Source: Hyphomicrobiaceae bacterium (GTDB lineage: Bacteria > Pseudomonadota > Alphaproteobacteria > Rhizobiales > Hyphomicrobiaceae). From it: a DNA stretch of 64,000 nt. The position numbers and the translations under genes are program-made. Where the stretch lies: assembly GCA_022842785.1 (NCBI GenBank), contig JALHOW010000006.1:1-64000 (forward strand). Reading direction: 5' to 3'. Below are positions 1-64,000 of this stretch, one piece after another. How positions within the stretch are numbered: position 1 is the stretch's first letter; every line of letters starts with the position of its first letter. The notes under the pieces were generated by a model. It had not been told where the DNA came from and did not search any database. It saw nothing but the letters and a program-made list of their open reading frames with translations.

Positions 1-88
1 CCGTGGAAGACCACCACGTTGATAGGCCGGGTGTGTAAGTGCAGCAATGCATTGAGCTTACCGGTACTAATAGCTCGATCGGCTTGAT
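1..88 (+). rRNA. rrl: 23S rRNA, 3' end (partial)
   Basis: The first bases match the conserved 3' end of bacterial 23S rRNA, including the ACCGGTACTAATAGCTCGAT stretch near 59-80 that closes the molecule in alphaproteobacteria. The gene starts outside the window. The exact 3' end is estimated. It is followed by a short spacer, 5S rRNA and an initiator tRNA, the usual order in Hyphomicrobiales. Confidence 0.93.
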
Positions 89-183
89 TGCTCTCATTAA
101 GCAATGCTCATCTAATGCCCTACTTGGGCAGGGCGGCAGGATTGTCGCCTGATGAGTGTGAGAACACGGAAAGACCAGAATTC

Positions 184-335
184 TTCATCACACCTTCGCT
201 GACCTGGTGATTTTGGCGGGGTGGCTGCACCCGATCCCATTCCGAACTCGGCCGTGAAACGCCCCAGCGCCGATGGTACTTCGTCTTAAGACGCGGGAGA
301 GTAGGTCGTTGCCAGGTCTGCCAAGGTGTGATGAA
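184..335 (+). other. Processing stem flanking 5S rRNA
   Basis: A perfect 13-bp inverted repeat, TTCATCACACCTT at 184-196 and AAGGTGTGATGAA at 323-335, brackets the 5S gene. In the primary rRNA transcript it would form a long helix enclosing 5S. This is the expected shape of an RNase processing stem; the cleaving enzyme is not deduced here. Confidence 0.7.
203..317 (+). rRNA. rrf: 5S rRNA
   Basis: The region has the 5S signature: a terminal stem formed by CCTGGTG at the start and its partner near GTTGCCAGG at the end, the loop sequence CCCGATCCCATTCCGAACTC, and GATGGTAC followed by GGGAGAGTAGGTC. The length of about 115 nt fits the family. The ends are approximate by one or two bases. Confidence 0.95.
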
Positions 336-452
336 CAGTTCTATCGAGATCTCCTCCTTCCGGAGGCACGCTGACGGGCTGTCGATGTTTCGGCGGCCCG
401 TTTTGCGTCCGGGTATCCCAGCGGTTACAATCGCTGGTAATCGGGATGGTGA

Positions 453-529
<77 letters not shown>

Positions 530-534
530 GCTTT

Positions 535-560
535 ATCGGGCCTCCTTCGGGGGGCCCGAT
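535..560 (+). terminator. Hairpin after tRNA-fMet
   Basis: ATCGGGCC (535-542) pairs with GGCCCGAT (553-560); inner bases extend the stem to a TTCG-type loop. Only a short T tract follows, so it may be a weak terminator or a processing structure. Confidence 0.55.
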
Positions 561-600
561 TTGCATTAGGGGCACCAGATCCCCGAAAACCAAATTCAAA

Positions 601-635
601 CCCGCCAGCTCGCCGAGCTGGCGGGTTTTTCCTTT
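601..635 (+). terminator. Rho-independent terminator of the rRNA operon
   Basis: A near-perfect 12-bp inverted repeat (CCCGCCAGCTCG at 601-612 and CGAGCTGGCGGG at 614-625) is followed by TTTTTCCTTTTT. It should end rrn/tRNA transcription. On the minus strand the same stem could also help end the convergent small gene at 687-1028. Confidence 0.85.
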
Positions 636-686
636 TTCGCGCTGCGCCTCGACCCGGCACCTGATGGCCAGTGGCGGCCGGAGGCT

Positions 687-1028
687 TCAAATGTTGCGAT
701 CTTCTGCTTTGTGGGCGCGACGGATAGCGTCGCGTACAGCCGGCTCCAGCTTGTCGAGGTCCACGATCACCTTCTGGAAATGCGCGGCGGCGACGGCTGC
801 AAGTGGAATGGCGACGTCGCCAGCGTTCTCGATATAGACGACGATTTCGCTTCTGCCGTGGGGGTGAATCTCGCGTACAGCGCCGAACGGCTTGCCCGTA
901 TCCGATAGAAACACCTCGGAGCCTTCTTCGATCTTGAGATGTTCGTCGCCCATTGCCGTCGCACTCCAAGCCGCTTCGCCGATATGGACGAGCGCGCTCT
1001 TCAGCTGAGCGTGCAACGCACCTCCCAT
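687..1028 (-). CDS. Hypothetical protein, PRC-barrel-like
   Basis: This small acidic protein has up to 113 residues. An internal Met at residue 26 (start 953) gives 88 residues and begins just before the conserved-looking part, so the shorter form is plausible. The middle reads SEVFLSDTGKPFGAVREI then EIVVYIENAGDVAIPL. This is the beta-rich layout seen in PRC-barrel or DUF2171-like proteins, where a short strand pair precedes a surface that binds partners. No signal peptide or membrane segment is visible. It is convergent with the rRNA operon and lies downstream of the ABC ATPase on the same strand (76 bases apart), so it could be the last gene of that transcript. The family assignment is by pattern only; function is unknown. 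Confidence 0.55.
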   Translation of the reverse strand: MGGALHAQLKSALVHIGEAAWSATAMGDEHLKIEEGSEVFLSDTGKPFGAVREIHPHGRSEIVVYIENAGDVAIPLAAVAAAHFQKVIVDLDKLEPAVRDAIRRAHKAEDRNI

Positions 1029-1103
1029 GTACTCGGTTCCCGATGCAGCAAATGCAGGGCGGAGCAGGCCCGATGCCCGATCGGCGAAGGCTACCGGAAG
1101 AAA

Positions 1104-1886
1104 CTAGTGCTTCAACGCCTTCAGCACCTGCAGCCGGAGTTTCACGAAGATCTCGTTCGTGGTTGCCTCCTCGAAAACGCGCGGACGTGGAAGCGATACG
1201 TCCAATACCTCGACGATCCGGCCGGGCCGCGCGCTCATGACGTAGATGCGGTCGGAGATGAACACCGCTTCGTCGATGTCGTGCGTGATGAAGAGTACCG
1301 TCGGCGCGATGTCGAGGCACAGATCGAGCAGCAGCTTCTGCATCTCGAGGCGCGTCTGATAGTCGAGTGCGCCGAAGGGCTCGTCCATCAGCAGGATGTT
1401 CGGCTCGTTGATGAGGACGCGCGCGATCTGCAAGCGTTGCCGCATGCCGCCGGAGAGCTGATAGGGAAAGTGGCGCTCGAAGCCCTTGAGACCGACGATC
1501 TCGATGTAGCGCTCGGCCGCCGGCGTGAACACATCACGCGGCACGCCGCGCATACGCGGGCCGAACACCACGTTGTCGAACACGTTGAGCCAGGGATAGA
1601 GCTGCGGATGCTGGAACACGATGCCGCGATCCGCGCCCGGCGCCGTGATCGGCTTGCCGCCGAGAAGAATGCGGCCCTCCGTCGGCGTGTCGAAACCTGC
1701 GACCATGCGCAGGAGCGTGCTCTTGCCGCATCCTGAGGGACCGACGATCGACACGATTTCGGACGGCGCAATCGTGAGATCCACGTTCGCCAAAGCGTGA
1801 ATGGTGCCACTCGGACCTTCGAAGCGTCTGTCGACGCCGGAGATGACGAGCGGCAGCGCTGCCGCGCGAGACTGTGTTGTCGTCAT
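1104..1886 (-). CDS. ABC importer ATPase, SsuB/TauB type
   Basis: This 260-residue protein is the ATP-hydrolysing subunit of a nitrate/sulfonate/taurine-type importer. Walker A GPSGCGKST is at residues 49-57, the Q-loop is in the FQHPQLYPW stretch, the signature LSGGM is near 143 and Walker B LLMDEP near 165, followed by the H-loop ITHD. All catalytic residues are present. Its ATG overlaps the permease stop in an ATGA junction at 1883-1886, so the two are translationally coupled. Upstream partners are the permease (1883-2662) and the binding protein (2741-3760). The cargo cannot be read from the sequence. Family members move sulfonates, nitrate, pyrimidine precursors or other small anions, and the adjacent IclR gene suggests a catabolic substrate. 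Confidence 0.93.
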   Translation of the reverse strand: MTTTQSRAAALPLVISGVDRRFEGPSGTIHALANVDLTIAPSEIVSIVGPSGCGKSTLLRMVAGFDTPTEGRILLGGKPITAPGADRGIVFQHPQLYPWLNVFDNVVFGPRMRGVPRDVFTPAAERYIEIVGLKGFERHFPYQLSGGMRQRLQIARVLINEPNILLMDEPFGALDYQTRLEMQKLLLDLCLDIAPTVLFITHDIDEAVFISDRIYVMSARPGRIVEVLDVSLPRPRVFEEATTNEIFVKLRLQVLKALKH

Positions 1887-2662
1887 TGCTTACCGCGCCA
1901 ATGCAGGACACGCCGCTCGATCATGAGCAGAATGCCTTCCAGAATGAGGCCGATGAGGCCGATGGTGAGGATGCCCACGAACACCAGAGGTATCCGGAAG
2001 AACGTCGTCGCGTCCGTGATCAGATATCCGAGGCCGACTTGCGCTGCGATAAGCTCAGCCGCCACGACGAGCGCCCACGAGAGCGTCATCGCGATGCGCA
2101 TTCCTGTCAGAATGTGCGGGAGCGATGCCGGAAGCACCACGTGCGAGAAGATCTGCCGCCCTGTCAGCCCGAGTGATCGAGACGCGAGAATGAGATCGTG
2201 CGGAATGCTCTTCACGCCGGCCGCCGTGTTGACGGTCAGGTAGAGAAACGCTGTCAGGAAGATCAGCGCCACCTTCGATCCTTCGCCGATCCCGAAGTAG
2301 AACGTGAAGAGCGGCACCAGAGCGATTGGCGGAATGGGGCGCATGAATGTGAGAAACGGGCTGATCATCGCGTCAGCAAGGCGGCTCGAGCCGAGCCAGA
2401 TGCCGAGCGGTACGCCGAGCAGAACTGCGAGACCGAAACCCGAAAGAGCACGGCCCATGGACGCGAGAATCTGCACGTAAAATGGGCTGCCCGAGTAGCC
2501 GCGCGTCAAGAGCTCGCTCAGTGCTTCCCAGATGGCCTGCACAGGTGGAAACGTGTTCGTCTCCAACAGGCCTGCTGCGCTGAGCCCGCCCCACAATGCG
2601 AGCGCAAGCGCAACTACAGCCACGCTTACGGTGTGATAGAAACCGTCAGACTTCGTTTGCAT
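1883..2662 (-). CDS. ABC importer permease, SsuC/TauC type
   Basis: This is an inner-membrane permease of about 259 residues with roughly six transmembrane segments. The start is set at the Met beginning MQTKSDGFYHTV; upstream in-frame codons reach 2728 but encode an unlikely Arg/Pro-rich leader. The EAA-type loop that docks the ATPase is visible as ASRSLGLTGRQIFSHVVLPASLPHILTG split over cytoplasmic loop 4. The family partner is the ATPase at 1104-1886, whose start overlaps this stop by four bases. The gene follows the binding protein by about 80 bases. It should form the translocation pore of the same importer. Confidence 0.9.
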   Translation of the reverse strand: MQTKSDGFYHTVSVAVVALALALWGGLSAAGLLETNTFPPVQAIWEALSELLTRGYSGSPFYVQILASMGRALSGFGLAVLLGVPLGIWLGSSRLADAMISPFLTFMRPIPPIALVPLFTFYFGIGEGSKVALIFLTAFLYLTVNTAAGVKSIPHDLILASRSLGLTGRQIFSHVVLPASLPHILTGMRIAMTLSWALVVAAELIAAQVGLGYLITDATTFFRIPLVFVGILTIGLIGLILEGILLMIERRVLHWRGKQ

Positions 2663-2740
2663 GGGAATGAGTGAGTTCCAGCTTGAGCTGAAGGGGCGGA
2701 TGCGACCGCCCCTCCTTGGTGCGGCCAATGCGTTTCCGCA

Positions 2741-3760
2741 TCAGCCCTTCTTCACCTTCTCCATGAACTGGGTCATGAGATAGTCGTCGATGTTGATGAC
2801 CTTCTGCGCCAGCCCGAATTCGTTGCCGAACTTGAGGAAGTCGCTGAGCACGGTGTGAAGCTTGCTGCCCTTGGCCCAATAGGCCGGGCTCTGGGGATCG
2901 AGCGCTGCCGTCGCCTCGAAGTGCACGAGGTCCTTGATGATCGCATCGGCCTGCTCGCGCGCCATGCCGGTGAAGTCCAGCGTGTAGCGGATGGCCATCT
3001 CCGGATCCTGCTTCATCTTCGCAAGACCCTGATTCCAGCCGTGCAGTAGGCGCACGACCGCGTCCGGATTCTGCTCGAGCCACTGCTTGCGGCCCGCCCA
3101 GTTGAGGAAGGACGGGCCGGGATCGAGATCGGACATCCGCGTGATTTCGCGCCCGCCTGCCTTGATCATCGGCGTGACGAACGGCTCCCAGGTGTACACG
3201 CCGTCGACGTCGCCTGCATTGAAGGCCGCGATCTGCTGCGTGGGCGTCATGCCGACGAGCTGCGCAGCATCCTTCGCCATGCCATTGTTCTGCAGCAGCT
3301 TCCACAAGCCATAGTGCGCGTCCGAGCCCTGCACCGCGGCGATCTTCTTGCCCTGCAGATCTTTGACGCTCTTGATCGGACTGTTCTTCGGCACGACCAA
3401 TGCCTGCAATTTGTTGTAGTCCATGAAGACGGCGATCGACTGAAGATCCTGGCCGTTTGCCTTGGCGATGAGGTACGCGCCCATGCCGCCCCAGCCGAGA
3501 TGCGACTGGCCTCCGGCAAGCGCGGCGAACTGAGCGGGACCCGAGGTGAACTTGATCAGGTTGACGTCGAGGCCGAGCTTCTCGAAGTACTTCTCGCGTA
3601 GCGCGATATAGACGGGTCCGTTGAGGATCGGCAGCATACCGGCATTGATGCGCAGCGTTGTCTGCGCGCGCGCAATGACGCTCGGCGCGAGCACCGCGCC
3701 AGCGGCGCCCAAAGCCATGCCTTTCACGATCGAACGTCGCGTTACAGAAGACTTCGACAT
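2741..3760 (-). CDS. ABC substrate-binding protein, NMT1/SsuA-like
   Basis: This 339-residue periplasmic binding protein has a twin-arginine-type signal (TRRSIVKGMALGAAGAVLAPS) ending in an AxA-like site near residue 33. The mature part has the family order: LPILNGPVYIALREKYFEKLGLDV, then GGQSHLGWGG and the ligand-loop region NAGDVDGVYTWEPF. It resembles nitrate/sulfonate/taurine binding proteins, whose ligands are diverse. It sits between the IclR gene (46 bases upstream) and the permease, forming an IclR-SBP-permease-ATPase transcription unit. Tat export suggests folding before export, which is common for this family in alphaproteobacteria. The ligand is unknown. Confidence 0.92.
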   Translation of the reverse strand: MSKSSVTRRSIVKGMALGAAGAVLAPSVIARAQTTLRINAGMLPILNGPVYIALREKYFEKLGLDVNLIKFTSGPAQFAALAGGQSHLGWGGMGAYLIAKANGQDLQSIAVFMDYNKLQALVVPKNSPIKSVKDLQGKKIAAVQGSDAHYGLWKLLQNNGMAKDAAQLVGMTPTQQIAAFNAGDVDGVYTWEPFVTPMIKAGGREITRMSDLDPGPSFLNWAGRKQWLEQNPDAVVRLLHGWNQGLAKMKQDPEMAIRYTLDFTGMAREQADAIIKDLVHFEATAALDPQSPAYWAKGSKLHTVLSDFLKFGNEFGLAQKVINIDDYLMTQFMEKVKKG

Positions 3761-3806
3761 CGTTTCCTCCTGATTTTACCTGAGTGTTTCTTGTTCTGGG
3801 TGCGGC

Positions 3807-4664
3807 TCAGCGGCCGCCTTTGATCGACTTTTCGGAAGGTTGTTCCGTACCGGCGGCGCCGAGCATTTCGGCAACGCGACGGGTGAGCGCCATGAGGCGT
3901 GGAGCGAGATCCGTTTCGATCAGGCGCGGCGGGAGCGTCGAGGCAAGGCCACCGATGTTGAATGCGAGAACGCCATACGGCGAGTTCACATCGAGCGGCA
4001 CGCCAAGCGAATGGATCTCCGGCACCCAGTCGCCGAGTGACGTGCAGTAGCCACGCTCCGCGACATCGCGGATCGCCTGTTCGATGCCACGACGCACCTT
4101 CGGCCACGCTGACGTGTCACTGCGTCGGATCTCATCGAGCAGAGGCTTGCGATCAGCTTCGTCGATGGCGGCAAGATAGGCGCGGCCGACGCTTGTCGTC
4201 GCGAGCGGAATGCGGTCGCCGATGTCGAGGCCAAGGCCGAGGCCACTCGGGCTGCGCCGGAGTTCCAGATAGATCATGTTGATCCCGTCGCGTGCGCAGA
4301 GCGCGACGCTCGCACCGGCATAGTCCGCGAGGTTCTGCATGAGCGGACGCGCGACCTGGCGCACGTCGAATTTCGACAGCGACGCATAGCCGAGCGCGAG
4401 CGCACCGGGGCCGAGCCGATAGCGTCCGCTCGACTGATCGTGCGTGAGGTATCCGAGGCGACTGAGCGTGTACGTCAGACGCGAAATCGTGGCTTTAGAG
4501 AGTGCGGTGCCGCGCGAGAGCTCGCCATTCGACAGCGTTTCGTGCGCCGACGAGAACATGCGCAGCACGCGAAGGCCGCGCTCCAACGCCGCAACGAACT
4601 GGCGGTCATCGGCGGGAAGATCATCCACATCCCGCAGCAGCTCGATCGTGCGGCTCCGCCCCAT
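3807..4664 (-). CDS. IclR-family transcriptional regulator
   Basis: This is a helix-turn-helix repressor/activator of about 285 residues. The N-terminal winged HTH reads ALERGLRVLRMFS through SRLTYTLSRLGYLT. It is followed by the effector-binding IclR C-domain (GDRIPLATTSVGRAYLA is the typical ligand-pocket strand). Upstream in-frame Met codons exist at 4691 and 4739, but the 4739 codon lies inside an inverted repeat that looks like the operator (4731-4747), so translation more likely starts at 4664 or 4691. The gene leads the ABC importer operon and is downstream of the Tct operon. Similar sites in front of the Tct genes and of the epimerase/ThDP genes suggest it controls the whole cluster and itself. 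Confidence 0.9.
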   Translation of the reverse strand: MGRSRTIELLRDVDDLPADDRQFVAALERGLRVLRMFSSAHETLSNGELSRGTALSKATISRLTYTLSRLGYLTHDQSSGRYRLGPGALALGYASLSKFDVRQVARPLMQNLADYAGASVALCARDGINMIYLELRRSPSGLGLGLDIGDRIPLATTSVGRAYLAAIDEADRKPLLDEIRRSDTSAWPKVRRGIEQAIRDVAERGYCTSLGDWVPEIHSLGVPLDVNSPYGVLAFNIGGLASTLPPRLIETDLAPRLMALTRRVAEMLGAAGTEQPSEKSIKGGR

Positions 4665-4730
4665 TGGTCTTCTCCCTGAATTTTTGCGCATTTGACCAGC
4701 GCTCGCCTCGTACCGCAAGTCAAAATATAT

Positions 4731-4747
4731 ATTCTGCATTGCGGAAC
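4731..4747. promoter_or_regulatory. Putative IclR operator 1
   Basis: ATTCTGCATTGCGGAAC contains TTCTGCA-N-TGCGGAA, an inverted repeat with one mismatch. It lies just upstream of the IclR gene and resembles two other sites at 9055-9071 and 10103-10119. An autoregulatory operator is the natural reading. Binding is inferred, not shown. Confidence 0.6.
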
Positions 4748-4892
4748 ATGATGGCGCCGACTTGTTGCACTCGATCGCGCGTCTGCTGAAGCCGCCGCAC
4801 GCGCGAAGGCGCGCGCATACGGAGCCTCGCGACTCGACGTTCGATCGGACTATTAATTGCGTGGCTGAGCGCGCGCCGCGAACTGCGCGCGC

Positions 4893-6410
4893 TCAGTCCT
4901 GTTCGCGGAAGGCTTCTTCGCGGCTCTTGCGCAGTGATGGGAGAGCCATCATCAGCAACAACGCAGCCGTCACGCCGATCAGCGCCGCGCTCAGCGGACG
5001 CGTGAGGAAGATCGTGAAGTCACCGTCGGACAGCAGCAGCGTTCGGCGGAACTGTTCCTCCACCATCGGTCCGAGAATGAAGCCGAGCACGAGCGGTGCT
5101 GGCTCGCAGCCGATGCGGCGCAGGAAGTAGCCGAAGACGCCGAAGCCCGCCATCAGGAACACGTCGAAGACGCGATAGTTGATGGAGTACACGCCGACGC
5201 AGCAGAACACGAGGATCGCGGGAAAGAGATAGGCATAGGGGATCTTGAGCAGCTTCACCCAGATGCCGACGAGCGGCAGATTCAGGACGACGAGGATCAT
5301 GTTACCGATCCACATGCTCACGATCATGCCCCAGAACAACGACGGCTGGTCGGTGAGAAACTTCGGGCCCGGTGTGATGCCGTGGATGGTCATCGCGGCG
5401 ATCATGAGTGCCATGACAGCATTCGGCGGGATGCCGAGTGCGAGCATCGGGATGAAGCTCGCCTGGGCGCCTGCATTGTTCGCTGCCTCGGGACCCGCGA
5501 CGCCCTCGATGGCGCCCTTGCCGAAGCGCGATGGATCCTTCGCGAGGCGCTTCTCGAGGCTGTAGGACGCAAAGGACGAGACTAGTGCGCCGCCACCGGG
5601 CAGCACACCCAGTATCGAGCCGAGAAGTGTGCCACGTATTGTTGCCGGCGCTGCCTGCTTGATGTCTTCCTTCGTCGGCATGAGGCGCGTGATCTTGCCC
5701 GATGGCAGCTCGCGTGTGTGGCGGTCTGCGAGGTTCGCGATGATCTCAGACACGCCGAAAAGGCCCATGGCCACGACGACGAAATCGATGCCGTCGTAGA
5801 TCTGGCGGACGCCGAACACGAAGCGCTGCTCGCCTGTCGTGACATCGGTGCCGACGAGACCGAGAAGCATTCCGACCATGACCATGCCGATCGAGGCGAT
5901 GATCGAGCCGGAGGCGAGCACGACCGCAGCAAAAAGGCCCATGACCATCAGAGCCGTGAATTCGGGCGGTCCGAACAGCAGCGCCATGCGCGACAATGCG
6001 GGAGCCGCGACGGCAATGACGATCGTCGCAACGCAGCCGGCGAAAAACGACGCGAGCGCCGCCGTAGCGAGCGCGATGCCGGCGCGACCCTGGCGCGCCA
6101 TTTGATAGCCGTCGAGCGCCGTCACCACGCTCGAGGATTCGCCCGGCAGATTGACCAGGATCGCGGTGGTCGAGCCGCCGTACTGCGCGCCGTAGAAGAT
6201 GCCGGCGAGCATGATGAGCGCGCCGGTCGGCTCCAGATGGAACGTGATGGGCAGCAGCATGGCAATCGTCGCCAGCGGCCCGATGCCCGGCAACACGCCG
6301 ATCAGCGTCCCGAAGAGCGCGCCAGCGAAGCAATAGAAGAGGTTCTTCAGCGTGAGAGCGACGGAGAATCCCAGTGCAAGATTTGAGAACAAGTCCATCA
6401 GAAGGGCCAA
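4893..6410 (-). CDS. tctA: Tripartite tricarboxylate transporter large membrane subunit TctA
   Basis: This 505-residue polytopic membrane protein of about 12 segments is the transport-catalysing subunit of a TTT system. The two signature stretches of the family are visible: GVLPGIGPLATIAMLLPITF near residue 40 and GVLPGGGALVSSFASY near residue 265, followed by GPEAANNAGAQASFIPMLALGIP. Length matches the family. Its start overlaps the end of tctB by 13 bases. Carboxylates such as citrate, terephthalate or other aromatic and aliphatic acids are typical TTT substrates; which one applies here is unknown. Confidence 0.95.
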   Translation of the reverse strand: MALLMDLFSNLALGFSVALTLKNLFYCFAGALFGTLIGVLPGIGPLATIAMLLPITFHLEPTGALIMLAGIFYGAQYGGSTTAILVNLPGESSSVVTALDGYQMARQGRAGIALATAALASFFAGCVATIVIAVAAPALSRMALLFGPPEFTALMVMGLFAAVVLASGSIIASIGMVMVGMLLGLVGTDVTTGEQRFVFGVRQIYDGIDFVVVAMGLFGVSEIIANLADRHTRELPSGKITRLMPTKEDIKQAAPATIRGTLLGSILGVLPGGGALVSSFASYSLEKRLAKDPSRFGKGAIEGVAGPEAANNAGAQASFIPMLALGIPPNAVMALMIAAMTIHGITPGPKFLTDQPSLFWGMIVSMWIGNMILVVLNLPLVGIWVKLLKIPYAYLFPAILVFCCVGVYSINYRVFDVFLMAGFGVFGYFLRRIGCEPAPLVLGFILGPMVEEQFRRTLLLSDGDFTIFLTRPLSAALIGVTAALLLMMALPSLRKSREEAFREQD

Positions 6411-6844
6411 ACCGGGATTTGCAGATTGAGGGCGGTCGAGAAAAGCAGGAGCGACAGGACGGCCATGCCCACGGCGATCAGAGCGAGCATCGTCCAGTTG
6501 AAGTTCTCGCCGGATAGGGCGGCAGCCGCTGTCATGACGGCAACGGTCAATGGGAGACCGAGGCGCGGCAACAGCAGGCCGAAACCGATCACCATGATCG
6601 TCACCAGCAGCAGGGGTCGCCAGGCGATCTCGACACGGTTGCCGTCGCCCGCGGGTGCAGCGCGGTAGGCCTGCGCCATCAGCAGGCAGCCGACGCCGAT
6701 GCAGCCGATGGCCAGCGCACGCGGCGTATAGCCAATGCCCATATCAGCGGCTGTTCCGATCGTGAGATCATTCCCCGCCCATACGGCGAGCCCGCCGAAG
6801 ACGATGAAGAAGAGACCGGAGAGGTACTGCTGCTGTTGACCCAT
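6398..6844 (-). CDS. tctB: Tripartite tricarboxylate transporter small subunit TctB
   Basis: This membrane protein of about 148 residues has four predicted segments (LSGLFFIVFGGLAVWAG, ALAIGCIGVGCLLMAQAY, LLLVTIMVIGFGLLLPRLG and MLALIAVGMAVLSLLLF). Low similarity but this topology is typical of TctB. The start is placed at the Met of MGQQQQYLSG; in-frame codons continue upstream to 7069 but overlap the binding-protein gene. It lies between tctC (58 bases upstream) and tctA (overlapping). It is the accessory membrane subunit. Confidence 0.9.
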   Translation of the reverse strand: MGQQQQYLSGLFFIVFGGLAVWAGNDLTIGTAADMGIGYTPRALAIGCIGVGCLLMAQAYRAAPAGDGNRVEIAWRPLLLVTIMVIGFGLLLPRLGLPLTVAVMTAAAALSGENFNWTMLALIAVGMAVLSLLLFSTALNLQIPVWPF

Positions 6845-6902
6845 GCGTGAATGCTTCTTCCGGAACGGCGCGGGCGGTGCAGGACCACCCGCGCCCGATG
6901 GA

Positions 6903-7853
6903 TCACTTCTTGCCGAGGCCGGCAGCGCGGACGAGTTCACCGACGCGCTTGTAGTCGGCTTCGAAGAATGCCTTGAAGGTCGCTGCGTCCTCATAGGCGA
7001 TCGGATACTTCTGGCGCTCGAAGATTTCCTTGACCTTCGCGTCTTCGAGGGAGGCCTTGCAGGCAGCACCGAGCTTTGCCTTTACATCGGCCGGCGTTCC
7101 ACTCGGGACGTAGATGCTATTGTAGTTTGTCACGACCACATCGAAACCAGCCTCGCGGACGGTCGGGGTATCCTTGAAGGTATCGATGCGCTTCTCGGCA
7201 TAGACAGCGATGGGAAACAGATCGTACTGCGGCACGAGATTGGCTTGGTCGCTGTAGAGTTCAGTCGTGTTGGACATCATCGCCTGCACGGCATCTGCGG
7301 AGCCTTTGAAAGGCACGTGCTTCAGCTGGATGCCGGCCGCCTTCTCGAGCGCGAGCTTGGCGAGATGAGTGATGGAGCCGGGACCTGATGTGCCGTAGGT
7401 GATCTTTCCCGGATCGGCTTTCGCGGCCGCTATGAGATCGGCGACCGTGCGATACTTGCTCGACTTCGGTGCCATCAGCACGAGTGGCTGTTCGACGAGC
7501 TTGCAGATGGGGTCGAAGCTGTCCTTGTCGTACGTGAGCTTCATGCGGTGCGGCTGTGCGGCCGTCGGGCCGCTCGGCGAGATCAAAATGGTGTAGCCAT
7601 CAGCGGGTGCTGCCGCGGCTTCAGCGGTACCAATCGTTCCCGCAGCCCCATTGACGTTCTTGACGACGAGTTGCTGTCCGATTGCGCGCGAGAAGGCCTC
7701 TTGCATCCCACGTGCGACCAGGTCCGTCGCGCCGCCTGCCGGGAACGGCACAATGGCGGTGACGGGACGCTCAGGATAGGCAGCGTATGTCGAGGCTGGG
7801 GCGAAGGCGGCCACGCTCCCCGCGACCACTGCGAGGGCCAGTAGCTTTCTCAT
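6903..7853 (-). CDS. Tripartite transporter binding protein TctC/Bug (copy 1)
   Basis: This 316-residue periplasmic binding protein has a Sec signal peptide (MRKLLALAVVAGSVAAFAPAS, cleavage near TYA-AYPERP). The Bug-family start AYPERPVTAIVPFPAGGATDL and the DGYTILISPSGP strand are present. It is closely related to the next gene (7981-8943), sharing long identical runs such as the QPHRMKL and PICKLV segments, so the pair is a tandem duplication that diverged. It captures the carboxylate for TctAB. It is 58 bases before tctB. Confidence 0.93.
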   Translation of the reverse strand: MRKLLALAVVAGSVAAFAPASTYAAYPERPVTAIVPFPAGGATDLVARGMQEAFSRAIGQQLVVKNVNGAAGTIGTAEAAAAPADGYTILISPSGPTAAQPHRMKLTYDKDSFDPICKLVEQPLVLMAPKSSKYRTVADLIAAAKADPGKITYGTSGPGSITHLAKLALEKAAGIQLKHVPFKGSADAVQAMMSNTTELYSDQANLVPQYDLFPIAVYAEKRIDTFKDTPTVREAGFDVVVTNYNSIYVPSGTPADVKAKLGAACKASLEDAKVKEIFERQKYPIAYEDAATFKAFFEADYKRVGELVRAAGLGKK

Positions 7854-7935
7854 TCAGGCGTTCTCCTCTGGATTTGCTTTTTATTGTTCTGCTTTTTGCA
7901 GGTGTGCATCCTTGCTGAACGGCAAGGGGGGCGCA

Positions 7936-7966
7936 AGCTGTCACGGCGCATGGCGCCATGACAGCT
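7936..7966 (-). other. Intercistronic hairpin between the two tctC copies
   Basis: Arms AGCTGTCACGGCGC (7936-7949) and GCGCCATGACAGCT (7953-7966) pair with one G-U or mismatch and a three-base loop. No T tract follows on the minus strand, so this is more likely an mRNA-stability or processing stem than a terminator. It lies just after the stop of the upstream tctC copy. Confidence 0.6.
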
Positions 7967-7980
7967 GAAGCAACAACCGC

Positions 7981-8943
7981 CTACTTCGCCGTGAGGCCGG
8001 CCTCGGCGAGCAGGGCGCCGTTTTTCTTGAACTCAGCTGCGATGAAGGCCGTAGTGCCCTTGCGGTCGAGGAAATCAATTGGCTGGCGCTGCTTCGCAAG
8101 TGCCTCGATCACCCCCGCATCAGTCATTGTCGTGCGGCAGGCGCTTTCAAGCTTTGCGAGTACGGGCTCGGGCGTTCCCTTCGGCGCGAACATCGTGTTC
8201 CAGATCGAGAACTGTATATCGTAGCCGGCCTCCTTCATGGTCGGCACGTCCTTGTAGGTCGGGATGCGCTGGCTCGCGTAGATGGCGATTGGCGTGAGAT
8301 TGTACTGGGGGACGAGGTTCGGCTGGTCCGTGAACAGCTCGACCGTATTGGTCAGCAGGCCCTGCACGACATCTGCCGAACCCTTGTAGGGCACATGCTT
8401 GATATCGATGCCCGCAGCCTTGGCGAACGCGAGCTTGGCAACGTGGGGCGTTGTGCCCGGCCCGGTCGACCCATAGGGAAGCTTGCCTGGCGCCGCCTTG
8501 GCGGCAGCTACGATGTCAGCGACTGACTTGTAGTTGGAGTCGGGTGCACCCATCAGGACAACCGGACTGTCGACGAGTTTGCAGATCGGCTCGAAGCTGT
8601 CGTAGCTGTAGTCGAGCTTCATGCGGTGTGGCTGAAGCGTGATGGGGCCGATCGGGCTGATAAGAATCGTGTAGCCGTCGGGCGCCGCGCGCGCTGCTTC
8701 CGCCGTTCCAAGTGTGCCGGCAGCGCCTGGCGCATTTTTCACGACAACCTGGCCGCCGAGCGCCTTCTGGAAAGCGTCCTGAAGGCCGCGAGTGAGAAGG
8801 TCCGTCGCGCCCCCCGCCGTCCACGCGACGATGACGGTTACCGGGCGCTCGGGATAAGCCGCCTGCGCCGATGCGCCTGTGGTGATCAGCACTGGAGCCA
8901 GTGCGCTGAGAGCAATACGGGTGAGCCGCTTGAGGCGGAGCAT
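7981..8943 (-). CDS. Tripartite transporter binding protein TctC/Bug (copy 2)
   Basis: This 320-residue paralog of the neighbouring binding protein is the first gene of the tct unit. It has a signal peptide ending near GASAQA, then the Bug signature AYPERPVTVIVAWTAGGATDL. A polypurine ribosome site (GGAGGAAAAG) lies directly before the ATG. Differences from copy 1 cluster in the ligand-loop half (QFSIWNTMFAPKGTPEP versus VVTNYNSIYVPSGTPAD), so the two may serve different ligands with one TctAB pore. A putative IclR site lies about 110 bases upstream. Confidence 0.93.
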   Translation of the reverse strand: MLRLKRLTRIALSALAPVLITTGASAQAAYPERPVTVIVAWTAGGATDLLTRGLQDAFQKALGGQVVVKNAPGAAGTLGTAEAARAAPDGYTILISPIGPITLQPHRMKLDYSYDSFEPICKLVDSPVVLMGAPDSNYKSVADIVAAAKAAPGKLPYGSTGPGTTPHVAKLAFAKAAGIDIKHVPYKGSADVVQGLLTNTVELFTDQPNLVPQYNLTPIAIYASQRIPTYKDVPTMKEAGYDIQFSIWNTMFAPKGTPEPVLAKLESACRTTMTDAGVIEALAKQRQPIDFLDRKGTTAFIAAEFKKNGALLAEAGLTAK

Positions 8944-9054
8944 CTCTTTTCCTCCTGGGTGAGTGGCGCGCTATGGCGCCTTGCCGAACTGAGGCGGAAC
9001 CCTAGTTGCGGGTCGCCGCCTCGTCAAAGAAGAATCTCGTCTATCGGAATATTT

Positions 9055-9071
9055 GTTCCGCATATTGAAAC
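9055..9071. promoter_or_regulatory. Putative IclR operator 2
   Basis: GTTCCGCATATTGAAAC has the conserved half TTCCGCA in the same arrangement as the sites at 4731 and 10103. The second half is more divergent. It lies between the tct operon start (8943) and the 3' end of the epimerase gene, in the only sizeable gap upstream of the tct unit. Confidence 0.5.
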
Positions 9072-9105
9072 AGTTTGTGCACGAACGCGCGCGCACCACG
9101 TTGCT

Positions 9106-10032
9106 TCAAGCCTGTCCTTTTGTGCGGAGATCACGGAAATGCTCGATGGTTCGCCGCACGCCTTCGCTCAATGGCGTCAGCGGCCTCGGTCCGATGACGC
9201 GCTCGAGTGCGGCGACATCAAAGCCCGAGGTCGGCGAGATCCTCTCCGGACCTTCGGCGCGCACGTCCGCTGCTGGCTCGACCGCTCGAATGGCGTCGAT
9301 AATGTCAGCGGTGCTTTCCACGTTGTCGGTCATGTCCGCGAGGTGCGCGCCATTCCATTCGGCTTCGACGACGCGCACGAACATCTCGGCGATGTCGTCG
9401 GCGAATTGGAAGCATGTCGCGGTTGTCCACGGCACGACGTAGGACTCGCCCATCGCAGCGGCGCGCATGGCGCTCGTAACGGCGGACGTCTCGCCCTGAT
9501 CGCGGCCGACGCCGTAGACGACATGTGGTCTCAAACCGAACGATGCAACGCCGAAGTCCTCGGCATAAAGGCGCGCAATCTCTTCATCTGCGCGCTTGAA
9601 GACGCCGTACAGGTTTGCCGGCGCATTCGCAGCACCTCGCGGCTTTGCGGCGATCGAGCTCGTATAGACGACGCGCGCACCGACGCGTCGCGCCGCCTCG
9701 AGCACGCCGACATGTCCGACCACGTTCACCTTGGCCCCCGCGATCGGGTTCGCCTTGCAGGCCGGGATCTGAAGGGCCGCGAGATGCAGGATCGTGTCCG
9801 CTGCATATTGTTCTGCAATGCGAGACATGATTCCATCGTCGGTCAGATCGGCAGCCTCCCAGACAATGTCTTGAGGGGGGCGCCCCCGCGACACCTGTTT
9901 GAGGCGTGTTTCGTCGCGCGCAATATCGATCGCCACGACCTTGCGGCCGCGCGCGATCAGTTTCGGCAGTATCCATGCGGATAAGAAGCCGGAAGCGCCG
10001 GTAATCACCACGGCTCTGTTGTTGCTTGTCAT
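9106..10032 (-). CDS. NAD-dependent epimerase/dehydratase family protein
   Basis: This extended-SDR protein has 308 residues. The NAD motif reads ITGASGFLSAWILPKL, where the third position of TGxxGxxG is changed from the usual Gly to Ser. The catalytic stretch is VVYTSSIAA and then LYGVFKRADEEI, giving the YxxxK pair. The C-terminal part holds a substrate domain (YVVPWTTATCFQFADDIAEMFV). The start is set at MTSNNRAVV (10032); an upstream Met at 10050 adds six residues. It is transcribed divergently from the ThDP enzyme, and the shared promoter gap contains a candidate IclR operator. It may act as a sugar-type epimerase, dehydratase or hydroxy-acid dehydrogenase; the substrate is unknown. Confidence 0.85.
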   Translation of the reverse strand: MTSNNRAVVITGASGFLSAWILPKLIARGRKVVAIDIARDETRLKQVSRGRPPQDIVWEAADLTDDGIMSRIAEQYAADTILHLAALQIPACKANPIAGAKVNVVGHVGVLEAARRVGARVVYTSSIAAKPRGAANAPANLYGVFKRADEEIARLYAEDFGVASFGLRPHVVYGVGRDQGETSAVTSAMRAAAMGESYVVPWTTATCFQFADDIAEMFVRVVEAEWNGAHLADMTDNVESTADIIDAIRAVEPAADVRAEGPERISPTSGFDVAALERVIGPRPLTPLSEGVRRTIEHFRDLRTKGQA

Positions 10033-10102
10033 GGGCGTCCTCGTGTGCAATCACGCATCTCGTTGCGGATCGTATCGCACCTTTCGGGGTGATAAATCTA
10101 CC

Positions 10103-10119
10103 ATTCCGCAATGCGAAAC
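10103..10119. promoter_or_regulatory. Putative IclR operator 3 in a divergent promoter
   Basis: ATTCCGCAATGCGAAAC contains TTCCGCA-N-TGCGAAA, an inverted repeat with one mismatch. Its reverse complement shares GCATTGCGGAA with the site in front of the IclR gene. It sits between the divergent starts at 10032 and 10158, so one bound dimer could control both units. Confidence 0.65.
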
Positions 10120-10157
10120 AATATTCGACGCCACTCTCATCCGGAGGCCTGCGGCGC

Positions 10158-11849
10158 ATGGTCAAGACCAACGAACTCGTCGTCAACGCCCTGGTCGAAG
10201 GGGGCATCACACATGCCTTCACACTTCCCGGCCTTGGCATCACATGGTCGCTGCCTGCCTTCAAGGCGCAGGAAAAGAAGATCAACGTCGTGCTCACGCG
10301 CTCCGAGTGGATCGCCTCCGTGATGGCGCAGACGGCAGGCCGGCTGCTCAGGCGGCCATCGGTTCTCATGGGCCAGGGGCCGTGGATCACGACGATCGGC
10401 GGCATGGGCATTCTCGAGGCGCACTTCGCCGGCTCGCCGATGGTCGTCCTGACCGAGACGTCGGACTACGACGGCTATGGCCAGATGGGTGTCTATCAGA
10501 CCATGACCGGCGACTATGCCGGTGCGGACGCCATGGCTTCGCTGAAGCCGATCACCAAGTACTGCACGTATGCGACCGCGCCGCAGGAAGCCGTCTACGG
10601 CGTGCAGATGGCGATCAAGCACGCGAGCCTGCCGCGCATGGGGCCGGCCGCTGTGATCATGAAGACGCCGATGATCCGCGCGGAAGCGCCGGCTGACATG
10701 AAGCCCGTGCTCTATCCTTCCGCCGGCTATCACCGCTACACGCCACCGCGTCCGGATGCGGCGGCCGTGCGCAAACTCGCCGACATGCTCGCGCGCGCCG
10801 AGCGGCCGCTGATCATTGCCGGCAACGGCGTGACCATGACCGAGTCCGGTCAGGCGCTGCAGGATCTTGCGATGTCGAGCGGCATCGCCGTCGCCACGAG
10901 CTACAACGGCAAGGGCGTCATATCCGAGAAGGTGCCGGTTGCTGTTGGCATGCTCGGCACTTGGGGACATGCGTGCGCGAACCGCGCTGTCGCTGCTGCC
11001 GATCTCATCGTCATGCTCGGCGCGAGCATGGGGCCGGACTACACGCGCTTTCGCGATCCCGCGATGATCCGTCCCGGTGAGCAGGCGCTCGTGCAGGTTG
11101 ACATCGATCCGCGCAACGCGGGCTGGGTCTATCCGGTCGATCATGCCATCACGGCCGACGTGGCCGACGTCATCGCGGAGCTCGCCAAGCTCGAGCTCGG
11201 TGCAGCGAAGAAGGCCGCGCGCCTCGCGCACATTGCTTCTCTGCGCGACAAGTGGGACTTCGATCGCTTGCCCGCATTGAAGGCTGGCCAGGGCAGCGTG
11301 CATCACGCTGACATCATCAGCGCCATGCAGGGCTTCATTGGCAAGGATGACTTGATCACCCTCGACGCCGGCGCGAACCGTATCTGGGCGACGTTCGGTC
11401 TCAGGAGCACGCATCCGCATCAGTTTCTTGTCGCCGGCGGTACGGGCGCGATGGGCTGGGGCGCGCCAGCTGCGGCCGCGGCCAAACTCGTGCTGCCCAA
11501 CCGCCGCGTGACCTGTCTCGCGGGCGACGGCGGTTTCATGATGACGCTGCAGACGATCACGACGTGCGTGCAGCAGAACCTCGACCTGGTGTACATCGTC
11601 GACAATAATGCTGGGCTCGGCATGGTGCGTGACAATCTCGGTGCGAACCGAATTGCCGTTGATTTTGCGGACTGCGATTTTGCGAAGATCTCCGAAGGCC
11701 TCGGCGGCCGTGGCTTGACCGTGACGCATCCCGGCGAGCTGCGCGACGCCATCGAGGAAGGCCATCGCATGAAGGGCCCCGTCGTCATCGACGTGAAGGT
11801 CGATCCCGAGGCAGGACATAAGGAAGCATCCGATCATGCGCCGATTTGA
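10158..11849 (+). CDS. ThDP-dependent enzyme, acetolactate synthase-like
   Basis: This 563-residue protein has the three-domain order of ThDP enzymes. The N-terminal PYR domain starts NELVVNALVEGGITHAFTLPG and carries a Glu in RSEWIASVMAQTAGR, at the place of the catalytic Glu. The central domain begins near PLIIAGNGVTM. The C-terminal PP domain has the Mg-ThDP motif GDGGFMM followed by VDNNAG. The usual TSGPG stretch is replaced by GQGPWITTIGG, so it is not a standard acetolactate synthase. The start is chosen at 10158, with GGAGG ten bases upstream; earlier in-frame codons overlap the divergent promoter. It overlaps the next SDR gene by 14 bases. Likely chemistry is decarboxylation or carboligation of a 2-oxo acid. 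Confidence 0.87.
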   Translation: MVKTNELVVNALVEGGITHAFTLPGLGITWSLPAFKAQEKKINVVLTRSEWIASVMAQTAGRLLRRPSVLMGQGPWITTIGGMGILEAHFAGSPMVVLTETSDYDGYGQMGVYQTMTGDYAGADAMASLKPITKYCTYATAPQEAVYGVQMAIKHASLPRMGPAAVIMKTPMIRAEAPADMKPVLYPSAGYHRYTPPRPDAAAVRKLADMLARAERPLIIAGNGVTMTESGQALQDLAMSSGIAVATSYNGKGVISEKVPVAVGMLGTWGHACANRAVAAADLIVMLGASMGPDYTRFRDPAMIRPGEQALVQVDIDPRNAGWVYPVDHAITADVADVIAELAKLELGAAKKAARLAHIASLRDKWDFDRLPALKAGQGSVHHADIISAMQGFIGKDDLITLDAGANRIWATFGLRSTHPHQFLVAGGTGAMGWGAPAAAAAKLVLPNRRVTCLAGDGGFMMTLQTITTCVQQNLDLVYIVDNNAGLGMVRDNLGANRIAVDFADCDFAKISEGLGGRGLTVTHPGELRDAIEEGHRMKGPVVIDVKVDPEAGHKEASDHAPI

Positions 11850-12609
11850 GAAACGCTCAGCACTCATCACGGCAGCGGCGAGCGGCCTCGGCCTCGGTGT
11901 CGCGCAGCGCCTCGCATCCGAAGGCGCGCGCGTCGTGATCTGGGATCGTGACGCGACGCTCCTCGCCGACGCTCTCAAAGAGGCGAGCGGCGCCGGTCTC
12001 GACATCAGCGGCCGCGCGCTCGACATGATGGACAAGCGCGCCATCGATCAGGCCGTTGCGGAGATGATCGACAGCCACGGGCGCATCGATATCCTCGTCA
12101 ACAACATCGGTGGTTCGCTCGCCGTACCCTTCCGCTTTCTCGAGCAGTCCGACGAGGACTGGCAGAAGGTGATGGACGTCAACGTGAAGACGTGCGTGTG
12201 GGCGACGCGCGCCGTCATCCCGTACATGCAGAAGGCGCGCTACGGCCGCATCATCAACATGGGCTCGAAGGCCGGGCGCTTCGGTTCGCTCTTTGCGGGC
12301 ACGCCTTATGTTGCGGCGAAGGGTGCCATGCAGGCCTTCACACTACAGATCGCGCAGGAGTTCGGACCTGAAGGCATTACCTGCAACACAGTGTGCCCCG
12401 GCGCGATCCTGACGCCACGCGTCGAGGCCTTCCTCAGCGAGCGCCACTCGCCGGAAGAGCGCGCCCGTGTGCTCGCGTCCATCCCGGTGCGTCGCCAGGG
12501 CCGCGTCGAGGATATCGCGGCGGCAATCGCCTACCTGACGTCAGAGGAAGCAGGCTTCGTCACGGGCGCGACGCTCGACGTCAACGGCGGCCAGGCGATG
12601 TCGATCTGA
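11836..12609 (+). CDS. SDR-family NAD(P)-dependent dehydrogenase
   Basis: This is a 257-residue classical SDR. The cofactor motif is TAAASGLGLGVAQRL, with the usual first Gly replaced by Ala. NNIGG follows, and the catalytic set is INMGSKAGRF with YVAAK. The C-terminus ends with TSEEAGFVTGATLDVNGGQAM, typical of the FabG-like group. It is translationally coupled to the ThDP gene (14-base overlap), so it probably reduces or oxidises the product of that enzyme. It ends 13 bases from the convergent hyuB stop. Confidence 0.9.
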   Translation: MRRFEKRSALITAAASGLGLGVAQRLASEGARVVIWDRDATLLADALKEASGAGLDISGRALDMMDKRAIDQAVAEMIDSHGRIDILVNNIGGSLAVPFRFLEQSDEDWQKVMDVNVKTCVWATRAVIPYMQKARYGRIINMGSKAGRFGSLFAGTPYVAAKGAMQAFTLQIAQEFGPEGITCNTVCPGAILTPRVEAFLSERHSPEERARVLASIPVRRQGRVEDIAAAIAYLTSEEAGFVTGATLDVNGGQAMSI

Positions 12610-12622
12610 AGGCGCGCGGGTC

Positions 12623-14305
12623 CTATCGCGCCTTCGATCCGTACGCTGCAGTCGCCGCTTCTCGCGACACGTAGCCGTCCGTGATGTCGGCTTCGATGGC
12701 TGCGCGCGTGCGCTTTGCCGGATCGCCGTAGCCGCCGCCACCTGCTGTGATCAGGCGGAAGACATCACCTTTCGCAATCGATTTGGCCGCGACCTTGGAG
12801 GGCAGGCGCTCGACAGTACCGTCCGCGCGCTGCAGCTCGGCAAAACCCGCTGAGCCCGGTGCACCGCCCGCGAGGCCGTAGGGACGCGTCTTGAAGCGAT
12901 CGAAGTTGCACGCGAGCGTGCCGCCCGGCGCATCAATGCGGAAGGCGCGAATGAGGCCGCAACCGCCGCGCTGCTCGCCCGCACCGCCTGAATCCGGAAC
13001 GAGCGTGTAGGCTTCGAACGTCACCGGATAGGTGCTCTCCAGCATTTCGACGGGCGCATTGGCGATGTTGTGCAGGCCGCAGGAAAAGCCGTTGGCGCCG
13101 TCGGCCTCTGGATGCCCACCCCAGCCGCCGCATGTCAGGTCAAAGTACACTTGGCGCCGGCCGTCGGCATGAAAGAGGTTCGTCGCATAGGCGTAGCTCA
13201 CGCCGTAGTAGGCGGCCGGCACGCGCCCCGGGATGGCCTTCGCGAACGCGCCCATGACGGCATTCACGACGCGATGTCCGATGGCCATGCGGTTTGCGAC
13301 CGGCGCGGGCGAGCGTGCCGTCACGCAAAGTCCGTCGGGCGCGACAATGCGCACGGGTTCGTAGCACCCGGCGTTGGCTGGGATCTCGCTGCCGATCGAC
13401 ATGAGGATCCCGCAGAACACGCCGGAGCCCGACATGTTACGGGTACAGTTGACGGGGCCTTGGGCCTGCGGCGACGAACCCGATAGATCGACCTCGACGA
13501 TGTCGCCACGCACCGTCAGCTTCACTGCGATGGTGAGCTGTGTCTCGCGATCTATCCCGTCGTCGTCGACGAAATCCTCGAAGCTGTACGTGCCGTCAGG
13601 GATGTCGCGGATCATGGCACGCATGGCCATTTCCGACTGATGACGGATGCCGCGGCAGGCTTCGGTGAGCCGGTCGGGTCCATAGCGCCGCGCAATACGG
13701 TGGAGGCCTTTCACGCCGATGTCGAGCGCGGCGAGCTGCGAGGCGAAATCACCGCCGACGTTCGCGGGCTCGCGCGTATTGCGCAGCAAGAGCTGTATGA
13801 CTTCCTTGTTGCGCCGGCCCGCATCGTCGAGCCGCATGGGTGGAATGCGGAACCCTTCCTGGTAGATCTCCGTCGCGCCGGCGTAGTAGCTGCCCGGTGC
13901 GCCGCCACCGACATCGAGATGGTGCACGAGCACGCCCGCGATCCCGACAAGCCGCCCGTCGACGAACGCCGGCTTGAAGGTCAGGATGTCATTGAGATGC
14001 TGGCCGCCAGAGTAGGGGTCGTTGGTGATGATGAGATCGCCCTCGCGCCATTCGCTGAGCGGGATGTGGTCGCGCAGGATGTCGTCGAGACAACTCGACA
14101 TGGAGTTGAGATGCACGGGAATGCACGTCGCCTGCGCGACGCTTTTGCCATCGACATCGAACACGCACGTTGAATAGTCGAGCAGGTCGCGCACCACGCT
14201 CGATCGGCTCGTGCGCCAGATGGTGACGCCCATTTCCTCGGCAGCAGCGACAAGCGCATTGCGGATGACTTCAAGCTGGACGACGTCGAGAGGTTTCATG
14301 GTCAT
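12623..14305 (-). CDS. Hydantoinase/oxoprolinase subunit B (HyuB family)
   Basis: This is the 560-residue B subunit of an ATP-dependent N-methylhydantoinase/5-oxoprolinase-type amidohydrolase. The N-terminal family stretch is LEVIRNALVAAAEEMG with SSVVRDLLDYSTCVFD. Later come ITNDPYSGGQHLNDI, VHHLDVGG and the C-terminal GGGGYGDPAKRTRAAIEADI. These match HyuB along its length. The ATG at 14305 overlaps the hyuA stop (ATGA, 14302-14305), so the two subunits are coupled. Family members hydrolyse cyclic amides or carboxylate ketones (acetone carboxylase relatives), so the substrate cannot be assigned. Confidence 0.92.
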   Translation of the reverse strand: MTMKPLDVVQLEVIRNALVAAAEEMGVTIWRTSRSSVVRDLLDYSTCVFDVDGKSVAQATCIPVHLNSMSSCLDDILRDHIPLSEWREGDLIITNDPYSGGQHLNDILTFKPAFVDGRLVGIAGVLVHHLDVGGGAPGSYYAGATEIYQEGFRIPPMRLDDAGRRNKEVIQLLLRNTREPANVGGDFASQLAALDIGVKGLHRIARRYGPDRLTEACRGIRHQSEMAMRAMIRDIPDGTYSFEDFVDDDGIDRETQLTIAVKLTVRGDIVEVDLSGSSPQAQGPVNCTRNMSGSGVFCGILMSIGSEIPANAGCYEPVRIVAPDGLCVTARSPAPVANRMAIGHRVVNAVMGAFAKAIPGRVPAAYYGVSYAYATNLFHADGRRQVYFDLTCGGWGGHPEADGANGFSCGLHNIANAPVEMLESTYPVTFEAYTLVPDSGGAGEQRGGCGLIRAFRIDAPGGTLACNFDRFKTRPYGLAGGAPGSAGFAELQRADGTVERLPSKVAAKSIAKGDVFRLITAGGGGYGDPAKRTRAAIEADITDGYVSREAATAAYGSKAR

Positions 14306-16380
14306 GCTGCGCCTCCCGCGCGCTTCGTGGCAATCAGATCTCCGCTCGGCGTTGCGACGAGCTGCCATCCTGGCGGGATGAAGTGCGTTGCGTGCGCCTC
14401 CTCGATGATCGCGGGGCCTGCAATCTTCATGTCGGCGGCAAGTTTCGAGCGCTCATGGATGGCCGCTTCATGCCAGTTGCCCGCGGCAAAGACCGCACGG
14501 CGGCCCTTCGCGCCTGTCGATTTTTCGAATGCAAAGACGTGCTCGATCGGCTTTCTCAGCTTGCCGGTGGCCGCAATTCGGATTGCGACGATATCCGGCG
14601 TCACGTGCCGCTCCGCGTGCGCGTACTGCGCCTCGTGCACGTCATGGAAGTGCGATATGGCCGCTGCAAGAGAGGCTTCGAAACTCCCTGGCGACCAGTC
14701 GAAAGGCACTTGGATTTCGTAGGCCTGCCCGGGATAGCGCATGTCGAGTGCCAGAGGCAGAAGCTGATCCGGGGGCGCAATGCCGTCCGCTTCGAGACGC
14801 TCGCCTCCCGTGCGACGCAACTCGGCGCCGATCTCCTGAAGAACAGGAATGGCAGCTGCGTCCGCCCTCATGAGCCGCGCCCGCGCAAGCGCGTGCACGA
14901 CATCGGAGTAGAGCATCCCCCAGGCACTGAGTGTTCCGGGATCGCGCGGGAATACGACGCGGCCGATGCCGATCTCGTCGGCCGTATCGCAGGCGTGCAG
15001 CCCGCTCGCACCGCCGAACGACAGCAGCGTGAAGTCTTCGGGATCAAGGCCCTTCTCGAAGAGCGAGAGGCGGATCGCGCCCGCCATGTGCGAGACGGCA
15101 ACCTGCAGAATGCCCTCTGCCGCTGCCTCCGGTGTGAGCGACAGGCGCTCCGCGACGCGGGTCGCGATGGCTGTCCGCGCAGCAGCCGCGTCGAGGCGCA
15201 TGGCGCCGCCGAGAAAGAACTGCGGATCAATGCGACCGAGCACGACATTGGCGTCGGTGACAGTCGGTTCGGTGCCGCCGCGGCTGTAGCAGGCAGGGCC
15301 CGGTTTCGCGCCAGCGCTCTCCGGCCCGACGCGCAGGCGTCCGCTTTCCTCGACGCTCGCAATGGATCCGCCGCCGGAGCCGATCGTGCGGATCTCGATC
15401 ATGGGGAGGCGCACGGGCAGCCCGTCGACATTGCCTTCCGTGACGAGGCGCGTGTGGCCGCCGCTGACGATGGAGACGTCATAGCTCGTCCCGCCCATGT
15501 CGACGGCCACGACATCGGGAATGCTCAGTCGTTCCGCAATGGTTTCGGCCGCTAGCGCGCCGCCGCTCGGGCCTGACAGCAGCAGGCGGGCCGGCAGCAG
15601 CGCCGCGGTTTCGGGGCTCATGACGCCGCCGTTCGACTGCACGAGATAGACGGGCGCTTCGAAGCCGGCATCTTTCAGCCGCGCCCTGAGGCGTTCGAGA
15701 TAGCGCCGCACGACCGGCATGAGCAGTGCGTTGAGGACGGTGGTGGAAGAGCGCTCGAACTCGCGGATCTCGGGGCTCACTTCATGCGAGAGCGAGACAT
15801 CGAGTTCGGGCGCGTACTTCGCCAGCAGTTCGGCGAGGCGCTGCTCGTGTGCCGCATTGGCATAGGCATGAAGCAGGCACACGGCGACGCACTGGATGCC
15901 GCCGGCCTTGAGCTTCTCGGCCAGTTGGCGGATCTCGTTCTCTTGGAGCGGCGTTTCGATCGCGCCCGTGGCGAGCGTTCGCTCTTTGACACCGAGACGC
16001 CACGCGCGCGGAATGAGCACGACGCGCGGCTCTGCCTTGCTGGCATAAACCTGCTTGCGGAAATGGCGGCCGATCTCGAGCACGTCCTCGAAGCCTGCCG
16101 TCGTGATGAGGGCGCCCTTCGGCAGCCGCCGCTGAAGCACGGCGTTCGTCGCGATCGTCGTGCCATGCATGAGGGCCGAGATATCGCCGAACTCGAAGCC
16201 GACCTGCTCGCCCGCGAGGCGCAGACCCGTGATGAGGCCTTCGGAAGGATCATCGGGCGTCGTTGGCGTCTTGGCGGCGAACGTCTGGCCGGTCGCCTCG
16301 TCCAGAATCTCGATATCGGTGAATGTGCCGCCGATATCGACGGCAATGCGCACGGTGCGGCGCGATGCTTTGGACTGCAT
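14302..16380 (-). CDS. Hydantoinase/oxoprolinase subunit A (HyuA family)
   Basis: This 692-residue ATP-binding A subunit starts at MQSKASRRTVRIAVDIGGTFTDIEILDE; the DIGGTFTD phosphate loop is diagnostic. Further family marks are LMHGTTIATNAVLQRRLPKGALITT, the VAVDMGGTSYDVS stretch near residue 290 and GGGSIASVEESGRLRVGPESAGAKPGPACYSRGGTEPTVTDAN in separate conserved blocks. In-frame codons extend upstream to 16833 but lack a credible start. The complex with HyuB should use ATP to activate a cyclic amide or carbonyl substrate. A 330-base gap separates it from the divergent transpeptidase gene. Confidence 0.93.
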   Translation of the reverse strand: MQSKASRRTVRIAVDIGGTFTDIEILDEATGQTFAAKTPTTPDDPSEGLITGLRLAGEQVGFEFGDISALMHGTTIATNAVLQRRLPKGALITTAGFEDVLEIGRHFRKQVYASKAEPRVVLIPRAWRLGVKERTLATGAIETPLQENEIRQLAEKLKAGGIQCVAVCLLHAYANAAHEQRLAELLAKYAPELDVSLSHEVSPEIREFERSSTTVLNALLMPVVRRYLERLRARLKDAGFEAPVYLVQSNGGVMSPETAALLPARLLLSGPSGGALAAETIAERLSIPDVVAVDMGGTSYDVSIVSGGHTRLVTEGNVDGLPVRLPMIEIRTIGSGGGSIASVEESGRLRVGPESAGAKPGPACYSRGGTEPTVTDANVVLGRIDPQFFLGGAMRLDAAAARTAIATRVAERLSLTPEAAAEGILQVAVSHMAGAIRLSLFEKGLDPEDFTLLSFGGASGLHACDTADEIGIGRVVFPRDPGTLSAWGMLYSDVVHALARARLMRADAAAIPVLQEIGAELRRTGGERLEADGIAPPDQLLPLALDMRYPGQAYEIQVPFDWSPGSFEASLAAAISHFHDVHEAQYAHAERHVTPDIVAIRIAATGKLRKPIEHVFAFEKSTGAKGRRAVFAAGNWHEAAIHERSKLAADMKIAGPAIIEEAHATHFIPPGWQLVATPSGDLIATKRAGGAA

Positions 16381-16712
16381 CTTGGGCTTGGAACCTCGAT
16401 CGGGCTGATGCCGCAATCGCGGCCGGCCCCATACTGTGTCGAAGATTTCCGGCAATGCAATACAGCTTGGCACATCCGGCCTATGCCGAATGGACGAGCT
16501 CCCCCTTTTTGCGAGCCTGAATGCACAAGCCCAGAATGTGGAACGATAAAGGCCGATTCGCCCCACCATCGGCGCATTGCGACCTGCCTTTCGTCTCAAA
16601 CTGCGGGCAAGAATGCTCAGCAAGCTGATTCGGCATTGTTCCATTCGCCCGAGCGGGCGAATCGGCGATGATGCAGCGGGTCGAGAGAAACGGGGCGGAC
16701 AGCCAATTGCGG
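16381..16712. promoter_or_regulatory. Divergent intergenic region with a hairpin
   Basis: This 332-base gap separates the hyuA and L,D-transpeptidase starts. It contains a perfect 8-bp inverted repeat, ATTCGCCC (16643-16650) and GGGCGAAT (16655-16662) with a GAGC loop, about 50 bases before the transpeptidase start. It could be an operator or a leader stem. No clear sigma-70 promoter or IclR-type site was seen. Confidence 0.4.
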
Positions 16713-17780
16713 ATGCGGTTCGGCAAGATCTCACTTCTGATCCTGGGTGTGGCGGCCACTTGCGCAGGCGCGGGTGGCACCATTGCGCTTGAGCGGCTCG
16801 GCCTCCTCGCGCCACAGGAGGCGGCCCAGGCAATCGTAAAAGTGCCCGCCGAGGCGCTGGTGATCCCCAGCCCCGAGATGCCCGCTGGCGCCGATCGCTT
16901 TTCTTACGTATCGCTCGACATCGGGGATTTGCGCTGGGGCGAACCGAAAATCGAGATCGTCCCCGTCGCCGTCGCGCCGCTCAAGACACTGGCCGATGAA
17001 ATAGCCTCTCCCTGGTCGACGGAGACGCGTGCTGAGCGTGTGATCCCGCTTCTCGAGCCGCCGAGGCTCGCTGTTCGGCCGCCGCAGGCCTCGGCCTGGA
17101 CCATGCCGAAGGCGAGCGCGCCGCTGCGTGACTACCGAATGGCGCGGAAACTCGCAGAGATTTCGCCAGGGGCAACCCCGCGGCTGGAAGCCAAGTTCCG
17201 CTCAGCCAAGGTGGCTTGGCCGCCTGCAGAGGTGGCGTTCGTGACGATCAAGGACGAGCGGGCCGTTGAATTGCACGCACGGCCGGCGGATGGCGAGTGG
17301 AAGCTCGTTCATCGCTATCGCGTGCTCGCGGCAAGTGGCAAATCCGGACCGAAGCTGCTCGAGGGGGACAAGCAGGTTCCGGAGGGCATCTACGGGATCT
17401 CGTACCTCAATCCAGCCAGCCGCTATCACGTGTCGCTGCGTGTGAACTATCCGAACAACTTCGACCGCCAGATGGCGGCGAAGGACGGCCGCAGGAAGCT
17501 CGGCGGCGATATCATGTTCCACGGCAAGGCCGTATCCGCCGGCTGCATCGCCGTTGGTGACGAAGCTGCCGAAGAGCTGTTCGTCCTCGCGGCGAACGTC
17601 GGCCTCCCCAACGTGAAGGTCGTCATCGCACCGAGCGATTTCCGCAAAAATGGCCTCCCGACAGCGGATCCGGCCAAGCCGGAGTGGCTGCCTGGGCTCT
17701 ACACGCAGGTTGCCTCGGCCATGACCCCGTTCAAACCGGCTCCGCAGCCGCATCTGTTGTCCTCGTTCTTCGGTAACTGA
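16713..17780 (+). CDS. L,D-transpeptidase family protein (YafK-like)
   Basis: This exported protein of about 355 residues has an N-terminal hydrophobic segment (ISLLILGVAATCAGAGGTIAL) that serves as signal or anchor. Alternative in-frame starts lie at 16668 and 16671. The catalytic domain is in the C-terminal half: EGIYGISYLNPASRYHVSLRVNYPN, then MFHGKAVSAGCIAVGDEAAEELF. Here His and Cys of the HG...SAGC motif are the catalytic pair in the YafK subgroup. The first 170 residues are a Pro-rich linker. It probably acts on peptidoglycan or on attachment of proteins to it. A second, unrelated-looking L,D-transpeptidase lies at 50355-51047. Confidence 0.87.
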   Translation: MRFGKISLLILGVAATCAGAGGTIALERLGLLAPQEAAQAIVKVPAEALVIPSPEMPAGADRFSYVSLDIGDLRWGEPKIEIVPVAVAPLKTLADEIASPWSTETRAERVIPLLEPPRLAVRPPQASAWTMPKASAPLRDYRMARKLAEISPGATPRLEAKFRSAKVAWPPAEVAFVTIKDERAVELHARPADGEWKLVHRYRVLAASGKSGPKLLEGDKQVPEGIYGISYLNPASRYHVSLRVNYPNNFDRQMAAKDGRRKLGGDIMFHGKAVSAGCIAVGDEAAEELFVLAANVGLPNVKVVIAPSDFRKNGLPTADPAKPEWLPGLYTQVASAMTPFKPAPQPHLLSSFFGN

Positions 17781-18091
17781 GGGCAGGGGGCCGCGGCTGC
17801 ATTCCTGCACTGTCCCACGATCGGACCGGCAGCCCGCAGGTAGCCGGTTGCCGATTCTTATCTAATTGATATTATTAATCGTTCGGTGCGCCCAGTGGGC
17901 AGCTGTGGCGAAGCTGCAATCGGTGGGCGCCTCCAGGCAGGTCCGTTGGCTGGCCCGGGATCCCAACGATTGACTAACCCATCCCCGGTAGTTACCTGCT
18001 TGTTTAAGGTCGCCGGGCGCCCCGAAAATTGGGACGCACCGGGGCGGTGGCCCAGGTTCTTGACCCTGCGCGCCCAAGGAGAATTGTGATC
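17781..18091 (+). promoter_or_regulatory. Long leader region of cysE
   Basis: This is 311 bases without a gene. It begins with an AT-rich patch near 17858-17880 that suits a promoter, followed by GC-rich, stem-prone sequence (for example CGGTGGGCGCC at 17921 with later partners) up to the AAGGAG ribosome site at 18077-18082. It could carry a structured 5' leader. It was not matched to a known riboswitch family. Confidence 0.4.
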
Positions 18092-18925
18092 ATGGCCATC
18101 TCATCGCACGCCGCGCCAAGCGGTCGGATCGAGGCTTACGATCCCATCTGGCAGTCCATCCGCACGGAGGCGGAGGCTGTGATGACGGCCGAGCGCGCGC
18201 TCGGCGGATTCATCTACGCAACCATTCTCAGCCACGAGCGGCTCGAGGATGCCGTCTGCCACCGGCTTGCACAGCGTCTCAATCACGCTGACGTCGACGC
18301 TGGTCTGATCAGGCATACGTTCGAGGATGTCCTGCGCGAGCGCCCCGAGATCGGCCACTGCTTCCGCGCTGACCTCGCGGCCGTCTACGACCGCGACCCG
18401 GCATGCCACCGCTATATCGAGCCGCTGCTCTACTTCAAGGGCTTCCATGCGCTCGTGACGCACCGCTTCGCCAATGCGCTGTGGAACCAGGGACGCCAGG
18501 ATTTCGCTCTCTATCTGCAGAGCCAGAGCTCGCGCATTTTCGCCGTCGATATTCACCCGGCCGCCCGCATCGGGAAGGGCATGATGTTCGACCATGCGAC
18601 GGCTATCGTCGTCGGCGAAACCGCGGTCATCGGCGATCATTGCTCGCTTCTCCATGGCGTGACGCTCGGCGGCAGCGGCAAGGAGACTGGTGATCGCCAT
18701 CCGAAGATCGGCGACAACGTCATGATCGGCGCGGGTGCCAAGGTGCTCGGCAACATCTCGGTCGGTAATTGCTGCCGCGTGGCCGCCGGAAGCGTCGTGC
18801 TCCAGGACGTGCCGCCGCAATCGACCGTTGCCGGCGTGCCGGCGAAGATCGTCGGGCCGGCGGGTTGCCCCGAGCCGGCACGCAACATGGACCAGCGTCT
18901 CCAGCCCGGTGATTGCGGCTGCTGA
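18092..18925 (+). CDS. cysE: Serine O-acetyltransferase
   Basis: This 277-residue enzyme makes O-acetylserine from serine and acetyl-CoA, the first step of cysteine synthesis. The N-terminal helical SATase domain covers about residues 15-130 (DPIWQSIRTEAEAVM to LYFKGFHALVTHR). The left-handed beta-helix follows with hexapeptide repeats: DIHPAARIGKGMMFDHATAIVVGE, GVTLGGSGK and GDNVMIGAGAKVLGNISVG. The catalytic His region is DHATAIVVGETAVIGDHC. The start is chosen at MAISSHAA, ten bases after AAGGAG. A DUF3126 gene and a carbonic anhydrase follow on the same strand. Confidence 0.95.
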   Translation: MAISSHAAPSGRIEAYDPIWQSIRTEAEAVMTAERALGGFIYATILSHERLEDAVCHRLAQRLNHADVDAGLIRHTFEDVLRERPEIGHCFRADLAAVYDRDPACHRYIEPLLYFKGFHALVTHRFANALWNQGRQDFALYLQSQSSRIFAVDIHPAARIGKGMMFDHATAIVVGETAVIGDHCSLLHGVTLGGSGKETGDRHPKIGDNVMIGAGAKVLGNISVGNCCRVAAGSVVLQDVPPQSTVAGVPAKIVGPAGCPEPARNMDQRLQPGDCGC

Positions 18926-18982
18926 CGGCAAAGTTTGGCGAGCGGTGCGGGCCGAATGTGCTCGCCGATGAAGGAGTGATTT

Positions 18983-19240
18983 ATGGCGGCGGGACCCAAG
19001 GGCGCGTCCAAGTCTAATGCGCTGGCGAAACCTGAGCTGGACAAGCTGCAGGGCTACCTGCGGAAGATGCTTGCGAACACGACTGTCGAGGTGCGCGCCC
19101 GCCAGCGCGCCGCCGATGCGGCCGAGCTTTACGTCGGCGGCGAGTTCGTTGGCGTCGTCTCGAAGGACATCGAGGATGGCGAGACCTCGTATCAGGTCAG
19201 CATGACGATCCTCGACTACGATCTCGAAGAAGGCGCCTGA
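18983..19240 (+). CDS. DUF3126 family protein
   Basis: This small soluble protein of 85 residues has the typical pattern LDKLQGYLRKMLANTTVEVRAR, then DAAELYVGGEFVGVVSKDIEDGETSYQVSMTILDYDL read in separate blocks. The family is almost always downstream of cysE in Hyphomicrobiales, and so it is here (57 bases after). A GGAG site precedes the ATG. It has no known activity. Confidence 0.9.
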   Translation: MAAGPKGASKSNALAKPELDKLQGYLRKMLANTTVEVRARQRAADAAELYVGGEFVGVVSKDIEDGETSYQVSMTILDYDLEEGA

Positions 19241-19262
19241 TCGCCGCCTGCTGGAGTCCTCA

Positions 19263-19793
19263 ATGCCTCTCTACAAGCTCGGCGATGACGCCGTCACGCT
19301 ACCTGCGTCCGGCCAGTGCTGGATTGCGCCGACGGCCGTCGTTATCGGTCAGGTGAGCATCGAGGAGGACGTCAGCATCTGGTTCGGCGCCGTCATTCGT
19401 GGCGACAACGAGCCGATCCGCATCGGCGCCCGGTCGAACATCCAGGAAAACTGCATCCTCCATGTCGACCCCGGGTTCCCGATGGTCATTGAGGAAGAGT
19501 GCACGATCGGCCACACCGCCATGCTCCACGGTTGCCACATCGGCCGCGGGGCGCTGATCGGCATCGGGGCTATTGTCCTCAACGGTGCGCGCATCGGTGC
19601 TGGCGCCATGATCGGCGCCGGCGCGCTCATTCCCGAAGGCAAGATCATTCCGCCGAACAGTGTCGTCTTCGGCACCCCCGGCAAGATCGCGCGGGAAGTG
19701 ACGGCCGAGGATCGCAAGCGGGTCGACGGCGGTGTCGCGGACTACATGGCACGCTGGAAGCGCTACGCCGCGACCTTCAAGCCGCAAGGCTGA
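19263..19793 (+). CDS. Gamma-class carbonic anhydrase family protein
   Basis: This 176-residue left-handed beta-helix protein has hexapeptide repeats. The metal-binding His residues of gamma carbonic anhydrases are placed in NCILHVDPGF, CTIGHTAMLHGCHIG. The start SVWFGAVIRGDNEPIRIG-like block reads DVSIWFGAVIRGDNE. Family members bind zinc or act as transferase-like scaffold proteins (YrdA/PaaY). It lies 22 bases after DUF3126, so co-transcription with cysE is likely. The catalytic activity of this member is uncertain. Confidence 0.92.
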   Translation: MPLYKLGDDAVTLPASGQCWIAPTAVVIGQVSIEEDVSIWFGAVIRGDNEPIRIGARSNIQENCILHVDPGFPMVIEEECTIGHTAMLHGCHIGRGALIGIGAIVLNGARIGAGAMIGAGALIPEGKIIPPNSVVFGTPGKIAREVTAEDRKRVDGGVADYMARWKRYAATFKPQG

Positions 19794-19817
19794 GCAGGAT
19801 CGACCGGGCTCCCGACT

Positions 19818-20477
19818 TTAGCGCCGAGCGGCGTCTTTGCGTACGCCGGCCAGATGATCGGGCGTGCGGCTGTCGCGGCTGTCGAGTGATACCCAAACCT
19901 TCGGATTGATGTACGACTGGCGCATGACGTAGGTGTAGACCACCGCGTGCCAGGGCCGCACATCATCGAACTTGTTGTCGAGAATGAAGTCGCCCTTGGA
20001 CGTGCGCGCCGTCAGGATGGCGTGGCCGTCGTTCTTCTCATCGCGGACGACAGTGATCAGCAGGGCGCTCGCGGGCCAGCCGCGCTGCATGAGCACCTGG
20101 CGCTTCAGCAGCGCGTAGTCCTCGCAATCACCGCGCGTCATCGGGATGGTCCAGTACTCCGCGATGCCGTAGATTTCCTGGTCTGTCGCGGGCTCGATCA
20201 GGCGGTTGATCGACCGGTTCACATGATCGAGCTGCTCGCGCCGCTCGTCGGTCAGCTCGAAACGCGCATCCTCGAATGGCCCCTGGGTGCATTCGGCCGG
20301 ATGACGGTCGCAGAAGCTCACGAATCCGAAGGGGGGCAGCGTCGGTCCGTAGACGCGCATAAAGGCCGACTGGCGCGGTTCCGGCGCCTGGCGATGGGCA
20401 TAACTGTCTGCGCTGCCGACCATGGCCAGCAGCACGCCGCTTGCAACACCCAACAGCAGTCTTGACGCCGGCAACAT
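19818..20477 (-). CDS. Transglutaminase-like cysteine peptidase (BTLCP)
   Basis: This exported protein of about 219 residues has a signal sequence, MLPASRLLLGVASGVLLAMVG, after the start chosen at 20477 (an upstream Met at 20510 is possible). The catalytic triad is visible: Cys in MTRGDCEDYALLK, His in NDGHAILTART and Asp in DFILDNKFDDV. This order defines the bacterial transglutaminase-like cysteine peptidases (DUF920 type, LapG-related). LapG-type enzymes cleave surface adhesins under c-di-GMP control, and a PilZ protein is the upstream neighbour, but no adhesin gene is nearby, so that role is only suggested. Confidence 0.9.
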   Translation of the reverse strand: MLPASRLLLGVASGVLLAMVGSADSYAHRQAPEPRQSAFMRVYGPTLPPFGFVSFCDRHPAECTQGPFEDARFELTDERREQLDHVNRSINRLIEPATDQEIYGIAEYWTIPMTRGDCEDYALLKRQVLMQRGWPASALLITVVRDEKNDGHAILTARTSKGDFILDNKFDDVRPWHAVVYTYVMRQSYINPKVWVSLDSRDSRTPDHLAGVRKDAARR

Positions 20478-20658
20478 GACTTCGAAACTCCCCTCGATCG
20501 AAGAACACACTAGCAGTCAGACGTTAGGCGACCCCCAAGTGGACGCGGGGCATTTGAGGCAAAAGCTGCCCGAAATTTCCTCGAATTGACGCAAATCCGA
20601 TAACGTGTTGCATACCGAAGTCGTTGCACCCCGACCGGCCTCTTTTCCACCCGATCGC

Positions 20659-21291
20659 CTAGTCGAAATGGTTGCGAAGAGCCGCCGGGTTCTGGATGTC
20701 CCTGAACCGGACGCCGATGCCCTTGCTGTGATGGCGCACAACCACCGCGCGCAGCTTGCCGAGAAGGATCTCCTGGCCGATCGGCGGTCGCGCCTCGGTG
20801 CCGACCGATGCGCCCGAAATGGACACGTCGAGCACGCGAACGGGAACGACGATGCCCTCGTCGAGTTTCAGCATGGATTCCCGGTTGGCCGGCACGAGCC
20901 GCTCGTGCTTGCGCTCGTCCTCGCCCGTGAGCTCGCTGCGATTGATGAGCCAGGTAAGCTGCGCGACGAGCTTTTCCCGCTTGTGCTGGGTCGCAAGGAG
21001 CTGGATGGCAAAGCCGCCGTCGAACACGCGTACGACGGTGCCTTCCAGGCCGCCGAGCTGGTCGAAGTAGGCGACGATGCGCTCGCGTTCCTCGACCTCG
21101 ACGGGCGCCATGATCGCAGCGCCGCCCGCGGACACGTCCGAGAGCTTGCAAGGATATTCCTGTTTATTCGCGCGCATGAACCGGCCGAGCAATGTCAGGG
21201 CGACGCGCTTGTGCCGTCTGCGGTCGGCCGGGGCGCGGCTCAGAATGCTGCTGCCGCTCTGGACTGTGGGCATGGCAGATTGAAGCGACAT
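20659..21291 (-). CDS. PilZ-domain protein, tandem
   Basis: This 210-residue protein has two PilZ-like modules. The first has the c-di-GMP signature RRRHKR followed by LSDVSAGGAAI (the RxxxR and D/NxSxxG motifs). The second has the NRESMLKLDEG start and LDVSISGASVG, where the RxxxR part is weak. No membrane segment is visible. It probably senses cyclic di-GMP and passes this to motility, polysaccharide or adhesin targets. It is transcribed in the same direction as the BTLCP gene, 181 bases apart. Confidence 0.9.
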   Translation of the reverse strand: MSLQSAMPTVQSGSSILSRAPADRRRHKRVALTLLGRFMRANKQEYPCKLSDVSAGGAAIMAPVEVEERERIVAYFDQLGGLEGTVVRVFDGGFAIQLLATQHKREKLVAQLTWLINRSELTGEDERKHERLVPANRESMLKLDEGIVVPVRVLDVSISGASVGTEARPPIGQEILLGKLRAVVVRHHSKGIGVRFRDIQNPAALRNHFD

Positions 21292-21517
21292 GGAAATCCT
21301 TTTGCCTTCGTCACAACAGCGAGTTCAGCAGACGGCAGGCTGTGCCGACACTGGCGGAAGTGCCGATCCCGCTACTCAGGACCGATTATCGGAGGGGTGA
21401 TTTAATGATGTGCTAATCGCACGCCATTTTGGCACGCTGCCCTGTTAACCCGTTTGTGATCAGTTCGGCGTGCGTGGCCTTTTTGACGCCCAGTTCCGCT
21501 GGCGCTATTCTGAATTA

Positions 21518-22225
21518 ATGAACGGTGAAACCAACAGGCCAAGCATGTCGCGCACCTTCGCGGTTCTCGGGGCTGCACTTGCGATCGCATTGAGCATTGG
21601 GGCCAGTGACGCCGGCGCCCAGCAGCCCGCCCCTCCAGCCCCACCACAGGAGGCCCCGGAGGCCGCGCCTGCACTGCCTGATGACGCCGATACGCCGGCC
21701 GCCGGCCGCCTGCCGGACCGCATGCCGAGCACAGCCGACGAGAAGTCGAAACTTCTCGGCGATCTCTTTGCTCATCTGGCCACGGCCGACTCGGCTGACG
21801 CGGCGAAGAAGATCCAGGCGACCATCGAGCGACTTTGGGGCCATTCGGGCAGCGATACAGTCAATCTGCTGATGCAGCGTGCCTCGAAGGCACTTGGCAC
21901 CAAGGATCATGACCAGGCGCTCAAGTTTCTCGACTATGTCGTGCAGCTCGCGCCGGACTATGCCGAGGGCTTCAATCGGCGTGCCTACATCCACTTCGCC
22001 CGCAATGACATGGCGTCCGCTGTCGGCGATCTGAGACGAGCGCTGGCGCTCGAGCCGAACCATTTCCGCGCGCTCGACGGCCTCGCTCAGATTTGGCGGC
22101 AGACCGGCAATCCAAAGGGAGCGCTGAGCGTCGTCAAGCAGCTTCTCGAAGTACATCCTTATTGGGAAGGCGGGGAGCGCATGGCCGAGGAGCTGGCTCG
22201 CGAGGTCGAGGGCCAGGGCATCTGA
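21518..22225 (+). CDS. Tetratricopeptide-repeat protein
   Basis: This protein has about 235 residues with a signal peptide (SRTFAVLGAALAIALSIGASDAGA), then a Pro/Ala-rich linker to about residue 70. About three TPR-like helix pairs follow (KALGTKDHDQALKFLDYVVQLAPDYAEG, FARNDMASAVGDLRRALALEPNH and TGNPKGALSVVKQLLEVHPYW). It is exported or lipoprotein-like and probably a scaffold. The start is at MNGETNRPSM; an internal Met (21545) is also possible. It is convergent with the next gene. Confidence 0.87.
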   Translation: MNGETNRPSMSRTFAVLGAALAIALSIGASDAGAQQPAPPAPPQEAPEAAPALPDDADTPAAGRLPDRMPSTADEKSKLLGDLFAHLATADSADAAKKIQATIERLWGHSGSDTVNLLMQRASKALGTKDHDQALKFLDYVVQLAPDYAEGFNRRAYIHFARNDMASAVGDLRRALALEPNHFRALDGLAQIWRQTGNPKGALSVVKQLLEVHPYWEGGERMAEELAREVEGQGI

Positions 22226-22235
22226 GTGGGCGCTC

Positions 22236-23102
22236 TTAGAAGATCCTGTTCGGGAAATAGCGCAGCATCAGCTCCTCGTAGCGCCCATTGCGCCTGAGGC
22301 GCTCCAGCGCCCGATTGATCGTACGCTTCAGCTCGACATCCTGCTGCGGCACCGTAATGGCGAGGCCATCGCCGAAGAATTTCGGCTCGAAGAAAGGGCC
22401 GCCCTTGAGCTCGCAGCAGTCCTGCGACACCGAGCCATTGACCCAGAACACCAGACCAATTCCGTCGCCGAAGACGAGATCCGCGCGTCCCTGCCGGACG
22501 GCTTCGCGCGCCTGTTCGACGTTCTCGGTCGTCTCGATGGCGCTCTCGCGGAAGAAGGTCCTGAGATAGGCCTCATGCGGGCTGCCGCGCGCGACGGCAA
22601 TGCGCCGGCGCTCGAGCTGTTCGGGCGTGATGGTCAGGCGCGGGCCGCCACGCAACCCGGCGAACCAGGCGGTCGTATAGAAGTAGCGGTCTGAGACATC
22701 GAATTCCTTGAGCAACGTTGGCGTGATGCGCTGGGCGGCGATGACCGCATCGGCCTCCCCCCGGCGCAGTGTCGGCAGCAGTTCGTTCCAAGGCCGTGCA
22801 CGGATATCGCACTGCGTGCTGAGCTCGAGGCAGATGGCGCGGGCGAGATCGACATCGAAGCCGGTCAGCACGCCGTCCTCGTCATAGTAGTGGAACGGCG
22901 GGAACTCGCTGTCGGTGAGGAAGCGAATGGCGAAGCGGCGCGGACCTGCCCCGGGTGGAGCTGCCGGGGGCGCGATGCTCGGCGTATCCGTCTGCGTGTC
23001 CGTCGGGGTCTGGGCTGACGCTCGCGACGAAAATGGAAATTGATCAAGGATCAATATTCCGATTGCACCCGCTAGAACGGCACTTATGATCGATCTGCGC
23101 AC
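22236..23102 (-). CDS. Amino-acid-type ABC solute-binding protein
   Basis: This 288-residue protein of the SBP_bac_3 family has signal segment MRRSIISAVLAGAIGILILDQ. The mature domain has FLTDSEFPPFHYYDEDG and GFDVDLARAICLEL, then GEADAVIAAQRIT and FFGDGLAITV. These are hallmarks of amino-acid/opine binding proteins. No permease or ATPase is adjacent, so it is an orphan binding protein or works with a distant importer. It could also be a periplasmic sensor. Confidence 0.9.
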   Translation of the reverse strand: MRRSIISAVLAGAIGILILDQFPFSSRASAQTPTDTQTDTPSIAPPAAPPGAGPRRFAIRFLTDSEFPPFHYYDEDGVLTGFDVDLARAICLELSTQCDIRARPWNELLPTLRRGEADAVIAAQRITPTLLKEFDVSDRYFYTTAWFAGLRGGPRLTITPEQLERRRIAVARGSPHEAYLRTFFRESAIETTENVEQAREAVRQGRADLVFGDGIGLVFWVNGSVSQDCCELKGGPFFEPKFFGDGLAITVPQQDVELKRTINRALERLRRNGRYEELMLRYFPNRIF

Positions 23103-23233
23103 TACGTGTTCCCATTTTGCGGCGCAGACGGCTTGGATTGGGGACCAATCCGCCCTGTCGGCGCGCCGCGCAAATCATATTCACCGGCGTCTGTCGTCAT
23201 GGCGGCCGCCGCCAGCGCGGCGAGATTGCTGCC

Positions 23234-24748
23234 ATGGACCAGACATCTGCGCAATCGGCGCCTCGTCTCCGTGGTCGCGTCACTCGACGGGAATCGCCCC
23301 GCCAACGCAGCATTCTAGCGCGGCTCAGGAGCGTAAGACAGCGTATCGGCAGGCTTCGGGCGGCCCCAGTGGAAGTGCCCGAAAGCGAGTATGCCTTTCT
23401 GGTTGGCCGGGCCATCGATCTTGCGACGCTCGGGCGCGCTGAGCGCATTGCGCACGAGTGGGGCGTACTTCCGCATGAGGTGATGATCGCGCTCGGCTGG
23501 ATCGATGAGAGTTCGTATGTCGCGGCACTCGGCGCGACCCTTGGTATGAACTGGCTCGGTCGAACACCAGGGCGGTCGAGGCGGCCGGAAGAGGTCGTGA
23601 TCGGTGCCTACGCCATGCGCCCGCGGGTTATCCGCGAGGCCGTCTCGCTCCTTCCGCCTGGGCAGCATCCGGTTCTAGCGACGCGTCGCGAGGTGGATGC
23701 GATCCACATGGCCGGCGCGGAGGCGGCCCTGATCGACCATGCCATCGAGGGCCTCTGGCGGTCTGATCCCTCGGCCTCCGCGCGCTACGGCGCCGAGACG
23801 TGGCAGGCGCTTCTCGCAGCCACTGCCGTGGGGCTCTTTGTCGGCGGCAGCCTGGTCGCGCCAGAGATCATCGTGCCGTTCGTCATGGCCCTTCTGACCC
23901 TGCCATTCCTGTGCGTCGTGCTCTTGCGAACGGCCGCTGTCCTGGAACTCGCGCGCAGGCGGTCGCCCAGGGCTGCGCGCGCGGTCTCAGCCGTTCCCGA
24001 TACCGAGCTGCCGCGCTACAGCGCGCTGGTGCCGCTTTATCGCGAGGCCGAGATCCTGCCTGATCTTGTCGCGGCCATGGCGGCGCTCGACTATCCGGCA
24101 GCCAAGCTCGAGGTGCTGATCGTCCTGGAGGCGAGCGATACCGAGACGCGCGCCGCGCTCGACGCTCTCGATCTGCCGGGAAATATCCGGCCCGTCGTGG
24201 TGCCCGAGAAAGGCCCGCGCACCAAACCCAAGGCGCTGAACTACGCACTCGAACTCGTGCGCAGCCCCTATGTCGTCGTCTACGATGCCGAGGACATTCC
24301 CGAGCCCGATCAGCTGCGCCGGGCGCTGGGCGCGTTTGCGGAAGGTGGCCCAGAGGTCGCCTGCGTGCAGGCCCGTCTCGGCATACACAACACGGCCCAG
24401 GGCTGGCTGCCGCGCCAGTTCGCGCTCGAATATGCCTCGCTCTTCGATGCGCAGTTGCCGTCGCTGCAACGGCTAGGCCTGCCGATCCCGCTCGGTGGCA
24501 CTTCGAACCATTTTCGCGTCGATCGCCTCAAGGAGGCCGGCGGCTGGGATCCCTACAACGTCACGGAGGACGCCGATCTTGGCTTTCGTCTCGCGCGGGG
24601 CGGCTATCGCACGCTCACGATTGCCTCGACGACGTGGGAGGAAGCGCCGATTGCGTTGCGGAGCTGGATTCCTCAGCGCACGCGCTGGCTCAAGGGATGG
24701 ATGCGCCTTGGTTTTGATAGGCATCAAGTAATTGATTTAAAAAGATAA
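23234..24748 (+). pseudogene. GT2 glycosyltransferase, N-terminal part, split by mobile element
   Basis: This is the 5' part of a 636-residue glycosyltransferase. Codons 1-490 come from the original gene. They include an MshEN-like N-terminal domain (GRAIDLATLGRAERIAHEWG and VPLYREAEILPDLVAAM), a DxD-like site (YDAEDIPEPD), the ED motif (TEDADLG) and QRTRW. At the TGGATGC core (24698-24704) the frame passes into the element, adding about 14 foreign residues up to the stop at 24748. The catalytic motifs are kept but the C-terminal membrane segments are lost. The remaining 3' part lies in frame at 35624-36070. The enzyme probably made surface or secreted polysaccharide. Confidence 0.9.
24698..24704. 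other. attL core of the mobile element
   Basis: TGGATGC, the last bases shared with the right junction at 35624-35630. It encodes the Trp-Met codons of the glycosyltransferase. The identity is only 7 bp. Confidence 0.75.
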
Positions 24749-24778
24749 AATACCGATAAGGGGAAGACTGTTGGTGCG

Positions 24779-24800
24779 CCGTAGCAACGCTATAGCAACA
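24779..24800. repeat. Left composite repeat (integrase arm-site-like)
   Basis: CCGTAGCAAC, three bases, ATAGCAACA. It is a near-exact copy of 35483-35504 (20 of 22 bases). The short unit TAGCAAC occurs twice. It lies 75 bases inside the left core. Confidence 0.75.
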
Positions 24801-24827
24801 TTCCTCTGCCGCTATCCCGCTCATTGA

Positions 24828-24853
24828 AAAGCCGGCCTCGAAGGGCCGGCTTT
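24828..24853 (-). terminator. Terminator of the leftward operon of the element
   Basis: AAAGCCGGCC (24828-24837) and GGCCGGCTTT (24844-24853) form a 10-bp stem; on the minus strand it is followed by TTTTCAATG. It lies 82 bases after the ParB-like gene. Confidence 0.75.
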
Positions 24854-24934
24854 GTCGCCGCTGCCAGTACATCCGTGGTCAGCGGGAGCATAGGGCGAGT
24901 ATGGCTGCGGCAGTCGCGGAAGGCAAGGTCTCGG

Positions 24935-25843
24935 CTACTGGACGGCACTAGGCTCCGCTGCATCGTCCTCGTCGTCTTCTCCCTCAAGAACGCTTTCCAG
25001 CGCCCATAGCGCTCTTTTTGCATTGTTGGCAGCAGCGTCAACGGCGGCCTTTTGGCCTTTTCCTTGGAGAAGCTTGTAGGACATGTACGATGCTTGCCTA
25101 GCCTCTCCATAGGCCAACGCCGCCGCCAGCACTTTTTTCTTGAACTCGGCACTGTACGGGCCGCCGATGGTCGGTTGGCCTGCGTTCTGCCCGCCGCCTT
25201 TTGCGCTTACCTGTTCCCCGGCCTTGGCACGTTCAATCAGGGCGGCTTGGCGCTCGGCAGGGAGTTTCGCCAGCGCGTCCAGTTCTGCGCCCGTATCTAA
25301 TGACGTTCCGGCGAGATCGGCGATTTGCGGAATGGCGCGGGCGCGCTGTATGTCGCGCCTGATACCGCGCTCCGATTGGCCGGTTGTGGAAGCGGTGTCC
25401 TGCACGAACGTAGCGGCCAAGTTGGCCGTTACGTCTCCGCGCCCCATCGTCTTGTTCGCTGCCCTTGCGCTATTCGCCTTGGCCGGCCCGTTGATCCTCT
25501 CGAAGATCGCCCTGCGGGCTTCCATATGTGCAGACCGTTGAGCAGGGGACAGTTCGGCGCGTGCAAGGTTTTCATCAATCTCGGCAAGCTTGATGTCGTC
25601 TGCGGCCATGTCGGCAGGAAGAACGGTTGCCTTGATCTTCGCCCATCCTAGAAGCTTCGCCGCCGCAAGCCGATGATGGCCGGCAACTAGATAGGGCGTA
25701 TCGTCGGGCTGGTGGATGCTGATTGGCTGAAGTTGCCCGAGGCGTTGCATGCTCGCGGCGATCTCGGCGACGGTGGCCTCTGAAAGAGGCCGGAGCCGCT
25801 CGCCGACGACAACTTCATCAACGCGGATTTCGTCGATAGCCAT
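24935..25843 (-). CDS. ParB/Srx-fold nuclease-like protein
   Basis: This protein has about 302 residues and starts at MAIDEIRVDEVVVGERLRPL after a GGGGGA ribosome site. The N-terminal ParB/sulfiredoxin-fold domain is clear: LRPLSEATVAEIAASMQRLGQLQPISI, then YLVAGHHRLAAAKLLGW with the GHHR motif and the ENLARAELSPAQRS helix. The C-terminal half is Ala-rich and ends in an acidic tail (GEDDEDDAAEPSAVQ). Such proteins in phages can act as segregation, DNA-binding or nuclease factors. It is the last gene of the leftward operon. The role in the element is unknown. Confidence 0.85.
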   Translation of the reverse strand: MAIDEIRVDEVVVGERLRPLSEATVAEIAASMQRLGQLQPISIHQPDDTPYLVAGHHRLAAAKLLGWAKIKATVLPADMAADDIKLAEIDENLARAELSPAQRSAHMEARRAIFERINGPAKANSARAANKTMGRGDVTANLAATFVQDTASTTGQSERGIRRDIQRARAIPQIADLAGTSLDTGAELDALAKLPAERQAALIERAKAGEQVSAKGGGQNAGQPTIGGPYSAEFKKKVLAAALAYGEARQASYMSYKLLQGKGQKAAVDAAANNAKRALWALESVLEGEDDEDDAAEPSAVQ

Positions 25844-25954
25844 ATTGGTCCCCCTGACCAAGCACCACTCAGTGGTGATGCGCATATCCGGCAATATGCA
25901 GTGCGCGGATCATATGGCAATAGGACCGGCCCGCACCGGCCTATGTTGCGGGGG

Positions 25955-26161
25955 TTAGGGCCACGCGCCGTACTTCTCGACCAGCGTCAGCGTCGCTGAT
26001 GCCTTCTGGTGAAGAAGCCGGGCGCGGTGCGAGCGGCGGCAAGCAGCCTCATCCGAAACGTGGCGCAGGCGTTCGATGTCCTTCGCCGCCTTCGCTTCGG
26101 CGAAGGCGGCCTCAAGATCACTGGTCGGGCAATACGAAAAATGGCGCGGCGGCTTCGACAC
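25955..26161 (-). CDS. Small hypothetical protein of the element
   Basis: This protein of about 68 residues begins at a GTG (26161); no ATG fits well. The sequence reads SKPPRHFSYCPTSDLEAAFAEAKAA then KDIERLRHVSDEAACRRS, an alpha-helical, charged pattern without recognised domain. It is located between the capsid gene terminator and the ParB-like gene. It is supported by codon-like composition and position only. Confidence 0.5.
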   Translation of the reverse strand: MSKPPRHFSYCPTSDLEAAFAEAKAAKDIERLRHVSDEAACRRSHRARLLHQKASATLTLVEKYGAWP

Positions 26162-26190
26162 GGCGCAACTCCCGATTTGAAAAGAAAAAA

Positions 26191-26218
26191 GGCCCGACGC
26201 TGGCGGAAGCGTCGGGCC
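26191..26218 (-). terminator. Terminator after the capsid gene
   Basis: GGCCCGACGCT (26191-26201) and AGCGTCGGGCC (26208-26218) form a perfect 11-bp stem with a 6-base loop. On the minus strand a TTTTTTCTTT tract follows. It should end transcription of the capsid unit. Confidence 0.87.
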
Positions 26219-26335
26219 GGCTGCTGATCTGCGGCGGTCAGGAGGGACCATCAGCAGCAACCGCCTTGCGCCATGCCCTGACGCTCGGCGGGGATCAGCC
26301 GGCGGGAAAAGGGATAAACCGCCGGCCGAACTGAA

Positions 26336-28159
26336 TTACTGCCCCGGATTATGGAACCAAGGGCGGAAATCGAGGAAGGCGCAGCCGAAGTCGAGCCGAA
26401 CCTTGAACTCAATTCCATCGACATCGAAGCCGAGGCGATGCTCGATTTGCGGCCCCGGCTCGGATTGCAGGTGCGCGTAAGCGAGGCCGTCAACGATGGC
26501 AGGGTCGGCCGCGACGTACCATTCTTTCCCCGAGATGCGCGGCTCAACGACAAGCGACAGCTTGATCGGCTGCGCGTTTTCCGTTTCGGCGGGCGTGATC
26601 TGCGCCATCAGCTTTTCGGCGGAAGTCTCAAGCTCAGGGCCGACAACGAGGAAGCGCGGCGCGAGACCGAGAAGCTGCTGCGCTTCGTCTTTCTGCGTGC
26701 GCATGGCGAGGCGAGCAGCGCTAAGCGACGTTTCGCTCGGGGCTGCGCCCGACGAGGCAAGGTTGCCGTGGTCGCTATGAAAGAGGGCCTTGCCGTCCGA
26801 CATCTTGGGGTTCGATGCGAGCAGGCCGGCAAGCTGCTGCGCCTCAAAGTTCGCGGCTGCGACGGCCAGCTTCTTCGGCACATCAACGAGCCAGCCCAAG
26901 TCGTCATTTACGATGACTTGCCGGGTCACGCCGAAGATACGACCGAACGTTTCCAATCGGATCGTTTCGCCGCCGTCGTGGATCGTCCCGCGCTTGAATT
27001 CGCCCGCCTCGTTGACCTTCTCAAGGGCGCTGAAGCCGCTGAGGCCGACGATGGACCTCGCCCTGAAGTCGCTGAGTTCCATCCGCCGAGCGAGCGGCTT
27101 CAGACCGGAAGGGGCGCTCTCATAGGACTTGCGCAGCACGGCGAACGCCGCGCTGGCGAGCGCGTTGGCGAAGTCCGAGGTCGAGTGCAAACCGCCGAGT
27201 GAGCGGGTCACTACCTGCCCGGCCGACATGCCGCGCACATCTACTCCCGCCCAGCGAAGGCTTTCGCGAGCCATCTCCGGCAGCGAAAGACCGATAAACT
27301 GACGGGCGGCCGGGGAAGGCGTTAGGTCGGGCATGGCGCGAACCGCGAGCGCCTCGCCCATCGCTTGCGCGCGGGTCGCAGGATCGCGAAGGTCCGGGCC
27401 TACGCCGCCGACGCCAGCGTCGGCGTAGTGCGAAACGGTGGGCGGCTGCTCACGGTTCTGCCGGTCGGAAAGCGCATCAATTGCACGCTCGCGGGCTACG
27501 CGCATCGTCACGCCAGCCTCGATCTGTTCGTTGACCCACGCCGCGTCGAGATTGGCGACAGAGGCGAGGCCGCGCAATTCGAGGTCGGTTGCGATCCGGT
27601 CAGCGCGAAGACGCGGCTCCGGCGCGGGCGTAGTGGTTTCAGGGGTGGTCATGGTGCCTTTGCTCCTAATTCGGGCGTTCGGATCAGCGGGCACAGGCAC
27701 AGCGCTGACTTCAACGAGCGTCCATTTGATTGCGGTCTTCGTGCGGGTTCCGTCTTCGGCAGTTTCATCAAGCCAGTCGGCAACGACATATCCGGCGCTC
27801 ACAGCGTCAACGACGCCATCCGCGATGTCGCGCGCCAGACCTTCGAGGTCGGCCCGGCCGGAAAGGCGGATGACGGCCTCAAGCTTGTCGCCCTTGCGCT
27901 CAACGCGCTCGACGCGGCCGATGACATCGCCAATCTGACCGGTTCGATGGGCGTTGAGGAATGGCACAGAGCCGGCCATCTCGACGCAGGCCACGTTGAG
28001 AACTTCCATGTAGTCGCCGTCCCATCCGCGCCGAAGAACCGGCGTGGCGGTGGCGACGATGGCGCGGAACGTCCGCGACTTCTCATCCCACGTTGCCGCG
28101 CCGCCCATCGGCGCGCGGCGGGTGAAGGTTTCGGGTTCAATCAGGGCCGGCGCGTTCAA
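26336..28159 (-). CDS. Prohead protease/major capsid fusion protein
   Basis: This single 607-residue protein carries two phage head modules. Residues about 25-170 look like an HK97-type prohead protease (FRAIVATATPVLRRG, CVEMAGSVPFLNAHRTG with the catalytic-type His, and GYVVADWLDE with the SAGY stretch). The rest resembles an HK97-fold major capsid (GLSGFSALEKVNEAGEFKR, RQVIVNDDLGWL, AQQLAGLLASNPKMSDGKALF and LVVEPRISGKEWYV). Such fusions are known in phages. The fused arrangement implies self-cleavage during head assembly. It overlaps the preceding small gene by four bases (ATGA-type). It is the only head gene recognised in the element. Confidence 0.87.
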   Translation of the reverse strand: MNAPALIEPETFTRRAPMGGAATWDEKSRTFRAIVATATPVLRRGWDGDYMEVLNVACVEMAGSVPFLNAHRTGQIGDVIGRVERVERKGDKLEAVIRLSGRADLEGLARDIADGVVDAVSAGYVVADWLDETAEDGTRTKTAIKWTLVEVSAVPVPADPNARIRSKGTMTTPETTTPAPEPRLRADRIATDLELRGLASVANLDAAWVNEQIEAGVTMRVARERAIDALSDRQNREQPPTVSHYADAGVGGVGPDLRDPATRAQAMGEALAVRAMPDLTPSPAARQFIGLSLPEMARESLRWAGVDVRGMSAGQVVTRSLGGLHSTSDFANALASAAFAVLRKSYESAPSGLKPLARRMELSDFRARSIVGLSGFSALEKVNEAGEFKRGTIHDGGETIRLETFGRIFGVTRQVIVNDDLGWLVDVPKKLAVAAANFEAQQLAGLLASNPKMSDGKALFHSDHGNLASSGAAPSETSLSAARLAMRTQKDEAQQLLGLAPRFLVVGPELETSAEKLMAQITPAETENAQPIKLSLVVEPRISGKEWYVAADPAIVDGLAYAHLQSEPGPQIEHRLGFDVDGIEFKVRLDFGCAFLDFRPWFHNPGQ

Positions 28160-28383
28160 TGGACCGCCCCCGTGGTCGTTTCCTTCACAATTACGGCTTC
28201 GAGGTCCGGGTCTTGCTTGAACATTTCAACGGCGAGGAAATTGGCGAAGGTCTCGAAATTCATGTCAAGCGCATCGGCAATTTCGCCAAGGTCCATCGGA
28301 AGACCTGCTTCAAGATCGCGCCGGACTTCCGCGCAGCGATCCATGAAGTCAGGATCGTTCAAATCGAAGGGTTCATTATTCAT
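28156..28383 (-). CDS. Small hypothetical protein of the element
   Basis: This 75-residue, acidic protein starts at 28383 (MNNEPFDLNDPDFMDRC), eight bases inside the end of the upstream gene. The sequence has short helices (VRRDLEAGLPMDLGEIADALDMNFETFANFL). No known domain was recognised. Its stop overlaps the start of the capsid fusion, so it is translationally coupled to it and may be a scaffold or regulator. This is inference. Confidence 0.65.
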   Translation of the reverse strand: MNNEPFDLNDPDFMDRCAEVRRDLEAGLPMDLGEIADALDMNFETFANFLAVEMFKQDPDLEAVIVKETTTGAVH

Positions 28384-28876
28384 CGGCCAGCGTCTCCTTG
28401 AGGCGGCGGAAATGATGAGAAGCATTGACGAGGATCAGCCCGGCCCCGCCGCCCGCGCCTTCCGGCGCGGCCTTGATGTTGTCGCGAACGCGCTTCTCGA
28501 CATCGAGAACGAGGTCGCAGAACTGGCCGCCGACCGGCACAGGCGCTTCCAGAAGGTGAAGAACCCCGATCCACACATCAGCGCGAGCGGCGGAACGGGG
28601 ATGCGGCCCTGCCATGATGAACTTGCGGCAACGGGTGACGATCTTCGCCGCCTCATCAGCATTGAGACCGCGCTCGACCAGTTCAAGCACACAGGCGAGC
28701 GCGACTGCATCCGCGATCCAGTAATCGCGCCATTCGCGGCCGGCTTCTTTTCCTTCGGCGAGCGCCGCATCCCACATCGCGGTTTGATTGCGGGCGCGCA
28801 TTGTCCTGATGCGGGCGAGAGGAACGTCGAGCGCGGCGGCGACCTCGCTCAGTTTGTAGGTTCGATCAGAGTTCAT
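28376..28876 (-). CDS. Hypothetical protein with MerR-like N-terminal helix-turn-helix
   Basis: This 166-residue protein opens with TYKLSEVAAALDVPLARIRTMRARNQ, the pattern of a MerR/excisionase-type helix-turn-helix. The remainder is helical (YWIADAVALACVLELVERGLNADEAAKIVTRCRKF). It may bind DNA or act in packaging as a small terminase-like subunit, but no terminase signature was seen. A strong hairpin (28879-28920) abuts its start codon and leaves no ordinary ribosome site. Confidence 0.65.
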   Translation of the reverse strand: MNSDRTYKLSEVAAALDVPLARIRTMRARNQTAMWDAALAEGKEAGREWRDYWIADAVALACVLELVERGLNADEAAKIVTRCRKFIMAGPHPRSAARADVWIGVLHLLEAPVPVGGQFCDLVLDVEKRVRDNIKAAPEGAGGGAGLILVNASHHFRRLKETLADE

Positions 28877-28878
28877 GT

Positions 28879-28920
28879 TGCCCGCGCAATTGTTTCGCCG
28901 CGAAGCAATTTACGCGGGCA
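28879..28920 (-). promoter_or_regulatory. Hairpin touching a start codon
   Basis: TGCCCGCG (28879-28886) pairs with CGCGGGCA (28913-28920), and the inner CAATTG/CAATT and TTCG/CGAA bases continue the stem around a CCG loop. It begins three bases from the ATG of the gene at 28376-28876. It could be an operator or a translation control element. Confidence 0.6.
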
Positions 28921-28931
28921 GGTGAATTGTG

Positions 28932-29354
28932 TCAACGCGGATCAATTTTGAAGGGGATGACCTTTGCGCCTGCTTTGTCCCGCGCAGGCTGCGCCGGTCG
29001 CGAAGCCGGCCGCACTGCGGCCTCGATCTCGTCGCCTGCGATCAGGCGGTCGAGCACGTCAAGCTCGCGGCCCTTCGCTCGCGGATCGGACAGCGCGGTC
29101 TTTGCTCGACGCAAGGCTGCGCCTTCGCCCATGGCGAAGGCGGTCGCGAACATGGTGGCAAGCGGATCATCCTCGGACATGCTGAATTCGATGTGACCGG
29201 CAAGAACGCCGCGTCGCATCGCGGCGTCGGTGATTGCAAGCGCCTTCATCGTCTGATCGACAATAGCCGCAGGGTCCGGCGTCGTCGCTTCGGCTTCAAT
29301 CCGGTTCAGAAGGCGGTCGCGGAAGGCTGCGGCAAGGGAAACAAGGTCCGACAT
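28932..29354 (-). CDS. Hypothetical protein of the element
   Basis: This 140-residue protein starts MSDLVSLAAAFRDRLLNRIEAEA. It is largely helical with an Ala-rich C-terminus (VRPASRPAQPARDKAGAKVIPFKIDPR). No recognised domain. Its start overlaps the stop of the tape measure gene by one base (TGATG), so it is coupled to it. A position directly downstream of a tape measure gene could fit a tail assembly or completion protein, but nothing in its sequence confirms this. Confidence 0.6.
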   Translation of the reverse strand: MSDLVSLAAAFRDRLLNRIEAEATTPDPAAIVDQTMKALAITDAAMRRGVLAGHIEFSMSEDDPLATMFATAFAMGEGAALRRAKTALSDPRAKGRELDVLDRLIAGDEIEAAVRPASRPAQPARDKAGAKVIPFKIDPR

Positions 29355-31561
29355 CAGTACGCTCCCGCCAGATCGCCCTGCGCGCCGCGCATGGCCTCGC
29401 GGATGCCTTCCGAGATCGCGCGGCGAACCTTTTCGGTGACGGCTTCAACGTCCGTCGCGCCGTTAATCGTCAGATGGTTCGTTACGTTGACCGCAGGAGC
29501 ACCGCCGCCTTCCGGCACGCGCGGCGTAATGTAACCGGAAGCGCCGGGCGTGAAGATTTCCGGCCGGCGCTCGCCAACGATGTACGAGCGGCCCTGCGAT
29601 ACGCGGCCGCCACCCGAGCGGCCGGGAAGGTCCGCCCCGCCGGACGCAGCCGGCGCATCCCCGCCGCCAAATCCGAGCGAGTTGGCAATGCGGCTTCCGA
29701 TGTTGCTGGCAAGGCCGCCGGCCCACGAAAGCAAGTCGCCCGCCATCGACTTCATGCCCTCCCAAAGCTGCTTGATCAGTTCGACGCCGGCCTTAAACAG
29801 TTCGGCCGAGCCTTCCTTGATCGCGCTGCTGATTTCGCTTCCAAGGTTGCGGAAGTGATCAACCATGCGGCCGAGCGCTTCCTTGCTGTTCGCGGCCCAA
29901 TTGGAAAGCGACTGCCAAATCCTCTCGCCGGCCGCCTTCAGCTCACCCCAAAAGTACCAGATCGCGATCCCGGCCCCGATGACGGCCACGCCGACCAGCG
30001 CGGGGATTGCACCGATAGCGGCGACGCCGGTCAGCAGCAAACCGATGCCGCCCGTAGCGAGGCCGATAGCGCCGGCAAGGCCCGCGACGGCCATGCCAAG
30101 CGGCACAAGCGCGATGGCGGTGATTGCAGCATAGGTGCCGAACTTCAGGAGCTTCGGGCTAGACTTCGCTAAGCCTTCGAGCGCGTTGGCGAGGCGACCG
30201 ATCAGGTCAGAAGCGGTAGCCATGACGCCGCTTTCGCCGATGGCGACGAAAAGGTTCTCCCATGCAGACGATAAGGCCAGAACTTCGCCGACGATGCCCT
30301 TCGTGCGGAGCCGGGCCATGCGGTCGGTCGCGCCGGTTGCCTTGTTCGAAACCTCATCGAGCGCCTTGGCAAGATCGCCCGCGAGAAGCGTAGCAAGGCG
30401 CGAACCCTGCCGAACATCGAAGATGCGGGAAATGTCGCCGAGGTCTGCGCCCTTCTCCTGAAGGGCTTTGATGAAGCCGAAGAAATCAACCTCGGAACCG
30501 GCCGCGTGCAGCGTGTCCGTGATGCTTTCCGCAAGCTTCGACTTATCGACAGCCGACCCGCCCTTTTCGATGATGCCGGCGATTGCCGCCGTCATCGCGG
30601 CGGTGGACTTCTTGAGCTTCGGGTCCGCCAGCGCCGCGTCGATCTCCGCCTCGAACGCGGACGCATCAACGCCGTCCGACATCAACGAGCCGATGACGTC
30701 CATTGCCGAAATCTGTCGGCCGCCCTTTACGAAATCAGAGACTTCGAGGTTCAGGCGGGAGAGCGCGGCAAGCATCGGCTTCGTCGGCCGAACCATACGA
30801 ACAAGGCCCGAACGCATGGCGACGCCGGCCTCGCTCGCGCGAATGCCGTTCTTCGCCATGACCATCGATGCCGCGCCGACTTGCTCAAGCGAAAGGCCCG
30901 CCGCCGCAGCCATCGGGCCGACATACTTCAATGTCTCGCCCATCATCCGAACATCAGTGTTCGAATTCGTGGCGACGTAGGAAAGCACGTCGTTGACGCG
31001 CATAAGCGAGGCTTCGACCTGTTCCGTCGTCTTCTGCGGCAGGCGCATCGCCGTCAGGATGTTCGTCGAGATATCGGCGGCCTCGGCAAGCCCGAGATCG
31101 CCGGCAAGGCCAAGCTGAAGCGTCCCCTTCAGCGCGCCCATGATCTGCTCGAAGTTCAAGCCGGCGCGGCCGAGTTCGAATGCCGCGCCCATGATCTGCG
31201 AATTGGTCGCGGGGAAAAGCGCGTTCAGGGCTTTCGCATGGGCTTCAAGCTTCGTCCGGTTTTCGTCGGACATCAGCGTCACGGCCTGCATGTCGTTGCC
31301 GGCCTTGGCGAACTCATAGGCGGCCTTCGCCCCGTATGCGCCGATCAGGGCAAGCGGGATTGCCATGCCCGAGGTCATGCGCTCGGTTCCGCGCCGGATC
31401 ATGCCGAGATCGCGGCCGGCGGCCGCCATGGTGCCGCGCTGCGCAACGGCGGCTCGCTCCGATACGCCAAGGAGGCGGCGAAGGCCCGTCGCTGCGGCAG
31501 CGGCCGGGCCGCTGACGCCATCGATCAGGCGGACGATAAGGCGGGATGTACGGTCAGCCAC
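29354..31561 (-). CDS. Phage tail tape measure protein, TP901 type
   Basis: This 735-residue protein has the TP901 core region from about residue 45 to 400. Typical segments are FELGRAGLNFEQIMGALKGTL, NDVLSYVATNSNTDVRMMGE and AAGLSLEQVGAASMVMAKNG. Hydrophobic segments follow (AITAIALVPLGMAVAGLAGAIG and GAIPALVGVAVIGAGIAIWYF), as in other tape measure proteins. The last 130 residues are Gly-rich. In phages the length sets the tail length. No tail tube, tail terminator or chaperone gene is recognised nearby, so its use in this element is uncertain. Confidence 0.88.
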   Translation of the reverse strand: MADRTSRLIVRLIDGVSGPAAAAATGLRRLLGVSERAAVAQRGTMAAAGRDLGMIRRGTERMTSGMAIPLALIGAYGAKAAYEFAKAGNDMQAVTLMSDENRTKLEAHAKALNALFPATNSQIMGAAFELGRAGLNFEQIMGALKGTLQLGLAGDLGLAEAADISTNILTAMRLPQKTTEQVEASLMRVNDVLSYVATNSNTDVRMMGETLKYVGPMAAAAGLSLEQVGAASMVMAKNGIRASEAGVAMRSGLVRMVRPTKPMLAALSRLNLEVSDFVKGGRQISAMDVIGSLMSDGVDASAFEAEIDAALADPKLKKSTAAMTAAIAGIIEKGGSAVDKSKLAESITDTLHAAGSEVDFFGFIKALQEKGADLGDISRIFDVRQGSRLATLLAGDLAKALDEVSNKATGATDRMARLRTKGIVGEVLALSSAWENLFVAIGESGVMATASDLIGRLANALEGLAKSSPKLLKFGTYAAITAIALVPLGMAVAGLAGAIGLATGGIGLLLTGVAAIGAIPALVGVAVIGAGIAIWYFWGELKAAGERIWQSLSNWAANSKEALGRMVDHFRNLGSEISSAIKEGSAELFKAGVELIKQLWEGMKSMAGDLLSWAGGLASNIGSRIANSLGFGGGDAPAASGGADLPGRSGGGRVSQGRSYIVGERRPEIFTPGASGYITPRVPEGGGAPAVNVTNHLTINGATDVEAVTEKVRRAISEGIREAMRGAQGDLAGAY

Positions 31562-31870
31562 GACTGGAACCTTTCGGATTATGGAAGGTCGCGCCGGCCA
31601 TCAGGCCGCGCGGCGAATGAAGGAATGGTCGGGAGAAGCCCGCGCCTGTAACGCGGGGGCGAGAGGATGCAACAAGCCGCGCGGAACCTGTAACAAGCGC
31701 CCTGAAGGCCGTGCGCGGGGCGCAACGAAATGGAAAAATCGAGAACAGGACTACGCGCAACATAAGGGGAGCCGCGCGCCGCAGGCTGTGGGATGGCTGG
31801 AAGAACCTAACCCCTCCCTCCCCCATGCAGGGGGCCAGGCAGGCGGGCAGGACGATGGTGGGGCAGGCCA
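31562..31870. other. Intergenic region inside the element
   Basis: About 300 bases separate the tape measure gene and the next HTH-like gene. Several reading frames span it, but none has convincing protein character. It probably holds the promoter for the tape measure-capsid genes. No clear promoter motif was recognised. Confidence 0.4.
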
Positions 31871-32173
31871 TCATGCTGCGCCCCCTGTGCCTGCCGTAGG
31901 CCGGCCGTTGGGCTTCTGGTCGAGTGCTTCGGCCCGAGGCCCGCAATGGATCGAGGCGAGCGTGACCCCGCCGTGGGGCCTGTGCCAGAAGGATGCGAGG
32001 GCGACGATATCGCCATGGATAAGGGCCATGTCCCCGAAGTGGTCGCGGACAACCACCTTCACAGTACGAAGGTGCAGGCCGAGAGAGACGGAGATTTCCC
32101 GATACGTTGCCGGCCCATAGCAGAGCAGTTCGTAGATAGCGTCGCGAATATCAACATCACGAATGAGCAGCAT
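31871..32173 (-). CDS. Small HTH-like protein
   Basis: This 100-residue protein starts MLLIRDVDIRDAIYELLCYGPATYREISVSLGLHLRTVKVVVRD in blocks consistent with a winged helix-turn-helix. The C-terminus is poor in structure. It overlaps the end of the upstream gene by 17 bases, so it is coupled. It may regulate the element. Not assigned to a family. Confidence 0.55.
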   Translation of the reverse strand: MLLIRDVDIRDAIYELLCYGPATYREISVSLGLHLRTVKVVVRDHFGDMALIHGDIVALASFWHRPHGGVTLASIHCGPRAEALDQKPNGRPTAGTGGAA

Positions 32174-33224
32174 GGTTCGGCCTCCAATTGGTCAGGGGGA
32201 AAGAACTGGTCGCCCGAACGAGCGCGAGCAGCGGCCGTGCGGTTGTTTCAAGATGCCTGCTGATGGATGCGACGCGCGCCGCTACCGCGCGCGCGTCATC
32301 TTGCAGCATCACAATGTTGGAAGCTGAGGCCGCCAGAGGGTTAGCCTTCGGCTTCTTGATTGCTTTCGACCTGATCGGACGCGGCGCTTTCGAATTGCCG
32401 TCCCTCGCCGCCTGCTGGCGGCGGAACCATGTTCGCCGGGAGATGCCTTCAGCTTCCCAAGGCTTTCCAGCTTCTATCGAAGGCCGCTTTGCCTTGGCGG
32501 CACTGGCACTGATCGTGGCACTTTCGGCGTCCGCAATATTATAGAGAGAAGTGCTGCGGACGCTTTTAGTGCCAAAAGTAGTGCCATCATCGGTGCCACG
32601 CGCTTCTGCCAACCGCCGAAACCAAGTCCGCCTTGACACGCCGGCAGTTTCCCAAGGCCGAGCTTCTGCGATGGTTGCAGGCCGGTCCTGACGTGCGAGC
32701 GCGCGCGTGGCCCGCTTCCGATCACGATCCTTCTGCCTGCGGGCTTCGTCGCGATCCTCTTTCCGAAAGTCGATTGCGCCGATCCTGACGAGGCCGAGCG
32801 CATCGCGTTCCTCGCGAAAGATGCCCAACTCGTCGGCAACCTGATCCGGGGACCACTTCCGACGCCGCCGATACGCGGCGTCGATGATCTTCGTCAGTTC
32901 GTCATCGCTGAGAACGCACGGCCAGTCGGCGCGCATCCATTCGCGAACCGAAAGCTCGTCAGCATGATGACAAGCGAGCCGGATGACCTTCGCCATTATC
33001 GCAGGGTCCGGCAGAATACCTTGCTCGGCGTACTCCTGCCGGAAGCGGGCTTTCGTGAACCACTTCAGTTCCGCAAAGCGAGCCTTGTTCTTACTGTATG
33101 GCCGACGCAGAAGTCTGCGACGAGCATCGCGATAAGCGGCAACCTGTTTGCGCGTTTGTGCATCCGGTTCGCCGTCCTTGAGGACGGCGGCCGGCAGGTG
33201 GTTTTCACGCTGAAGGGCGGCCAT
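32157..33224 (-). CDS. Hypothetical protein with duplicated HTH-like motif
   Basis: This 355-residue basic protein has an N-terminal half that reads KWFTKARFRQEYAEQG and CPxxLSDDELTKIID-like segments (CVLSDDELTKIIDAAYRRRRK). It could be a replication initiator-like or DNA-binding protein. Two copies of one motif are visible near residues 192 and 256: RPWETAGVSRRTWFRR and KPWEAEGISRRTWFRR. A similar short motif would suit a helix-turn-helix that binds repeated DNA. It is coupled to the upstream small gene by TAATG. The Lys/Arg-rich linker between copies is low complexity. Function is not established. Confidence 0.7.
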   Translation of the reverse strand: MAALQRENHLPAAVLKDGEPDAQTRKQVAAYRDARRRLLRRPYSKNKARFAELKWFTKARFRQEYAEQGILPDPAIMAKVIRLACHHADELSVREWMRADWPCVLSDDELTKIIDAAYRRRRKWSPDQVADELGIFREERDALGLVRIGAIDFRKEDRDEARRQKDRDRKRATRALARQDRPATIAEARPWETAGVSRRTWFRRLAEARGTDDGTTFGTKSVRSTSLYNIADAESATISASAAKAKRPSIEAGKPWEAEGISRRTWFRRQQAARDGNSKAPRPIRSKAIKKPKANPLAASASNIVMLQDDARAVAARVASISRHLETTARPLLALVRATSSFPLTNWRPNHAAHS

Positions 33225-33493
33225 TAGGACGCCCCCATGATCGCGCGGATCGCGGCGGCCTGATCTGCGAAGATCGAGCCGACTTGAATAAGGCCACCGG
33301 GTTCTGCGCGGAAAGCAAGATGCCGGCTTGCCGTACCGATGACCCGGCCGGCGAGCTTCCCGCCGACGAAGATAGATTTGACCGCATCTTGTGCGTTCCG
33401 GCCGCGCGCTGTATTGTCCCGATTATTCCAATTCACACGCATTGACGCGCCGCCGGGGTTGCCGCCCCGGCGCGCGTTTCCCTTTTCCAGCAT
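33224..33493 (-). CDS. Small hypothetical protein of the element
   Basis: This 89-residue protein starts at 33493, with AGGGGG seven bases upstream; an internal Met at 33442 gives 72 residues. The sequence has ARGRNAQDAVKSIFVGGKLAGRV and LIQVGSIFADQAAAIRAIMG. No recognised domain. It lies between the AlpA-like gene and the duplicated-motif gene, with both junctions tight. Confidence 0.6.
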   Translation of the reverse strand: MLEKGNARRGGNPGGASMRVNWNNRDNTARGRNAQDAVKSIFVGGKLAGRVIGTASRHLAFRAEPGGLIQVGSIFADQAAAIRAIMGAS

Positions 33494-33505
33494 GGCGAGG
33501 CCCCC

Positions 33506-33712
33506 TTATGCGGCGGCCCGGCCACGAGGGCGGGTGTCGATGAATTTCTGAAGGTCGGCGGCCGAGACGCGGGTTGCGCGGCCAAATTTCGTGACGATCA
33601 AATCGCCCGAAGAAATGAAATTGTAAAGCATCGTCCGGCAAAGGCCGAGACGCTTCTGAAGTTCCTCAAGCGTATAGTAGCGAAGTTCCTCTACGTTTTC
33701 TGCACCGCTCAT
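33506..33712 (-). CDS. AlpA/excisionase-like HTH protein
   Basis: This 68-residue protein with the MerR-like HTH_17 pattern reads YYTLEELQKRLGLCRTMLYNFI and VTKFGRATRVSAADLQKFID. Such proteins act as excisionases or regulators of integrase genes in prophages and satellites. The ATG follows AAAGGA. It is the first gene of the leftward operon, 430 bases from the integrase stop. It likely binds near the arm sites or its own promoter. Confidence 0.85.
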   Translation of the reverse strand: MSGAENVEELRYYTLEELQKRLGLCRTMLYNFISSGDLIVTKFGRATRVSAADLQKFIDTRPRGRAAA

Positions 33713-34141
33713 ATTTTTTCCTTTCGAGTTTCTGCATTTCGTTTCCTTTCTTCACCAACAAAAAGTCCGTAGACGCGCATAGAGTTACGCATTCATTTAG
33801 AAATGTGAAGGGGTTTTGGGGCGGTGTCGCGCTGAATGGAATTGTAAGTTTCCAATAACTCGAATGCCGATGCGCCTACTATGCTATTGTTTGTTCTTTG
33901 AAAAACATCGACGGACACAAGCGATCTTCTGCGTCAAAAGTACCGCATATATTTTCATCCATCTGAGGGGCCGAATAAACAGAAACGCCCGCCTAAATGG
34001 CGGGCGCTTTCTGCGAGGTTCGCCGCTGGCGCGGCTTTGGAAGTTAGCCGGCCCTAAGACCATTCAAAGCTGATGCCCGCCAGAGGGCCGCAAAACAGCC
34101 CTAGCAGGCATCGCCTTTGTAAGTTCCCATCGGCAGGCCGA
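33713..34141. other. Control region between integrase and AlpA-like gene
   Basis: About 430 bases without a convincing gene. It is AT-richer than its surroundings, with TTGTTTGTTCTTTGAAAAAC near 33890. It likely holds the promoter of the leftward operon. A terminator sits at 33982-34011. Confidence 0.5.
33982..34011 (-). terminator. Terminator after the integrase gene
   Basis: CGCCCGCC (33986-33993) and GGCGGGCG (33999-34006) form a stem with a TAAAT loop; flanking AGAAA/TTTCT pairs extend it. On the minus strand TTTCTGTTTATT follows. It should end integrase transcription, 130 bases after the stop. Confidence 0.8.
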
Positions 34142-35419
34142 TCAGATCGCGGCGGCGAGCCTGATGATGTTCTCATCGCCCTTCACTTCGCGCCCCTCGA
34201 TGATCTCTGTGAGGCGACGATCCCAAGCAGCCAACGCGGCCTCAACGCGGCAGTCAAGGCGAGGGCGAGCATAATGGCGAACGAGCGTCTGCGTTGCCCG
34301 CGTTCCCCGCTGATGGCCGACGACTGCGGCGATGGTGTCGAGCGCGATGCCCATCTCGTCCATCTGCGACACGGCTGTTCGGCGCAAGTCATGCGTGGTA
34401 AAATGCTCGACCGGAAGCTTTGCCTTACGCTTTACGAGGGCTGCGCCGACATCAGTTGCAAGGAGCGGTCGGCTCCAATCGCGGGTTCGGAACAGCGCGC
34501 CGCGCGACCTCGATCCCAATGCGGCCTCGACGATCTCGCGCGCCCGGCCGACGATGGGCGTGACGCGGGGCTTTTTGTTCTTGGACCTTTCGGCGGGCAG
34601 GGTCCAAACAAGGGTCTTGCCGTCAAGCTCAAGCTCGGAAGCGTCCATGCCGGCGACTTCGCCAACTCGCGCCCCAAGGCAAAGCTGAAGGCGCAGGGCG
34701 GCGATTACATCGGCGGGCATCGCTTCCGCGCCTGCATCGAGCCATTTCCACAGCCGCCTGATCTCATCCGGGTCAAGTGCCCGATCCCTCGGCGTGCCGG
34801 GGCTATAGCCCGGCACCCCGGCGGCAGGGTTTACCTCAGCGAAGCCCTTCGACACGGCCCAAGCGAACATCGCATGGATGACTTGGCGGCGCTTCTCGGC
34901 CTCGCGGGGGTGCGTCTCTGCAACGTCATCGAGAAGGCGGCTGATGTCGCGACGAACGAGGCTGTCGGCGGGCGCGGTCAGCTTCTTTGCAAGCGCCCGT
35001 TCAAGGCGGCGCTTGATCTCATCGGCTGTCCGAAGCGGCCCATCCTTCCGATGCGGGCTCGATATGTGCTTGGCATATCGGTCGATCAACCTCGCAATGG
35101 TCAGCGCCTCGGCGGCGGCTTCTTCCTCTGCCTTTTCGTCGGCAATCAGATTACGGCCGCCACGCGCTGCGCGCAGGATCGCGGTCGCCCGTTCGCGCGC
35201 CTCCCCAAGGTCGAGGCCCGTTCGCCCGTCAGGATCACAGCGGCCGAGGCTAACGCTTTTCACGCCTGCCCCCTTGACGCGGAACACAACGGACCACGTC
35301 TTCGCGCCGGAGGGCGCGACGCGGACGCGCAGGCCATCCGTCCTGCTGTCTGAGGTGTAGTAGGCGCTCGCCTTCGGCTTAAGTGCGGCGAGCGAAATGG
35401 CGGTGAGAGCCTTCTTCAA
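34142..35419 (-). CDS. int: Tyrosine site-specific integrase
   Basis: This phage-type tyrosine recombinase has about 425 residues. The catalytic set is intact: Arg in CLGARVGEV, His and Arg in FTTHDLRRT, His in VVGHQRG and Tyr in VRHYARPR (R256, H348, R351, H374, Y388 counted from an in-frame TTG at 35434). The N-terminal DUF4102 arm-binding domain reads YYTSDSRTDGLRVRVAPSGAK. Start choice: AAGGAGG at about 35424-35430 (minus strand) is followed five bases later by a TTG at 35419, so that codon is preferred over the TTG at 35434, which lies upstream of this site. The gene abuts an inverted repeat (35433-35461). Confidence 0.92.
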   Translation of the reverse strand: MKKALTAISLAALKPKASAYYTSDSRTDGLRVRVAPSGAKTWSVVFRVKGAGVKSVSLGRCDPDGRTGLDLGEARERATAILRAARGGRNLIADEKAEEEAAAEALTIARLIDRYAKHISSPHRKDGPLRTADEIKRRLERALAKKLTAPADSLVRRDISRLLDDVAETHPREAEKRRQVIHAMFAWAVSKGFAEVNPAAGVPGYSPGTPRDRALDPDEIRRLWKWLDAGAEAMPADVIAALRLQLCLGARVGEVAGMDASELELDGKTLVWTLPAERSKNKKPRVTPIVGRAREIVEAALGSRSRGALFRTRDWSRPLLATDVGAALVKRKAKLPVEHFTTHDLRRTAVSQMDEMGIALDTIAAVVGHQRGTRATQTLVRHYARPRLDCRVEAALAAWDRRLTEIIEGREVKGDENIIRLAAAI

Positions 35420-35432
35420 TCGTTCCTCCTTC

Positions 35433-35461
35433 AAATGTTGCTACGGGCCGTAGCAACATTT
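35433..35461. repeat. Inverted repeat at the integrase promoter
   Basis: AAATGTTGCTAC (35433-35444) and GTAGCAACATTT (35450-35461), a perfect 12-bp inverted repeat with GGGCC between. Each arm contains GTAGCAAC, the unit also found in the terminal composite repeats. It overlaps the start region of the integrase gene. Confidence 0.8.
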
Positions 35462-35482
35462 TTTTCGGCGCTCTCGCCCATT

Positions 35483-35504
35483 CCGTAGCAACACGATAGC
35501 AACA
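35483..35504. repeat. Right composite repeat (integrase arm-site-like)
   Basis: CCGTAGCAAC, three bases, ATAGCAACA. It matches 24779-24800 in 20 of 22 bases and in the same orientation. It lies 120 bases inside the right core. Confidence 0.75.
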
Positions 35505-35623
35505 AAATTGGCGATTGCTGGTGGACGATCGTGTATATCAGCGCACAGTGAATGGCAATAACACATTGAAAATGCGTACTTTTACGCACGACTGCGAACA
35601 TTGGCGAACGAGCCGGTTAAGGT

Positions 35624-35630
35624 TGGATGC
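35624..35630. other. attR core of the mobile element
   Basis: TGGATGC, identical to the left core. The glycosyltransferase coding sequence resumes here with the Trp-Met codons. Confidence 0.75.
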
Positions 35631-36070
35631 AGACCTATCTCGTGCACACGCGGCGCAGCGCCAAACGGTGTCAGGCGCTCGACTGGCGGTCCCAGTTCGG
35701 CCTGCACGTGCTGATTGGTGGGATGTTGCTGTCGGCGCTGGTGCATCCGATCGTACTGGCCATCATCGGCTGGCTCTCATTCACCGGGAACCTGCTCGCG
35801 CCCTCGGCGAGTACCATGGAGCGCGCGCTCGTCTGGATCGGTCTAGCGAATTTGGGACTGGGATACGTCAGTGCAATGCTTGCGGCAGCCGTGGCATCAT
35901 GGCAGCGCGGGTGGCGGCGGCTCTCGCTTCAGGCGCTGCTCATGCCCGCCTATTGGCTGCTCATCTCCTTCGCGAGCTACCGCGCGCTGCTGCAACTCAT
36001 CACGGCGCCGCATCTATGGGAGAAGACGGCTCACGGCCATTCAAGAGCAGCCAGGCCCGAAAGGAGTTAG
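35624..36070 (+). pseudogene. GT2 glycosyltransferase, C-terminal part
   Basis: The 3' part of the split glycosyltransferase: after the core it reads QTYLVHTRRSAKRCQALDWR and then two to three membrane segments (VLIGGMLLSALVHPIVLAIIGWLSF and NLGLGYVSAMLAAAVA). Joined to codons 1-490 upstream it gives a continuous frame of 636 residues with no frameshift or stop. Here it has lost its promoter and start, although an ATG within the core (35627) might allow a short membrane peptide. A hairpin (36069-36100) lies at its stop. Confidence 0.9.
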
Positions 36071-36100
36071 CCCCTCCCGCCACTGGCGACGAGAGGGGCT
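36069..36100. terminator. Possible bidirectional terminator
   Basis: AGCCCCTC (36069-36076) and GAGGGGCT (36093-36100) form a stem between the glycosyltransferase remnant and the convergent aldo/keto reductase. No clear T tract, so low confidence. Confidence 0.35.
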
Positions 36101-36107
36101 TGGCTTG

Positions 36108-37049
36108 CTATGCCGCGGTGATTTTATCGATCTCCGCCATTTCCTCGGCCGTGAGCTGCCAGTCGGCGGCCTTCACATTGGCCTCGACCTGCGCCGGCGT
36201 CGTCGCACCCGCAATGACGCTCGTCACCGGCGACTTGCACGCCAACCAGCTGAAGGCGAGCTCCAGGAGCGTGTGCCCGCGTGCCTTGGCGAAGGCCTCG
36301 AGCTTCTCGACTTTCGTCCAGTTGCCATCGTTGAGATATTTGTCGGCCCATCGCTGAGCCTGTGAGAGGCGGCCGTCCGCCGGCATGTTGCCCCGCGCAT
36401 ACTTACCGCTCAAGAGGCCGCTCGCGAGTGGGAAGAACGGCAGCAGGCCGAGGCCGTAGTGCTCCATGGCGGCTGCCAGATGCGGCTCCACCACATTGCG
36501 CACGACGAGGCTGTATTCGTCCTGGCACGAGATGAACGCCGTCATGTTGCGCGCCCGCGCGATTTCCTGCGATTTCGCGACCTGCCACGCAGGCATATTC
36601 GAGCAGCCGACGTAACGCACCTTGCCCTGGCGCACGAGATCGTCGAGCGTCGCCATCGTCTCTTCGAGCGGCGTGAGCGGGTCGGGCTTGTGGTACTGAT
36701 AGAGGTCGATCCAGTCCGTCTTGAGCCGCTTCAGGCTGTCTTCCACTGCGCTCATGATGTAGCGCCGCGACGCTCCGCGCTTGCGCCCTTCATCGTCCAT
36801 CTCCCAGCCGAACTTGGTCGCCAGCACGATGTCCTTGCGTCGCGCACCAAGTACCTCGCCTATGATCTTCTCGGAGCTGCCGCGACCGCCGTACATGTCG
36901 GCCGTATCGAACAGCGTGATGCCGGCATCGAGCGCCTTGTGGATGACCTTGCGCGAGCCTTCGAGATCGAGCTTGGCGCCGAAGTTGTTGCAGCCGAGGC
37001 CGACCACAGACACACGCAGGCCTGAGGGCCCGAGGTTGCGTTCCTTCAT
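36108..37049 (-). CDS. Aldo/keto reductase
   Basis: This 313-residue (alpha/beta)8 NADPH-dependent oxidoreductase has the tetrad Asp-Tyr-Lys-His: FDTADMYGG, LATKFG and DLYQYHKPD. The NADPH-binding C-terminal helices are seen in SVIAGATTPAQVEANVKA. The substrate is an aldehyde or ketone; the closest general group is the YajO/Gfo-like ARK. It shares a direction with the SDR gene upstream (20-base gap), so they may form an operon. Confidence 0.9.
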   Translation of the reverse strand: MKERNLGPSGLRVSVVGLGCNNFGAKLDLEGSRKVIHKALDAGITLFDTADMYGGRGSSEKIIGEVLGARRKDIVLATKFGWEMDDEGRKRGASRRYIMSAVEDSLKRLKTDWIDLYQYHKPDPLTPLEETMATLDDLVRQGKVRYVGCSNMPAWQVAKSQEIARARNMTAFISCQDEYSLVVRNVVEPHLAAAMEHYGLGLLPFFPLASGLLSGKYARGNMPADGRLSQAQRWADKYLNDGNWTKVEKLEAFAKARGHTLLELAFSWLACKSPVTSVIAGATTPAQVEANVKAADWQLTAEEMAEIDKITAA

Positions 37050-37069
37050 TCACTTGTCTCCTTGGTGGA

Positions 37070-37828
37070 TCAGGTATCGATCATGCCGGCGATCGTGAAG
37101 CCGCCATCGGCGGCATAGACGTGCCCGGTGACGAAGCTCGCATCGTCCGAAGCAAGAAAGGCCGCAACAGATGCGATCTCGCTCGGTTCGCCCAAACGCG
37201 CAAGCGGCATCCGCGTGCGAATGTAGTCGGAGGGCCGCCCGCTCGGATTAGCGCCCGTCCGCGTTGGCCCTGGAGCGACCGCATTGACGTTGATCCCGTG
37301 CTGGGCAAGTTCCATCGCCATGGATTGCGTCAGGTTCATGATGCCGGCCTTGCTGGCGCCGTAGGCTGCCCGTCCCATGCCTCCGAAGATGCCGGAGTTC
37401 GAGGCAACGGTGACAATGCGGCCACCGCCGCCCTGCTGCACCATCTGGCGTGCTGCGGCCTGCGCGCAGATGAACGTGCCGTAGAGGTTGGTATCGATCA
37501 CGCGCCGCCAAAGATCGTCCGTCATCTCGAGAAAAGGTTCGCGGTCCATGAGGCCCGCATTGCAGACCAGTATGTCGAGACGGCCGAAGTGTGCGACAGC
37601 CTGGCGGACCACCGCAGCGGCATCCTCGCGCTGCCTCACATCCATCGCGTGAGGCTCGGCCCGGCCACCGGTATCGCGAATGCTCCTGACCGTATTCTCC
37701 GCGCGCTCGCTTCGGAGGTCCGCCACAAGCACGCGCACGCCTTCCGCTGCGAGGCGCTCCGCAATCGCAGCCCCGATGCCGCTACCGGCGCCGGTAACGA
37801 TGGCTGCCTTGTCCTTCAAACCACGCAT
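37070..37828 (-). CDS. SDR-family oxidoreductase
   Basis: This 252-residue classical SDR starts at MRGLKDKAAIVTGAGSGIG (37828). It has the TGxxxGIG cofactor motif, NAG, and ASNSGIFGGMGRAAYGASKAG carrying the catalytic Ser, Tyr and Lys. The C-terminus ends with ASFVTGHVYAADGGFTIAGMIDT, common in FabG-like members. In-frame codons upstream to 38086 overlap the divergent agmatinase gene and are not used. Substrate unknown. Confidence 0.9.
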   Translation of the reverse strand: MRGLKDKAAIVTGAGSGIGAAIAERLAAEGVRVLVADLRSERAENTVRSIRDTGGRAEPHAMDVRQREDAAAVVRQAVAHFGRLDILVCNAGLMDREPFLEMTDDLWRRVIDTNLYGTFICAQAAARQMVQQGGGGRIVTVASNSGIFGGMGRAAYGASKAGIMNLTQSMAMELAQHGINVNAVAPGPTRTGANPSGRPSDYIRTRMPLARLGEPSEIASVAAFLASDDASFVTGHVYAADGGFTIAGMIDT

Positions 37829-37920
37829 GGCCCGCACCTCCCGTCTTTTCTTGCAGGTTGCGACGGGCGGCCCGCTCTGCCAAGAGCTATTCTCCCTCCA
37901 GGTTCGCTGAGGACATCTGC

Positions 37921-38841
37921 ATGAGCCGCACCGCACGCCCCCCGCTCGACTATCTGCCGGCAGCCGAGAGCTTCCATGATCCCTTGCGGGCGGACGCCGG
38001 CCATCCGGAACGCGCGCGGGCAGTGATAATCCCGTTCGGCATCGAAGCCTCTGTAAGCTATGGCGGCGGCACGACTGCCGGGCCATCGGCGATCCTGGCC
38101 GCCAGTCATCAGCTCGAGCTCTATGACGAGGAGCTGCGGCGCGAGGCCTATCTCGACTATGGCATCGCTGCGATCCGGGAGCCGGACATCGCCAAGTCGG
38201 TCGAGGCCGCGCTCGGACAGCTCTCCGGGCTCGTCGAGCAGGTGCTGGAGGAGGGGCGCTTTCCGCTCGTGCTTGGTGGCGAGCATTCGCTGACGGCGGG
38301 CGCGATCAGGCCGTTCGCCGCGAAGTACAAGGATCTCGTCGTTCTCCAGTTCGATGCTCACGCCGATCTGCGCGATGGCTATCTCGGTGAGAAGTACTCG
38401 CACGCTGCTGCCATGCGCCGGGTGCTGGATCATCCGCACGTGGAACTCGTATCGGTCGGCATTCGCGCGATCTCGAAGGAGGAGGCGGACTTCGCCGATG
38501 CTCATCCTGATCGCATCCACATCTACTGGGGTAAGGATCAGGCGCGCTGGGATATCGAGGCCATTGCAACCCATCTGCGAGGGCGACCGATCTATGTCTC
38601 GTTCGACATTGATGGCCTAGACGGTGCGGTTATGCCCGCCACCGGAACGCCGACGCCGGGCGGGCTCTCCTATCTGCAGGCGCTCGCGATCCTGAAGCGC
38701 GCGGCCGAGGTTGGCACCATTGTGGGCGCGGATGTCGTCGAGCTTGCGCCGATCCCGGACTTTCACATCTACGACTACACAGCAGCCGCGTTGACGTACA
38801 AGATCCTGAACTACGCGCTCTCAGGCACGGGGCCGCGCTGA
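37921..38841 (+). CDS. speB: Agmatinase/arginase-family ureohydrolase
   Basis: This manganese enzyme has 306 residues. Metal and catalytic motifs are present: LGGEHSLTAG, LQFDAHADLRDGY and SFDIDGLDGAVMPATGTPTPGG. The length matches agmatinases, which release urea from agmatine to give putrescine; guanidinobutyrase or related activity is an alternative. It is divergent from the SDR gene, and its stop is two bases from that of the convergent MFS gene. No ureA-type or speA gene is adjacent. Confidence 0.9.
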   Translation: MSRTARPPLDYLPAAESFHDPLRADAGHPERARAVIIPFGIEASVSYGGGTTAGPSAILAASHQLELYDEELRREAYLDYGIAAIREPDIAKSVEAALGQLSGLVEQVLEEGRFPLVLGGEHSLTAGAIRPFAAKYKDLVVLQFDAHADLRDGYLGEKYSHAAAMRRVLDHPHVELVSVGIRAISKEEADFADAHPDRIHIYWGKDQARWDIEAIATHLRGRPIYVSFDIDGLDGAVMPATGTPTPGGLSYLQALAILKRAAEVGTIVGADVVELAPIPDFHIYDYTAAALTYKILNYALSGTGPR

Positions 38842-38843
38842 TC

Positions 38844-40094
38844 TCAGGTGCCCATATCGGCCTTCAGGCGCTCCATGGCCGTGGGATCGGTGGCAAAGCG
38901 ATATTGCGTTATGCCGACGGCGATCAGGATCATGACGCCGTTCATGGCGAGCGTCGGTCCGATGCCGACGTGTTCGGCAATGGCGCCCGTCAGGAGATTG
39001 CCGAGCGGTGCCATGCCGACGAAGCACATGACGTAAACGCCTATCACGCGCCCGCGCCAGGCATCCTCCACTGACTGCTGCATGATCGTGTTCGTCGAGG
39101 CTGAGGTCATCAGGATCGAGCCGCCGAGAATGGCCAGCAGGAACATGGAGAGCGGCAGGCTCCGCGATTGACTGAAGGCGATCAGCGTCACGGCAATCAC
39201 GAATGGCGCGAAGCGCACGAGCAAGAGCTGGACGTGCGTTCCCGTCTGCATCGCGAGGACGATCGCCGTCACGAGCGCGCCGGCGCCCACGGAGCTCATG
39301 AGCAGGCCCAGTGTCGAGGTATTGCCACCGAAAAAGTCGACGGCGATCGACGGCATGATGTGCTGATACGGCAGCGCAAACACAGCGACCGCGGTTACGG
39401 TCGGCAGCAGGTAGCGGGCGGCCGGGTGCCTGCGGAGATAGGCGATCGTCTCGGCGAGGGCGATGCCTTTTTGTCCGTCCTTGCGCTCGGGGATGAGATC
39501 GGGAAGGCGCATGAGGATCAAGGCGATGATGACGGCGCCGAAGCTCAAGGCGTTGAGCGCAAAGCACCACGCCTCCGTGAGGCGCAGAAGAAGAATGCCC
39601 GCGATAGTGGGCCCGATGATCCGGCCCATGTTGAACAGCATCGAGTTCACGCCGATGGCGCTCGGCAGCAGCTTGCGATCCTCGACGATGATGGACAGCA
39701 GCGCCTGCCGGGCCGGCGTTTCGAATGCCGTTGCCGTGCCGGAGCAAAGCGCCAGTGCGAGATAGAGACGTACGTCATCGACACCGAGCGCCGCCATGAC
39801 CGCAAGGATGGTGGCGAGCATGGCGAGAACGGCATTCACGATGACCAGCATGCGCACGCGGCGTACGCGATCCGTCAGCGCACCGGCAAAGGGGGATATG
39901 ACGAGAAAAGGAATCTGGGTCAGGAAGCCGGACACGCCGAGTAGAAAGACCGAGCCCGACAGCCGATAGATGAGCCAGGAGAGCGCGATCTGCTGGATCC
40001 AGCCACCAATGATCGAGATGGCCTGACCAATAGCGAAGAGGCGGAAGCGCGGCTTCGAAAGTGCTGGCGGCAGGAATGCGGCCATTGCCACCAT
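38844..40094 (-). CDS. MFS transporter
   Basis: This 416-residue permease has about 12 membrane segments, starting FRLFAIGQAISIIGGWIQQIALSWLIYRLSGS, which is the MFS_3/enterobactin-exporter-like start. The loop motif GALTDRVRRVRML and the central loop LPDLIPERKDGQKG split the halves. It may be an exporter of a drug or siderophore type. The gene ends directly after the convergent agmatinase gene. Confidence 0.9.
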   Translation of the reverse strand: MVAMAAFLPPALSKPRFRLFAIGQAISIIGGWIQQIALSWLIYRLSGSVFLLGVSGFLTQIPFLVISPFAGALTDRVRRVRMLVIVNAVLAMLATILAVMAALGVDDVRLYLALALCSGTATAFETPARQALLSIIVEDRKLLPSAIGVNSMLFNMGRIIGPTIAGILLLRLTEAWCFALNALSFGAVIIALILMRLPDLIPERKDGQKGIALAETIAYLRRHPAARYLLPTVTAVAVFALPYQHIMPSIAVDFFGGNTSTLGLLMSSVGAGALVTAIVLAMQTGTHVQLLLVRFAPFVIAVTLIAFSQSRSLPLSMFLLAILGGSILMTSASTNTIMQQSVEDAWRGRVIGVYVMCFVGMAPLGNLLTGAIAEHVGIGPTLAMNGVMILIAVGITQYRFATDPTAMERLKADMGT

Positions 40095-40223
40095 CGGTTC
40101 AATCGTCCTGACTTGCGACCAAGTGCCGTGATCGAATGGCTGGGGCGGGATCGGTCTTGTACGCTACTTCGGGTGCGCACGCGTGGTCGTCATTCTGCAG
40201 GCCACGAGCAGGGCTGTCGAGGG

Positions 40224-42104
40224 TCAGGTGGCCTCTTTTCTATGACGCCAGCCGCGCGTGCGGATAGTGGCGGCCGGTAGCCGGACGCGGAGACAGGCGC
40301 CGAGGATCTGGCCGTTCTCGCTGTGGTTCTCCGCCCAGATATGGCCGCCGTGGACGCTGACGATCTCGCGCGAGATCGAGAGCCCGAGCCCTGAATTCTT
40401 GCCGCGCGTGCGGTCGCTCTGAGGGCGATCCGAATAGAAGCGCTGGAAGATCTTGTCGATGCTCTCCGGGGGAATGCCGGGCCCTTCGTCGCTGACCGAG
40501 ATCTCGACGCCGTCGCTCACGGCCGTCAAGCGCACCGTCACGGTTCCGCCGGGCGGCGAGAAGGAGAGCGCGTTGTCCAAGAGGTTCGTGATGACGCGGC
40601 CGAGATTGTCCTCGTGTCCATTGACGATGAAGGCGCGCTCCGGCGCATCCTGGATCTCGAGCACGATGTGATGCTCGCCGTCCTCGATTGTCGAGCGGAT
40701 AGTCTCGGTGATCGCACGAAGGATGTTTCGGACATCGACGGGCACCGTCGTCTGCAGTGCGAGCTCTGCGTCGAGGCGCGAGGTATTGGCGACGTCCGTG
40801 ATCAAGCGGTTGAGGCGCTTCAGTTCACCGAGAACCTGCGCGACGACTTGCTCGCGCTGTTCGGGCGTGCGGGCATAGTGCAGGGATTGAGCCATCACCT
40901 GTGCGGCCGTCAGGGGGTTCTTGAGCTCGTGTGCAACGTCGGCGGCGAACTTCTCGCTCGATTCGATGCGCCGATAGAGCGAGCGGGTCATGCTGTGCAC
41001 GGCGGTGGAAAGCTGTCCCACCTCGTCCTGGCGGTTACCGAAGTCAGGAAGCTGTGTGTGGGCGTGAATGCTGCGGCTCACGCGCTCGGCGCCCTCGGAG
41101 AGGCGGCGCATCGGCCCCGCGATCGTTCGCGCGAGCAGCAGCGAGGCGAGTATGGATGCGGCCAACGCCAGCAGTACCAGCATGGCCATGCCGGAGCGCT
41201 CGTTTGCGATGATCTCGTCGATCTCGCCGGGTCGCGTCGAGAGCAGCAGCGCACCGAGGATCGCATTGCGGCGTTGGATCGGCACGGCCAGCGATACGAT
41301 CTTATCCTGGTCATCGGTCAACAGAAGCATCGGGGGCAGCGCAGCACCCCTGAGGGCCTGGCGCACTTCCGGATAGCTGGTGCCGCTCGCGTTGCGGCCG
41401 ATCTCCCGATAGATCGGCAGATCCGAGCGGTCGAAGAACCCCGAAAGCCTGGTCCAGAAATTCTTGACCTTGACGCGCTCGACCGGCTTTGCCTCTTCGG
41501 GTTCGTTGGCGCGCAGATCGCCATCGAGTGGCAGCGGGAACTGCAGATCCTGCAGTTCGCTCGAGTCGACGATCAGTTTGCCGTTTCGGTCGTAGATGCG
41601 CGCGCGTGTGTTGTGCGTCGGATGGATGAGGCGTCGCAGCACGGGGATGACCCGCTCGTGGCGCAGCGACAGCTCCATGGCCGCGAAACCGTCGTCGCGG
41701 AAAGGTACGCGCACGCCATCGAGTTCGGGCAGCCGTTCCGGGTCGAAGGAAAGCAGCCCTTCGCGCTCGACGAGTGCGCTCGACGCAATGGCCGAGGCGA
41801 TGATCTCGCCTTGGACCTTGAGACTCTCGTATTTCGCCGTGATCAGCCAGGCGTGCTGCTGGCTGAGCCAGATCATGCCACCGACGAGCACGGCGAGCCC
41901 CAGCAGGTTCGCAAGAACGATCCGCCGCGCGAGCGTGGAAAAGAGTTTACGCAGCGGGCCATTGGCATCGAGATACCGCCAGATCTCGACGGTGCGCTGC
42001 CAGGAGGCTGCGAGCCACGGGGCGCGGGCGGTCCGCTTGGCGATCGCGCCGGCGTCGTTCTCCGACGCGGGGACCTGCCACATGCGGTCGCCATCGAGTG
42101 CCAT
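40224..42104 (-). CDS. chvG: Sensor histidine kinase ChvG
   Basis: This membrane kinase has about 626 residues. The start is set at MALDGDRMW; an upstream Met at 42167 gives 647. It has an N-terminal membrane segment (IVLANLLGLAVLVGGMIWL), a periplasmic sensor loop (about 200 residues, including REIGRNASGTSYPEVRQALRG), a second membrane segment (MLVLLALAASILASLLLA), a HAMP region, the phospho-acceptor His in AADVAHELKNPL and the ATP lid regions NLLDNALSFSPPGG, SDEGPGIPPESI and SGLGLSIS. It pairs with the response regulator 143 bases upstream. ChvG/ExoS kinases respond to acid or envelope cues and control exopolysaccharide, motility and envelope genes. Confidence 0.93.
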   Translation of the reverse strand: MALDGDRMWQVPASENDAGAIAKRTARAPWLAASWQRTVEIWRYLDANGPLRKLFSTLARRIVLANLLGLAVLVGGMIWLSQQHAWLITAKYESLKVQGEIIASAIASSALVEREGLLSFDPERLPELDGVRVPFRDDGFAAMELSLRHERVIPVLRRLIHPTHNTRARIYDRNGKLIVDSSELQDLQFPLPLDGDLRANEPEEAKPVERVKVKNFWTRLSGFFDRSDLPIYREIGRNASGTSYPEVRQALRGAALPPMLLLTDDQDKIVSLAVPIQRRNAILGALLLSTRPGEIDEIIANERSGMAMLVLLALAASILASLLLARTIAGPMRRLSEGAERVSRSIHAHTQLPDFGNRQDEVGQLSTAVHSMTRSLYRRIESSEKFAADVAHELKNPLTAAQVMAQSLHYARTPEQREQVVAQVLGELKRLNRLITDVANTSRLDAELALQTTVPVDVRNILRAITETIRSTIEDGEHHIVLEIQDAPERAFIVNGHEDNLGRVITNLLDNALSFSPPGGTVTVRLTAVSDGVEISVSDEGPGIPPESIDKIFQRFYSDRPQSDRTRGKNSGLGLSISREIVSVHGGHIWAENHSENGQILGACLRVRLPAATIRTRGWRHRKEAT

Positions 42105-42247
42105 ACCAAAAATTCCCTCGCTCTCGCGGCCGGCAGTTTGGCCCGCCGTCCCGAGGCCTTTCGGCAAGACTTCGGGCGGCGTGCAGCCCTGCTCAGCAGG
42201 CGCCGCACTTAGGGCGCGGACTGCGGGAGGCGTACCGTGTCCGCCCG

Positions 42248-42955
42248 TCAGGTCTCTTTGAAGCGATAACCCACCCCGTAAAGCGTTTCAATCACATCGA
42301 AATCGTCGTCGACCTGCTTGAACTTCTTCCTGAGCCGCTTGATGTGGCTGTCGATCGTGCGGTCGTCCACATAAACCTGATCGTCGTAGGCCGCGTCCAT
42401 GAGCGCATCGCGGGTCTTTACCACGCCCGGGCGGGTCGCCAGCGCCTGCAGAATGAGGAACTCGGTGACGGTGAGCGTGACCGGGCGGTTGTCCCAGTGG
42501 CACGTGTGACGCTCGGGATCGAGGCGCAGCTTGCCGCGCTCGAGAATGCGGGCTGCTTCTGTCGGAGGCGCCGTGCCGTCCTTGGCCTGGGCGCGGCGCA
42601 GCACGGCCTTGACGCGCTCGACGACGAGGCGCTGCGAGAACGGCTTGGCGATGTAGTCGTCGGCGCCCATCTTGAGGCCGAACAGCTCGTCGATCTCCTC
42701 GTCCTTGGACGTGAGGAAGATGACCGGCATGTCCGACTGCTGGCGAACGCGGCGGAGAAGCTCCATGCCGTCCATGCGCGGCATCTTGATATCGAATATG
42801 CCGAGATCGGCGGGCTCTTCGGTCAGCGCCTCGAGGGCGGCCGCGCCATCCGGGTAGGTCCGTACCTTGTAGCCCTCTGCCTCGAGCGCCATGCGGAGCG
42901 CCGTCAAAATGTTCCGCTCGTCATCGACGAGGGCGATCGTGCTCTTCTCTTTCAT
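42248..42955 (-). CDS. chvI: Response regulator ChvI
   Basis: This is a 235-residue OmpR-class regulator. The receiver domain begins [21 protein letters not shown] and carries the phospho-acceptor Asp in [13 protein letters not shown]. Lys and Thr switch residues are in IFLTSKDEE and YIAKPFSQR. The winged-helix output domain holds [19 protein letters not shown] and [15 protein letters not shown]. It is the partner of ChvG. The hprK, PTS or pckA genes that often flank chvGI in this order are not present here. Confidence 0.95.
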
Positions 42956-43438
42956 GGCCTCGACATCCTGGCTGTGGACGCACGCTTCGCAGCCTCTATG
43001 GCTTCAGCGTGGGCGAATTGTGACGGCGCGGACCATCGCGCCGAAGTTTTGAACGGCGAGTAACTATGCCCCTTCGGAGGCGCCTCGCCAAGGCTAGCAC
43101 GCCGCTGCGGTGCCCGTGTCGGACTTTTGCACAAGCTGACGGCGGTAAGCGGCCACCGATCCAACCCATCGTATTTCCGAGGATGCTGCCCTATAGGTAC
43201 CGCCGAACCTATCCCAATGACGCTAAACATCAAAATCGAAGGCCGACAGCATGGAAATCATGCCATTTTGAGCCGATAGCAGCTCATGCGGCCCTCTGCC
43301 GCGCCCGCGTCTGTGGCATTCGTCATGACTGCTAGTCAGGGCTTGGCGGTGGTCGTAGCATCCGGTTCAATATGTTCCCAATCCTTGCGGTCTCGCGTTC
43401 GGTGAGCCGCTTCCCTTGCTGCTCAGGAAACGCCTCGC
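42956..43438. other. Intergenic region upstream of chvI and lpd
   Basis: 480 bases between divergent chvI and lpd. It should hold both promoters. An AT-richer stretch near 43220-43260 stands out. No tRNA, repeat, or gene was recognised. Confidence 0.4.
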
Positions 43439-44884
43439 ATGACCGCCACCAGCTTCGACATCATCATCATTGGCGCCGGCCCCGGCGGCTACGTGGCCGC
43501 CATTCGCGCTGCTCAGCTCGGTTTCAAGGTGGCGATCGTCGAGCGTGAGCACATGGGCGGCATCTGCCTCAACTGGGGTTGCATACCGGCCAAGGCCCTG
43601 CTGCGCTCGGCCGAGATCTATCATTACGGCACGCACGCCAAGGACTATGGCCTCAAGCTCGAAGGTACGCTGACGGTCGATACGGCCGGCGTCGTCCAGC
43701 GCTCGCGCGACGTGTCGAAGCGCCTCAACAACGGCATCGGGTTCCTCATGAAGAAGAACAAGGTGTCGGTGATCTGGGGCGAGGCCGTGATCGAGACGCC
43801 GGGTCGCGTCCAGGTCGCAGCCTCGAAGAAGCCGCCCATGCAGCCGCAGATCCCGCCTCCGGCTGGCACGCTCGGCGCAGGCACGTACGAAGCCAAGCAC
43901 GTCATCATCGCGACTGGCGCCCGCCCGCGCGCCCTTCCGGGCCTCGAACCCGATGGCAAGCAGGTGTGGACCTATTTCGAGGCCATGCTTCCGAAGACCA
44001 TGCCGAAGTCGCTGCTCGTTGTCGGCTCGGGCGCCATCGGCATCGAGTTCGCGTCATTCTACCGGACCATGGGTTCGGAAGTGACCGTCGTGGAGCTGCT
44101 GCCGCAGATTCTGCCGGTGGAGGATGCCGAGATTGCCGCTCATGCGAGGAAGCGCTTCGAGAAGCAGGGCATGAAGATCATGACCGGCGCCAAGGTCGTC
44201 GCGCTCGACAAGAAGAGTGACAAGGTCATCGCCACCATCGAGGATGACAAGGGCAAGCGCACGACGGGCGAGTTCGAGAAGGTGATCTCGGCTGTCGGCG
44301 TCGTCGGGAATATCGAGGGTCTCGGGCTCGAGAAGCTCGGCGTGAAGACGGATCGCGGGACGATCGTGACCGACGGTCTCGGCCGCACGAACGTCGCCGG
44401 GATCTACGCGATCGGCGATGTCGCTGGCCCGCCGATGCTCGCGCACAAGGCCGAGCACGAGGGCGTCATCTGCGTCGAGACCATCAAGGGGCTGCACACG
44501 CACGCCATGGACAAGCTTCAGATTCCAGGCTGCACGTACTGCCATCCGCAGGTCGCGAGCGTTGGGCTCACCGAGGCCAAGGCCAAGGAACAGGGACGTG
44601 AGATCAAGGTCGGTCGTTTCCCCTTTGCCGGCAATGGCAAGGCTATTGCACTCGGCGAGCCGGAGGGGCTGGTCAAGACAATCTTCGATGCCAAGACTGG
44701 CCAGCTCATTGGAGCACACATGGTCGGCGCGGAGGTGACGGAGCTGATTCAAGGCTTCGTCGTAGCCATGGGCCTCGAGACGACAGAGGAAGAACTCATC
44801 CACACCGTTTTCCCGCATCCGACGCTCTCAGAGATGATGCACGAGAGCGTGCTCGATGCGTTCGGTCGCGTGATCCACACCTGA
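43439..44884 (+). CDS. lpdA: Dihydrolipoyl dehydrogenase
   Basis: This 481-residue FAD flavoprotein is the E3 subunit of 2-oxo acid dehydrogenase complexes. The FAD motif is IIIGAGPGGYVAAIRAAQLG, the redox disulfide is MGGICLNWGCIPAKALL, the NAD site is LLVVGSGAIGIEFASFY and the C-terminal His-Glu pair is HTVFPHPTLSEMM. A Pro-rich insert (KKPPMQPQIPPPAG) before the FAD segment is seen in some alphaproteobacterial copies. No E1 or E2 genes are in the window. It is followed by a GST gene 12 bases downstream. Confidence 0.95.
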   Translation: MTATSFDIIIIGAGPGGYVAAIRAAQLGFKVAIVEREHMGGICLNWGCIPAKALLRSAEIYHYGTHAKDYGLKLEGTLTVDTAGVVQRSRDVSKRLNNGIGFLMKKNKVSVIWGEAVIETPGRVQVAASKKPPMQPQIPPPAGTLGAGTYEAKHVIIATGARPRALPGLEPDGKQVWTYFEAMLPKTMPKSLLVVGSGAIGIEFASFYRTMGSEVTVVELLPQILPVEDAEIAAHARKRFEKQGMKIMTGAKVVALDKKSDKVIATIEDDKGKRTTGEFEKVISAVGVVGNIEGLGLEKLGVKTDRGTIVTDGLGRTNVAGIYAIGDVAGPPMLAHKAEHEGVICVETIKGLHTHAMDKLQIPGCTYCHPQVASVGLTEAKAKEQGREIKVGRFPFAGNGKAIALGEPEGLVKTIFDAKTGQLIGAHMVGAEVTELIQGFVVAMGLETTEEELIHTVFPHPTLSEMMHESVLDAFGRVIHT

Positions 44885-44896
44885 GGTTTTAAGCAG

Positions 44897-45523
44897 ATGA
44901 TGAAGTTCTACTACGCGCCTTACACGTGTGCGCTCGCGTCCCACATCGCGCTTGAGGAGGCCGGAGCGGACTACGAAGCCATTCGCATCGACTTCAAGTC
45001 GGCCCAGCAGCTCTCTCCCGACTATCTGTCGATCAACCCGAAAGGGCGCGTCCCTGCGCTCGTCACGGGCCGCGGCGTCATCACCGAAACGCCGGCCATT
45101 CTCGCCTACGTGGCTCAGACAAATCCTGGGAGTGAGCTGGCGCCGATCGATGATCCGTTCGCTTTCGCCGAGGTGCAATCGATCACGAGTTACCTGTGCT
45201 CGACGGTGCATCCGGCACATTCGCACGGCATCAGAGGGTCGCGCTGGGCCGACGATCCGGCGGCGCTCGAGGCCATGAAGGCCAAGGTGCCGCAGAATAT
45301 GACCGACAATTTCAACGTACTAGAGAACCGCTATTTTCGCGGACCTTGGGTGATGGGCGACAAGTACACCATCGTCGATCCCTATCTCTTCACGATTTCG
45401 GAGTGGCTGAAGCAGGACACAGTCGACATCAATAAATTCCCGCGCATTGCGGATCATTTCAATCGCATGAAGCAGCGCCCAGCCGTCGCCAAGGCTGTGG
45501 CGGAGGAGCGCGGCAAGATCTAA
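44897..45523 (+). CDS. Glutathione S-transferase family protein
   Basis: This 208-residue thioredoxin-fold plus helical protein has the N-terminal MKFYYAPYTCALASHIALEEAG with the Ser/Cys region of beta-class GSTs, then NPKGRVPALVTGRGVITETPAILAYVAQ, where the ITETPAI block holds the glutathione-binding Glu-Thr/Ser. The C-domain has DKYTIVDPYLFTISEWL. Codons 1 and 2 are both Met (44897 or 44900). It is close after lpd, so it is probably co-transcribed. Confidence 0.9.
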   Translation: MMKFYYAPYTCALASHIALEEAGADYEAIRIDFKSAQQLSPDYLSINPKGRVPALVTGRGVITETPAILAYVAQTNPGSELAPIDDPFAFAEVQSITSYLCSTVHPAHSHGIRGSRWADDPAALEAMKAKVPQNMTDNFNVLENRYFRGPWVMGDKYTIVDPYLFTISEWLKQDTVDINKFPRIADHFNRMKQRPAVAKAVAEERGKI

Positions 45524-45542
45524 GCCGCCAACAGGTGACCGG

Positions 45543-46256
45543 ATGACGTGGTCCATCATTGTCCGCGACGCTTCGAGCGGCCGCATCGGCGTTGCTGTCG
45601 CGACGTGTAACTTCGCGGTCGGCGCGCGTGTGCCGCACATCAGGACCGGCGTCGGCGCGGTCTGCACGCAGGCCCTGACAAACCCGTTCTTCGGCCCGCA
45701 GGGGCTCGCGCTCTTGACGGCCGGCGGCAGTGCTGAGGACGTTGTCCGCATGCTCATGATGGCCGATGAGGGGCGCGATCATCGCCAGGTGCACGTGATG
45801 GATCGCGAGGGCCGCTTTGCCGCTGCCACTGGGGCTGCTTGCGTCGGCTGGTGTGGGCATCTCCTCCGGTCGACGATCTCGGTTGCCGGCAACATGCTGG
45901 CCGGCCCGCAGGTGATCGAGGCAACGGCCGACGCCTACGAGGCGGCTGCCGACCTGCCCTTCCCCGAGCGGCTCGTAAGGGCGATGCAGGCGGGTGAAGC
46001 AGCGGGCGGCGACAAGCGCGGACGCCAGTCGGCGGCGCTCGTCGTGCATGACGAAGAAGATTCGGCAATGCTCGACATTCGTGTCGATGATCACACCGAT
46101 CCGCTGATCGAGCTCGCACGCCTGGAGTTGGTGTCGCGCGAGCGCGCCATCCACGCGCGCCGCTTCGGTCCGACGCGCGACAATCCCGGCGGCCTACTCG
46201 ATCGTCCTGCCCTCGAGGTCGCCATCCAGCGCTCGGTGGACGAGGGTTACCGCTAG
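45543..46256 (+). CDS. DUF1028 family protein
   Basis: This 237-residue protein of the Ntn-hydrolase-like DUF1028 family starts TWSIIVRDASSGRIGVAVATCNFAVGARVPHI. Further family pieces are GAVCTQALTNPFFGPQGLALL and GNMLAGPQVIEATADAYE. These occur in amidohydrolase or peptidase contexts. The activity is not known. The stop shares the CTAG tetramer (46253-46256) with the convergent MFS stop. It follows the GST gene by 20 bases. Confidence 0.92.
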   Translation: MTWSIIVRDASSGRIGVAVATCNFAVGARVPHIRTGVGAVCTQALTNPFFGPQGLALLTAGGSAEDVVRMLMMADEGRDHRQVHVMDREGRFAAATGAACVGWCGHLLRSTISVAGNMLAGPQVIEATADAYEAAADLPFPERLVRAMQAGEAAGGDKRGRQSAALVVHDEEDSAMLDIRVDDHTDPLIELARLELVSRERAIHARRFGPTRDNPGGLLDRPALEVAIQRSVDEGYR

Positions 46257-47494
46257 CCGCCGCGCATCTTCCCGCGCCATCCAATGGCGAGGGCAGCGCC
46301 GCCGATGATTACGCACACGGCGGCCATGGCGAATGCTGCACGATAACCGAACGCCGTGATGACGAGCCCCGCGAGCGGCGGCACTACGACGTAGGTGCCG
46401 AAGAGGAAGAACGTCGCGCCCGCCGTTGCCTCGCTGACCCGGCCGGGAGACAGTGCGGCGACTTCCGCGATCCATAGGCCGTTCCAAGTGGCGACGGAGA
46501 GGCCGGAAACCATCGCGACAATGACGAGCGCCGGCGTCGACCAATCCGCGCCGATCGAGGCGATTGCGATCGCCGATGCCGACGACATCACCGCGAGCCA
46601 GCACAGCACCAGCCGCGTCGAGCGGACCCAGTCGGCGACCAGCCCGAAGATCACGCGGCCGGCGACGCTCGTGAGCTGGTTGAGTGCGTAGAGGAAGCCC
46701 GCGAGCTTGAGATCGTAACCGAGGCCATTGGCGAGGTAGGTGACGAAGAACGCATTGAGCGTTCCCTGCACGGTAGCGAAGCCGATGCTGCCCAAGGCGA
46801 CTAGGCGCAGACCGGGGATGGTGGCAATGGTTGCGAACGGCTGGCGCAGGTTCGACAGTGCGAACAGCGCAGTCGGTCGGAAGCGCGCGCGTTCTGCCGG
46901 GCCATTGAAGCGGCGCGGAGCGAGCAGCAGCGGAATGCTCGCGGCCAGGAGGAAAACGACGATCGCGGCGAGCGCGACGCGCCATCCGTACTGTGCCGCG
47001 ATCGCGCTGCCGGCGATTCCCGCGATGGCGCCGCCGAGCGGCACGCCTGCCTGGCGGAAGGAGAACAGGCGGTTGCGCACGCGGGGTGGCGTGTTCTCAG
47101 CGAGGATCTGGCTGCCGGCCGGCGCGGTTGTCGCGTAGGCAAAGCCGACCAGCAGCGCGCCAACGATCATCAGCGCGTAGAACCCGGTAGCGATCAGTGC
47201 TGCGCCGATCACGCCGATGGCAACGCCGGCGATCAGTGCGCGAACCGGACCGAGTGGCAGCGTGAACGCTGAATTGGCCGTGTAGAGCCACACCGAACCG
47301 AGGCCTGAGGCGCCAGCGAGCAGGCCGTAGGCGGCCGGCGGCATTCCCGCGCTCGCCATCATCATCGGCGCCAGCACGCCGAGCGACAGCATCAGGGTCG
47401 AGGCGCCGATTAGCGAGATGAAGACAACGTTGAAGGCGGCGAGTGTCGCGTGGGCGGGCGTGTCGGCGTCAGATGTCGGGCGGTTTTCGTTCAC
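46253..47494 (-). CDS. MFS transporter
   Basis: This 413-residue, 12-segment permease has the start NVVFISLIGASTLMLSLGVLAPMMM and GVPLGGAIAGIAGSAIA. It has the layout of the cyanate/nitrite (CynX/NimT)-like and YbfB-like carriers. It is the downstream gene of an aldolase/ThDP cluster on the same strand, so it may import the acid used by these enzymes. The stop overlaps that of the DUF1028 gene on the other strand. Confidence 0.88.
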   Translation of the reverse strand: MNENRPTSDADTPAHATLAAFNVVFISLIGASTLMLSLGVLAPMMMASAGMPPAAYGLLAGASGLGSVWLYTANSAFTLPLGPVRALIAGVAIGVIGAALIATGFYALMIVGALLVGFAYATTAPAGSQILAENTPPRVRNRLFSFRQAGVPLGGAIAGIAGSAIAAQYGWRVALAAIVVFLLAASIPLLLAPRRFNGPAERARFRPTALFALSNLRQPFATIATIPGLRLVALGSIGFATVQGTLNAFFVTYLANGLGYDLKLAGFLYALNQLTSVAGRVIFGLVADWVRSTRLVLCWLAVMSSASAIAIASIGADWSTPALVIVAMVSGLSVATWNGLWIAEVAALSPGRVSEATAGATFFLFGTYVVVPPLAGLVITAFGYRAAFAMAAVCVIIGGAALAIGWRGKMRGG

Positions 47495-47564
47495 GTTGGG
47501 GTGGCCGCCTTCGCATAGGCCTCGGGATTGACGACGTGAGCGGGTCGTTCATTGACCTTGAATG

Positions 47565-48338
47565 TCATCGGGCATCTTCCACGCTCGCGAGGATCCCGCT
47601 CACACCGACCACCAGTAGGGCTTGATCGGGGCCCGCGGCCAGCATGTTGAAGCCGAGTTTCTTGTACTGACGCGCCCAGTCGGCGCTCGCCGCCATGAAG
47701 CCGAGGCCCTTCTTGTTTTTGCGCCCGGCAGCCACGATGCGCTCGACGGCTTTGACATAAGCGGGGTTGTCGAACTGGCCAGGAATGCCGAGGAAGTTCG
47801 TGAGATCGAAGTGCCCGACCCAAAGCACGTCGATGCCATCGACGGCGGCAATCGCATCCACCTGCTCGAGGCCGCGCTCGGTCTCGATCTGCGCGATCAC
47901 GAGTGTGCGCGCGTCGGCTGCCCGCATCTTGGTTTTGGGATCACCCGCTGAGTAGTCGTCATGAGCAAAGCCGAAAGCCGCCCCGCGCCGACCGCGCGGC
48001 GGATAGTGCGTGGCTTCGACGATCGCGCGCGCCTGCGCCTCGCTCTCCACCATCGGGATCATCACGCCATGGCAGCCGATATCGAGGGCGCGGGCGAGAA
48101 AGTGGTACTCGCCACGCGGCACGCGCGCCATGGGGGCGATCGGTAACCCGCGGCAATAGGCGATCTGCGCCTTGATTGTCTCGAGCGACGCACCCGTGTG
48201 CTCCATGTCGTAGATGACGTACTCGGCGCCTGCGTGTGCAAGAAGTTGCGGAACGCCGGGCGAGAGCAGCTCGAACATCATGCTGCCGAGCACGGTATCT
48301 CCGGCGAGTACGCGCTGGCGCAAGGACTTGCGGGCCAT
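47565..48338 (-). CDS. HpcH/HpaI aldolase family protein
   Basis: This 257-residue class II (metal) aldolase starts at MARKSLRQRVLAG (48338). Family motifs: FELLSPGVPQLLAHAGAEYVIYDMEHTG, the Arg in APMARVPRGEYH, metal ligands in AQIETERGLEQVDAIAAVDGIDVLWVGHFDLTNFLG. These enzymes cleave 2-oxo-hydroxy acids (for example 2-keto-3-deoxy sugar acids or 4-hydroxy-2-oxo acids) to pyruvate or a related acid plus aldehyde. It lies 70 bases downstream of a ThDP-binding subunit and upstream of the MFS gene. Confidence 0.9.
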   Translation of the reverse strand: MARKSLRQRVLAGDTVLGSMMFELLSPGVPQLLAHAGAEYVIYDMEHTGASLETIKAQIAYCRGLPIAPMARVPRGEYHFLARALDIGCHGVMIPMVESEAQARAIVEATHYPPRGRRGAAFGFAHDDYSAGDPKTKMRAADARTLVIAQIETERGLEQVDAIAAVDGIDVLWVGHFDLTNFLGIPGQFDNPAYVKAVERIVAAGRKNKKGLGFMAASADWARQYKKLGFNMLAAGPDQALLVVGVSGILASVEDAR

Positions 48339-48408
48339 GTTTTGATGTCCTCCCAGGATAGCTCGTTGGCCCGTCGTGTTCTCGTCGTTTGTATTCGTGC
48401 GCTGGGCT

Positions 48409-48987
48409 TCAGCCCGTGGCACGCTGTATGGCATGGCGAAAGCGTATGCGATTGGCACCGCCGTCGAGCGATAGCTTGTCCTTGCGCGGATCGGCAGTCG
48501 AGACTTTGAGGAGGACAAAGCACGGGCCATTGCTCTCGCGCAGCATTCGCGCGCCTGCCGGGAGCTGATCCTCGCGCTCGATGGTCATGGTCGAGCCGAT
48601 GCCGGCGCCGATCGCCATTTGCTCGAGATCGACGCCGAGACTGGTGTGGCTCCTCTGGAACCCGGTCTCGCCGTAGTGGCCGTTGTCGACGCATAGAATA
48701 GAGAGGTTCGCCGGTTGCATCACGCTGATGGTGGCCAGTGTGCCGACGTTCATCAGCAACTCGCCGTCCCCGGTCGCCACGAGGACGCGCCGCTTCGGCT
48801 GGGAGAGCGCCAGGCCAAGGCCCATGGAGAGCGCGGCCCCCATCGCGCCGCCGAGGGCGAACAGGTTGTCGCCGTCATTGGTGATCGCCGCGAGTTCGTA
48901 GGCGGTTCCGGCGAGTCCGGCGACCATGAGGAAGTCAGCGGGCGCACCGATAAGGGCGGGAACGGCGTGGTTGCGGTCGAGGGGCAT
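48409..48987 (-). CDS. Orphan ThDP-binding (PP-domain) subunit
   Basis: This single-domain protein of 192 residues is built only of the C-terminal PP domain. The ThDP motif reads GDGELLMNVGTLATISVM with the NGHYGETG loop. The family resembles the beta subunits of sulfopyruvate and phosphonopyruvate decarboxylases (ComE type). Such proteins need an alpha (PYR) subunit to be active; no such gene lies near. The operon partner is an HpcH/HpaI aldolase. It may pair with a distant alpha subunit, or with the ThDP enzyme at 10158-11849, which has its own PP domain. Both are only guesses. Confidence 0.83.
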   Translation of the reverse strand: MPLDRNHAVPALIGAPADFLMVAGLAGTAYELAAITNDGDNLFALGGAMGAALSMGLGLALSQPKRRVLVATGDGELLMNVGTLATISVMQPANLSILCVDNGHYGETGFQRSHTSLGVDLEQMAIGAGIGSTMTIEREDQLPAGARMLRESNGPCFVLLKVSTADPRKDKLSLDGGANRIRFRHAIQRATG

Positions 48988-49242
48988 GGCGTCTCAGCTC
49001 TCCCGGAAGGCGCGGCCGTTCGGCCGTCGGCATTGTGGACTGCGGCTCGAGATGCATAGAATTGCGCCATCGCATCCCGAGGGGCAAGCCACACTGTCGC
49101 GCACGCCCATGCAACCGTGGCGCGGCTCCATGGAGAGCCCGATTGCGATTTACGATTGATCTCCATCAAGTGCTGTCGCCCGCGCGCGAGGCATAGGATG
49201 GAAAAATCGAGGTCCGTGTCCGCTGGGAGGAAGGCACTTCGG

Positions 49243-50082
49243 ATGACGCGAGACATAGTGCTGGAACGCGCAGTCGCCCCGCCTGCCGTCGCTCGATCGG
49301 CGGTCACAATCCGCAATGTGCCTTTTGACGCCCCATGGGCTTGGCTCGCGGCTGGCTGGAACGATATGTGGCGCGTGCCGCACATTTCGCTCGCCTACGG
49401 GGCCGCATTTGCCATCGCGGCTGGCGGGCTCCTGGTCGGGTTGACCCTGGCGCGCTGGCAATCGCTGGTGCCGGTGTTGGCTGGCGGCTTCATGCTGGTC
49501 GGCCCGCTGCTCGCGGTTGGCCTCTATGAAACGAGCAGGCGGCTCGAAACCGGCCAGCCCATCGAGCTTGCCGATGTCGTCGGTGCCGGCCTCAGGGCCA
49601 AGGGCCAGCTCGGCTTCTTCGGCGTCGGCCTCATGGTCATATTCCTGGTCTGGCTCGAGCTGGCATTCATCCTGCTCGTACTCTTTCTCGGCGGTGCTGG
49701 CCTGCCTCCGCCATCCGAGTTTCTTTCACGCCTGCTGTTCACGCCGGCGGGCCTCGGCCTGCTCATCGTCGGGTCACTGGTCGGCGGCGTGCTTGCGGCC
49801 ACTGTCTATACGGTTTCCGTCGTTGCTGTGCCGATGCTGCTCGTGCATCGCATGGACGCCATCTCAGCCGCTGCGACGAGCCTCGCGGCGGTGCGCCGCA
49901 ATCCAAAGCCGATGCTGCTTTGGGCAGGCCTCATCAGCGGGTTCATGGCTCTCGGCTGCGCGACGCTCTTCCTTGGCCTGGTTCTCCTCTTTCCTCTGAT
50001 TGGGCACGCGACATGGCACGCGTTCCGCGCGATTGTCGTGGTCGCGGAAGACCGGGTAGGCGGCCCCATCCCCACGTCTTGA
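49243..50082 (+). CDS. DUF2189 family membrane protein
   Basis: This 279-residue inner-membrane protein has about six segments (ISLAYGAAFAIAAGGLLVGLTL, LVPVLAGGFMLVGPLLAVGLY, GLMVIFLVWLELAFILLVLFLGG, GLGLLIVGSLVGGVLAATVYTVSVVAVPML and LWAGLISGFMALGCATLFLGLVLLF). The AWAWLAAGWNDMW-like start (PWAWLAAGWNDMWRVP) is the family mark. The start is chosen at MTRDIVLER, where GGAGG lies about ten bases upstream; a Met at 49198 is possible. Function unknown; proteins of the family are near cytochrome or membrane biogenesis genes in other genomes, which I cannot see here. Confidence 0.87.
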   Translation: MTRDIVLERAVAPPAVARSAVTIRNVPFDAPWAWLAAGWNDMWRVPHISLAYGAAFAIAAGGLLVGLTLARWQSLVPVLAGGFMLVGPLLAVGLYETSRRLETGQPIELADVVGAGLRAKGQLGFFGVGLMVIFLVWLELAFILLVLFLGGAGLPPPSEFLSRLLFTPAGLGLLIVGSLVGGVLAATVYTVSVVAVPMLLVHRMDAISAAATSLAAVRRNPKPMLLWAGLISGFMALGCATLFLGLVLLFPLIGHATWHAFRAIVVVAEDRVGGPIPTS

Positions 50083-50147
50083 CCTCGGCTCACGAAACGC
50101 GCAAGTGTGGCCCGCCTCGGGTCGCCCGATCGATCGGAGCGGCATCT

Positions 50148-50224
50148 GGTCCCGTAGCTCAGCTGGATAGAGCACCAGATTCCTAATCTGGGGGTCGCAG
50201 GTTCGAATCCTGCCGGGATCGCCA
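50148..50224 (+). tRNA. tRNA-Arg, anticodon CCU
   Basis: This is a 77-nt cloverleaf with encoded CCA (50222-50224). The acceptor GGTCCCG pairs with CGGGATC. The D-arm is GCTCAGCTGGATAGAGC. The anticodon arm is CCAGA-TTCCTAA-TCTGG, which reads CCU. The T-arm is GCAGGTTCGAATCCTGC. It reads AGG arginine codons. Confidence 0.97.
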
Positions 50225-50354
50225 ACCGCGTACAAGACCGCGAACACCGGGCGACAAGGCGTCGCCGAAGGGGATCTCACCCGTCGTCAGCCTCGCGCGC
50301 ATCACTCATGCTCAGAGCGACGAACCATGGTCGAGGCTCTATCATGGTATCAAT

Positions 50355-51047
50355 TCAAACGACCAGCAGTGCGGATCCGCTGCGCACCTCGTTATAGAGG
50401 TGAATGATGTCTTGGGGCAGCAGGCGGACACAACCGCTGGATACTGCCTGCCCAACTGTCCGCTCATCCGGATTTCCATGGATACGGTAGAGCGTGTCCG
50501 TGTTGCCTTGATGAATGTAGAGCGTGCGCGGTCCGAGCGGGTTATCAGATCCGGGCGCCATGCCATGCCTGTACTTCTCGAGCTCCGGCTCTCTTGCGAT
50601 CATGTCAGAAGGCGGGGTCCATCTGGGCCATTCGCGCTTGTAGGCAATGTGTGCCTTGCCCGACCATCCAAAGCCTGCACGACCAATTCCAACACCATAG
50701 CGCGTTGCGATGCCACCCTCCTTGACGTGATAGAGAAAGCGAGCCCGTGTATCGACAAAAACAGTCCCGGGCGCTTCGCCAGTAGGATCCTCTACGTCCT
50801 GACGCCAGTAGCGTTCCGGAACCAACTCTATACGCGAGGCGCGAACAGGGAACGGCTCGCCCATTGCGGCGGCGTACATTTCCCGGACGTGCGGCGGTAC
50901 TTTCCGTGGCTCAGCACTGCTCTTTAGATCAGCATTGCTTTCTATAATTGAGCTGGAGGCGATGGAGGCACATCCTGCCATCGACAAAGCCACAAGGGTG
51001 GCACCGCCAGCAAGAAACTGCCGGCGTCCAATCTCTGCGCGCGTCAT
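50355..51047 (-). CDS. L,D-transpeptidase (YkuD domain), lipoprotein-like
   Basis: This 230-residue exported protein has a Tat-like start (GRRQFLAGGATLVALSMAGCAS) that ends in the lipobox SMAGC, so it may be a lipoprotein. The YkuD domain has LYIHQGNTDTLYRIHGNPDERTVGQAVSSGCVRLL, read in blocks, with His and Cys of the HGN...SSGCVR motif. These enzymes cross-link peptidoglycan or attach proteins. It is separate in sequence from the YafK-like enzyme at 16713-17780. It lies on the edge of a decayed region. Confidence 0.92.
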   Translation of the reverse strand: MTRAEIGRRQFLAGGATLVALSMAGCASIASSSIIESNADLKSSAEPRKVPPHVREMYAAAMGEPFPVRASRIELVPERYWRQDVEDPTGEAPGTVFVDTRARFLYHVKEGGIATRYGVGIGRAGFGWSGKAHIAYKREWPRWTPPSDMIAREPELEKYRHGMAPGSDNPLGPRTLYIHQGNTDTLYRIHGNPDERTVGQAVSSGCVRLLPQDIIHLYNEVRSGSALLVV

Positions 51048-51344
51048 TCTGTCGATCTCATAAGCTTATCTCGCCTCCGATTTGCGGAGACTGCATCACG
51101 GCTGCTCCGAAATTTGAGAATTGCAGCGAGGCTCTACAGTCCAAGTCGGGCACCGAGCGCCCGCTGACATGAAACAGCCCGCCGAACGGCGTCGACGTGG
51201 ACGCGCGAACTGGCGGGCTGCAATCTTTCTCGCTAACGATCAGCCTTCACCCATGCCCCGGCAGGCTTTACCGCATTTCTAGACAAGGGCGAGGCGCAGA
51301 GTGCCGCAGTCTAACTGAAGCAGCGGCACGCCGCCGCATGTTGC
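51048..51344. other. Gene-free region upstream of the L,D-transpeptidase
   Basis: Nearly 300 bases without a convincing gene. It includes CAGCCCGCC (51175-51183) and GGCGGGCTG (51212-51220), an inverted repeat with a 28-base spacer followed by a short T-rich stretch, that may be an old terminator. It should hold the promoter of the L,D-transpeptidase. Confidence 0.4.
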
Positions 51345-51884
<540 letters not shown>

Positions 51885-52027
51885 CCCGCGCCTTATGGTA
51901 CCGAAAGTCGACTTGTTGCGTCCTGGTTACACGTACAGCTTTCGTGGGCTCGTAATCGGGTAGGTCATTGACGCGCCTCGCGCGGCTAGCTCATGTCACG
52001 TGCATGGGATTTGCTCGGGGGCGGCCA

Positions 52028-52978
52028 ATGTCTAAATTGCTCAGGCTTGCGGTAGCTCTTGCGATTGCTCATGTGGCTGCACCGGGCGATGCCTATTCGC
52101 AAGCATTCGATACTTCCGCCAAGCACGCTCAGGATGCGCCGACGCTCTACATCACGGGCGGGGCGGTCATCATGAAGCGCAGCACCCCCGACAACGGCAC
52201 CTTTGTCGCCGCGAACCCTGCCGGTACTCCTTTTCAGACGGGCAATGACTTCAAGTTCGATTGGGAGGCAGGCTTCGACGGCACTCTAGGCGTGCGGTTC
52301 ATGGGGCGACACGCGATCGAACTGCGCTTCCTCGGGATCGAGAGCGATGCTTCCAGCACCTTTTTAACGCCGAGCGCCTTCATTGGCGGCGGTTTCACCG
52401 GACCGGGTGGAACGCTGTTTGACACCACTTACGACACGACGCTCCGCAATTGGGAGTTGAACTGGCGCTATCTTTGGACAAGCCAGTTAACGGTGTTGGC
52501 GGGTTTCCGTGCAATCAATCTCGAAGACTCGCAGAGGTTCCGCATCGGCGTCGGCCCCGTTGCTCAAGGCTGGTACGACTACGATAACCGGCTTCGTGGC
52601 GCGCAGATCGGGATCGACTGGTCAGTGCTTCCCGCTGCCAGCGCATTGCAAATCAACCTCAGCGGCAAGGTGGGGCTGTTCCATCTCAAATCGGAAGGCG
52701 GCATAGAAGAGTTCTCTGGCACTACCCCAATTGGCGGTTTTGGCACGAAGGACAGTGATACCGTCGTTGCGGGAGAGCTTGGCGTATCTGTCGGATATCG
52801 CGTCCACGACAATGTCACGCTTCGCGCGGGCTATCAGTTGCTTGTCATCGATGATGTCGGCCTCGCGAGCAACAACGCCTCTGCCAGCTTGCTCAATCCG
52901 AGCTTACTTTCGAACAATATCTATAGAGATAGTATTCTCTACCATGGCGCCAATCTGGGCGTATCGATCACTTGGTAA
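52028..52978 (+). CDS. Outer-membrane beta-barrel protein
   Basis: This 316-residue exported protein has a signal peptide, MSKLLRLAVALAIAHVAAPGDAYSQA in two parts with the cleavage near YSQA. The start is at MSKLLRL; an upstream Met at 51968 is less likely. The mature part is rich in alternating polar/aromatic strands (FDWEAGFDGTLGVRF, ELNWRYLWTSQLTVLAGF and VTLRAGYQLLVIDD), and the C-terminus ends in VSITW, as expected for outer-membrane proteins. It may be a porin-like or surface protein. It lies in a decayed region between pseudogenes and an IS66 remnant. Confidence 0.8.
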   Translation: MSKLLRLAVALAIAHVAAPGDAYSQAFDTSAKHAQDAPTLYITGGAVIMKRSTPDNGTFVAANPAGTPFQTGNDFKFDWEAGFDGTLGVRFMGRHAIELRFLGIESDASSTFLTPSAFIGGGFTGPGGTLFDTTYDTTLRNWELNWRYLWTSQLTVLAGFRAINLEDSQRFRIGVGPVAQGWYDYDNRLRGAQIGIDWSVLPAASALQINLSGKVGLFHLKSEGGIEEFSGTTPIGGFGTKDSDTVVAGELGVSVGYRVHDNVTLRAGYQLLVIDDVGLASNNASASLLNPSLLSNNIYRDSILYHGANLGVSITW

Positions 52979-53099
52979 GGGAAGCGGCCGCGTAGGCCGA
53001 TCGCGTCTTCCATCGACGAATTCGCGATACGCGACGTCTTCGTACTGCGGTAGACAAATGCCGTGCGCACCGCACCCATTAATGCTCTTGCGGCCAGTT

Positions 53100-53427
53100 G
53101 ATTGCGCGCGCCGCCCATGTCCAGGACATCGGGACGGCGGCGGTGTGCGCGCCGAGCGGCCACGAGGCTGTTGCGGCCGGCGCCGCCGCTGCGGCCGGCG
53201 CGCCGACCCACCTCTACCGCTGGAAGAAGGAGCTCGGCCTCCTGCTCGGCACAGCGCGCGCCGACGCTGAGGCCGCCGATGGCCCCGCGACGACGGCCGC
53301 GGGCGAGGCCGAGACCACCGACGCGCGCTTCATCGAGGTGCAGCTTCTGAACGGCCGCCGTCTCAAGGTCCCCGCCGACATCGACGCCGCCGTCCTCGCC
53401 AACCTCATCAAAGCCGTCGAGACCTGA
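53100..53427 (+). pseudogene. IS66-family TnpA remnant
   Basis: The last part of an IS66 TnpA/orf1-like protein: THLYRWKKELGLLLGTA and then FIEVQLLNGRRLKVPADIDAAVLANLIKAVE. The N-terminal HTH is degraded and no TnpB or TnpC genes or terminal repeats are visible. It shows an old insertion in the region. Confidence 0.6.
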
Positions 53428-53446
53428 AACGGGGGCTGCTTGTTTC

Positions 53447-54355
53447 CTACCGGTCCAGGTTGACGACGACGAGGCCGGCGATGATGAGGGCGAAGCCCAT
53501 CAAGTGAAATAGATGCAGCGGCTCGCCAAGAAGGCCGACCGATAAGAGTGCGGCGAATACCGGGCTGAGGTAGAGGAATGCGGCTGCTCGCTGTGGGCCA
53601 ACGACGGTGAGGCCGAACAGATAGCAGACGTTGCCGAGCAGTGTCGGCCCCAATGCCACATAGATGACGCTGGCCCAAGCGCGCGAGCTGTCGGCATCGC
53701 GGAATGCGATCACCTCGCCGCCGATGGCGAGCCAGATCATGTAGGCGGGCGCCATGATCACCAGACAGCCGATCAACGCCGTCACCGCGGTGAGGGAGAG
53801 CGAGCTTATCTCCCGGCTCCATGTGCGCACTCTGAGAGAGAACCAGGCGAACGCGATCGCGCCGAGCAGCGACCAGAGATTACCTATGCGAATGTCTATC
53901 GTTGCGAGTACGGCAAGACTGCCTTGGGCAACGATGACGACTGTTCCGAGGAACGCCAGAAGCAACCCGAACCAGCCGCGTGCGCGCAGCAGGCTCTGCC
54001 CATTGAGCCACGCGATCACCGCGACCCATGCCGGTGTCGTCGCATTGATGATGCCGACCTCGATTGCGAGGCCTTGATACGCGCCGCCGACCAGCAAAAA
54101 TGAAAAGATCCCGACGCCAATGATACCACCGATGGCGATCTCACGCAGGTTCCGACGCAGAGCGACGTAATCCTTGCGGATCTGCGGTAGCGCAATGGGA
54201 ATGAGTACGATCAGGGCCAACGCCCACCGCCAGAAAACCATGGCAGTCAACGGGACGGTGTCGTGCATCGCGCGCGCCACGACGTGATTGCTGCCCCACA
54301 GCGCGGCAGTCAGCAGAAGCGCAGCGACCCCGAGGCCGATGCTGGCCGGTATCAT
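53447..54355 (-). CDS. EamA/DMT-family transporter
   Basis: This 302-residue, ten-segment drug/metabolite transporter has two EamA repeats. The first starts LGVAALLLTAALWGSNHVVARAMHD; the second has LLGAIAFAWFSLRVRTWSREISS. LPQIRKDYVALRRNLRE marks a loop. It is in the direction of the ABC operon and lies 52 bases downstream of the permease. It may export an intermediate or belong to the operon by chance. Confidence 0.9.
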   Translation of the reverse strand: MIPASIGLGVAALLLTAALWGSNHVVARAMHDTVPLTAMVFWRWALALIVLIPIALPQIRKDYVALRRNLREIAIGGIIGVGIFSFLLVGGAYQGLAIEVGIINATTPAWVAVIAWLNGQSLLRARGWFGLLLAFLGTVVIVAQGSLAVLATIDIRIGNLWSLLGAIAFAWFSLRVRTWSREISSLSLTAVTALIGCLVIMAPAYMIWLAIGGEVIAFRDADSSRAWASVIYVALGPTLLGNVCYLFGLTVVGPQRAAAFLYLSPVFAALLSVGLLGEPLHLFHLMGFALIIAGLVVVNLDR

Positions 54356-54407
54356 GTTGGCAGCTCGCGAATTCCCGACACGCGCAGCGCTTCACTCTCC
54401 CTTGCGT

Positions 54408-55211
54408 TCAACCTCCGGCCGCAGCGACATGCGGCCGCTGCGAAACGTGCCACGGCAAGAAGACCCGCTCCGCGAAGTCGACGAGATAGAAGAGCACCGT
54501 CCCCATGATGCTGAGGAGAAGCAGCGAAACGAACACACGCGGCGTGTCGAACTGCCCCTGCGCAACGAGGATCTGAAAGCCGAGGCCGGAACCACCAGCT
54601 ACGAACTCGCCGACAATCGCACCGACCAGGGCAAACGATACGGCCACCTTCATGCCCGCGAAGAGGCTCGGCAGTGCACATGGAAAGCGGATCTTGAACA
54701 AAACCTGCCAGGCAGAGGCCTTCGACACACGCGCAAGGCTCAGCATGTCCGGGTCGACCGATCGCAGGCCGAGAACCGTGTCGATCACGATCGGGAAGAT
54801 CGCCAGCATCACGGCGACGGAGACCTTCGGCTCCGTGCCTGTGCCGAGCCAGATCACGAAGAGCGGCGCCAGTGCAACCTTTGGAATGCTGTTGAGGGCG
54901 ACGAGGAGCGTGTAGATCGTTCGCTCCAGAAAGCGCGAATAGACGATGGCGACCGCCAGGATGATGCCCAACGCGACCGCGATCCCGAACCCCATGGCAG
55001 TGACCGCCAGCGTGTAGCCCGAATGGCGGATGAAAACCCAGGGAGTGGACCAGAACTCCGCAAAGATCGCGGTAGGCGGTGGCAGGATCATGGGCGACGG
55101 CGAGAACAGAAGAACGCAGATCTCCCAGATGACGAGAAGCGCAACGACGATGGTGATGGCGTCTCGCGTTCGGCTTTCGGCCATCAGGCGTTTGAAGATG
55201 CTGCGGCTCAT
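54408..55211 (-). CDS. ABC importer permease, SsuC/TauC type
   Basis: This 267-residue permease has about six segments (AITIVVALLVIWEICVLLF, TLAVTAMGFGIAVALGIILAVAIVY, and others). The EAA loop is VSKASAWQVLFKIRFPCALPSLFAGMKV in two parts. The start overlaps the ATPase stop by four bases (ATGA-type, 55208-55211). It is the membrane pore of the second sulfonate/nitrate-type importer. Confidence 0.92.
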   Translation of the reverse strand: MSRSIFKRLMAESRTRDAITIVVALLVIWEICVLLFSPSPMILPPPTAIFAEFWSTPWVFIRHSGYTLAVTAMGFGIAVALGIILAVAIVYSRFLERTIYTLLVALNSIPKVALAPLFVIWLGTGTEPKVSVAVMLAIFPIVIDTVLGLRSVDPDMLSLARVSKASAWQVLFKIRFPCALPSLFAGMKVAVSFALVGAIVGEFVAGGSGLGFQILVAQGQFDTPRVFVSLLLLSIMGTVLFYLVDFAERVFLPWHVSQRPHVAAAGG

Positions 55212-56011
55212 TCCTTGAGTATCCCCAGCTCTGCGAAGTGGTGGCGTATCTTTCCGGTCAATTCACCGAAGCGCGGCGTTTCACGCACGGAAAGCGGGCG
55301 CGGTCTCGGAATATCGATGTCGATGACGTCGACGATCCGCCCGGGCGCCCGGGACATCATGACGACGCGATCGGAGAGATAGACCGCCTCGATGATGCTG
55401 TGCGTGATGAACAACACGGTTTTGCGCTGGCCATGAGCGCTGTCCTGCCAGATGCGCGTGAGCTCGACATTGAGATCGTCGCGCGTCATGGCGTCGAGCG
55501 CACCGAATGGCTCGTCCATGAGCAGGAGCTCGGGATCGCAGAGCAGCGCACGGCAGATCGATGCCCGCTGGCGCATGCCGCCCGAAAGCTCCCAGGGATG
55601 ACGGTTCTCGAACCCGCCAAGGCCGAAGCGCTTCAAAAGCTCCAACGCGCGCCCCTCGACTTGCGCGCGCTTGAGCCCGAGGAATTCGGCAGAGAGCAGG
55701 ACATTGTCGAGGATCGTGCGCCAGTCGAGCAGGACGTCCCGCTGAAACACGACGCCAAGGCGATCCGGCGGGCCTTTGACCGGCGCACTGCGCACCGAGA
55801 TCTGCCCGGAGCTCACGCCCTCCAACCCAGCCACGCATTTGAGCAGTGTACTCTTTCCGCAACCGGAAGGGCCGACGACGCTCACGAACTCGCCGTCACG
55901 GATATCGAGGTCGATGTCTGCGAGCGCGGTCACGTCGCCCCGCGGGGAAGGATAGACCTTTCCCACGCGGGAGATCGTGACATAGGACTGAGAGTTGGTC
56001 CGGGCGTCCAT
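55208..56011 (-). CDS. ABC importer ATPase, SsuB/TauB type
   Basis: This 267-residue ATPase starts at MDARTNSQSYVT (56011). Walker A VGPSGCGKST, Q-loop VFQRDVLLDW, signature LSGGM, Walker B LLMDEPFGALD and H-loop ITHSI are all present. It lies nine bases after the binding-protein stop and overlaps the permease start. In-frame codons upstream of 56011 overlap the binding-protein gene and are not used. Confidence 0.93.
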   Translation of the reverse strand: MDARTNSQSYVTISRVGKVYPSPRGDVTALADIDLDIRDGEFVSVVGPSGCGKSTLLKCVAGLEGVSSGQISVRSAPVKGPPDRLGVVFQRDVLLDWRTILDNVLLSAEFLGLKRAQVEGRALELLKRFGLGGFENRHPWELSGGMRQRASICRALLCDPELLLMDEPFGALDAMTRDDLNVELTRIWQDSAHGQRKTVLFITHSIIEAVYLSDRVVMMSRAPGRIVDVIDIDIPRPRPLSVRETPRFGELTGKIRHHFAELGILKE

Positions 56012-56019
56012 CGTCACTG

Positions 56020-57006
56020 CTAGTCGATGAGATCGTTGGTGTAGAAGTCGCTGGCCTTCCAACCGGCTTTGACGACGCCGGCCTGCTCCATGGACTTCAG
56101 CGCAGCCTCCCAGTCGGCCTCCGCCTGCCATCCGATGGGCTTGCCCGCAGTCGCCGGCGTCTCGAAATAATCGATGGTCAGCTTGATCTGGCCAGCGAGG
56201 ACATCAGGATTGAGCTTGGCATCGGGGCGCTGAGCGATAATCGCCTTCACGCCGTCATCGGGGTTCTTGGCGAGGTGATCCCAGGCGCGCTGCTGCACCT
56301 TCACGAGCTTCTTCAAGGCGCCGGCACGGGACTTAATGGTGTCATCGCGAGCGACGAGGCCGTAGGCCGGAAATGTGATTCCGGCATCCGAGGCCACCAG
56401 GCACTTGGACGGCCGCGGCTTCTCCGCGACTGGCAGCGCCGAGCCGACGGTCGACATCAGGCCATCGGCGCGCTTCGCCGTATAAGTGCCCCAGAGTGCC
56501 GCCGGATCGACGAACTCGACCTTGACCTGCTCGCGGTCCATGCCACCCGACTTCAAATAGAGGTCGATGAAGGGCGCCCAGGGGCTCGCGGCGAAGACGA
56601 CGACGGTCTTGCCTTTCAGGTCCGCGACTTTGCTGACGGGCGAGTCCTTGTCGACGAGAATGCACAGGTCGGTCTTGCGCTGAAAGTTCATGAATGACTT
56701 GATCTGGGCGCCCTGCGCGCGGGCGCCGCCGATGAGACCGACCTGCACCTGGCCGACGTCGACCTGCCCCGCATTCACGAGCTGGATCGTATTGCCGGAG
56801 CCACGACCGTCCTGGATATCGACATCAAGCCCTTCCGCAGCAAACCATCCTTTGTCCTTGGCAAGGTGCATGGCCGCCTGGACACCCCACGGAGAGAAAT
56901 CCAGCCGGACCGACAGTTTCTCCTGCGCCACAGCGGATTGAGTGATGCAAGCAGCGAGAAAACTCGCGAGGCCAAATGCTCGAACCATGCGTCGCTTCAT
57001 CGTCAC
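56020..57006 (-). CDS. ABC substrate-binding protein, NMT1/THI5-like
   Basis: This 328-residue periplasmic protein has a signal peptide (FGLASFLAACITQSAVAQ). The mature part has LDFSPWGVQAAMHLAKDKGWFAAEGLDV, the NMT1/SsuA start, then QDGRGSGNTIQLVNAGQVDVG. The same start block occurs in thiamine-precursor and sulfonate binding proteins. The next genes encode the ATPase and permease. The upstream gene is the TetR regulator (40 bases). Ligand unknown; linkage to HyuAB suggests a heterocyclic or amide compound. Confidence 0.92.
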   Translation of the reverse strand: MTMKRRMVRAFGLASFLAACITQSAVAQEKLSVRLDFSPWGVQAAMHLAKDKGWFAAEGLDVDIQDGRGSGNTIQLVNAGQVDVGQVQVGLIGGARAQGAQIKSFMNFQRKTDLCILVDKDSPVSKVADLKGKTVVVFAASPWAPFIDLYLKSGGMDREQVKVEFVDPAALWGTYTAKRADGLMSTVGSALPVAEKPRPSKCLVASDAGITFPAYGLVARDDTIKSRAGALKKLVKVQQRAWDHLAKNPDDGVKAIIAQRPDAKLNPDVLAGQIKLTIDYFETPATAGKPIGWQAEADWEAALKSMEQAGVVKAGWKASDFYTNDLID

Positions 57007-57046
57007 ATCTCCCTTTTTTCATACCAGTACTGGACGGGATAGGCTT

Positions 57047-57778
57047 CTATTCCAAGCGTGATCGATTCTTTGAACGGCTGCTCTTTCGTGTCGTCTGCGT
57101 CGCGCCCGCCAAGTCGTCGCCATGGCTCTGCAGATAGCCGAGCACCATCTCGACGACGTGTGCGCGCCGCTGTGCGAGTCTTTTCGGGCTGTCGAGCTTC
57201 TGATTGAAGATCCACGATAGCGTGTACCGATTGGAAAGGTGGAAGTACGCGAGCGCGGAGATCGATACGTAGAAATCGACCGGATCAACATTGGCGCGGA
57301 ATGATCCCTCTTCCTGACCGCGTGCGAGGAGCGTCTTGATCGTCTGCAGAAGCGGGATGTAGAGCGATTTTACGACCTTCGATTGCTTCAGATAGTGAGC
57401 GTAGTGGATGTTCTCGATGCTCATCAATCGAATGAGATCCGGCGTCGCGACGAAATGATCGAACGTGTGGGCGACGAGCGCACGCATGCCCTCTATCGGC
57501 GGGAGATCGCGCACCTCGAGATCGCGCTGATGCTCGCGCATATCACTGTAGATACCCTCGAGGATCCGAAGGTAGAGATCTTCCTTGCTCTTGAAGTAGT
57601 GATAGATGAGGTTCTTGTTGACGCCGGCTTGCTCCGCGATGCGATCCACACGCGCGCCGGTCAGTCCATGCGTCACGAATTCCGCGCGTGCAGCCTCCAG
57701 AATCTTGGCCTGGCTCGCTTCCGAATTGCGGACCGGCTTATGACGAAGACTGCCATGTGCGCGCGGATTATGCTCCAT
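57047..57778 (-). CDS. TetR/AcrR-family regulator
   Basis: This regulator of 243 residues starts at MEHNPRAHGS (57778); in-frame codons upstream overlap hyuB. The HTH reads AKILEAARAEFVTHGLTGARVDRIAEQAGVNKNLIYHYFKSKEDLY, read in two blocks, the typical TetR pattern. A ligand-binding helical domain follows. It is the third gene of the hyuA-hyuB-tetR unit (11-base overlap with hyuB) and precedes the ABC genes. The palindrome upstream of hyuA (61625-61638) is a likely target, which implies autoregulation. Confidence 0.92.
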   Translation of the reverse strand: MEHNPRAHGSLRHKPVRNSEASQAKILEAARAEFVTHGLTGARVDRIAEQAGVNKNLIYHYFKSKEDLYLRILEGIYSDMREHQRDLEVRDLPPIEGMRALVAHTFDHFVATPDLIRLMSIENIHYAHYLKQSKVVKSLYIPLLQTIKTLLARGQEEGSFRANVDPVDFYVSISALAYFHLSNRYTLSWIFNQKLDSPKRLAQRRAHVVEMVLGYLQSHGDDLAGATQTTRKSSRSKNRSRLE

Positions 57779-59513
57779 GGCCGGCACCCGTTCGAGTAGC
57801 GGCCTTCTCGCGCCGAACGCTCTGGCTGCCGGCCTCGTCGATGAGGCCGTTTGCACCGAGCACGATACCGTGCCGCTCGCGCGCGAATGCGGATGTAATC
57901 TTACCGTCGCGAATATCCTCGAGAACGAGGGCTGCATCGCGCGTCAGAGGATCACCGAAGCCGCCGCCACCAGCTTGATCATGAATGATCACGGTATCCT
58001 GCTCGACGCTCATGGTGATCTTGCCCGGCAGTGGTCGCGTCTCGCCGTTCTGCACGATTGTATTGCGCGATGATCCGCCAGCCTCGCCCCCGGCCAGGCC
58101 ATAGGGCTGGAATAGTACGCGATCGGTGCGCATCTGCAGCAGTGCCTCGGGGGCGAGAATGCGATACGAGCGCCGCACGCCGATGCCGCCGCGCCAGTGC
58201 CCGGCACCGCAGCTATCGGGGACGAAAGCATACTCCTCCACGCGGACGGGATGCTCCGCCTCCATGACCTCGACTGGCATGTTTGAGAGGTTCTGCGAGG
58301 CATTGGTGACGGCTTCCAGGCCATCCTTGTCGGGCCGGCCACCCCACGCGCCACAGATCATGTCGACGATGATGAATGGCTTGCGGTTCGCTCTGAGGCC
58401 GCTGATGCAGATGACGCTGTTGCCACCCTCGCCGGCGGCCGGCACGCGCTCCGGTACGATCTGCGCGAGTGCGCCGAGCATCGTGTCGAACACGCGATAG
58501 CCCGTAAGCGCGCGCGCCGCACATGGCCCCGGCATCACTGGGTTCAACACGGATGCTTCCGGCGCCTTAACGTCGATGCAGCGGAACACACCGACATTAT
58601 TCGGAACGTCGCGGCCGAGCACGCAGCGAACGCTGAGATAGGTGAGCGAGTGCGTGAAGCTCAATGTCGAGTTCAGCGCGCCTTTCACCTGCGGTGAGGA
58701 GCCGGTGTAGTCCACCAGCAGCGTGCCGTCGTCGCGAACTGTGATCGCAACGCAGATCGGTATCGGTTTGTCCGAAAACCCGTCGTTATCGATATAGTCG
58801 GTGAAACGGTACGTGCCTTTGGGCCACTGCCGGATCTCGGCTTTGGTGAGCCGCTCGGCGTAGTCGAGCAGCTCCTGCATATAAGCTTCGACCTCGTCCG
58901 CGCCATAGCGCTGGAGAAGCTTGATCAGGCCGCGCTTGCCGACCTGGGCGGCAGCAAACTGCGCCGAGAGATCGCCCCATACGCGGTCCGGCACGCGTAC
59001 ATTGATCTTGATCAGGGCTTCGAGCGTCTCGTTGAGCTTGCCACGATCGTAGAGCTTCAACGGCGGAATACGCAGGCCTTCCTGGTAGATCTCCGTCGAG
59101 TCGGAAGCATTGGAGCCGGGCACGCGACCGCCGACGTCGGTGTGATGGCAAATCACGACGGCGAATGCGCGGCGACGACCCTCGAAGAACAGCGGCACGA
59201 ACATGAAAATGTCCGGCAGATGCATGCCGCCGTGATAGGGGTCGTTCATGATGACGACGTCACCGTCGTGTAGATCGTCACCGTACTTGGTGAGCACGGA
59301 TTCCATCGCTTCGGGGATCGCGCCGAGGTGTTGGGCGATGGTCTTTGCTTGCGCCACCATCTGACCGTCGGCGGCGCACAAGGCTGCCGAGAAATCCATG
59401 ACGTCCTTGACGATCTCGGAGCGCGCGATGCGCACGACGGTGTACGCCATGTCGTCGGCGATCGAGTCGAGACCGCTCTTGATAACCGCGAAGGTGATCG
59501 GATCGACGTTCAT
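57768..59513 (-). CDS. Hydantoinase/oxoprolinase subunit B (HyuB family), copy 2
   Basis: This 581-residue B subunit has family blocks FAVIKSGLDSIADDMAYTVVRIARSEIVKDVMDFSAALC in parts, then IMNDPYHGGMHLPDIF, ICHHTDVGG, and GGGGFGDPLTRDAALVLEDIRDG at the C-terminal side. It overlaps hyuA by four bases (59510-59513) and the TetR start by 11 bases. It differs well from copy 1 (12623-14305), so the two systems are separate acquisitions or old paralogs with different substrates. Confidence 0.93.
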   Translation of the reverse strand: MNVDPITFAVIKSGLDSIADDMAYTVVRIARSEIVKDVMDFSAALCAADGQMVAQAKTIAQHLGAIPEAMESVLTKYGDDLHDGDVVIMNDPYHGGMHLPDIFMFVPLFFEGRRRAFAVVICHHTDVGGRVPGSNASDSTEIYQEGLRIPPLKLYDRGKLNETLEALIKINVRVPDRVWGDLSAQFAAAQVGKRGLIKLLQRYGADEVEAYMQELLDYAERLTKAEIRQWPKGTYRFTDYIDNDGFSDKPIPICVAITVRDDGTLLVDYTGSSPQVKGALNSTLSFTHSLTYLSVRCVLGRDVPNNVGVFRCIDVKAPEASVLNPVMPGPCAARALTGYRVFDTMLGALAQIVPERVPAAGEGGNSVICISGLRANRKPFIIVDMICGAWGGRPDKDGLEAVTNASQNLSNMPVEVMEAEHPVRVEEYAFVPDSCGAGHWRGGIGVRRSYRILAPEALLQMRTDRVLFQPYGLAGGEAGGSSRNTIVQNGETRPLPGKITMSVEQDTVIIHDQAGGGGFGDPLTRDAALVLEDIRDGKITSAFARERHGIVLGANGLIDEAGSQSVRREKAATRTGAGHGA

Positions 59514-61609
59514 GCACTACCCTCGATCTTGAGGACCAGATTGCCCATCCCATCCCGGCTGATGGTGGCATCGGGCGGAACGACGATCGTTGCATCGAAT
59601 TCTTCGACGATGAGAGGGCCGGATCGCTCGGCTGCATCGATGGCGGCACGAGAAACGATCGCCGTCTCGACCGCGGGGAGACCGCGGGCGAACGATACCA
59701 TGCGGTAGCCGGCGCGCGCCGCACCGCTCCGTTGCTCGATCTTCATGTCCTTGAAGTCGAGGCGGCTCTGGCGCAGGCCGCGTCCCGTGACGGTGATCTT
59801 GACCAGCTCGAGTGGGGTCTGATCCTTGTAGCCGTACGTCTTCAAGTACTCTTCGACGAAGCGTGCGGCGATCTGCGCAATCACATTGCCATCCGCATCG
59901 AACGGAACCGGCAGTTCTGTGGCTTGCCCCTCGTGGCGAAGCTCGGCCTGCCAGACGAGTTCTGTCCGATCTGCGCTATAGCCGTCGGCTGCGAGCCGGC
60001 TAGCAATCTCGGCAGCGAGATCCGCCATGATGGCGGAAAGATCCTCGACCGTCAGATCATCGAGCAGTCGCATGACGGTCGTGAGAGACGTGTGCTCGAC
60101 ATCGGCGGCCAGCATCCCGACAGCGCAGAATACGCCGGCCAGCGGCGGAATGATGATCGTGCGCACGCCAAGCTGGCGGGCGACGTCGACGGAATGGATG
60201 CCGCCATTGCCGCCGAATGCCATGAGTGAGAGATCGCGCGGATCTCGCCCGCGCTCGACCGTCACAGCGCGTATGGCCCGCGCCATCGCGGCGTTCGCGA
60301 CAGCGCGGATGCCGTGCGCCGCATCCTCCACCGAGAGGCCCAGCGGTGTCGCGACATGCTCCTTGATGGCGCGTTCGGCGAGGCTGCGCTCGATGAGCAG
60401 TCGCCCACCGGCGAGCGCCGTTGGATTGAGAATGCCAAGCACGACGTTGGCATCCGTTACCGTCGGTCGGGTATTGCCGAGACCATAGCAGGCGGGGCCT
60501 GGCGCGGCGCCTGCCGACTCCGGCCCGACCTTCAATAGGCCGCCGACATCGATGCCCGCCAGCGAGCCACCACCGGCGCCGACCTCCGCGATATCGATGG
60601 CCGGCACCTTCAGCATGTAGCCGCCGGCCTTGATGAATCGGCTCGACGTCGACATGCCATCCCGAAATTCGTACTCCGAGGTCATGCTCGGACGGCCGTC
60701 TTCGATGATTACGGCTTTGGCCGTCGTGCCACCCATATCGAAGACGATCACGTCGCGATCGTCGCGGGCCTTGCCCAACCGCGCCGCGCCAATGACGCCA
60801 CCGGCCGGGCCGGACGCGACGACCATCACCGGAAGATCGCGCGCGGCGCGCGCGGCGAGCATGCCGCCGTTCGATGTCATGACGAGGATCGGTGCGGTAA
60901 TGCCCACCTCTTCGAGGCGTTGTTCGAGCCGCCGCAGATATCCGCGCATGGCCATCAGCAGATAGGCGTTGACGACAGTCGTGCTGGTGCGCTCGTACTC
61001 CTTCATCTCGGGGAGCACGGCGTACGATGCGGTAACCGGCAGATCTGGGAAACGCGCGTGGATCAGCGCCTCCGCCTGCTTCTCGTGTGCCGCATTGCGA
61101 TAGCTGTTGAGAAAGCAGATCGCGATCGACTCCATTCCGTCAGTAACGAGCTGTTCCGCTGCTGCTATCACGTCGGCGTCGGAAAGCGGATGGATGACGG
61201 TGCCGTCAGCGGCTATGCGCTCCGTCACTTCGAGCCTATGTCGGCGCGGCACGAGAGGCTTGGGCTTGTCCCAAGTGAGGTCGAACATGTCGGGCATGCG
61301 TATGCGCCCGATCTCGAGCACGTCGCGGAAGCCGCGCGTCGTGATCAGGCCGGTTCGCGCACCCGTCCGTTGCAGGATGGTGTTGGAGCCGACAGTCGTA
61401 CCGTGGAGAACTTCAGCAACGCTTGCGGGCGGGGCGCCCAACTCGGCGAGGAGTGCAGCGAGACCGTCGACGACGCCGCGACTCGGGTCATCCGGCGTGG
61501 TTGACACCTTGCTCTCGTGCAGGATGCCATCGGACGTCATGACGACAATGTCGGTGAAAGTACCGCCGACATCGACAGCGACGCGCACTGCGGACTGGTC
61601 TCGGCTCAT
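59510..61609 (-). CDS. Hydantoinase/oxoprolinase subunit A (HyuA family), copy 2
   Basis: This 699-residue A subunit starts MSRDQSAVRVAVDVGGTFTDIVVM; the DVGGTFTD loop is the family ATP site. It also has EVLHGTTVGSNTILQRTG, VIVFDMGGTTAKAVIIEDG and EVGAGGGSLAGIDVGGLLKVGPESAGAAPGPACYG in blocks. First gene of the operon; a TetR-type palindrome lies 16 bases upstream of the ATG. With HyuB it should catalyse ATP-driven opening of a cyclic amide or a related reaction. Confidence 0.93.
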   Translation of the reverse strand: MSRDQSAVRVAVDVGGTFTDIVVMTSDGILHESKVSTTPDDPSRGVVDGLAALLAELGAPPASVAEVLHGTTVGSNTILQRTGARTGLITTRGFRDVLEIGRIRMPDMFDLTWDKPKPLVPRRHRLEVTERIAADGTVIHPLSDADVIAAAEQLVTDGMESIAICFLNSYRNAAHEKQAEALIHARFPDLPVTASYAVLPEMKEYERTSTTVVNAYLLMAMRGYLRRLEQRLEEVGITAPILVMTSNGGMLAARAARDLPVMVVASGPAGGVIGAARLGKARDDRDVIVFDMGGTTAKAVIIEDGRPSMTSEYEFRDGMSTSSRFIKAGGYMLKVPAIDIAEVGAGGGSLAGIDVGGLLKVGPESAGAAPGPACYGLGNTRPTVTDANVVLGILNPTALAGGRLLIERSLAERAIKEHVATPLGLSVEDAAHGIRAVANAAMARAIRAVTVERGRDPRDLSLMAFGGNGGIHSVDVARQLGVRTIIIPPLAGVFCAVGMLAADVEHTSLTTVMRLLDDLTVEDLSAIMADLAAEIASRLAADGYSADRTELVWQAELRHEGQATELPVPFDADGNVIAQIAARFVEEYLKTYGYKDQTPLELVKITVTGRGLRQSRLDFKDMKIEQRSGAARAGYRMVSFARGLPAVETAIVSRAAIDAAERSGPLIVEEFDATIVVPPDATISRDGMGNLVLKIEGSA

Positions 61610-61624
61610 GATGCCTCAAGCATA

Positions 61625-61638
61625 TAACCAACTGGTTA
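61625..61638. promoter_or_regulatory. Putative TetR operator upstream of hyuA
   Basis: TAACCAACTGGTTA is a perfect 6-bp inverted repeat (TAACCA and TGGTTA) with a two-base centre. This shape is common for TetR-family operators. It lies 16 bases before the hyuA start and the operon contains its own TetR gene. Binding is inferred. Confidence 0.65.
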
Positions 61639-61642
61639 GTTA

Positions 61643-61957
61643 ATTAGGACGCGGTTCCGTCTCGACGTCAAGAGGGAGACCTGCATCAATTGTCGGCAGC
61701 AGCGTCGGGATCGGCGACAAGGCGCGATGGATATCCGGAGAGGCTTCGATACTGCAGCGTTGTCGTTGGATTTCGCTGCAGCGCAGCACACAGGCCATCG
61801 GAATGTTGAGCCTGGAGATGAGTGCGGATTGCCCAAATGGGAAGCGCGAGAAGTACAGAGAGTGTGCACGCGACCATGTTGCCAATGGACCATGGTCGGC
61901 GGTGCAACGGTCGCGAAAGTCGCGCGCGACCGCTGATATGTCCGCTGGCGTCAACGC
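61643..61957. other. Gene-free region upstream of the hyuA promoter
   Basis: 315 bases between the operator and the stop of the aldo/keto reductase. Several reading frames overlap here on both strands but none looks like a protein. Part may hold the hyuA promoter. No repeat or terminator was recognised. Confidence 0.4.
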
Positions 61958-62992
61958 TCAAGCGGACGTTGAATGGCCTGGAATGGGAGCGGAAGCAGAA
62001 ATCAGACCGCGCTCCTTCAGTTCCGACCAAAAGGCGGGCGGAATGCGTGCCGACATCCGCGCTGCGTTCTGGTTCACCTCGTCCGCGCTGATCCCACCGG
62101 CCACCATGGAGACAACGCTCGGATGCGCGAGAGGGAACTGCAGCGCGGCAGTGGCCAGTTCGACGTTATGGCTCCGGCACACGCCTTCCAGGAGACGCAC
62201 GCGATCCATAATCGGCGCGGGCGCAGGTTGATAATTATAGGCTGCGCCCGGCACGGCGCCGGTGGCGAGAATGCCGGAATTGAAGGGGCCGGCGGTCAGG
62301 ATCGAGACGCCTTTCTGCTCGTACACCGGCAGCAGGTCATCGAGGGCACCTTGTTCGAGCAAAGTATATCTGCCCGCCAGCATGACGCAGTCGAGATCGG
62401 CCTCGCGCACGAAGCGCAGCGACATGGCGCTTTCATTGAGACCGACGCCGATCGCCTTGATGACGCCAGCGCTGCGCAACTCCGCGAGAGCCGGAAAGCA
62501 GCCGGCCATCGTCTCCTTGAAACGCTGGTCGGCGGCCTCTTGCGTTCCATGGGTCCACACATCGACGTCGTGAATGAGAGCGATATCGATGCGGTTCAAC
62601 CCGAGACGCAATAGTGACTGCTCAAGGGAGCGCAGCGTACCATCGCGGCTGTAATCGAACGTCGGTTTGAACGACAGCCCACCCTTGCGCCAGCCGGCCA
62701 CCTCTTCGTTGTCCGCCTTGGGCGACATCCAGCGGCCCACCTTGCTGGAAAGGACAAAGCTGTCGCGGTCGAGCGTGCGCAAAGCGTGCCCGAAAATGAG
62801 CTCGCTGCGGCCGTAGCCATAGTATGGCGCGGTATCGAAATAGCGCACGCCATTCGCATACGCCGCCAGAAGTGTGTCGACGCCTTGCCGCTCGCTTACG
62901 TTCACTCGGAACCCGCCCAGCGGAGCACCGCCGAAACCAAGCGTCGTGACGGTCAATCCCGTACGCCCAAGAGGCCTGCTCGCTATAGCCAT
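61958..62992 (-). CDS. Aldo/keto reductase
   Basis: This 344-residue (alpha/beta)8 enzyme has the tetrad in FDTAPYYGYGRSELIFGHAL, LSSKVGRW and IALIHDVD. It is longer than the 313-residue AKR at 36108 and more like D-threo-aldose dehydrogenase/pyridoxal dehydrogenase members. Upstream it has a clear GAAGGAAG-like ribosome site (GGGGAAGGAAG near 63000). It lies between two regulatory gaps, and may work with the hydantoinase system. Confidence 0.9.
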   Translation of the reverse strand: MAIASRPLGRTGLTVTTLGFGGAPLGGFRVNVSERQGVDTLLAAYANGVRYFDTAPYYGYGRSELIFGHALRTLDRDSFVLSSKVGRWMSPKADNEEVAGWRKGGLSFKPTFDYSRDGTLRSLEQSLLRLGLNRIDIALIHDVDVWTHGTQEAADQRFKETMAGCFPALAELRSAGVIKAIGVGLNESAMSLRFVREADLDCVMLAGRYTLLEQGALDDLLPVYEQKGVSILTAGPFNSGILATGAVPGAAYNYQPAPAPIMDRVRLLEGVCRSHNVELATAALQFPLAHPSVVSMVAGGISADEVNQNAARMSARIPPAFWSELKERGLISASAPIPGHSTSA

Positions 62993-63093
62993 CGTGCTTC
63001 CTTCCCCTATTGCCGTGTCGGCCGTGCTCTATTGCGACACCTTCATCCAGTCCCACTGTTATAGCAATCGGCACGACGTACATCACGGTCAAG

Positions 63094-63123
63094 GCATCGG
63101 ACCTCATTGCATCGGACCTCATT
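63094..63123. repeat. Tandem repeat of 15 bp
   Basis: GCATCGGACCTCATT occurs twice without spacing (63094-63108 and 63109-63123). It lies in the gap between the aldo/keto reductase and the ABC ATPase. It may be slippage or a DNA-binding site pair. Confidence 0.75.
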
Positions 63124-63282
63124 CAGTCGAGCATCAGGCTGTACCCTGCCTGAACCAATCAGAGCGCTTCGCTGTTGCGTACAGTTGCGGTATGCATGAC
63201 TCAGGGACAATAGAGCCCGACCGGGGAGGCTCCGCCAGGCTAGCGGCGAGGTGTTTCCTTCAAGGCATATGGGGAGGGCGCG

Positions 63283-64000
63283 GTGGCATCTGTCGACTTG
63301 CGAAAACTGACCAAGAGATACGGAGCTCTTGCGGTCGTTGACGATGTCTCGCTGACCATCGCGCACGGCAGTCTCGTGTGTTTGTTGGGGCCTTCCGGAT
63401 GCGGCAAGACCACGACGTTACGGTTGATCGCGGGCTTCGTGGAGCCAACCGAAGGTGACATCCTCGTCGGTGATCGCGTGGTTTCGAGCCCGCAGCGATC
63501 GCTACCGCCCGAACGGCGCAACATGTCGATGATCTTCCAGAGCTATGCGCTCTGGCCACACATGACCGTTGCCGAGAACATTGTGTATGGCCTCAAGCTT
63601 CGCAAGACCGATGCGGCGACAACCCAGCGGAAGCTCGAGGCCATCCTCGCGACTACGCGGCTGGCTCCACTCGCGGGGCGCTACCCAGGCGAACTCTCCG
63701 GTGGGCAGCAGCAGCGGGTGGCACTCGCGCGCGCGCTGATCGTCGAGCCGGAGACGTTGCTGCTCGATGAACCGCTCTCCAATCTCGACGCCAATCTGCG
63801 CGAAGAGATGCGCTTCGAGATCCGCCGATTGCACGATGAGTACCGCTACACCACGATTTACGTGACACACGACCAATCCGAGGCGATGACGACGGCAGAT
63901 GTCATCTGCGTGATGAATGCGGGCAAGATCGAGCAGGCCGGCTCACCGGAGGACATCTACGACCGCCCCAACTCGGAGTTCGTCGCGCGCTTCATCGGCA
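63283..64000 (+). CDS. ABC transporter ATPase (MalK/PotA/FbpC type), partial
   Basis: The gene runs off the right edge with about 239 codons visible. It starts at GTG 63283, five bases after GGGGAGGG. Walker A LGPSGCGKTT, Q-loop FQSYALWPH, signature LSGGQQQR, Walker B LLLDEPLSNLDANLR and the H-loop VTHDQ are present. The class is that of polyamine, iron(III), sugar or 2-aminoethylphosphonate importers. The missing C-terminal regulatory domain should lie beyond the window. Confidence 0.93.
   Translation, partial: MASVDLRKLTKRYGALAVVDDVSLTIAHGSLVCLLGPSGCGKTTTLRLIAGFVEPTEGDILVGDRVVSSPQRSLPPERRNMSMIFQSYALWPHMTVAENIVYGLKLRKTDAATTQRKLEAILATTRLAPLAGRYPGELSGGQQQRVALARALIVEPETLLLDEPLSNLDANLREEMRFEIRRLHDEYRYTTIYVTHDQSEAMTTADVICVMNAGKIEQAGSPEDIYDRPNSEFVARFIG

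Follow-up and report, generated by a model that had tools for sequence, protein, structure and literature searches.

A candidate phage satellite of Hyphomicrobiaceae with its own capsid and tape measure genes

Introduction

Integrated phage satellites carry an integrase, att sites and an AlpA-type regulator, are under ~20 kb in length and have an incomplete set of virion genes. Among described satellites, cf-PICIs are integrated islands with their own capsid and head protease that take their tail from a helper phage; they are described as also encoding a portal, connectors, TerS, TerL and HNH (PMC10690885), and putative tmp genes are attributed to some of them in a figure legend (Extended Data Fig. 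10b of PMC12987554). In the PLE satellites of Vibrio cholerae, according to PMC12987554, an alternative tape measure protein (TMP) was experimentally shown to replace that of the helper in chimeric contractile tails; this TMP is incorporated into the satellite's virions, and efficient transduction depends on it (section 8). The same source describes a putative tail assembly chaperone in PLEs, a hub protein in PLE11 and helper capsid proteins in PLE11 virions, and reports that PLE11 blocks helper tail assembly by means of a small protein, Rta, that targets the helper TMP (section 6).

The locus considered here lies in a stretch of 64,000 nucleotides from a Hyphomicrobiaceae bacterium (the window; contig JALHOW010000006.1). 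An earlier note, made from the sequence alone, had proposed a capsid-encoding satellite of an undescribed type.

The element and its insertion site

The element is cleanly bounded and disrupts a glycosyltransferase gene of its host (Table 1). When the two junction stretches were compared, TGGATGC (24698 and 35624) was the sole common word of at least 7 bp. The host ORF stops after ...TRWLKGWM and picks up again as QTYLVHTRR, and its frame is uninterrupted across the insertion site in three of four genomes of the same genus (G002, G003 and G004); the partial match in the fourth (G001) ends short of the junction. Near the ends lie GTAGCAAC/ATAGCAAC words (24781 and 24792 on the left; 35450, 35485 and 35496 on the right, with a reverse complement at 35437), which are absent elsewhere in the whole window and, together with GTTGCTAC, are possible integrase arm sites. 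The terminator scan did not report the hairpin at the left end. Shuffled sequences gave a mean of 13.0 terminator-like sites, and the region itself 14, so that the terminator downstream of the integrase gene is supported only by the strength of its stem. A second, strong terminator-like site (26218-26191) lies inside the 101-aa ORF (25955-26260), which, if real, must therefore start later.

Table 1. Features of the element, in window coordinates
Feature	Coordinates	Strand	Evidence or remark
Whole integrated element	24705..35623	.	10.9 kb, within host glycosyltransferase gene
att core TGGATGC, left	24698..24704	.	
GTAGCAAC / ATAGCAAC words, left end	24781..24799	+	Candidate integrase arm sites (putative role)
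Hairpin GCCGGCC...GGCCGGC, left end	24829..24856	-	Candidate terminator, read from sequence
ParB-like protein, 319 aa	24935..25894	-	ParB_N 9.3e-6 (0.3 bit below Pfam cut-off); phrog_3264 7.3e-35
101-aa ORF	25955..26260	-	TTG-started, start doubtful; no family; phrog_9686 at E 0.19 only
Strong terminator-like hairpin ending TMP-to-capsid operon	26191..26218	-	11 pairs, 9 G-C, TTTTTTCTTT
Prohead protease-major capsid fusion, 607 aa	26336..28159	-	PF25209 2.9e-45, PF04586 4.2e-6, phrog_4523 1.1e-164
89-aa protein	28156..28425	-	No family match
166-aa MerR-type HTH protein	28376..28876	-	AlphaFold2 pLDDT 77; best PDB match 7xn2 3.9e-4
140-aa protein	28932..29354	-	Overlaps TMP stop; relative beside TMP of G024
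Tape measure protein, 735 aa	29354..31561	-	PF10145 9.9e-35, phrog_28 1.9e-58
Three TGTAAC/TGCAAC words	31647..31694	+	Spacing exactly 21 bp; upstream of TMP gene
HTH-like protein, 100 aa	31871..32173	-	Weak Sigma70_r4 similarity only, E 0.07
355-aa protein	32157..33224	-	No family; phrog_6962 at E 0.08 only
Small protein, 89 aa	33224..33493	-	No family match
AlpA-like HTH_17 regulator, 68 aa	33506..33712	-	PF12728 1.5e-10; phrog_66 1.4e-7
Terminator-like hairpin 3' of integrase	33983..34009	-	11 pairs, T-rich tail
Tyrosine integrase, 430 aa	34142..35434	-	PF00589 2.3e-16, Arm-DNA-bind_3 3.5e-9, phrog_1 1.5e-50
GTTGCTAC / GTAGCAAC / ATAGCAAC words, right end	35437..35503	+	Candidate arm sites (putative role)
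att core TGGATGC, right	35624..35630	.	

Gene content

Pfam and PHROG matches bear out the integrase, AlpA-like protein, protease-capsid fusion, TMP and ParB-like protein of the earlier note, and the att core its ends; phrog_66 is labelled excisionase and transcriptional regulator. The element thus shows the generic satellite features of an integrase, att sites, an AlpA-type regulator, a length below ~20 kb and an incomplete virion gene set. Its ParB-like protein has relatives in 14 phage records, including RcapMu, with hosts mostly in the Alphaproteobacteria. The 355-aa protein, with relatives in 16 other genomes of the 397 searched and in satellites L191, L020 and L203, is probably, to judge by its position, an HTH/replication-type early gene common to other integrated elements. 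The 140-aa protein matched seven of the 397 genomes including its own, the one good match being in G024 (9.3e-10, 38%); it had no match in the phage collection, and its fold prediction was poor (pLDDT 58, two sequences). IMG/VR pattern scans gave no close relatives of the 140-aa, ParB-like or 355-aa proteins. The TGTAAC/TGCAAC triple is a possible operator.

The 166-aa protein was among those in which the earlier note advised looking for terminase, portal or connector folds. The best PDB match of its AlphaFold2 model is the MerR-type CvkR, and a connector or terminase fold is not supported. The protein is homologous to a gene upstream of the portal gene in other satellites (5.2e-10 with a held-out HMM, among ~18,000 ORFs).

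The reported lack of a recognisable portal, terminase, tail tube or lysis gene also stands. None of these families was found in the 12 ORFs with Pfam and PHROGs, or with PHROGs in six larger plus-strand ORFs (232-528 aa, mostly mirroring genes), which thus gave no sign of a hidden packaging gene. An HMM seeded with a satellite portal and a TerL HMM likewise found neither gene in the element. Pfam and PHROGs gave no match to TerS or HNH endonuclease, although a very diverged TerS could escape them, or to head-tail connectors, the 89-, 101- and 140-aa proteins carrying no family label. No tail-assembly chaperone or hub was recognised beside the TMP gene, whose neighbours encode the 140-aa and the 100-aa HTH-like proteins; a candidate chaperone ORF (31554-31946) was rejected on its GC content by codon position (0.63/0.66/0.71), since it does not show the dip at second positions that marks the element's other genes. 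The complete packaging and tail modules of an autonomous prophage were not found in the element.

Ancestry of the capsid and tape measure genes

The capsid fusion, which matches Peptidase_S78 (PF04586) and the 'major head and protease protein' family (phrog_4523), has H70, S120 and E149, presumably the catalytic residues of the head protease, at positions that do not vary across the 20 rows of the alignment. On the capsid tree it falls within a 40-row group of small elements with no visible tail operon (support 85/83) and is sister (100/98) to the capsid of L193, a locus that has TerL, portal and integrase genes; by this placement it is of satellite ancestry. L193 is also its best relative by identity (48%), none above 50% having been found. 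The branch leading to the element's capsid is long (0.93 versus 0.40 for L193) and its pairwise dN/dS is about 0.39, values that may reflect relaxed constraint and count against the chimeric-particle reading preferred below.

The TMP is 59% identical over nearly its full length to that of G034 C13 (735 versus 736 aa), and the two are sisters on the TMP tree (100/98) with branches of 0.39 and 0.38. Because branches and lengths are equal, there is no sign of decay or of excess amino-acid change in the TMP, and because it is as long as the phage type, no altered tail length is predicted. By this placement the TMP is of phage ancestry, with an origin other than that of the capsid. G034 C13, a contig of 31 kb, is of myophage type and comes from the bacterial family to which the host of the element also belongs. 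Like the element it encodes a capsid fusion (41% identity in the best segment) and a TMP; unlike it, it has TerL, portal, decoration, sheath and other tail genes, and its capsid belongs to a phage clade apart from that of the element. A local HMM found no integrase on it, and its portal was matched by the satellite-seeded portal HMM (5e-153; 32% by tblastn, L086). This phage serves as a model helper, which the actual helper may resemble.

With the capsid grouping with small elements and the TMP with a tailed phage, the capsid and TMP genes do not share a history, and the earlier view that the element is not a prophage shortened by deletion is upheld. What the earlier note had named as evidence against its view, the same genes within a phage, was realized in part: the G034 contig holds relatives of both, but the capsid tree places the element's capsid elsewhere.

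A family of capsid-encoding satellites

Among the 397 genomes searched, 124 had a capsid-model match, many of them partial or phage-type; from these, 36 capsid regions were taken, plus stretches of G034 and G088. Of 115 satellite-clade loci, 43 were left out for short flanks, leaving 72 (flanks measured in locus coordinates rather than by gene orientation, and close but non-identical capsids counted separately). TerL and portal were present in 68 of the 72 and both absent in three: the element, L146 and L200. One local HMM found an integrase in 54 of the 72, and 16 of the 18 loci without one belong to a single cluster (L106, mostly Rhodobacterales). Tail-operon absence in the small elements was judged by eye on ORF maps rather than by tail-family search. 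Seven short-flank loci also gave neither TerL nor portal; in L081, L154, L157, L161 and L164 the contig or examined stretch ends near the capsid, and L214 and L173, with shorter flanks, apparently lack both genes. Loci without TerL and portal occupy three places on the capsid tree, so that loss of the packaging genes, with the capsid retained, probably happened repeatedly. On that tree the element-L193 pair lies next to the L146 clade (80/89), and the count of independent losses therefore depends on L193 having retained, not regained, its genes.

Alphaproteobacterial satellites with TerL, portal and capsid (such as L193, L104 and L003) share the capsid-protease family and clade of the element, and many have a MerR-like gene; unlike the element they keep TerL, portal and usually a decoration gene. 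L146, an island in a Rhizobiaceae MAG in which no TerL or portal was found, resembles the element in its integrase, AlpA-like gene (by eye), TMP, MerR-like gene and capsid fusion, but has a TerS (phrog_57) and a capsid of a different clade, and its TMP, encoded on the strand opposite to the capsid, is 32% identical to that of the element. Two local HMMs found a TMP in six of the 68 loci with TerL and portal; a link between TMP and TerL/portal loss (2/3 versus 6/68, Fisher p 0.03; 2/5 with L214 and L173, p 0.09) is not claimed. Placement of the TMP gene before the capsid gene, which the earlier note had stressed, was confirmed but is not peculiar to the element, being shared by satellites L020 and L066. 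The earlier proposal thus holds for a satellite island but not for an isolated type, given the large capsid family and the published TMP satellites: by gene content and trees, the element appears as a reduced, TMP-bearing branch of this family.

Discussion

Like a cf-PICI, the element encodes a major capsid protein together with a head maturation protease, with none of the cf-PICI portal, connectors, TerS, TerL or HNH recognised. It resembles PLEs in encoding a TMP, a likeness of gene content; neither the chaperone of PLEs nor the hub of PLE11 was recognised in it, and it has its own capsid where PLE11 uses that of its helper. Satellite TMPs being already in print, for PLEs and in the cf-PICI legend (PMC12987554), the element is not a new category.

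We consider it probable, with moderate confidence, that the element is a satellite whose particles are chimeric, combining the shell and ruler that it encodes with a helper's portal, terminase and tail. Clean att ends with an uninterrupted site in relatives argue for this, as do the nesting of the capsid among satellites, the undecayed TMP with its phage sister, the MerR-like gene common upstream of satellite portal or capsid genes, the absence of TerL and portal also in L146, L200 and apparently L214 and L173, and the PLE precedent (PMC12987554, section 8). No close relative with the same gene set conserved was found, and neither TerS nor a tail-assembly chaperone was recognised, which speaks against it. 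The search for a helper prophage in the host genome also counts against it: PF03354 and PF05876 (TerL) had no match, PF04984 (sheath) none, PF10145 only the element's own TMP, and PF03237 (TerL) one, in a cluster with GTA-like ORF sizes and order, so that none was identified with these families.

Decay of a capsid-forming satellite would leave a similar picture: an L193-like ancestor would have lost TerL and portal and gained a TMP, and the island would now be immobile or moved by chance, its capsid and TMP leftovers. The TerL and portal of L193, the long capsid branch, the lack of close relatives and the host gene broken by insertion fit such a history, which we nevertheless consider unlikely, as the named genes are open, the protease keeps its three conserved residues, the TMP branch is no longer than that of the phage, both ends are intact, and TerL and portal have likewise gone from the L146/L200/L214 clade, in which the compared capsid pair (L200 and L214) is under purifying selection (dN/dS about 0.16). 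Alternatively, capsid and TMP could act as assembly poisons or decoys that block the building of helper heads and tails and so protect the host, the island itself being transferred rarely if at all. Related capsid islands do bear defence genes, namely IetAS (L200), PDC-S19 (L214) and a type IIG enzyme (L180), and PLE11 interferes with helper tails through the helper TMP; however, that interference is by the separate protein Rta, not a satellite TMP (PMC12987554), and integrase, intact ends and AlpA speak for mobility, making such a role distinctly improbable. Since one phage type holds relatives of both genes, a G034-like prophage reduced by internal deletion and inversion might also be envisaged, but the chance of this is very small: it appears already contradicted by the trees, on which the capsid groups with satellites and not with G034, and the gene order within a compact operon and the 355-aa and MerR-like genes common to satellites also oppose it.

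On the chimeric-particle reading, we infer particle formation, helper dependence, a chimeric head and tail, and roles for the small genes. The ancestor would have been an alphaproteobacterial satellite with TerL, portal and capsid that was then reduced, leaving it to supply two virion parts, a self-maturing capsid-protease shell and a TMP ruler. Upon helper infection, the AlpA- and MerR-type regulators would activate the TMP-to-capsid operon as well as replication. A helper portal would then serve as the base for assembly of the satellite shell, helper TerL would pack the excised ~11-kb genome into it, and the satellite TMP would take the place of the helper's in a helper-built contractile tail. 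That the helper provides packaging and lysis is the simplest interpretation.

Capsid and TMP alone would separate shell formation from the supply of portal and motor, offering a testable case of a capsid protein functioning on a foreign portal, and of ruler replacement as a strategy general to satellites, the present case being alphaproteobacterial and its TMP of identifiable phage kin. More tentatively, the element might represent a 'shell-and-ruler' class of satellites that have lost portal and terminase, override both virion dimensions with their own capsid and TMP, and depend on the helper for portal, motor, tube, sheath and lysis. L200 would be its 'shell-only' end; the 'ruler-only' end would be the G024 island, which, with no capsid found in 20 kb, carries a TMP, an adjoining 140-aa-type gene, a chaperone-type tail protein and TerS.

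Ends and gene content of the element

The earlier note had placed an integrated, capsid-encoding element in the window, and its clean limits were confirmed by the TGGATGC word found at both junctions and by a target gene that is uninterrupted in genomes of the same genus. This target, a host glycosyltransferase, is split into ...TRWLKGWM ahead of the element and QTYLVHTRR behind it; WLKGWMQTYLVHTRR is uninterrupted in three of the four same-genus genomes (G002, G003 and G004), while the match in the fourth, G001, stops short of the junction. The words GTAGCAAC/ATAGCAAC occur inside both element ends, are absent from the rest of the window, and lie where integrase arm sites would be. By eye, the glycosyltransferase-type genes directly adjoining two capsid-bearing satellites, L200 and L214, resemble the split gene.

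Features of the element and of related loci
Locus	Feature	Coordinates	Strand	Remark
Window	Element	24705-35623		10.9 kb
Window	TGGATGC	24698, 35624		Sole common word of the two junction stretches compared
Window	Integrase		Minus	Terminator-like hairpin behind
Window	AlpA-like regulator, then 89-aa, 355-aa and 100-aa proteins		Minus	
Window	Three TGTAAC/TGCAAC words	31647-31694		Exactly 21 bp apart, in the ~300-bp gap between the 100-aa gene and the downstream TMP gene
Window	TMP (735 aa), 140-aa, 166-aa, 89-aa and capsid-protease genes, in that order		Minus	
Window	TTGACA-17-TAAATT, promoter-like	28907-28935	Minus	10/12 match; directly before MerR-type gene
Window	Strong hairpin and T tract	26218-26191	Minus	Closes TMP-to-capsid gene run
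Window	101-aa ORF (doubtful), then ParB-like gene		Minus	Beyond closing hairpin
G024 (L241)	Region with TMP	9921-18276		
L200	IetAS defence genes	12487-15826		PADLOC
L200	Glycosyltransferase-type gene	17093-19186		
L214	Glycosyltransferase-type gene	619-1275		
L214	PDC-S19 defence gene	2533-3588		PADLOC
L214	Capsid ORF	6946-8751		
L180	Type IIG restriction-modification enzyme	2907-6365		PADLOC
G000 contig 2 (L231)	Terminase_6N match, then ORF cluster	~669-680 kb		

The TGTAAC/TGCAAC triplet may serve the late operon as an activator site. The 355-aa protein is the largest minus-strand product without an assigned family, and in several other integrated regions its relatives lie close to genes for an integrase or an AlpA-like protein. 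Plus-strand ORFs reach 528 aa and mostly mirror minus-strand genes, and no PHROG match to a portal or terminase was obtained among the longer ones. From these ORFs we conclude that TerL and portal are truly missing rather than hidden, and the earlier description of an element with no recognisable terminase or portal holds.

Capsid relatives and probable loss of packaging genes

Capsid relatives were gathered from IMG/VR, GTDB genomes and order-level searches. The closest are those of small elements, which typically carry TerS, TerL, a MerR-like gene, portal, capsid, a ~72-aa gene and a decoration protein, usually with an integrase, and whose ORF maps revealed no tail operon. In a 61-row tree, small-element capsids form a 40-row group (85/83), and a separate 15-row group (99/95) holds Pseudomonas-type capsids and those of Rhodobacter phage RcMamaDuck and of G034, a genome of the same bacterial family. 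Sister to the window capsid is that of L193 (100/98), a full TerL+portal element; a clade of L146, L200 and L214 (100/100) adjoins this pair with modest support (80/89).

Flanks were sufficient in 72 of 115 satellite-clade loci, and integrase was present in 54 of the 72 (local HMM). TerL and portal occur together in 62 of these, and with a TMP in six more; one (L201) has a portal only, and three (the window, L146 and L200) have neither. Because L146/L200/L214, the window and L173 occupy three separate positions in the tree, TerL/portal loss has probably occurred more than once. The window capsid has a long branch (0.93), which speaks for either relaxed constraint or adaptation to a portal not its own. 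For the capsids of the L200/L214 pair, both portal-less, dN/dS was ~0.16 over a 381-column alignment that leaves the L214 protease part unaligned. In place of that part, the L214 ORF has an N-terminus that is unrelated and includes a hydrophobic stretch (by eye and from the alignment).

Origin of the tape measure protein

At 1e-40, TMP matches were found in four of 397 genomes of the order, the host's own included (the others being G034, G088 and G230). The G034 protein shares 59% identity with the window TMP along almost its full length (57% by BLAST segment). Its gene lies on a 31-kb contig that also encodes TerL, portal, capsid, decoration, tail sheath (phrog_23) and other tail proteins; no integrase was found on this phage contig, which may therefore be incomplete. 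We take its tail genes to be ordered like those of P2. In a 17-row TMP tree the two group as sisters (100/98) on branches of equal length (0.39 for the window and 0.38 for G034). A leftover gene should have changed faster, so the window TMP does not behave as one. Because the capsid groups with small elements and the TMP with G034, the two have different histories, a split that a cut-down prophage would not give, and the proposal that the element is not a prophage shortened by deletion is thereby supported.

TMPs of several families were detected by HMM in other satellites (L020, L016/L103, L021, L155, L174 and L066), those of L103, L155, L174 and L066 being matched also by Pfam or PHROGs, and that of L004 was matched by phrog_1538. 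In G024, of the same bacterial family, a region encodes a TMP, with a relative of the window 140-aa gene adjoining it. The region also encodes TerS (phrog_57) and a chaperone-type tail protein (phrog_166) that is 55% identical to the product of the gene preceding the G034 TMP, and within 20 kb neither capsid nor portal nor TerL was found. An integrase fragment (by eye) adjoins an AlpA-like gene at one side and an open integrase gene lies ~8 kb past the other, so the limits of this region are uncertain and it may be decaying. A CRISPR-like repeat array (by eye) lies beside it.

Comparison with known satellites

In PLEs, the satellite TMP replaces that of the helper in chimeric contractile tails, and its deletion lowers transduction by 96 to 99.9% (PMC12987554); a figure legend of the same article mentions cf-PICIs with putative tmp genes. 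In its gene content, the window element is cf-PICI-like for its shell and PLE-like for its ruler. It lacks the portal and terminase that cf-PICIs are described as supplying themselves (PMC10690885), and we therefore file it as a differing satellite variant that, by the features tested, belongs to neither type. Searches of open-licence PMC papers turned up no account of a satellite with capsid and TMP that lacks packaging genes, which is not proof of absence.

Defence genes were noted in three capsid-bearing satellites, L180, L200 and L214 (table). Elsewhere in the host genome, the ORF cluster on contig 2 looks like a gene transfer agent (GTA), its ORF sizes and order being GTA-like.
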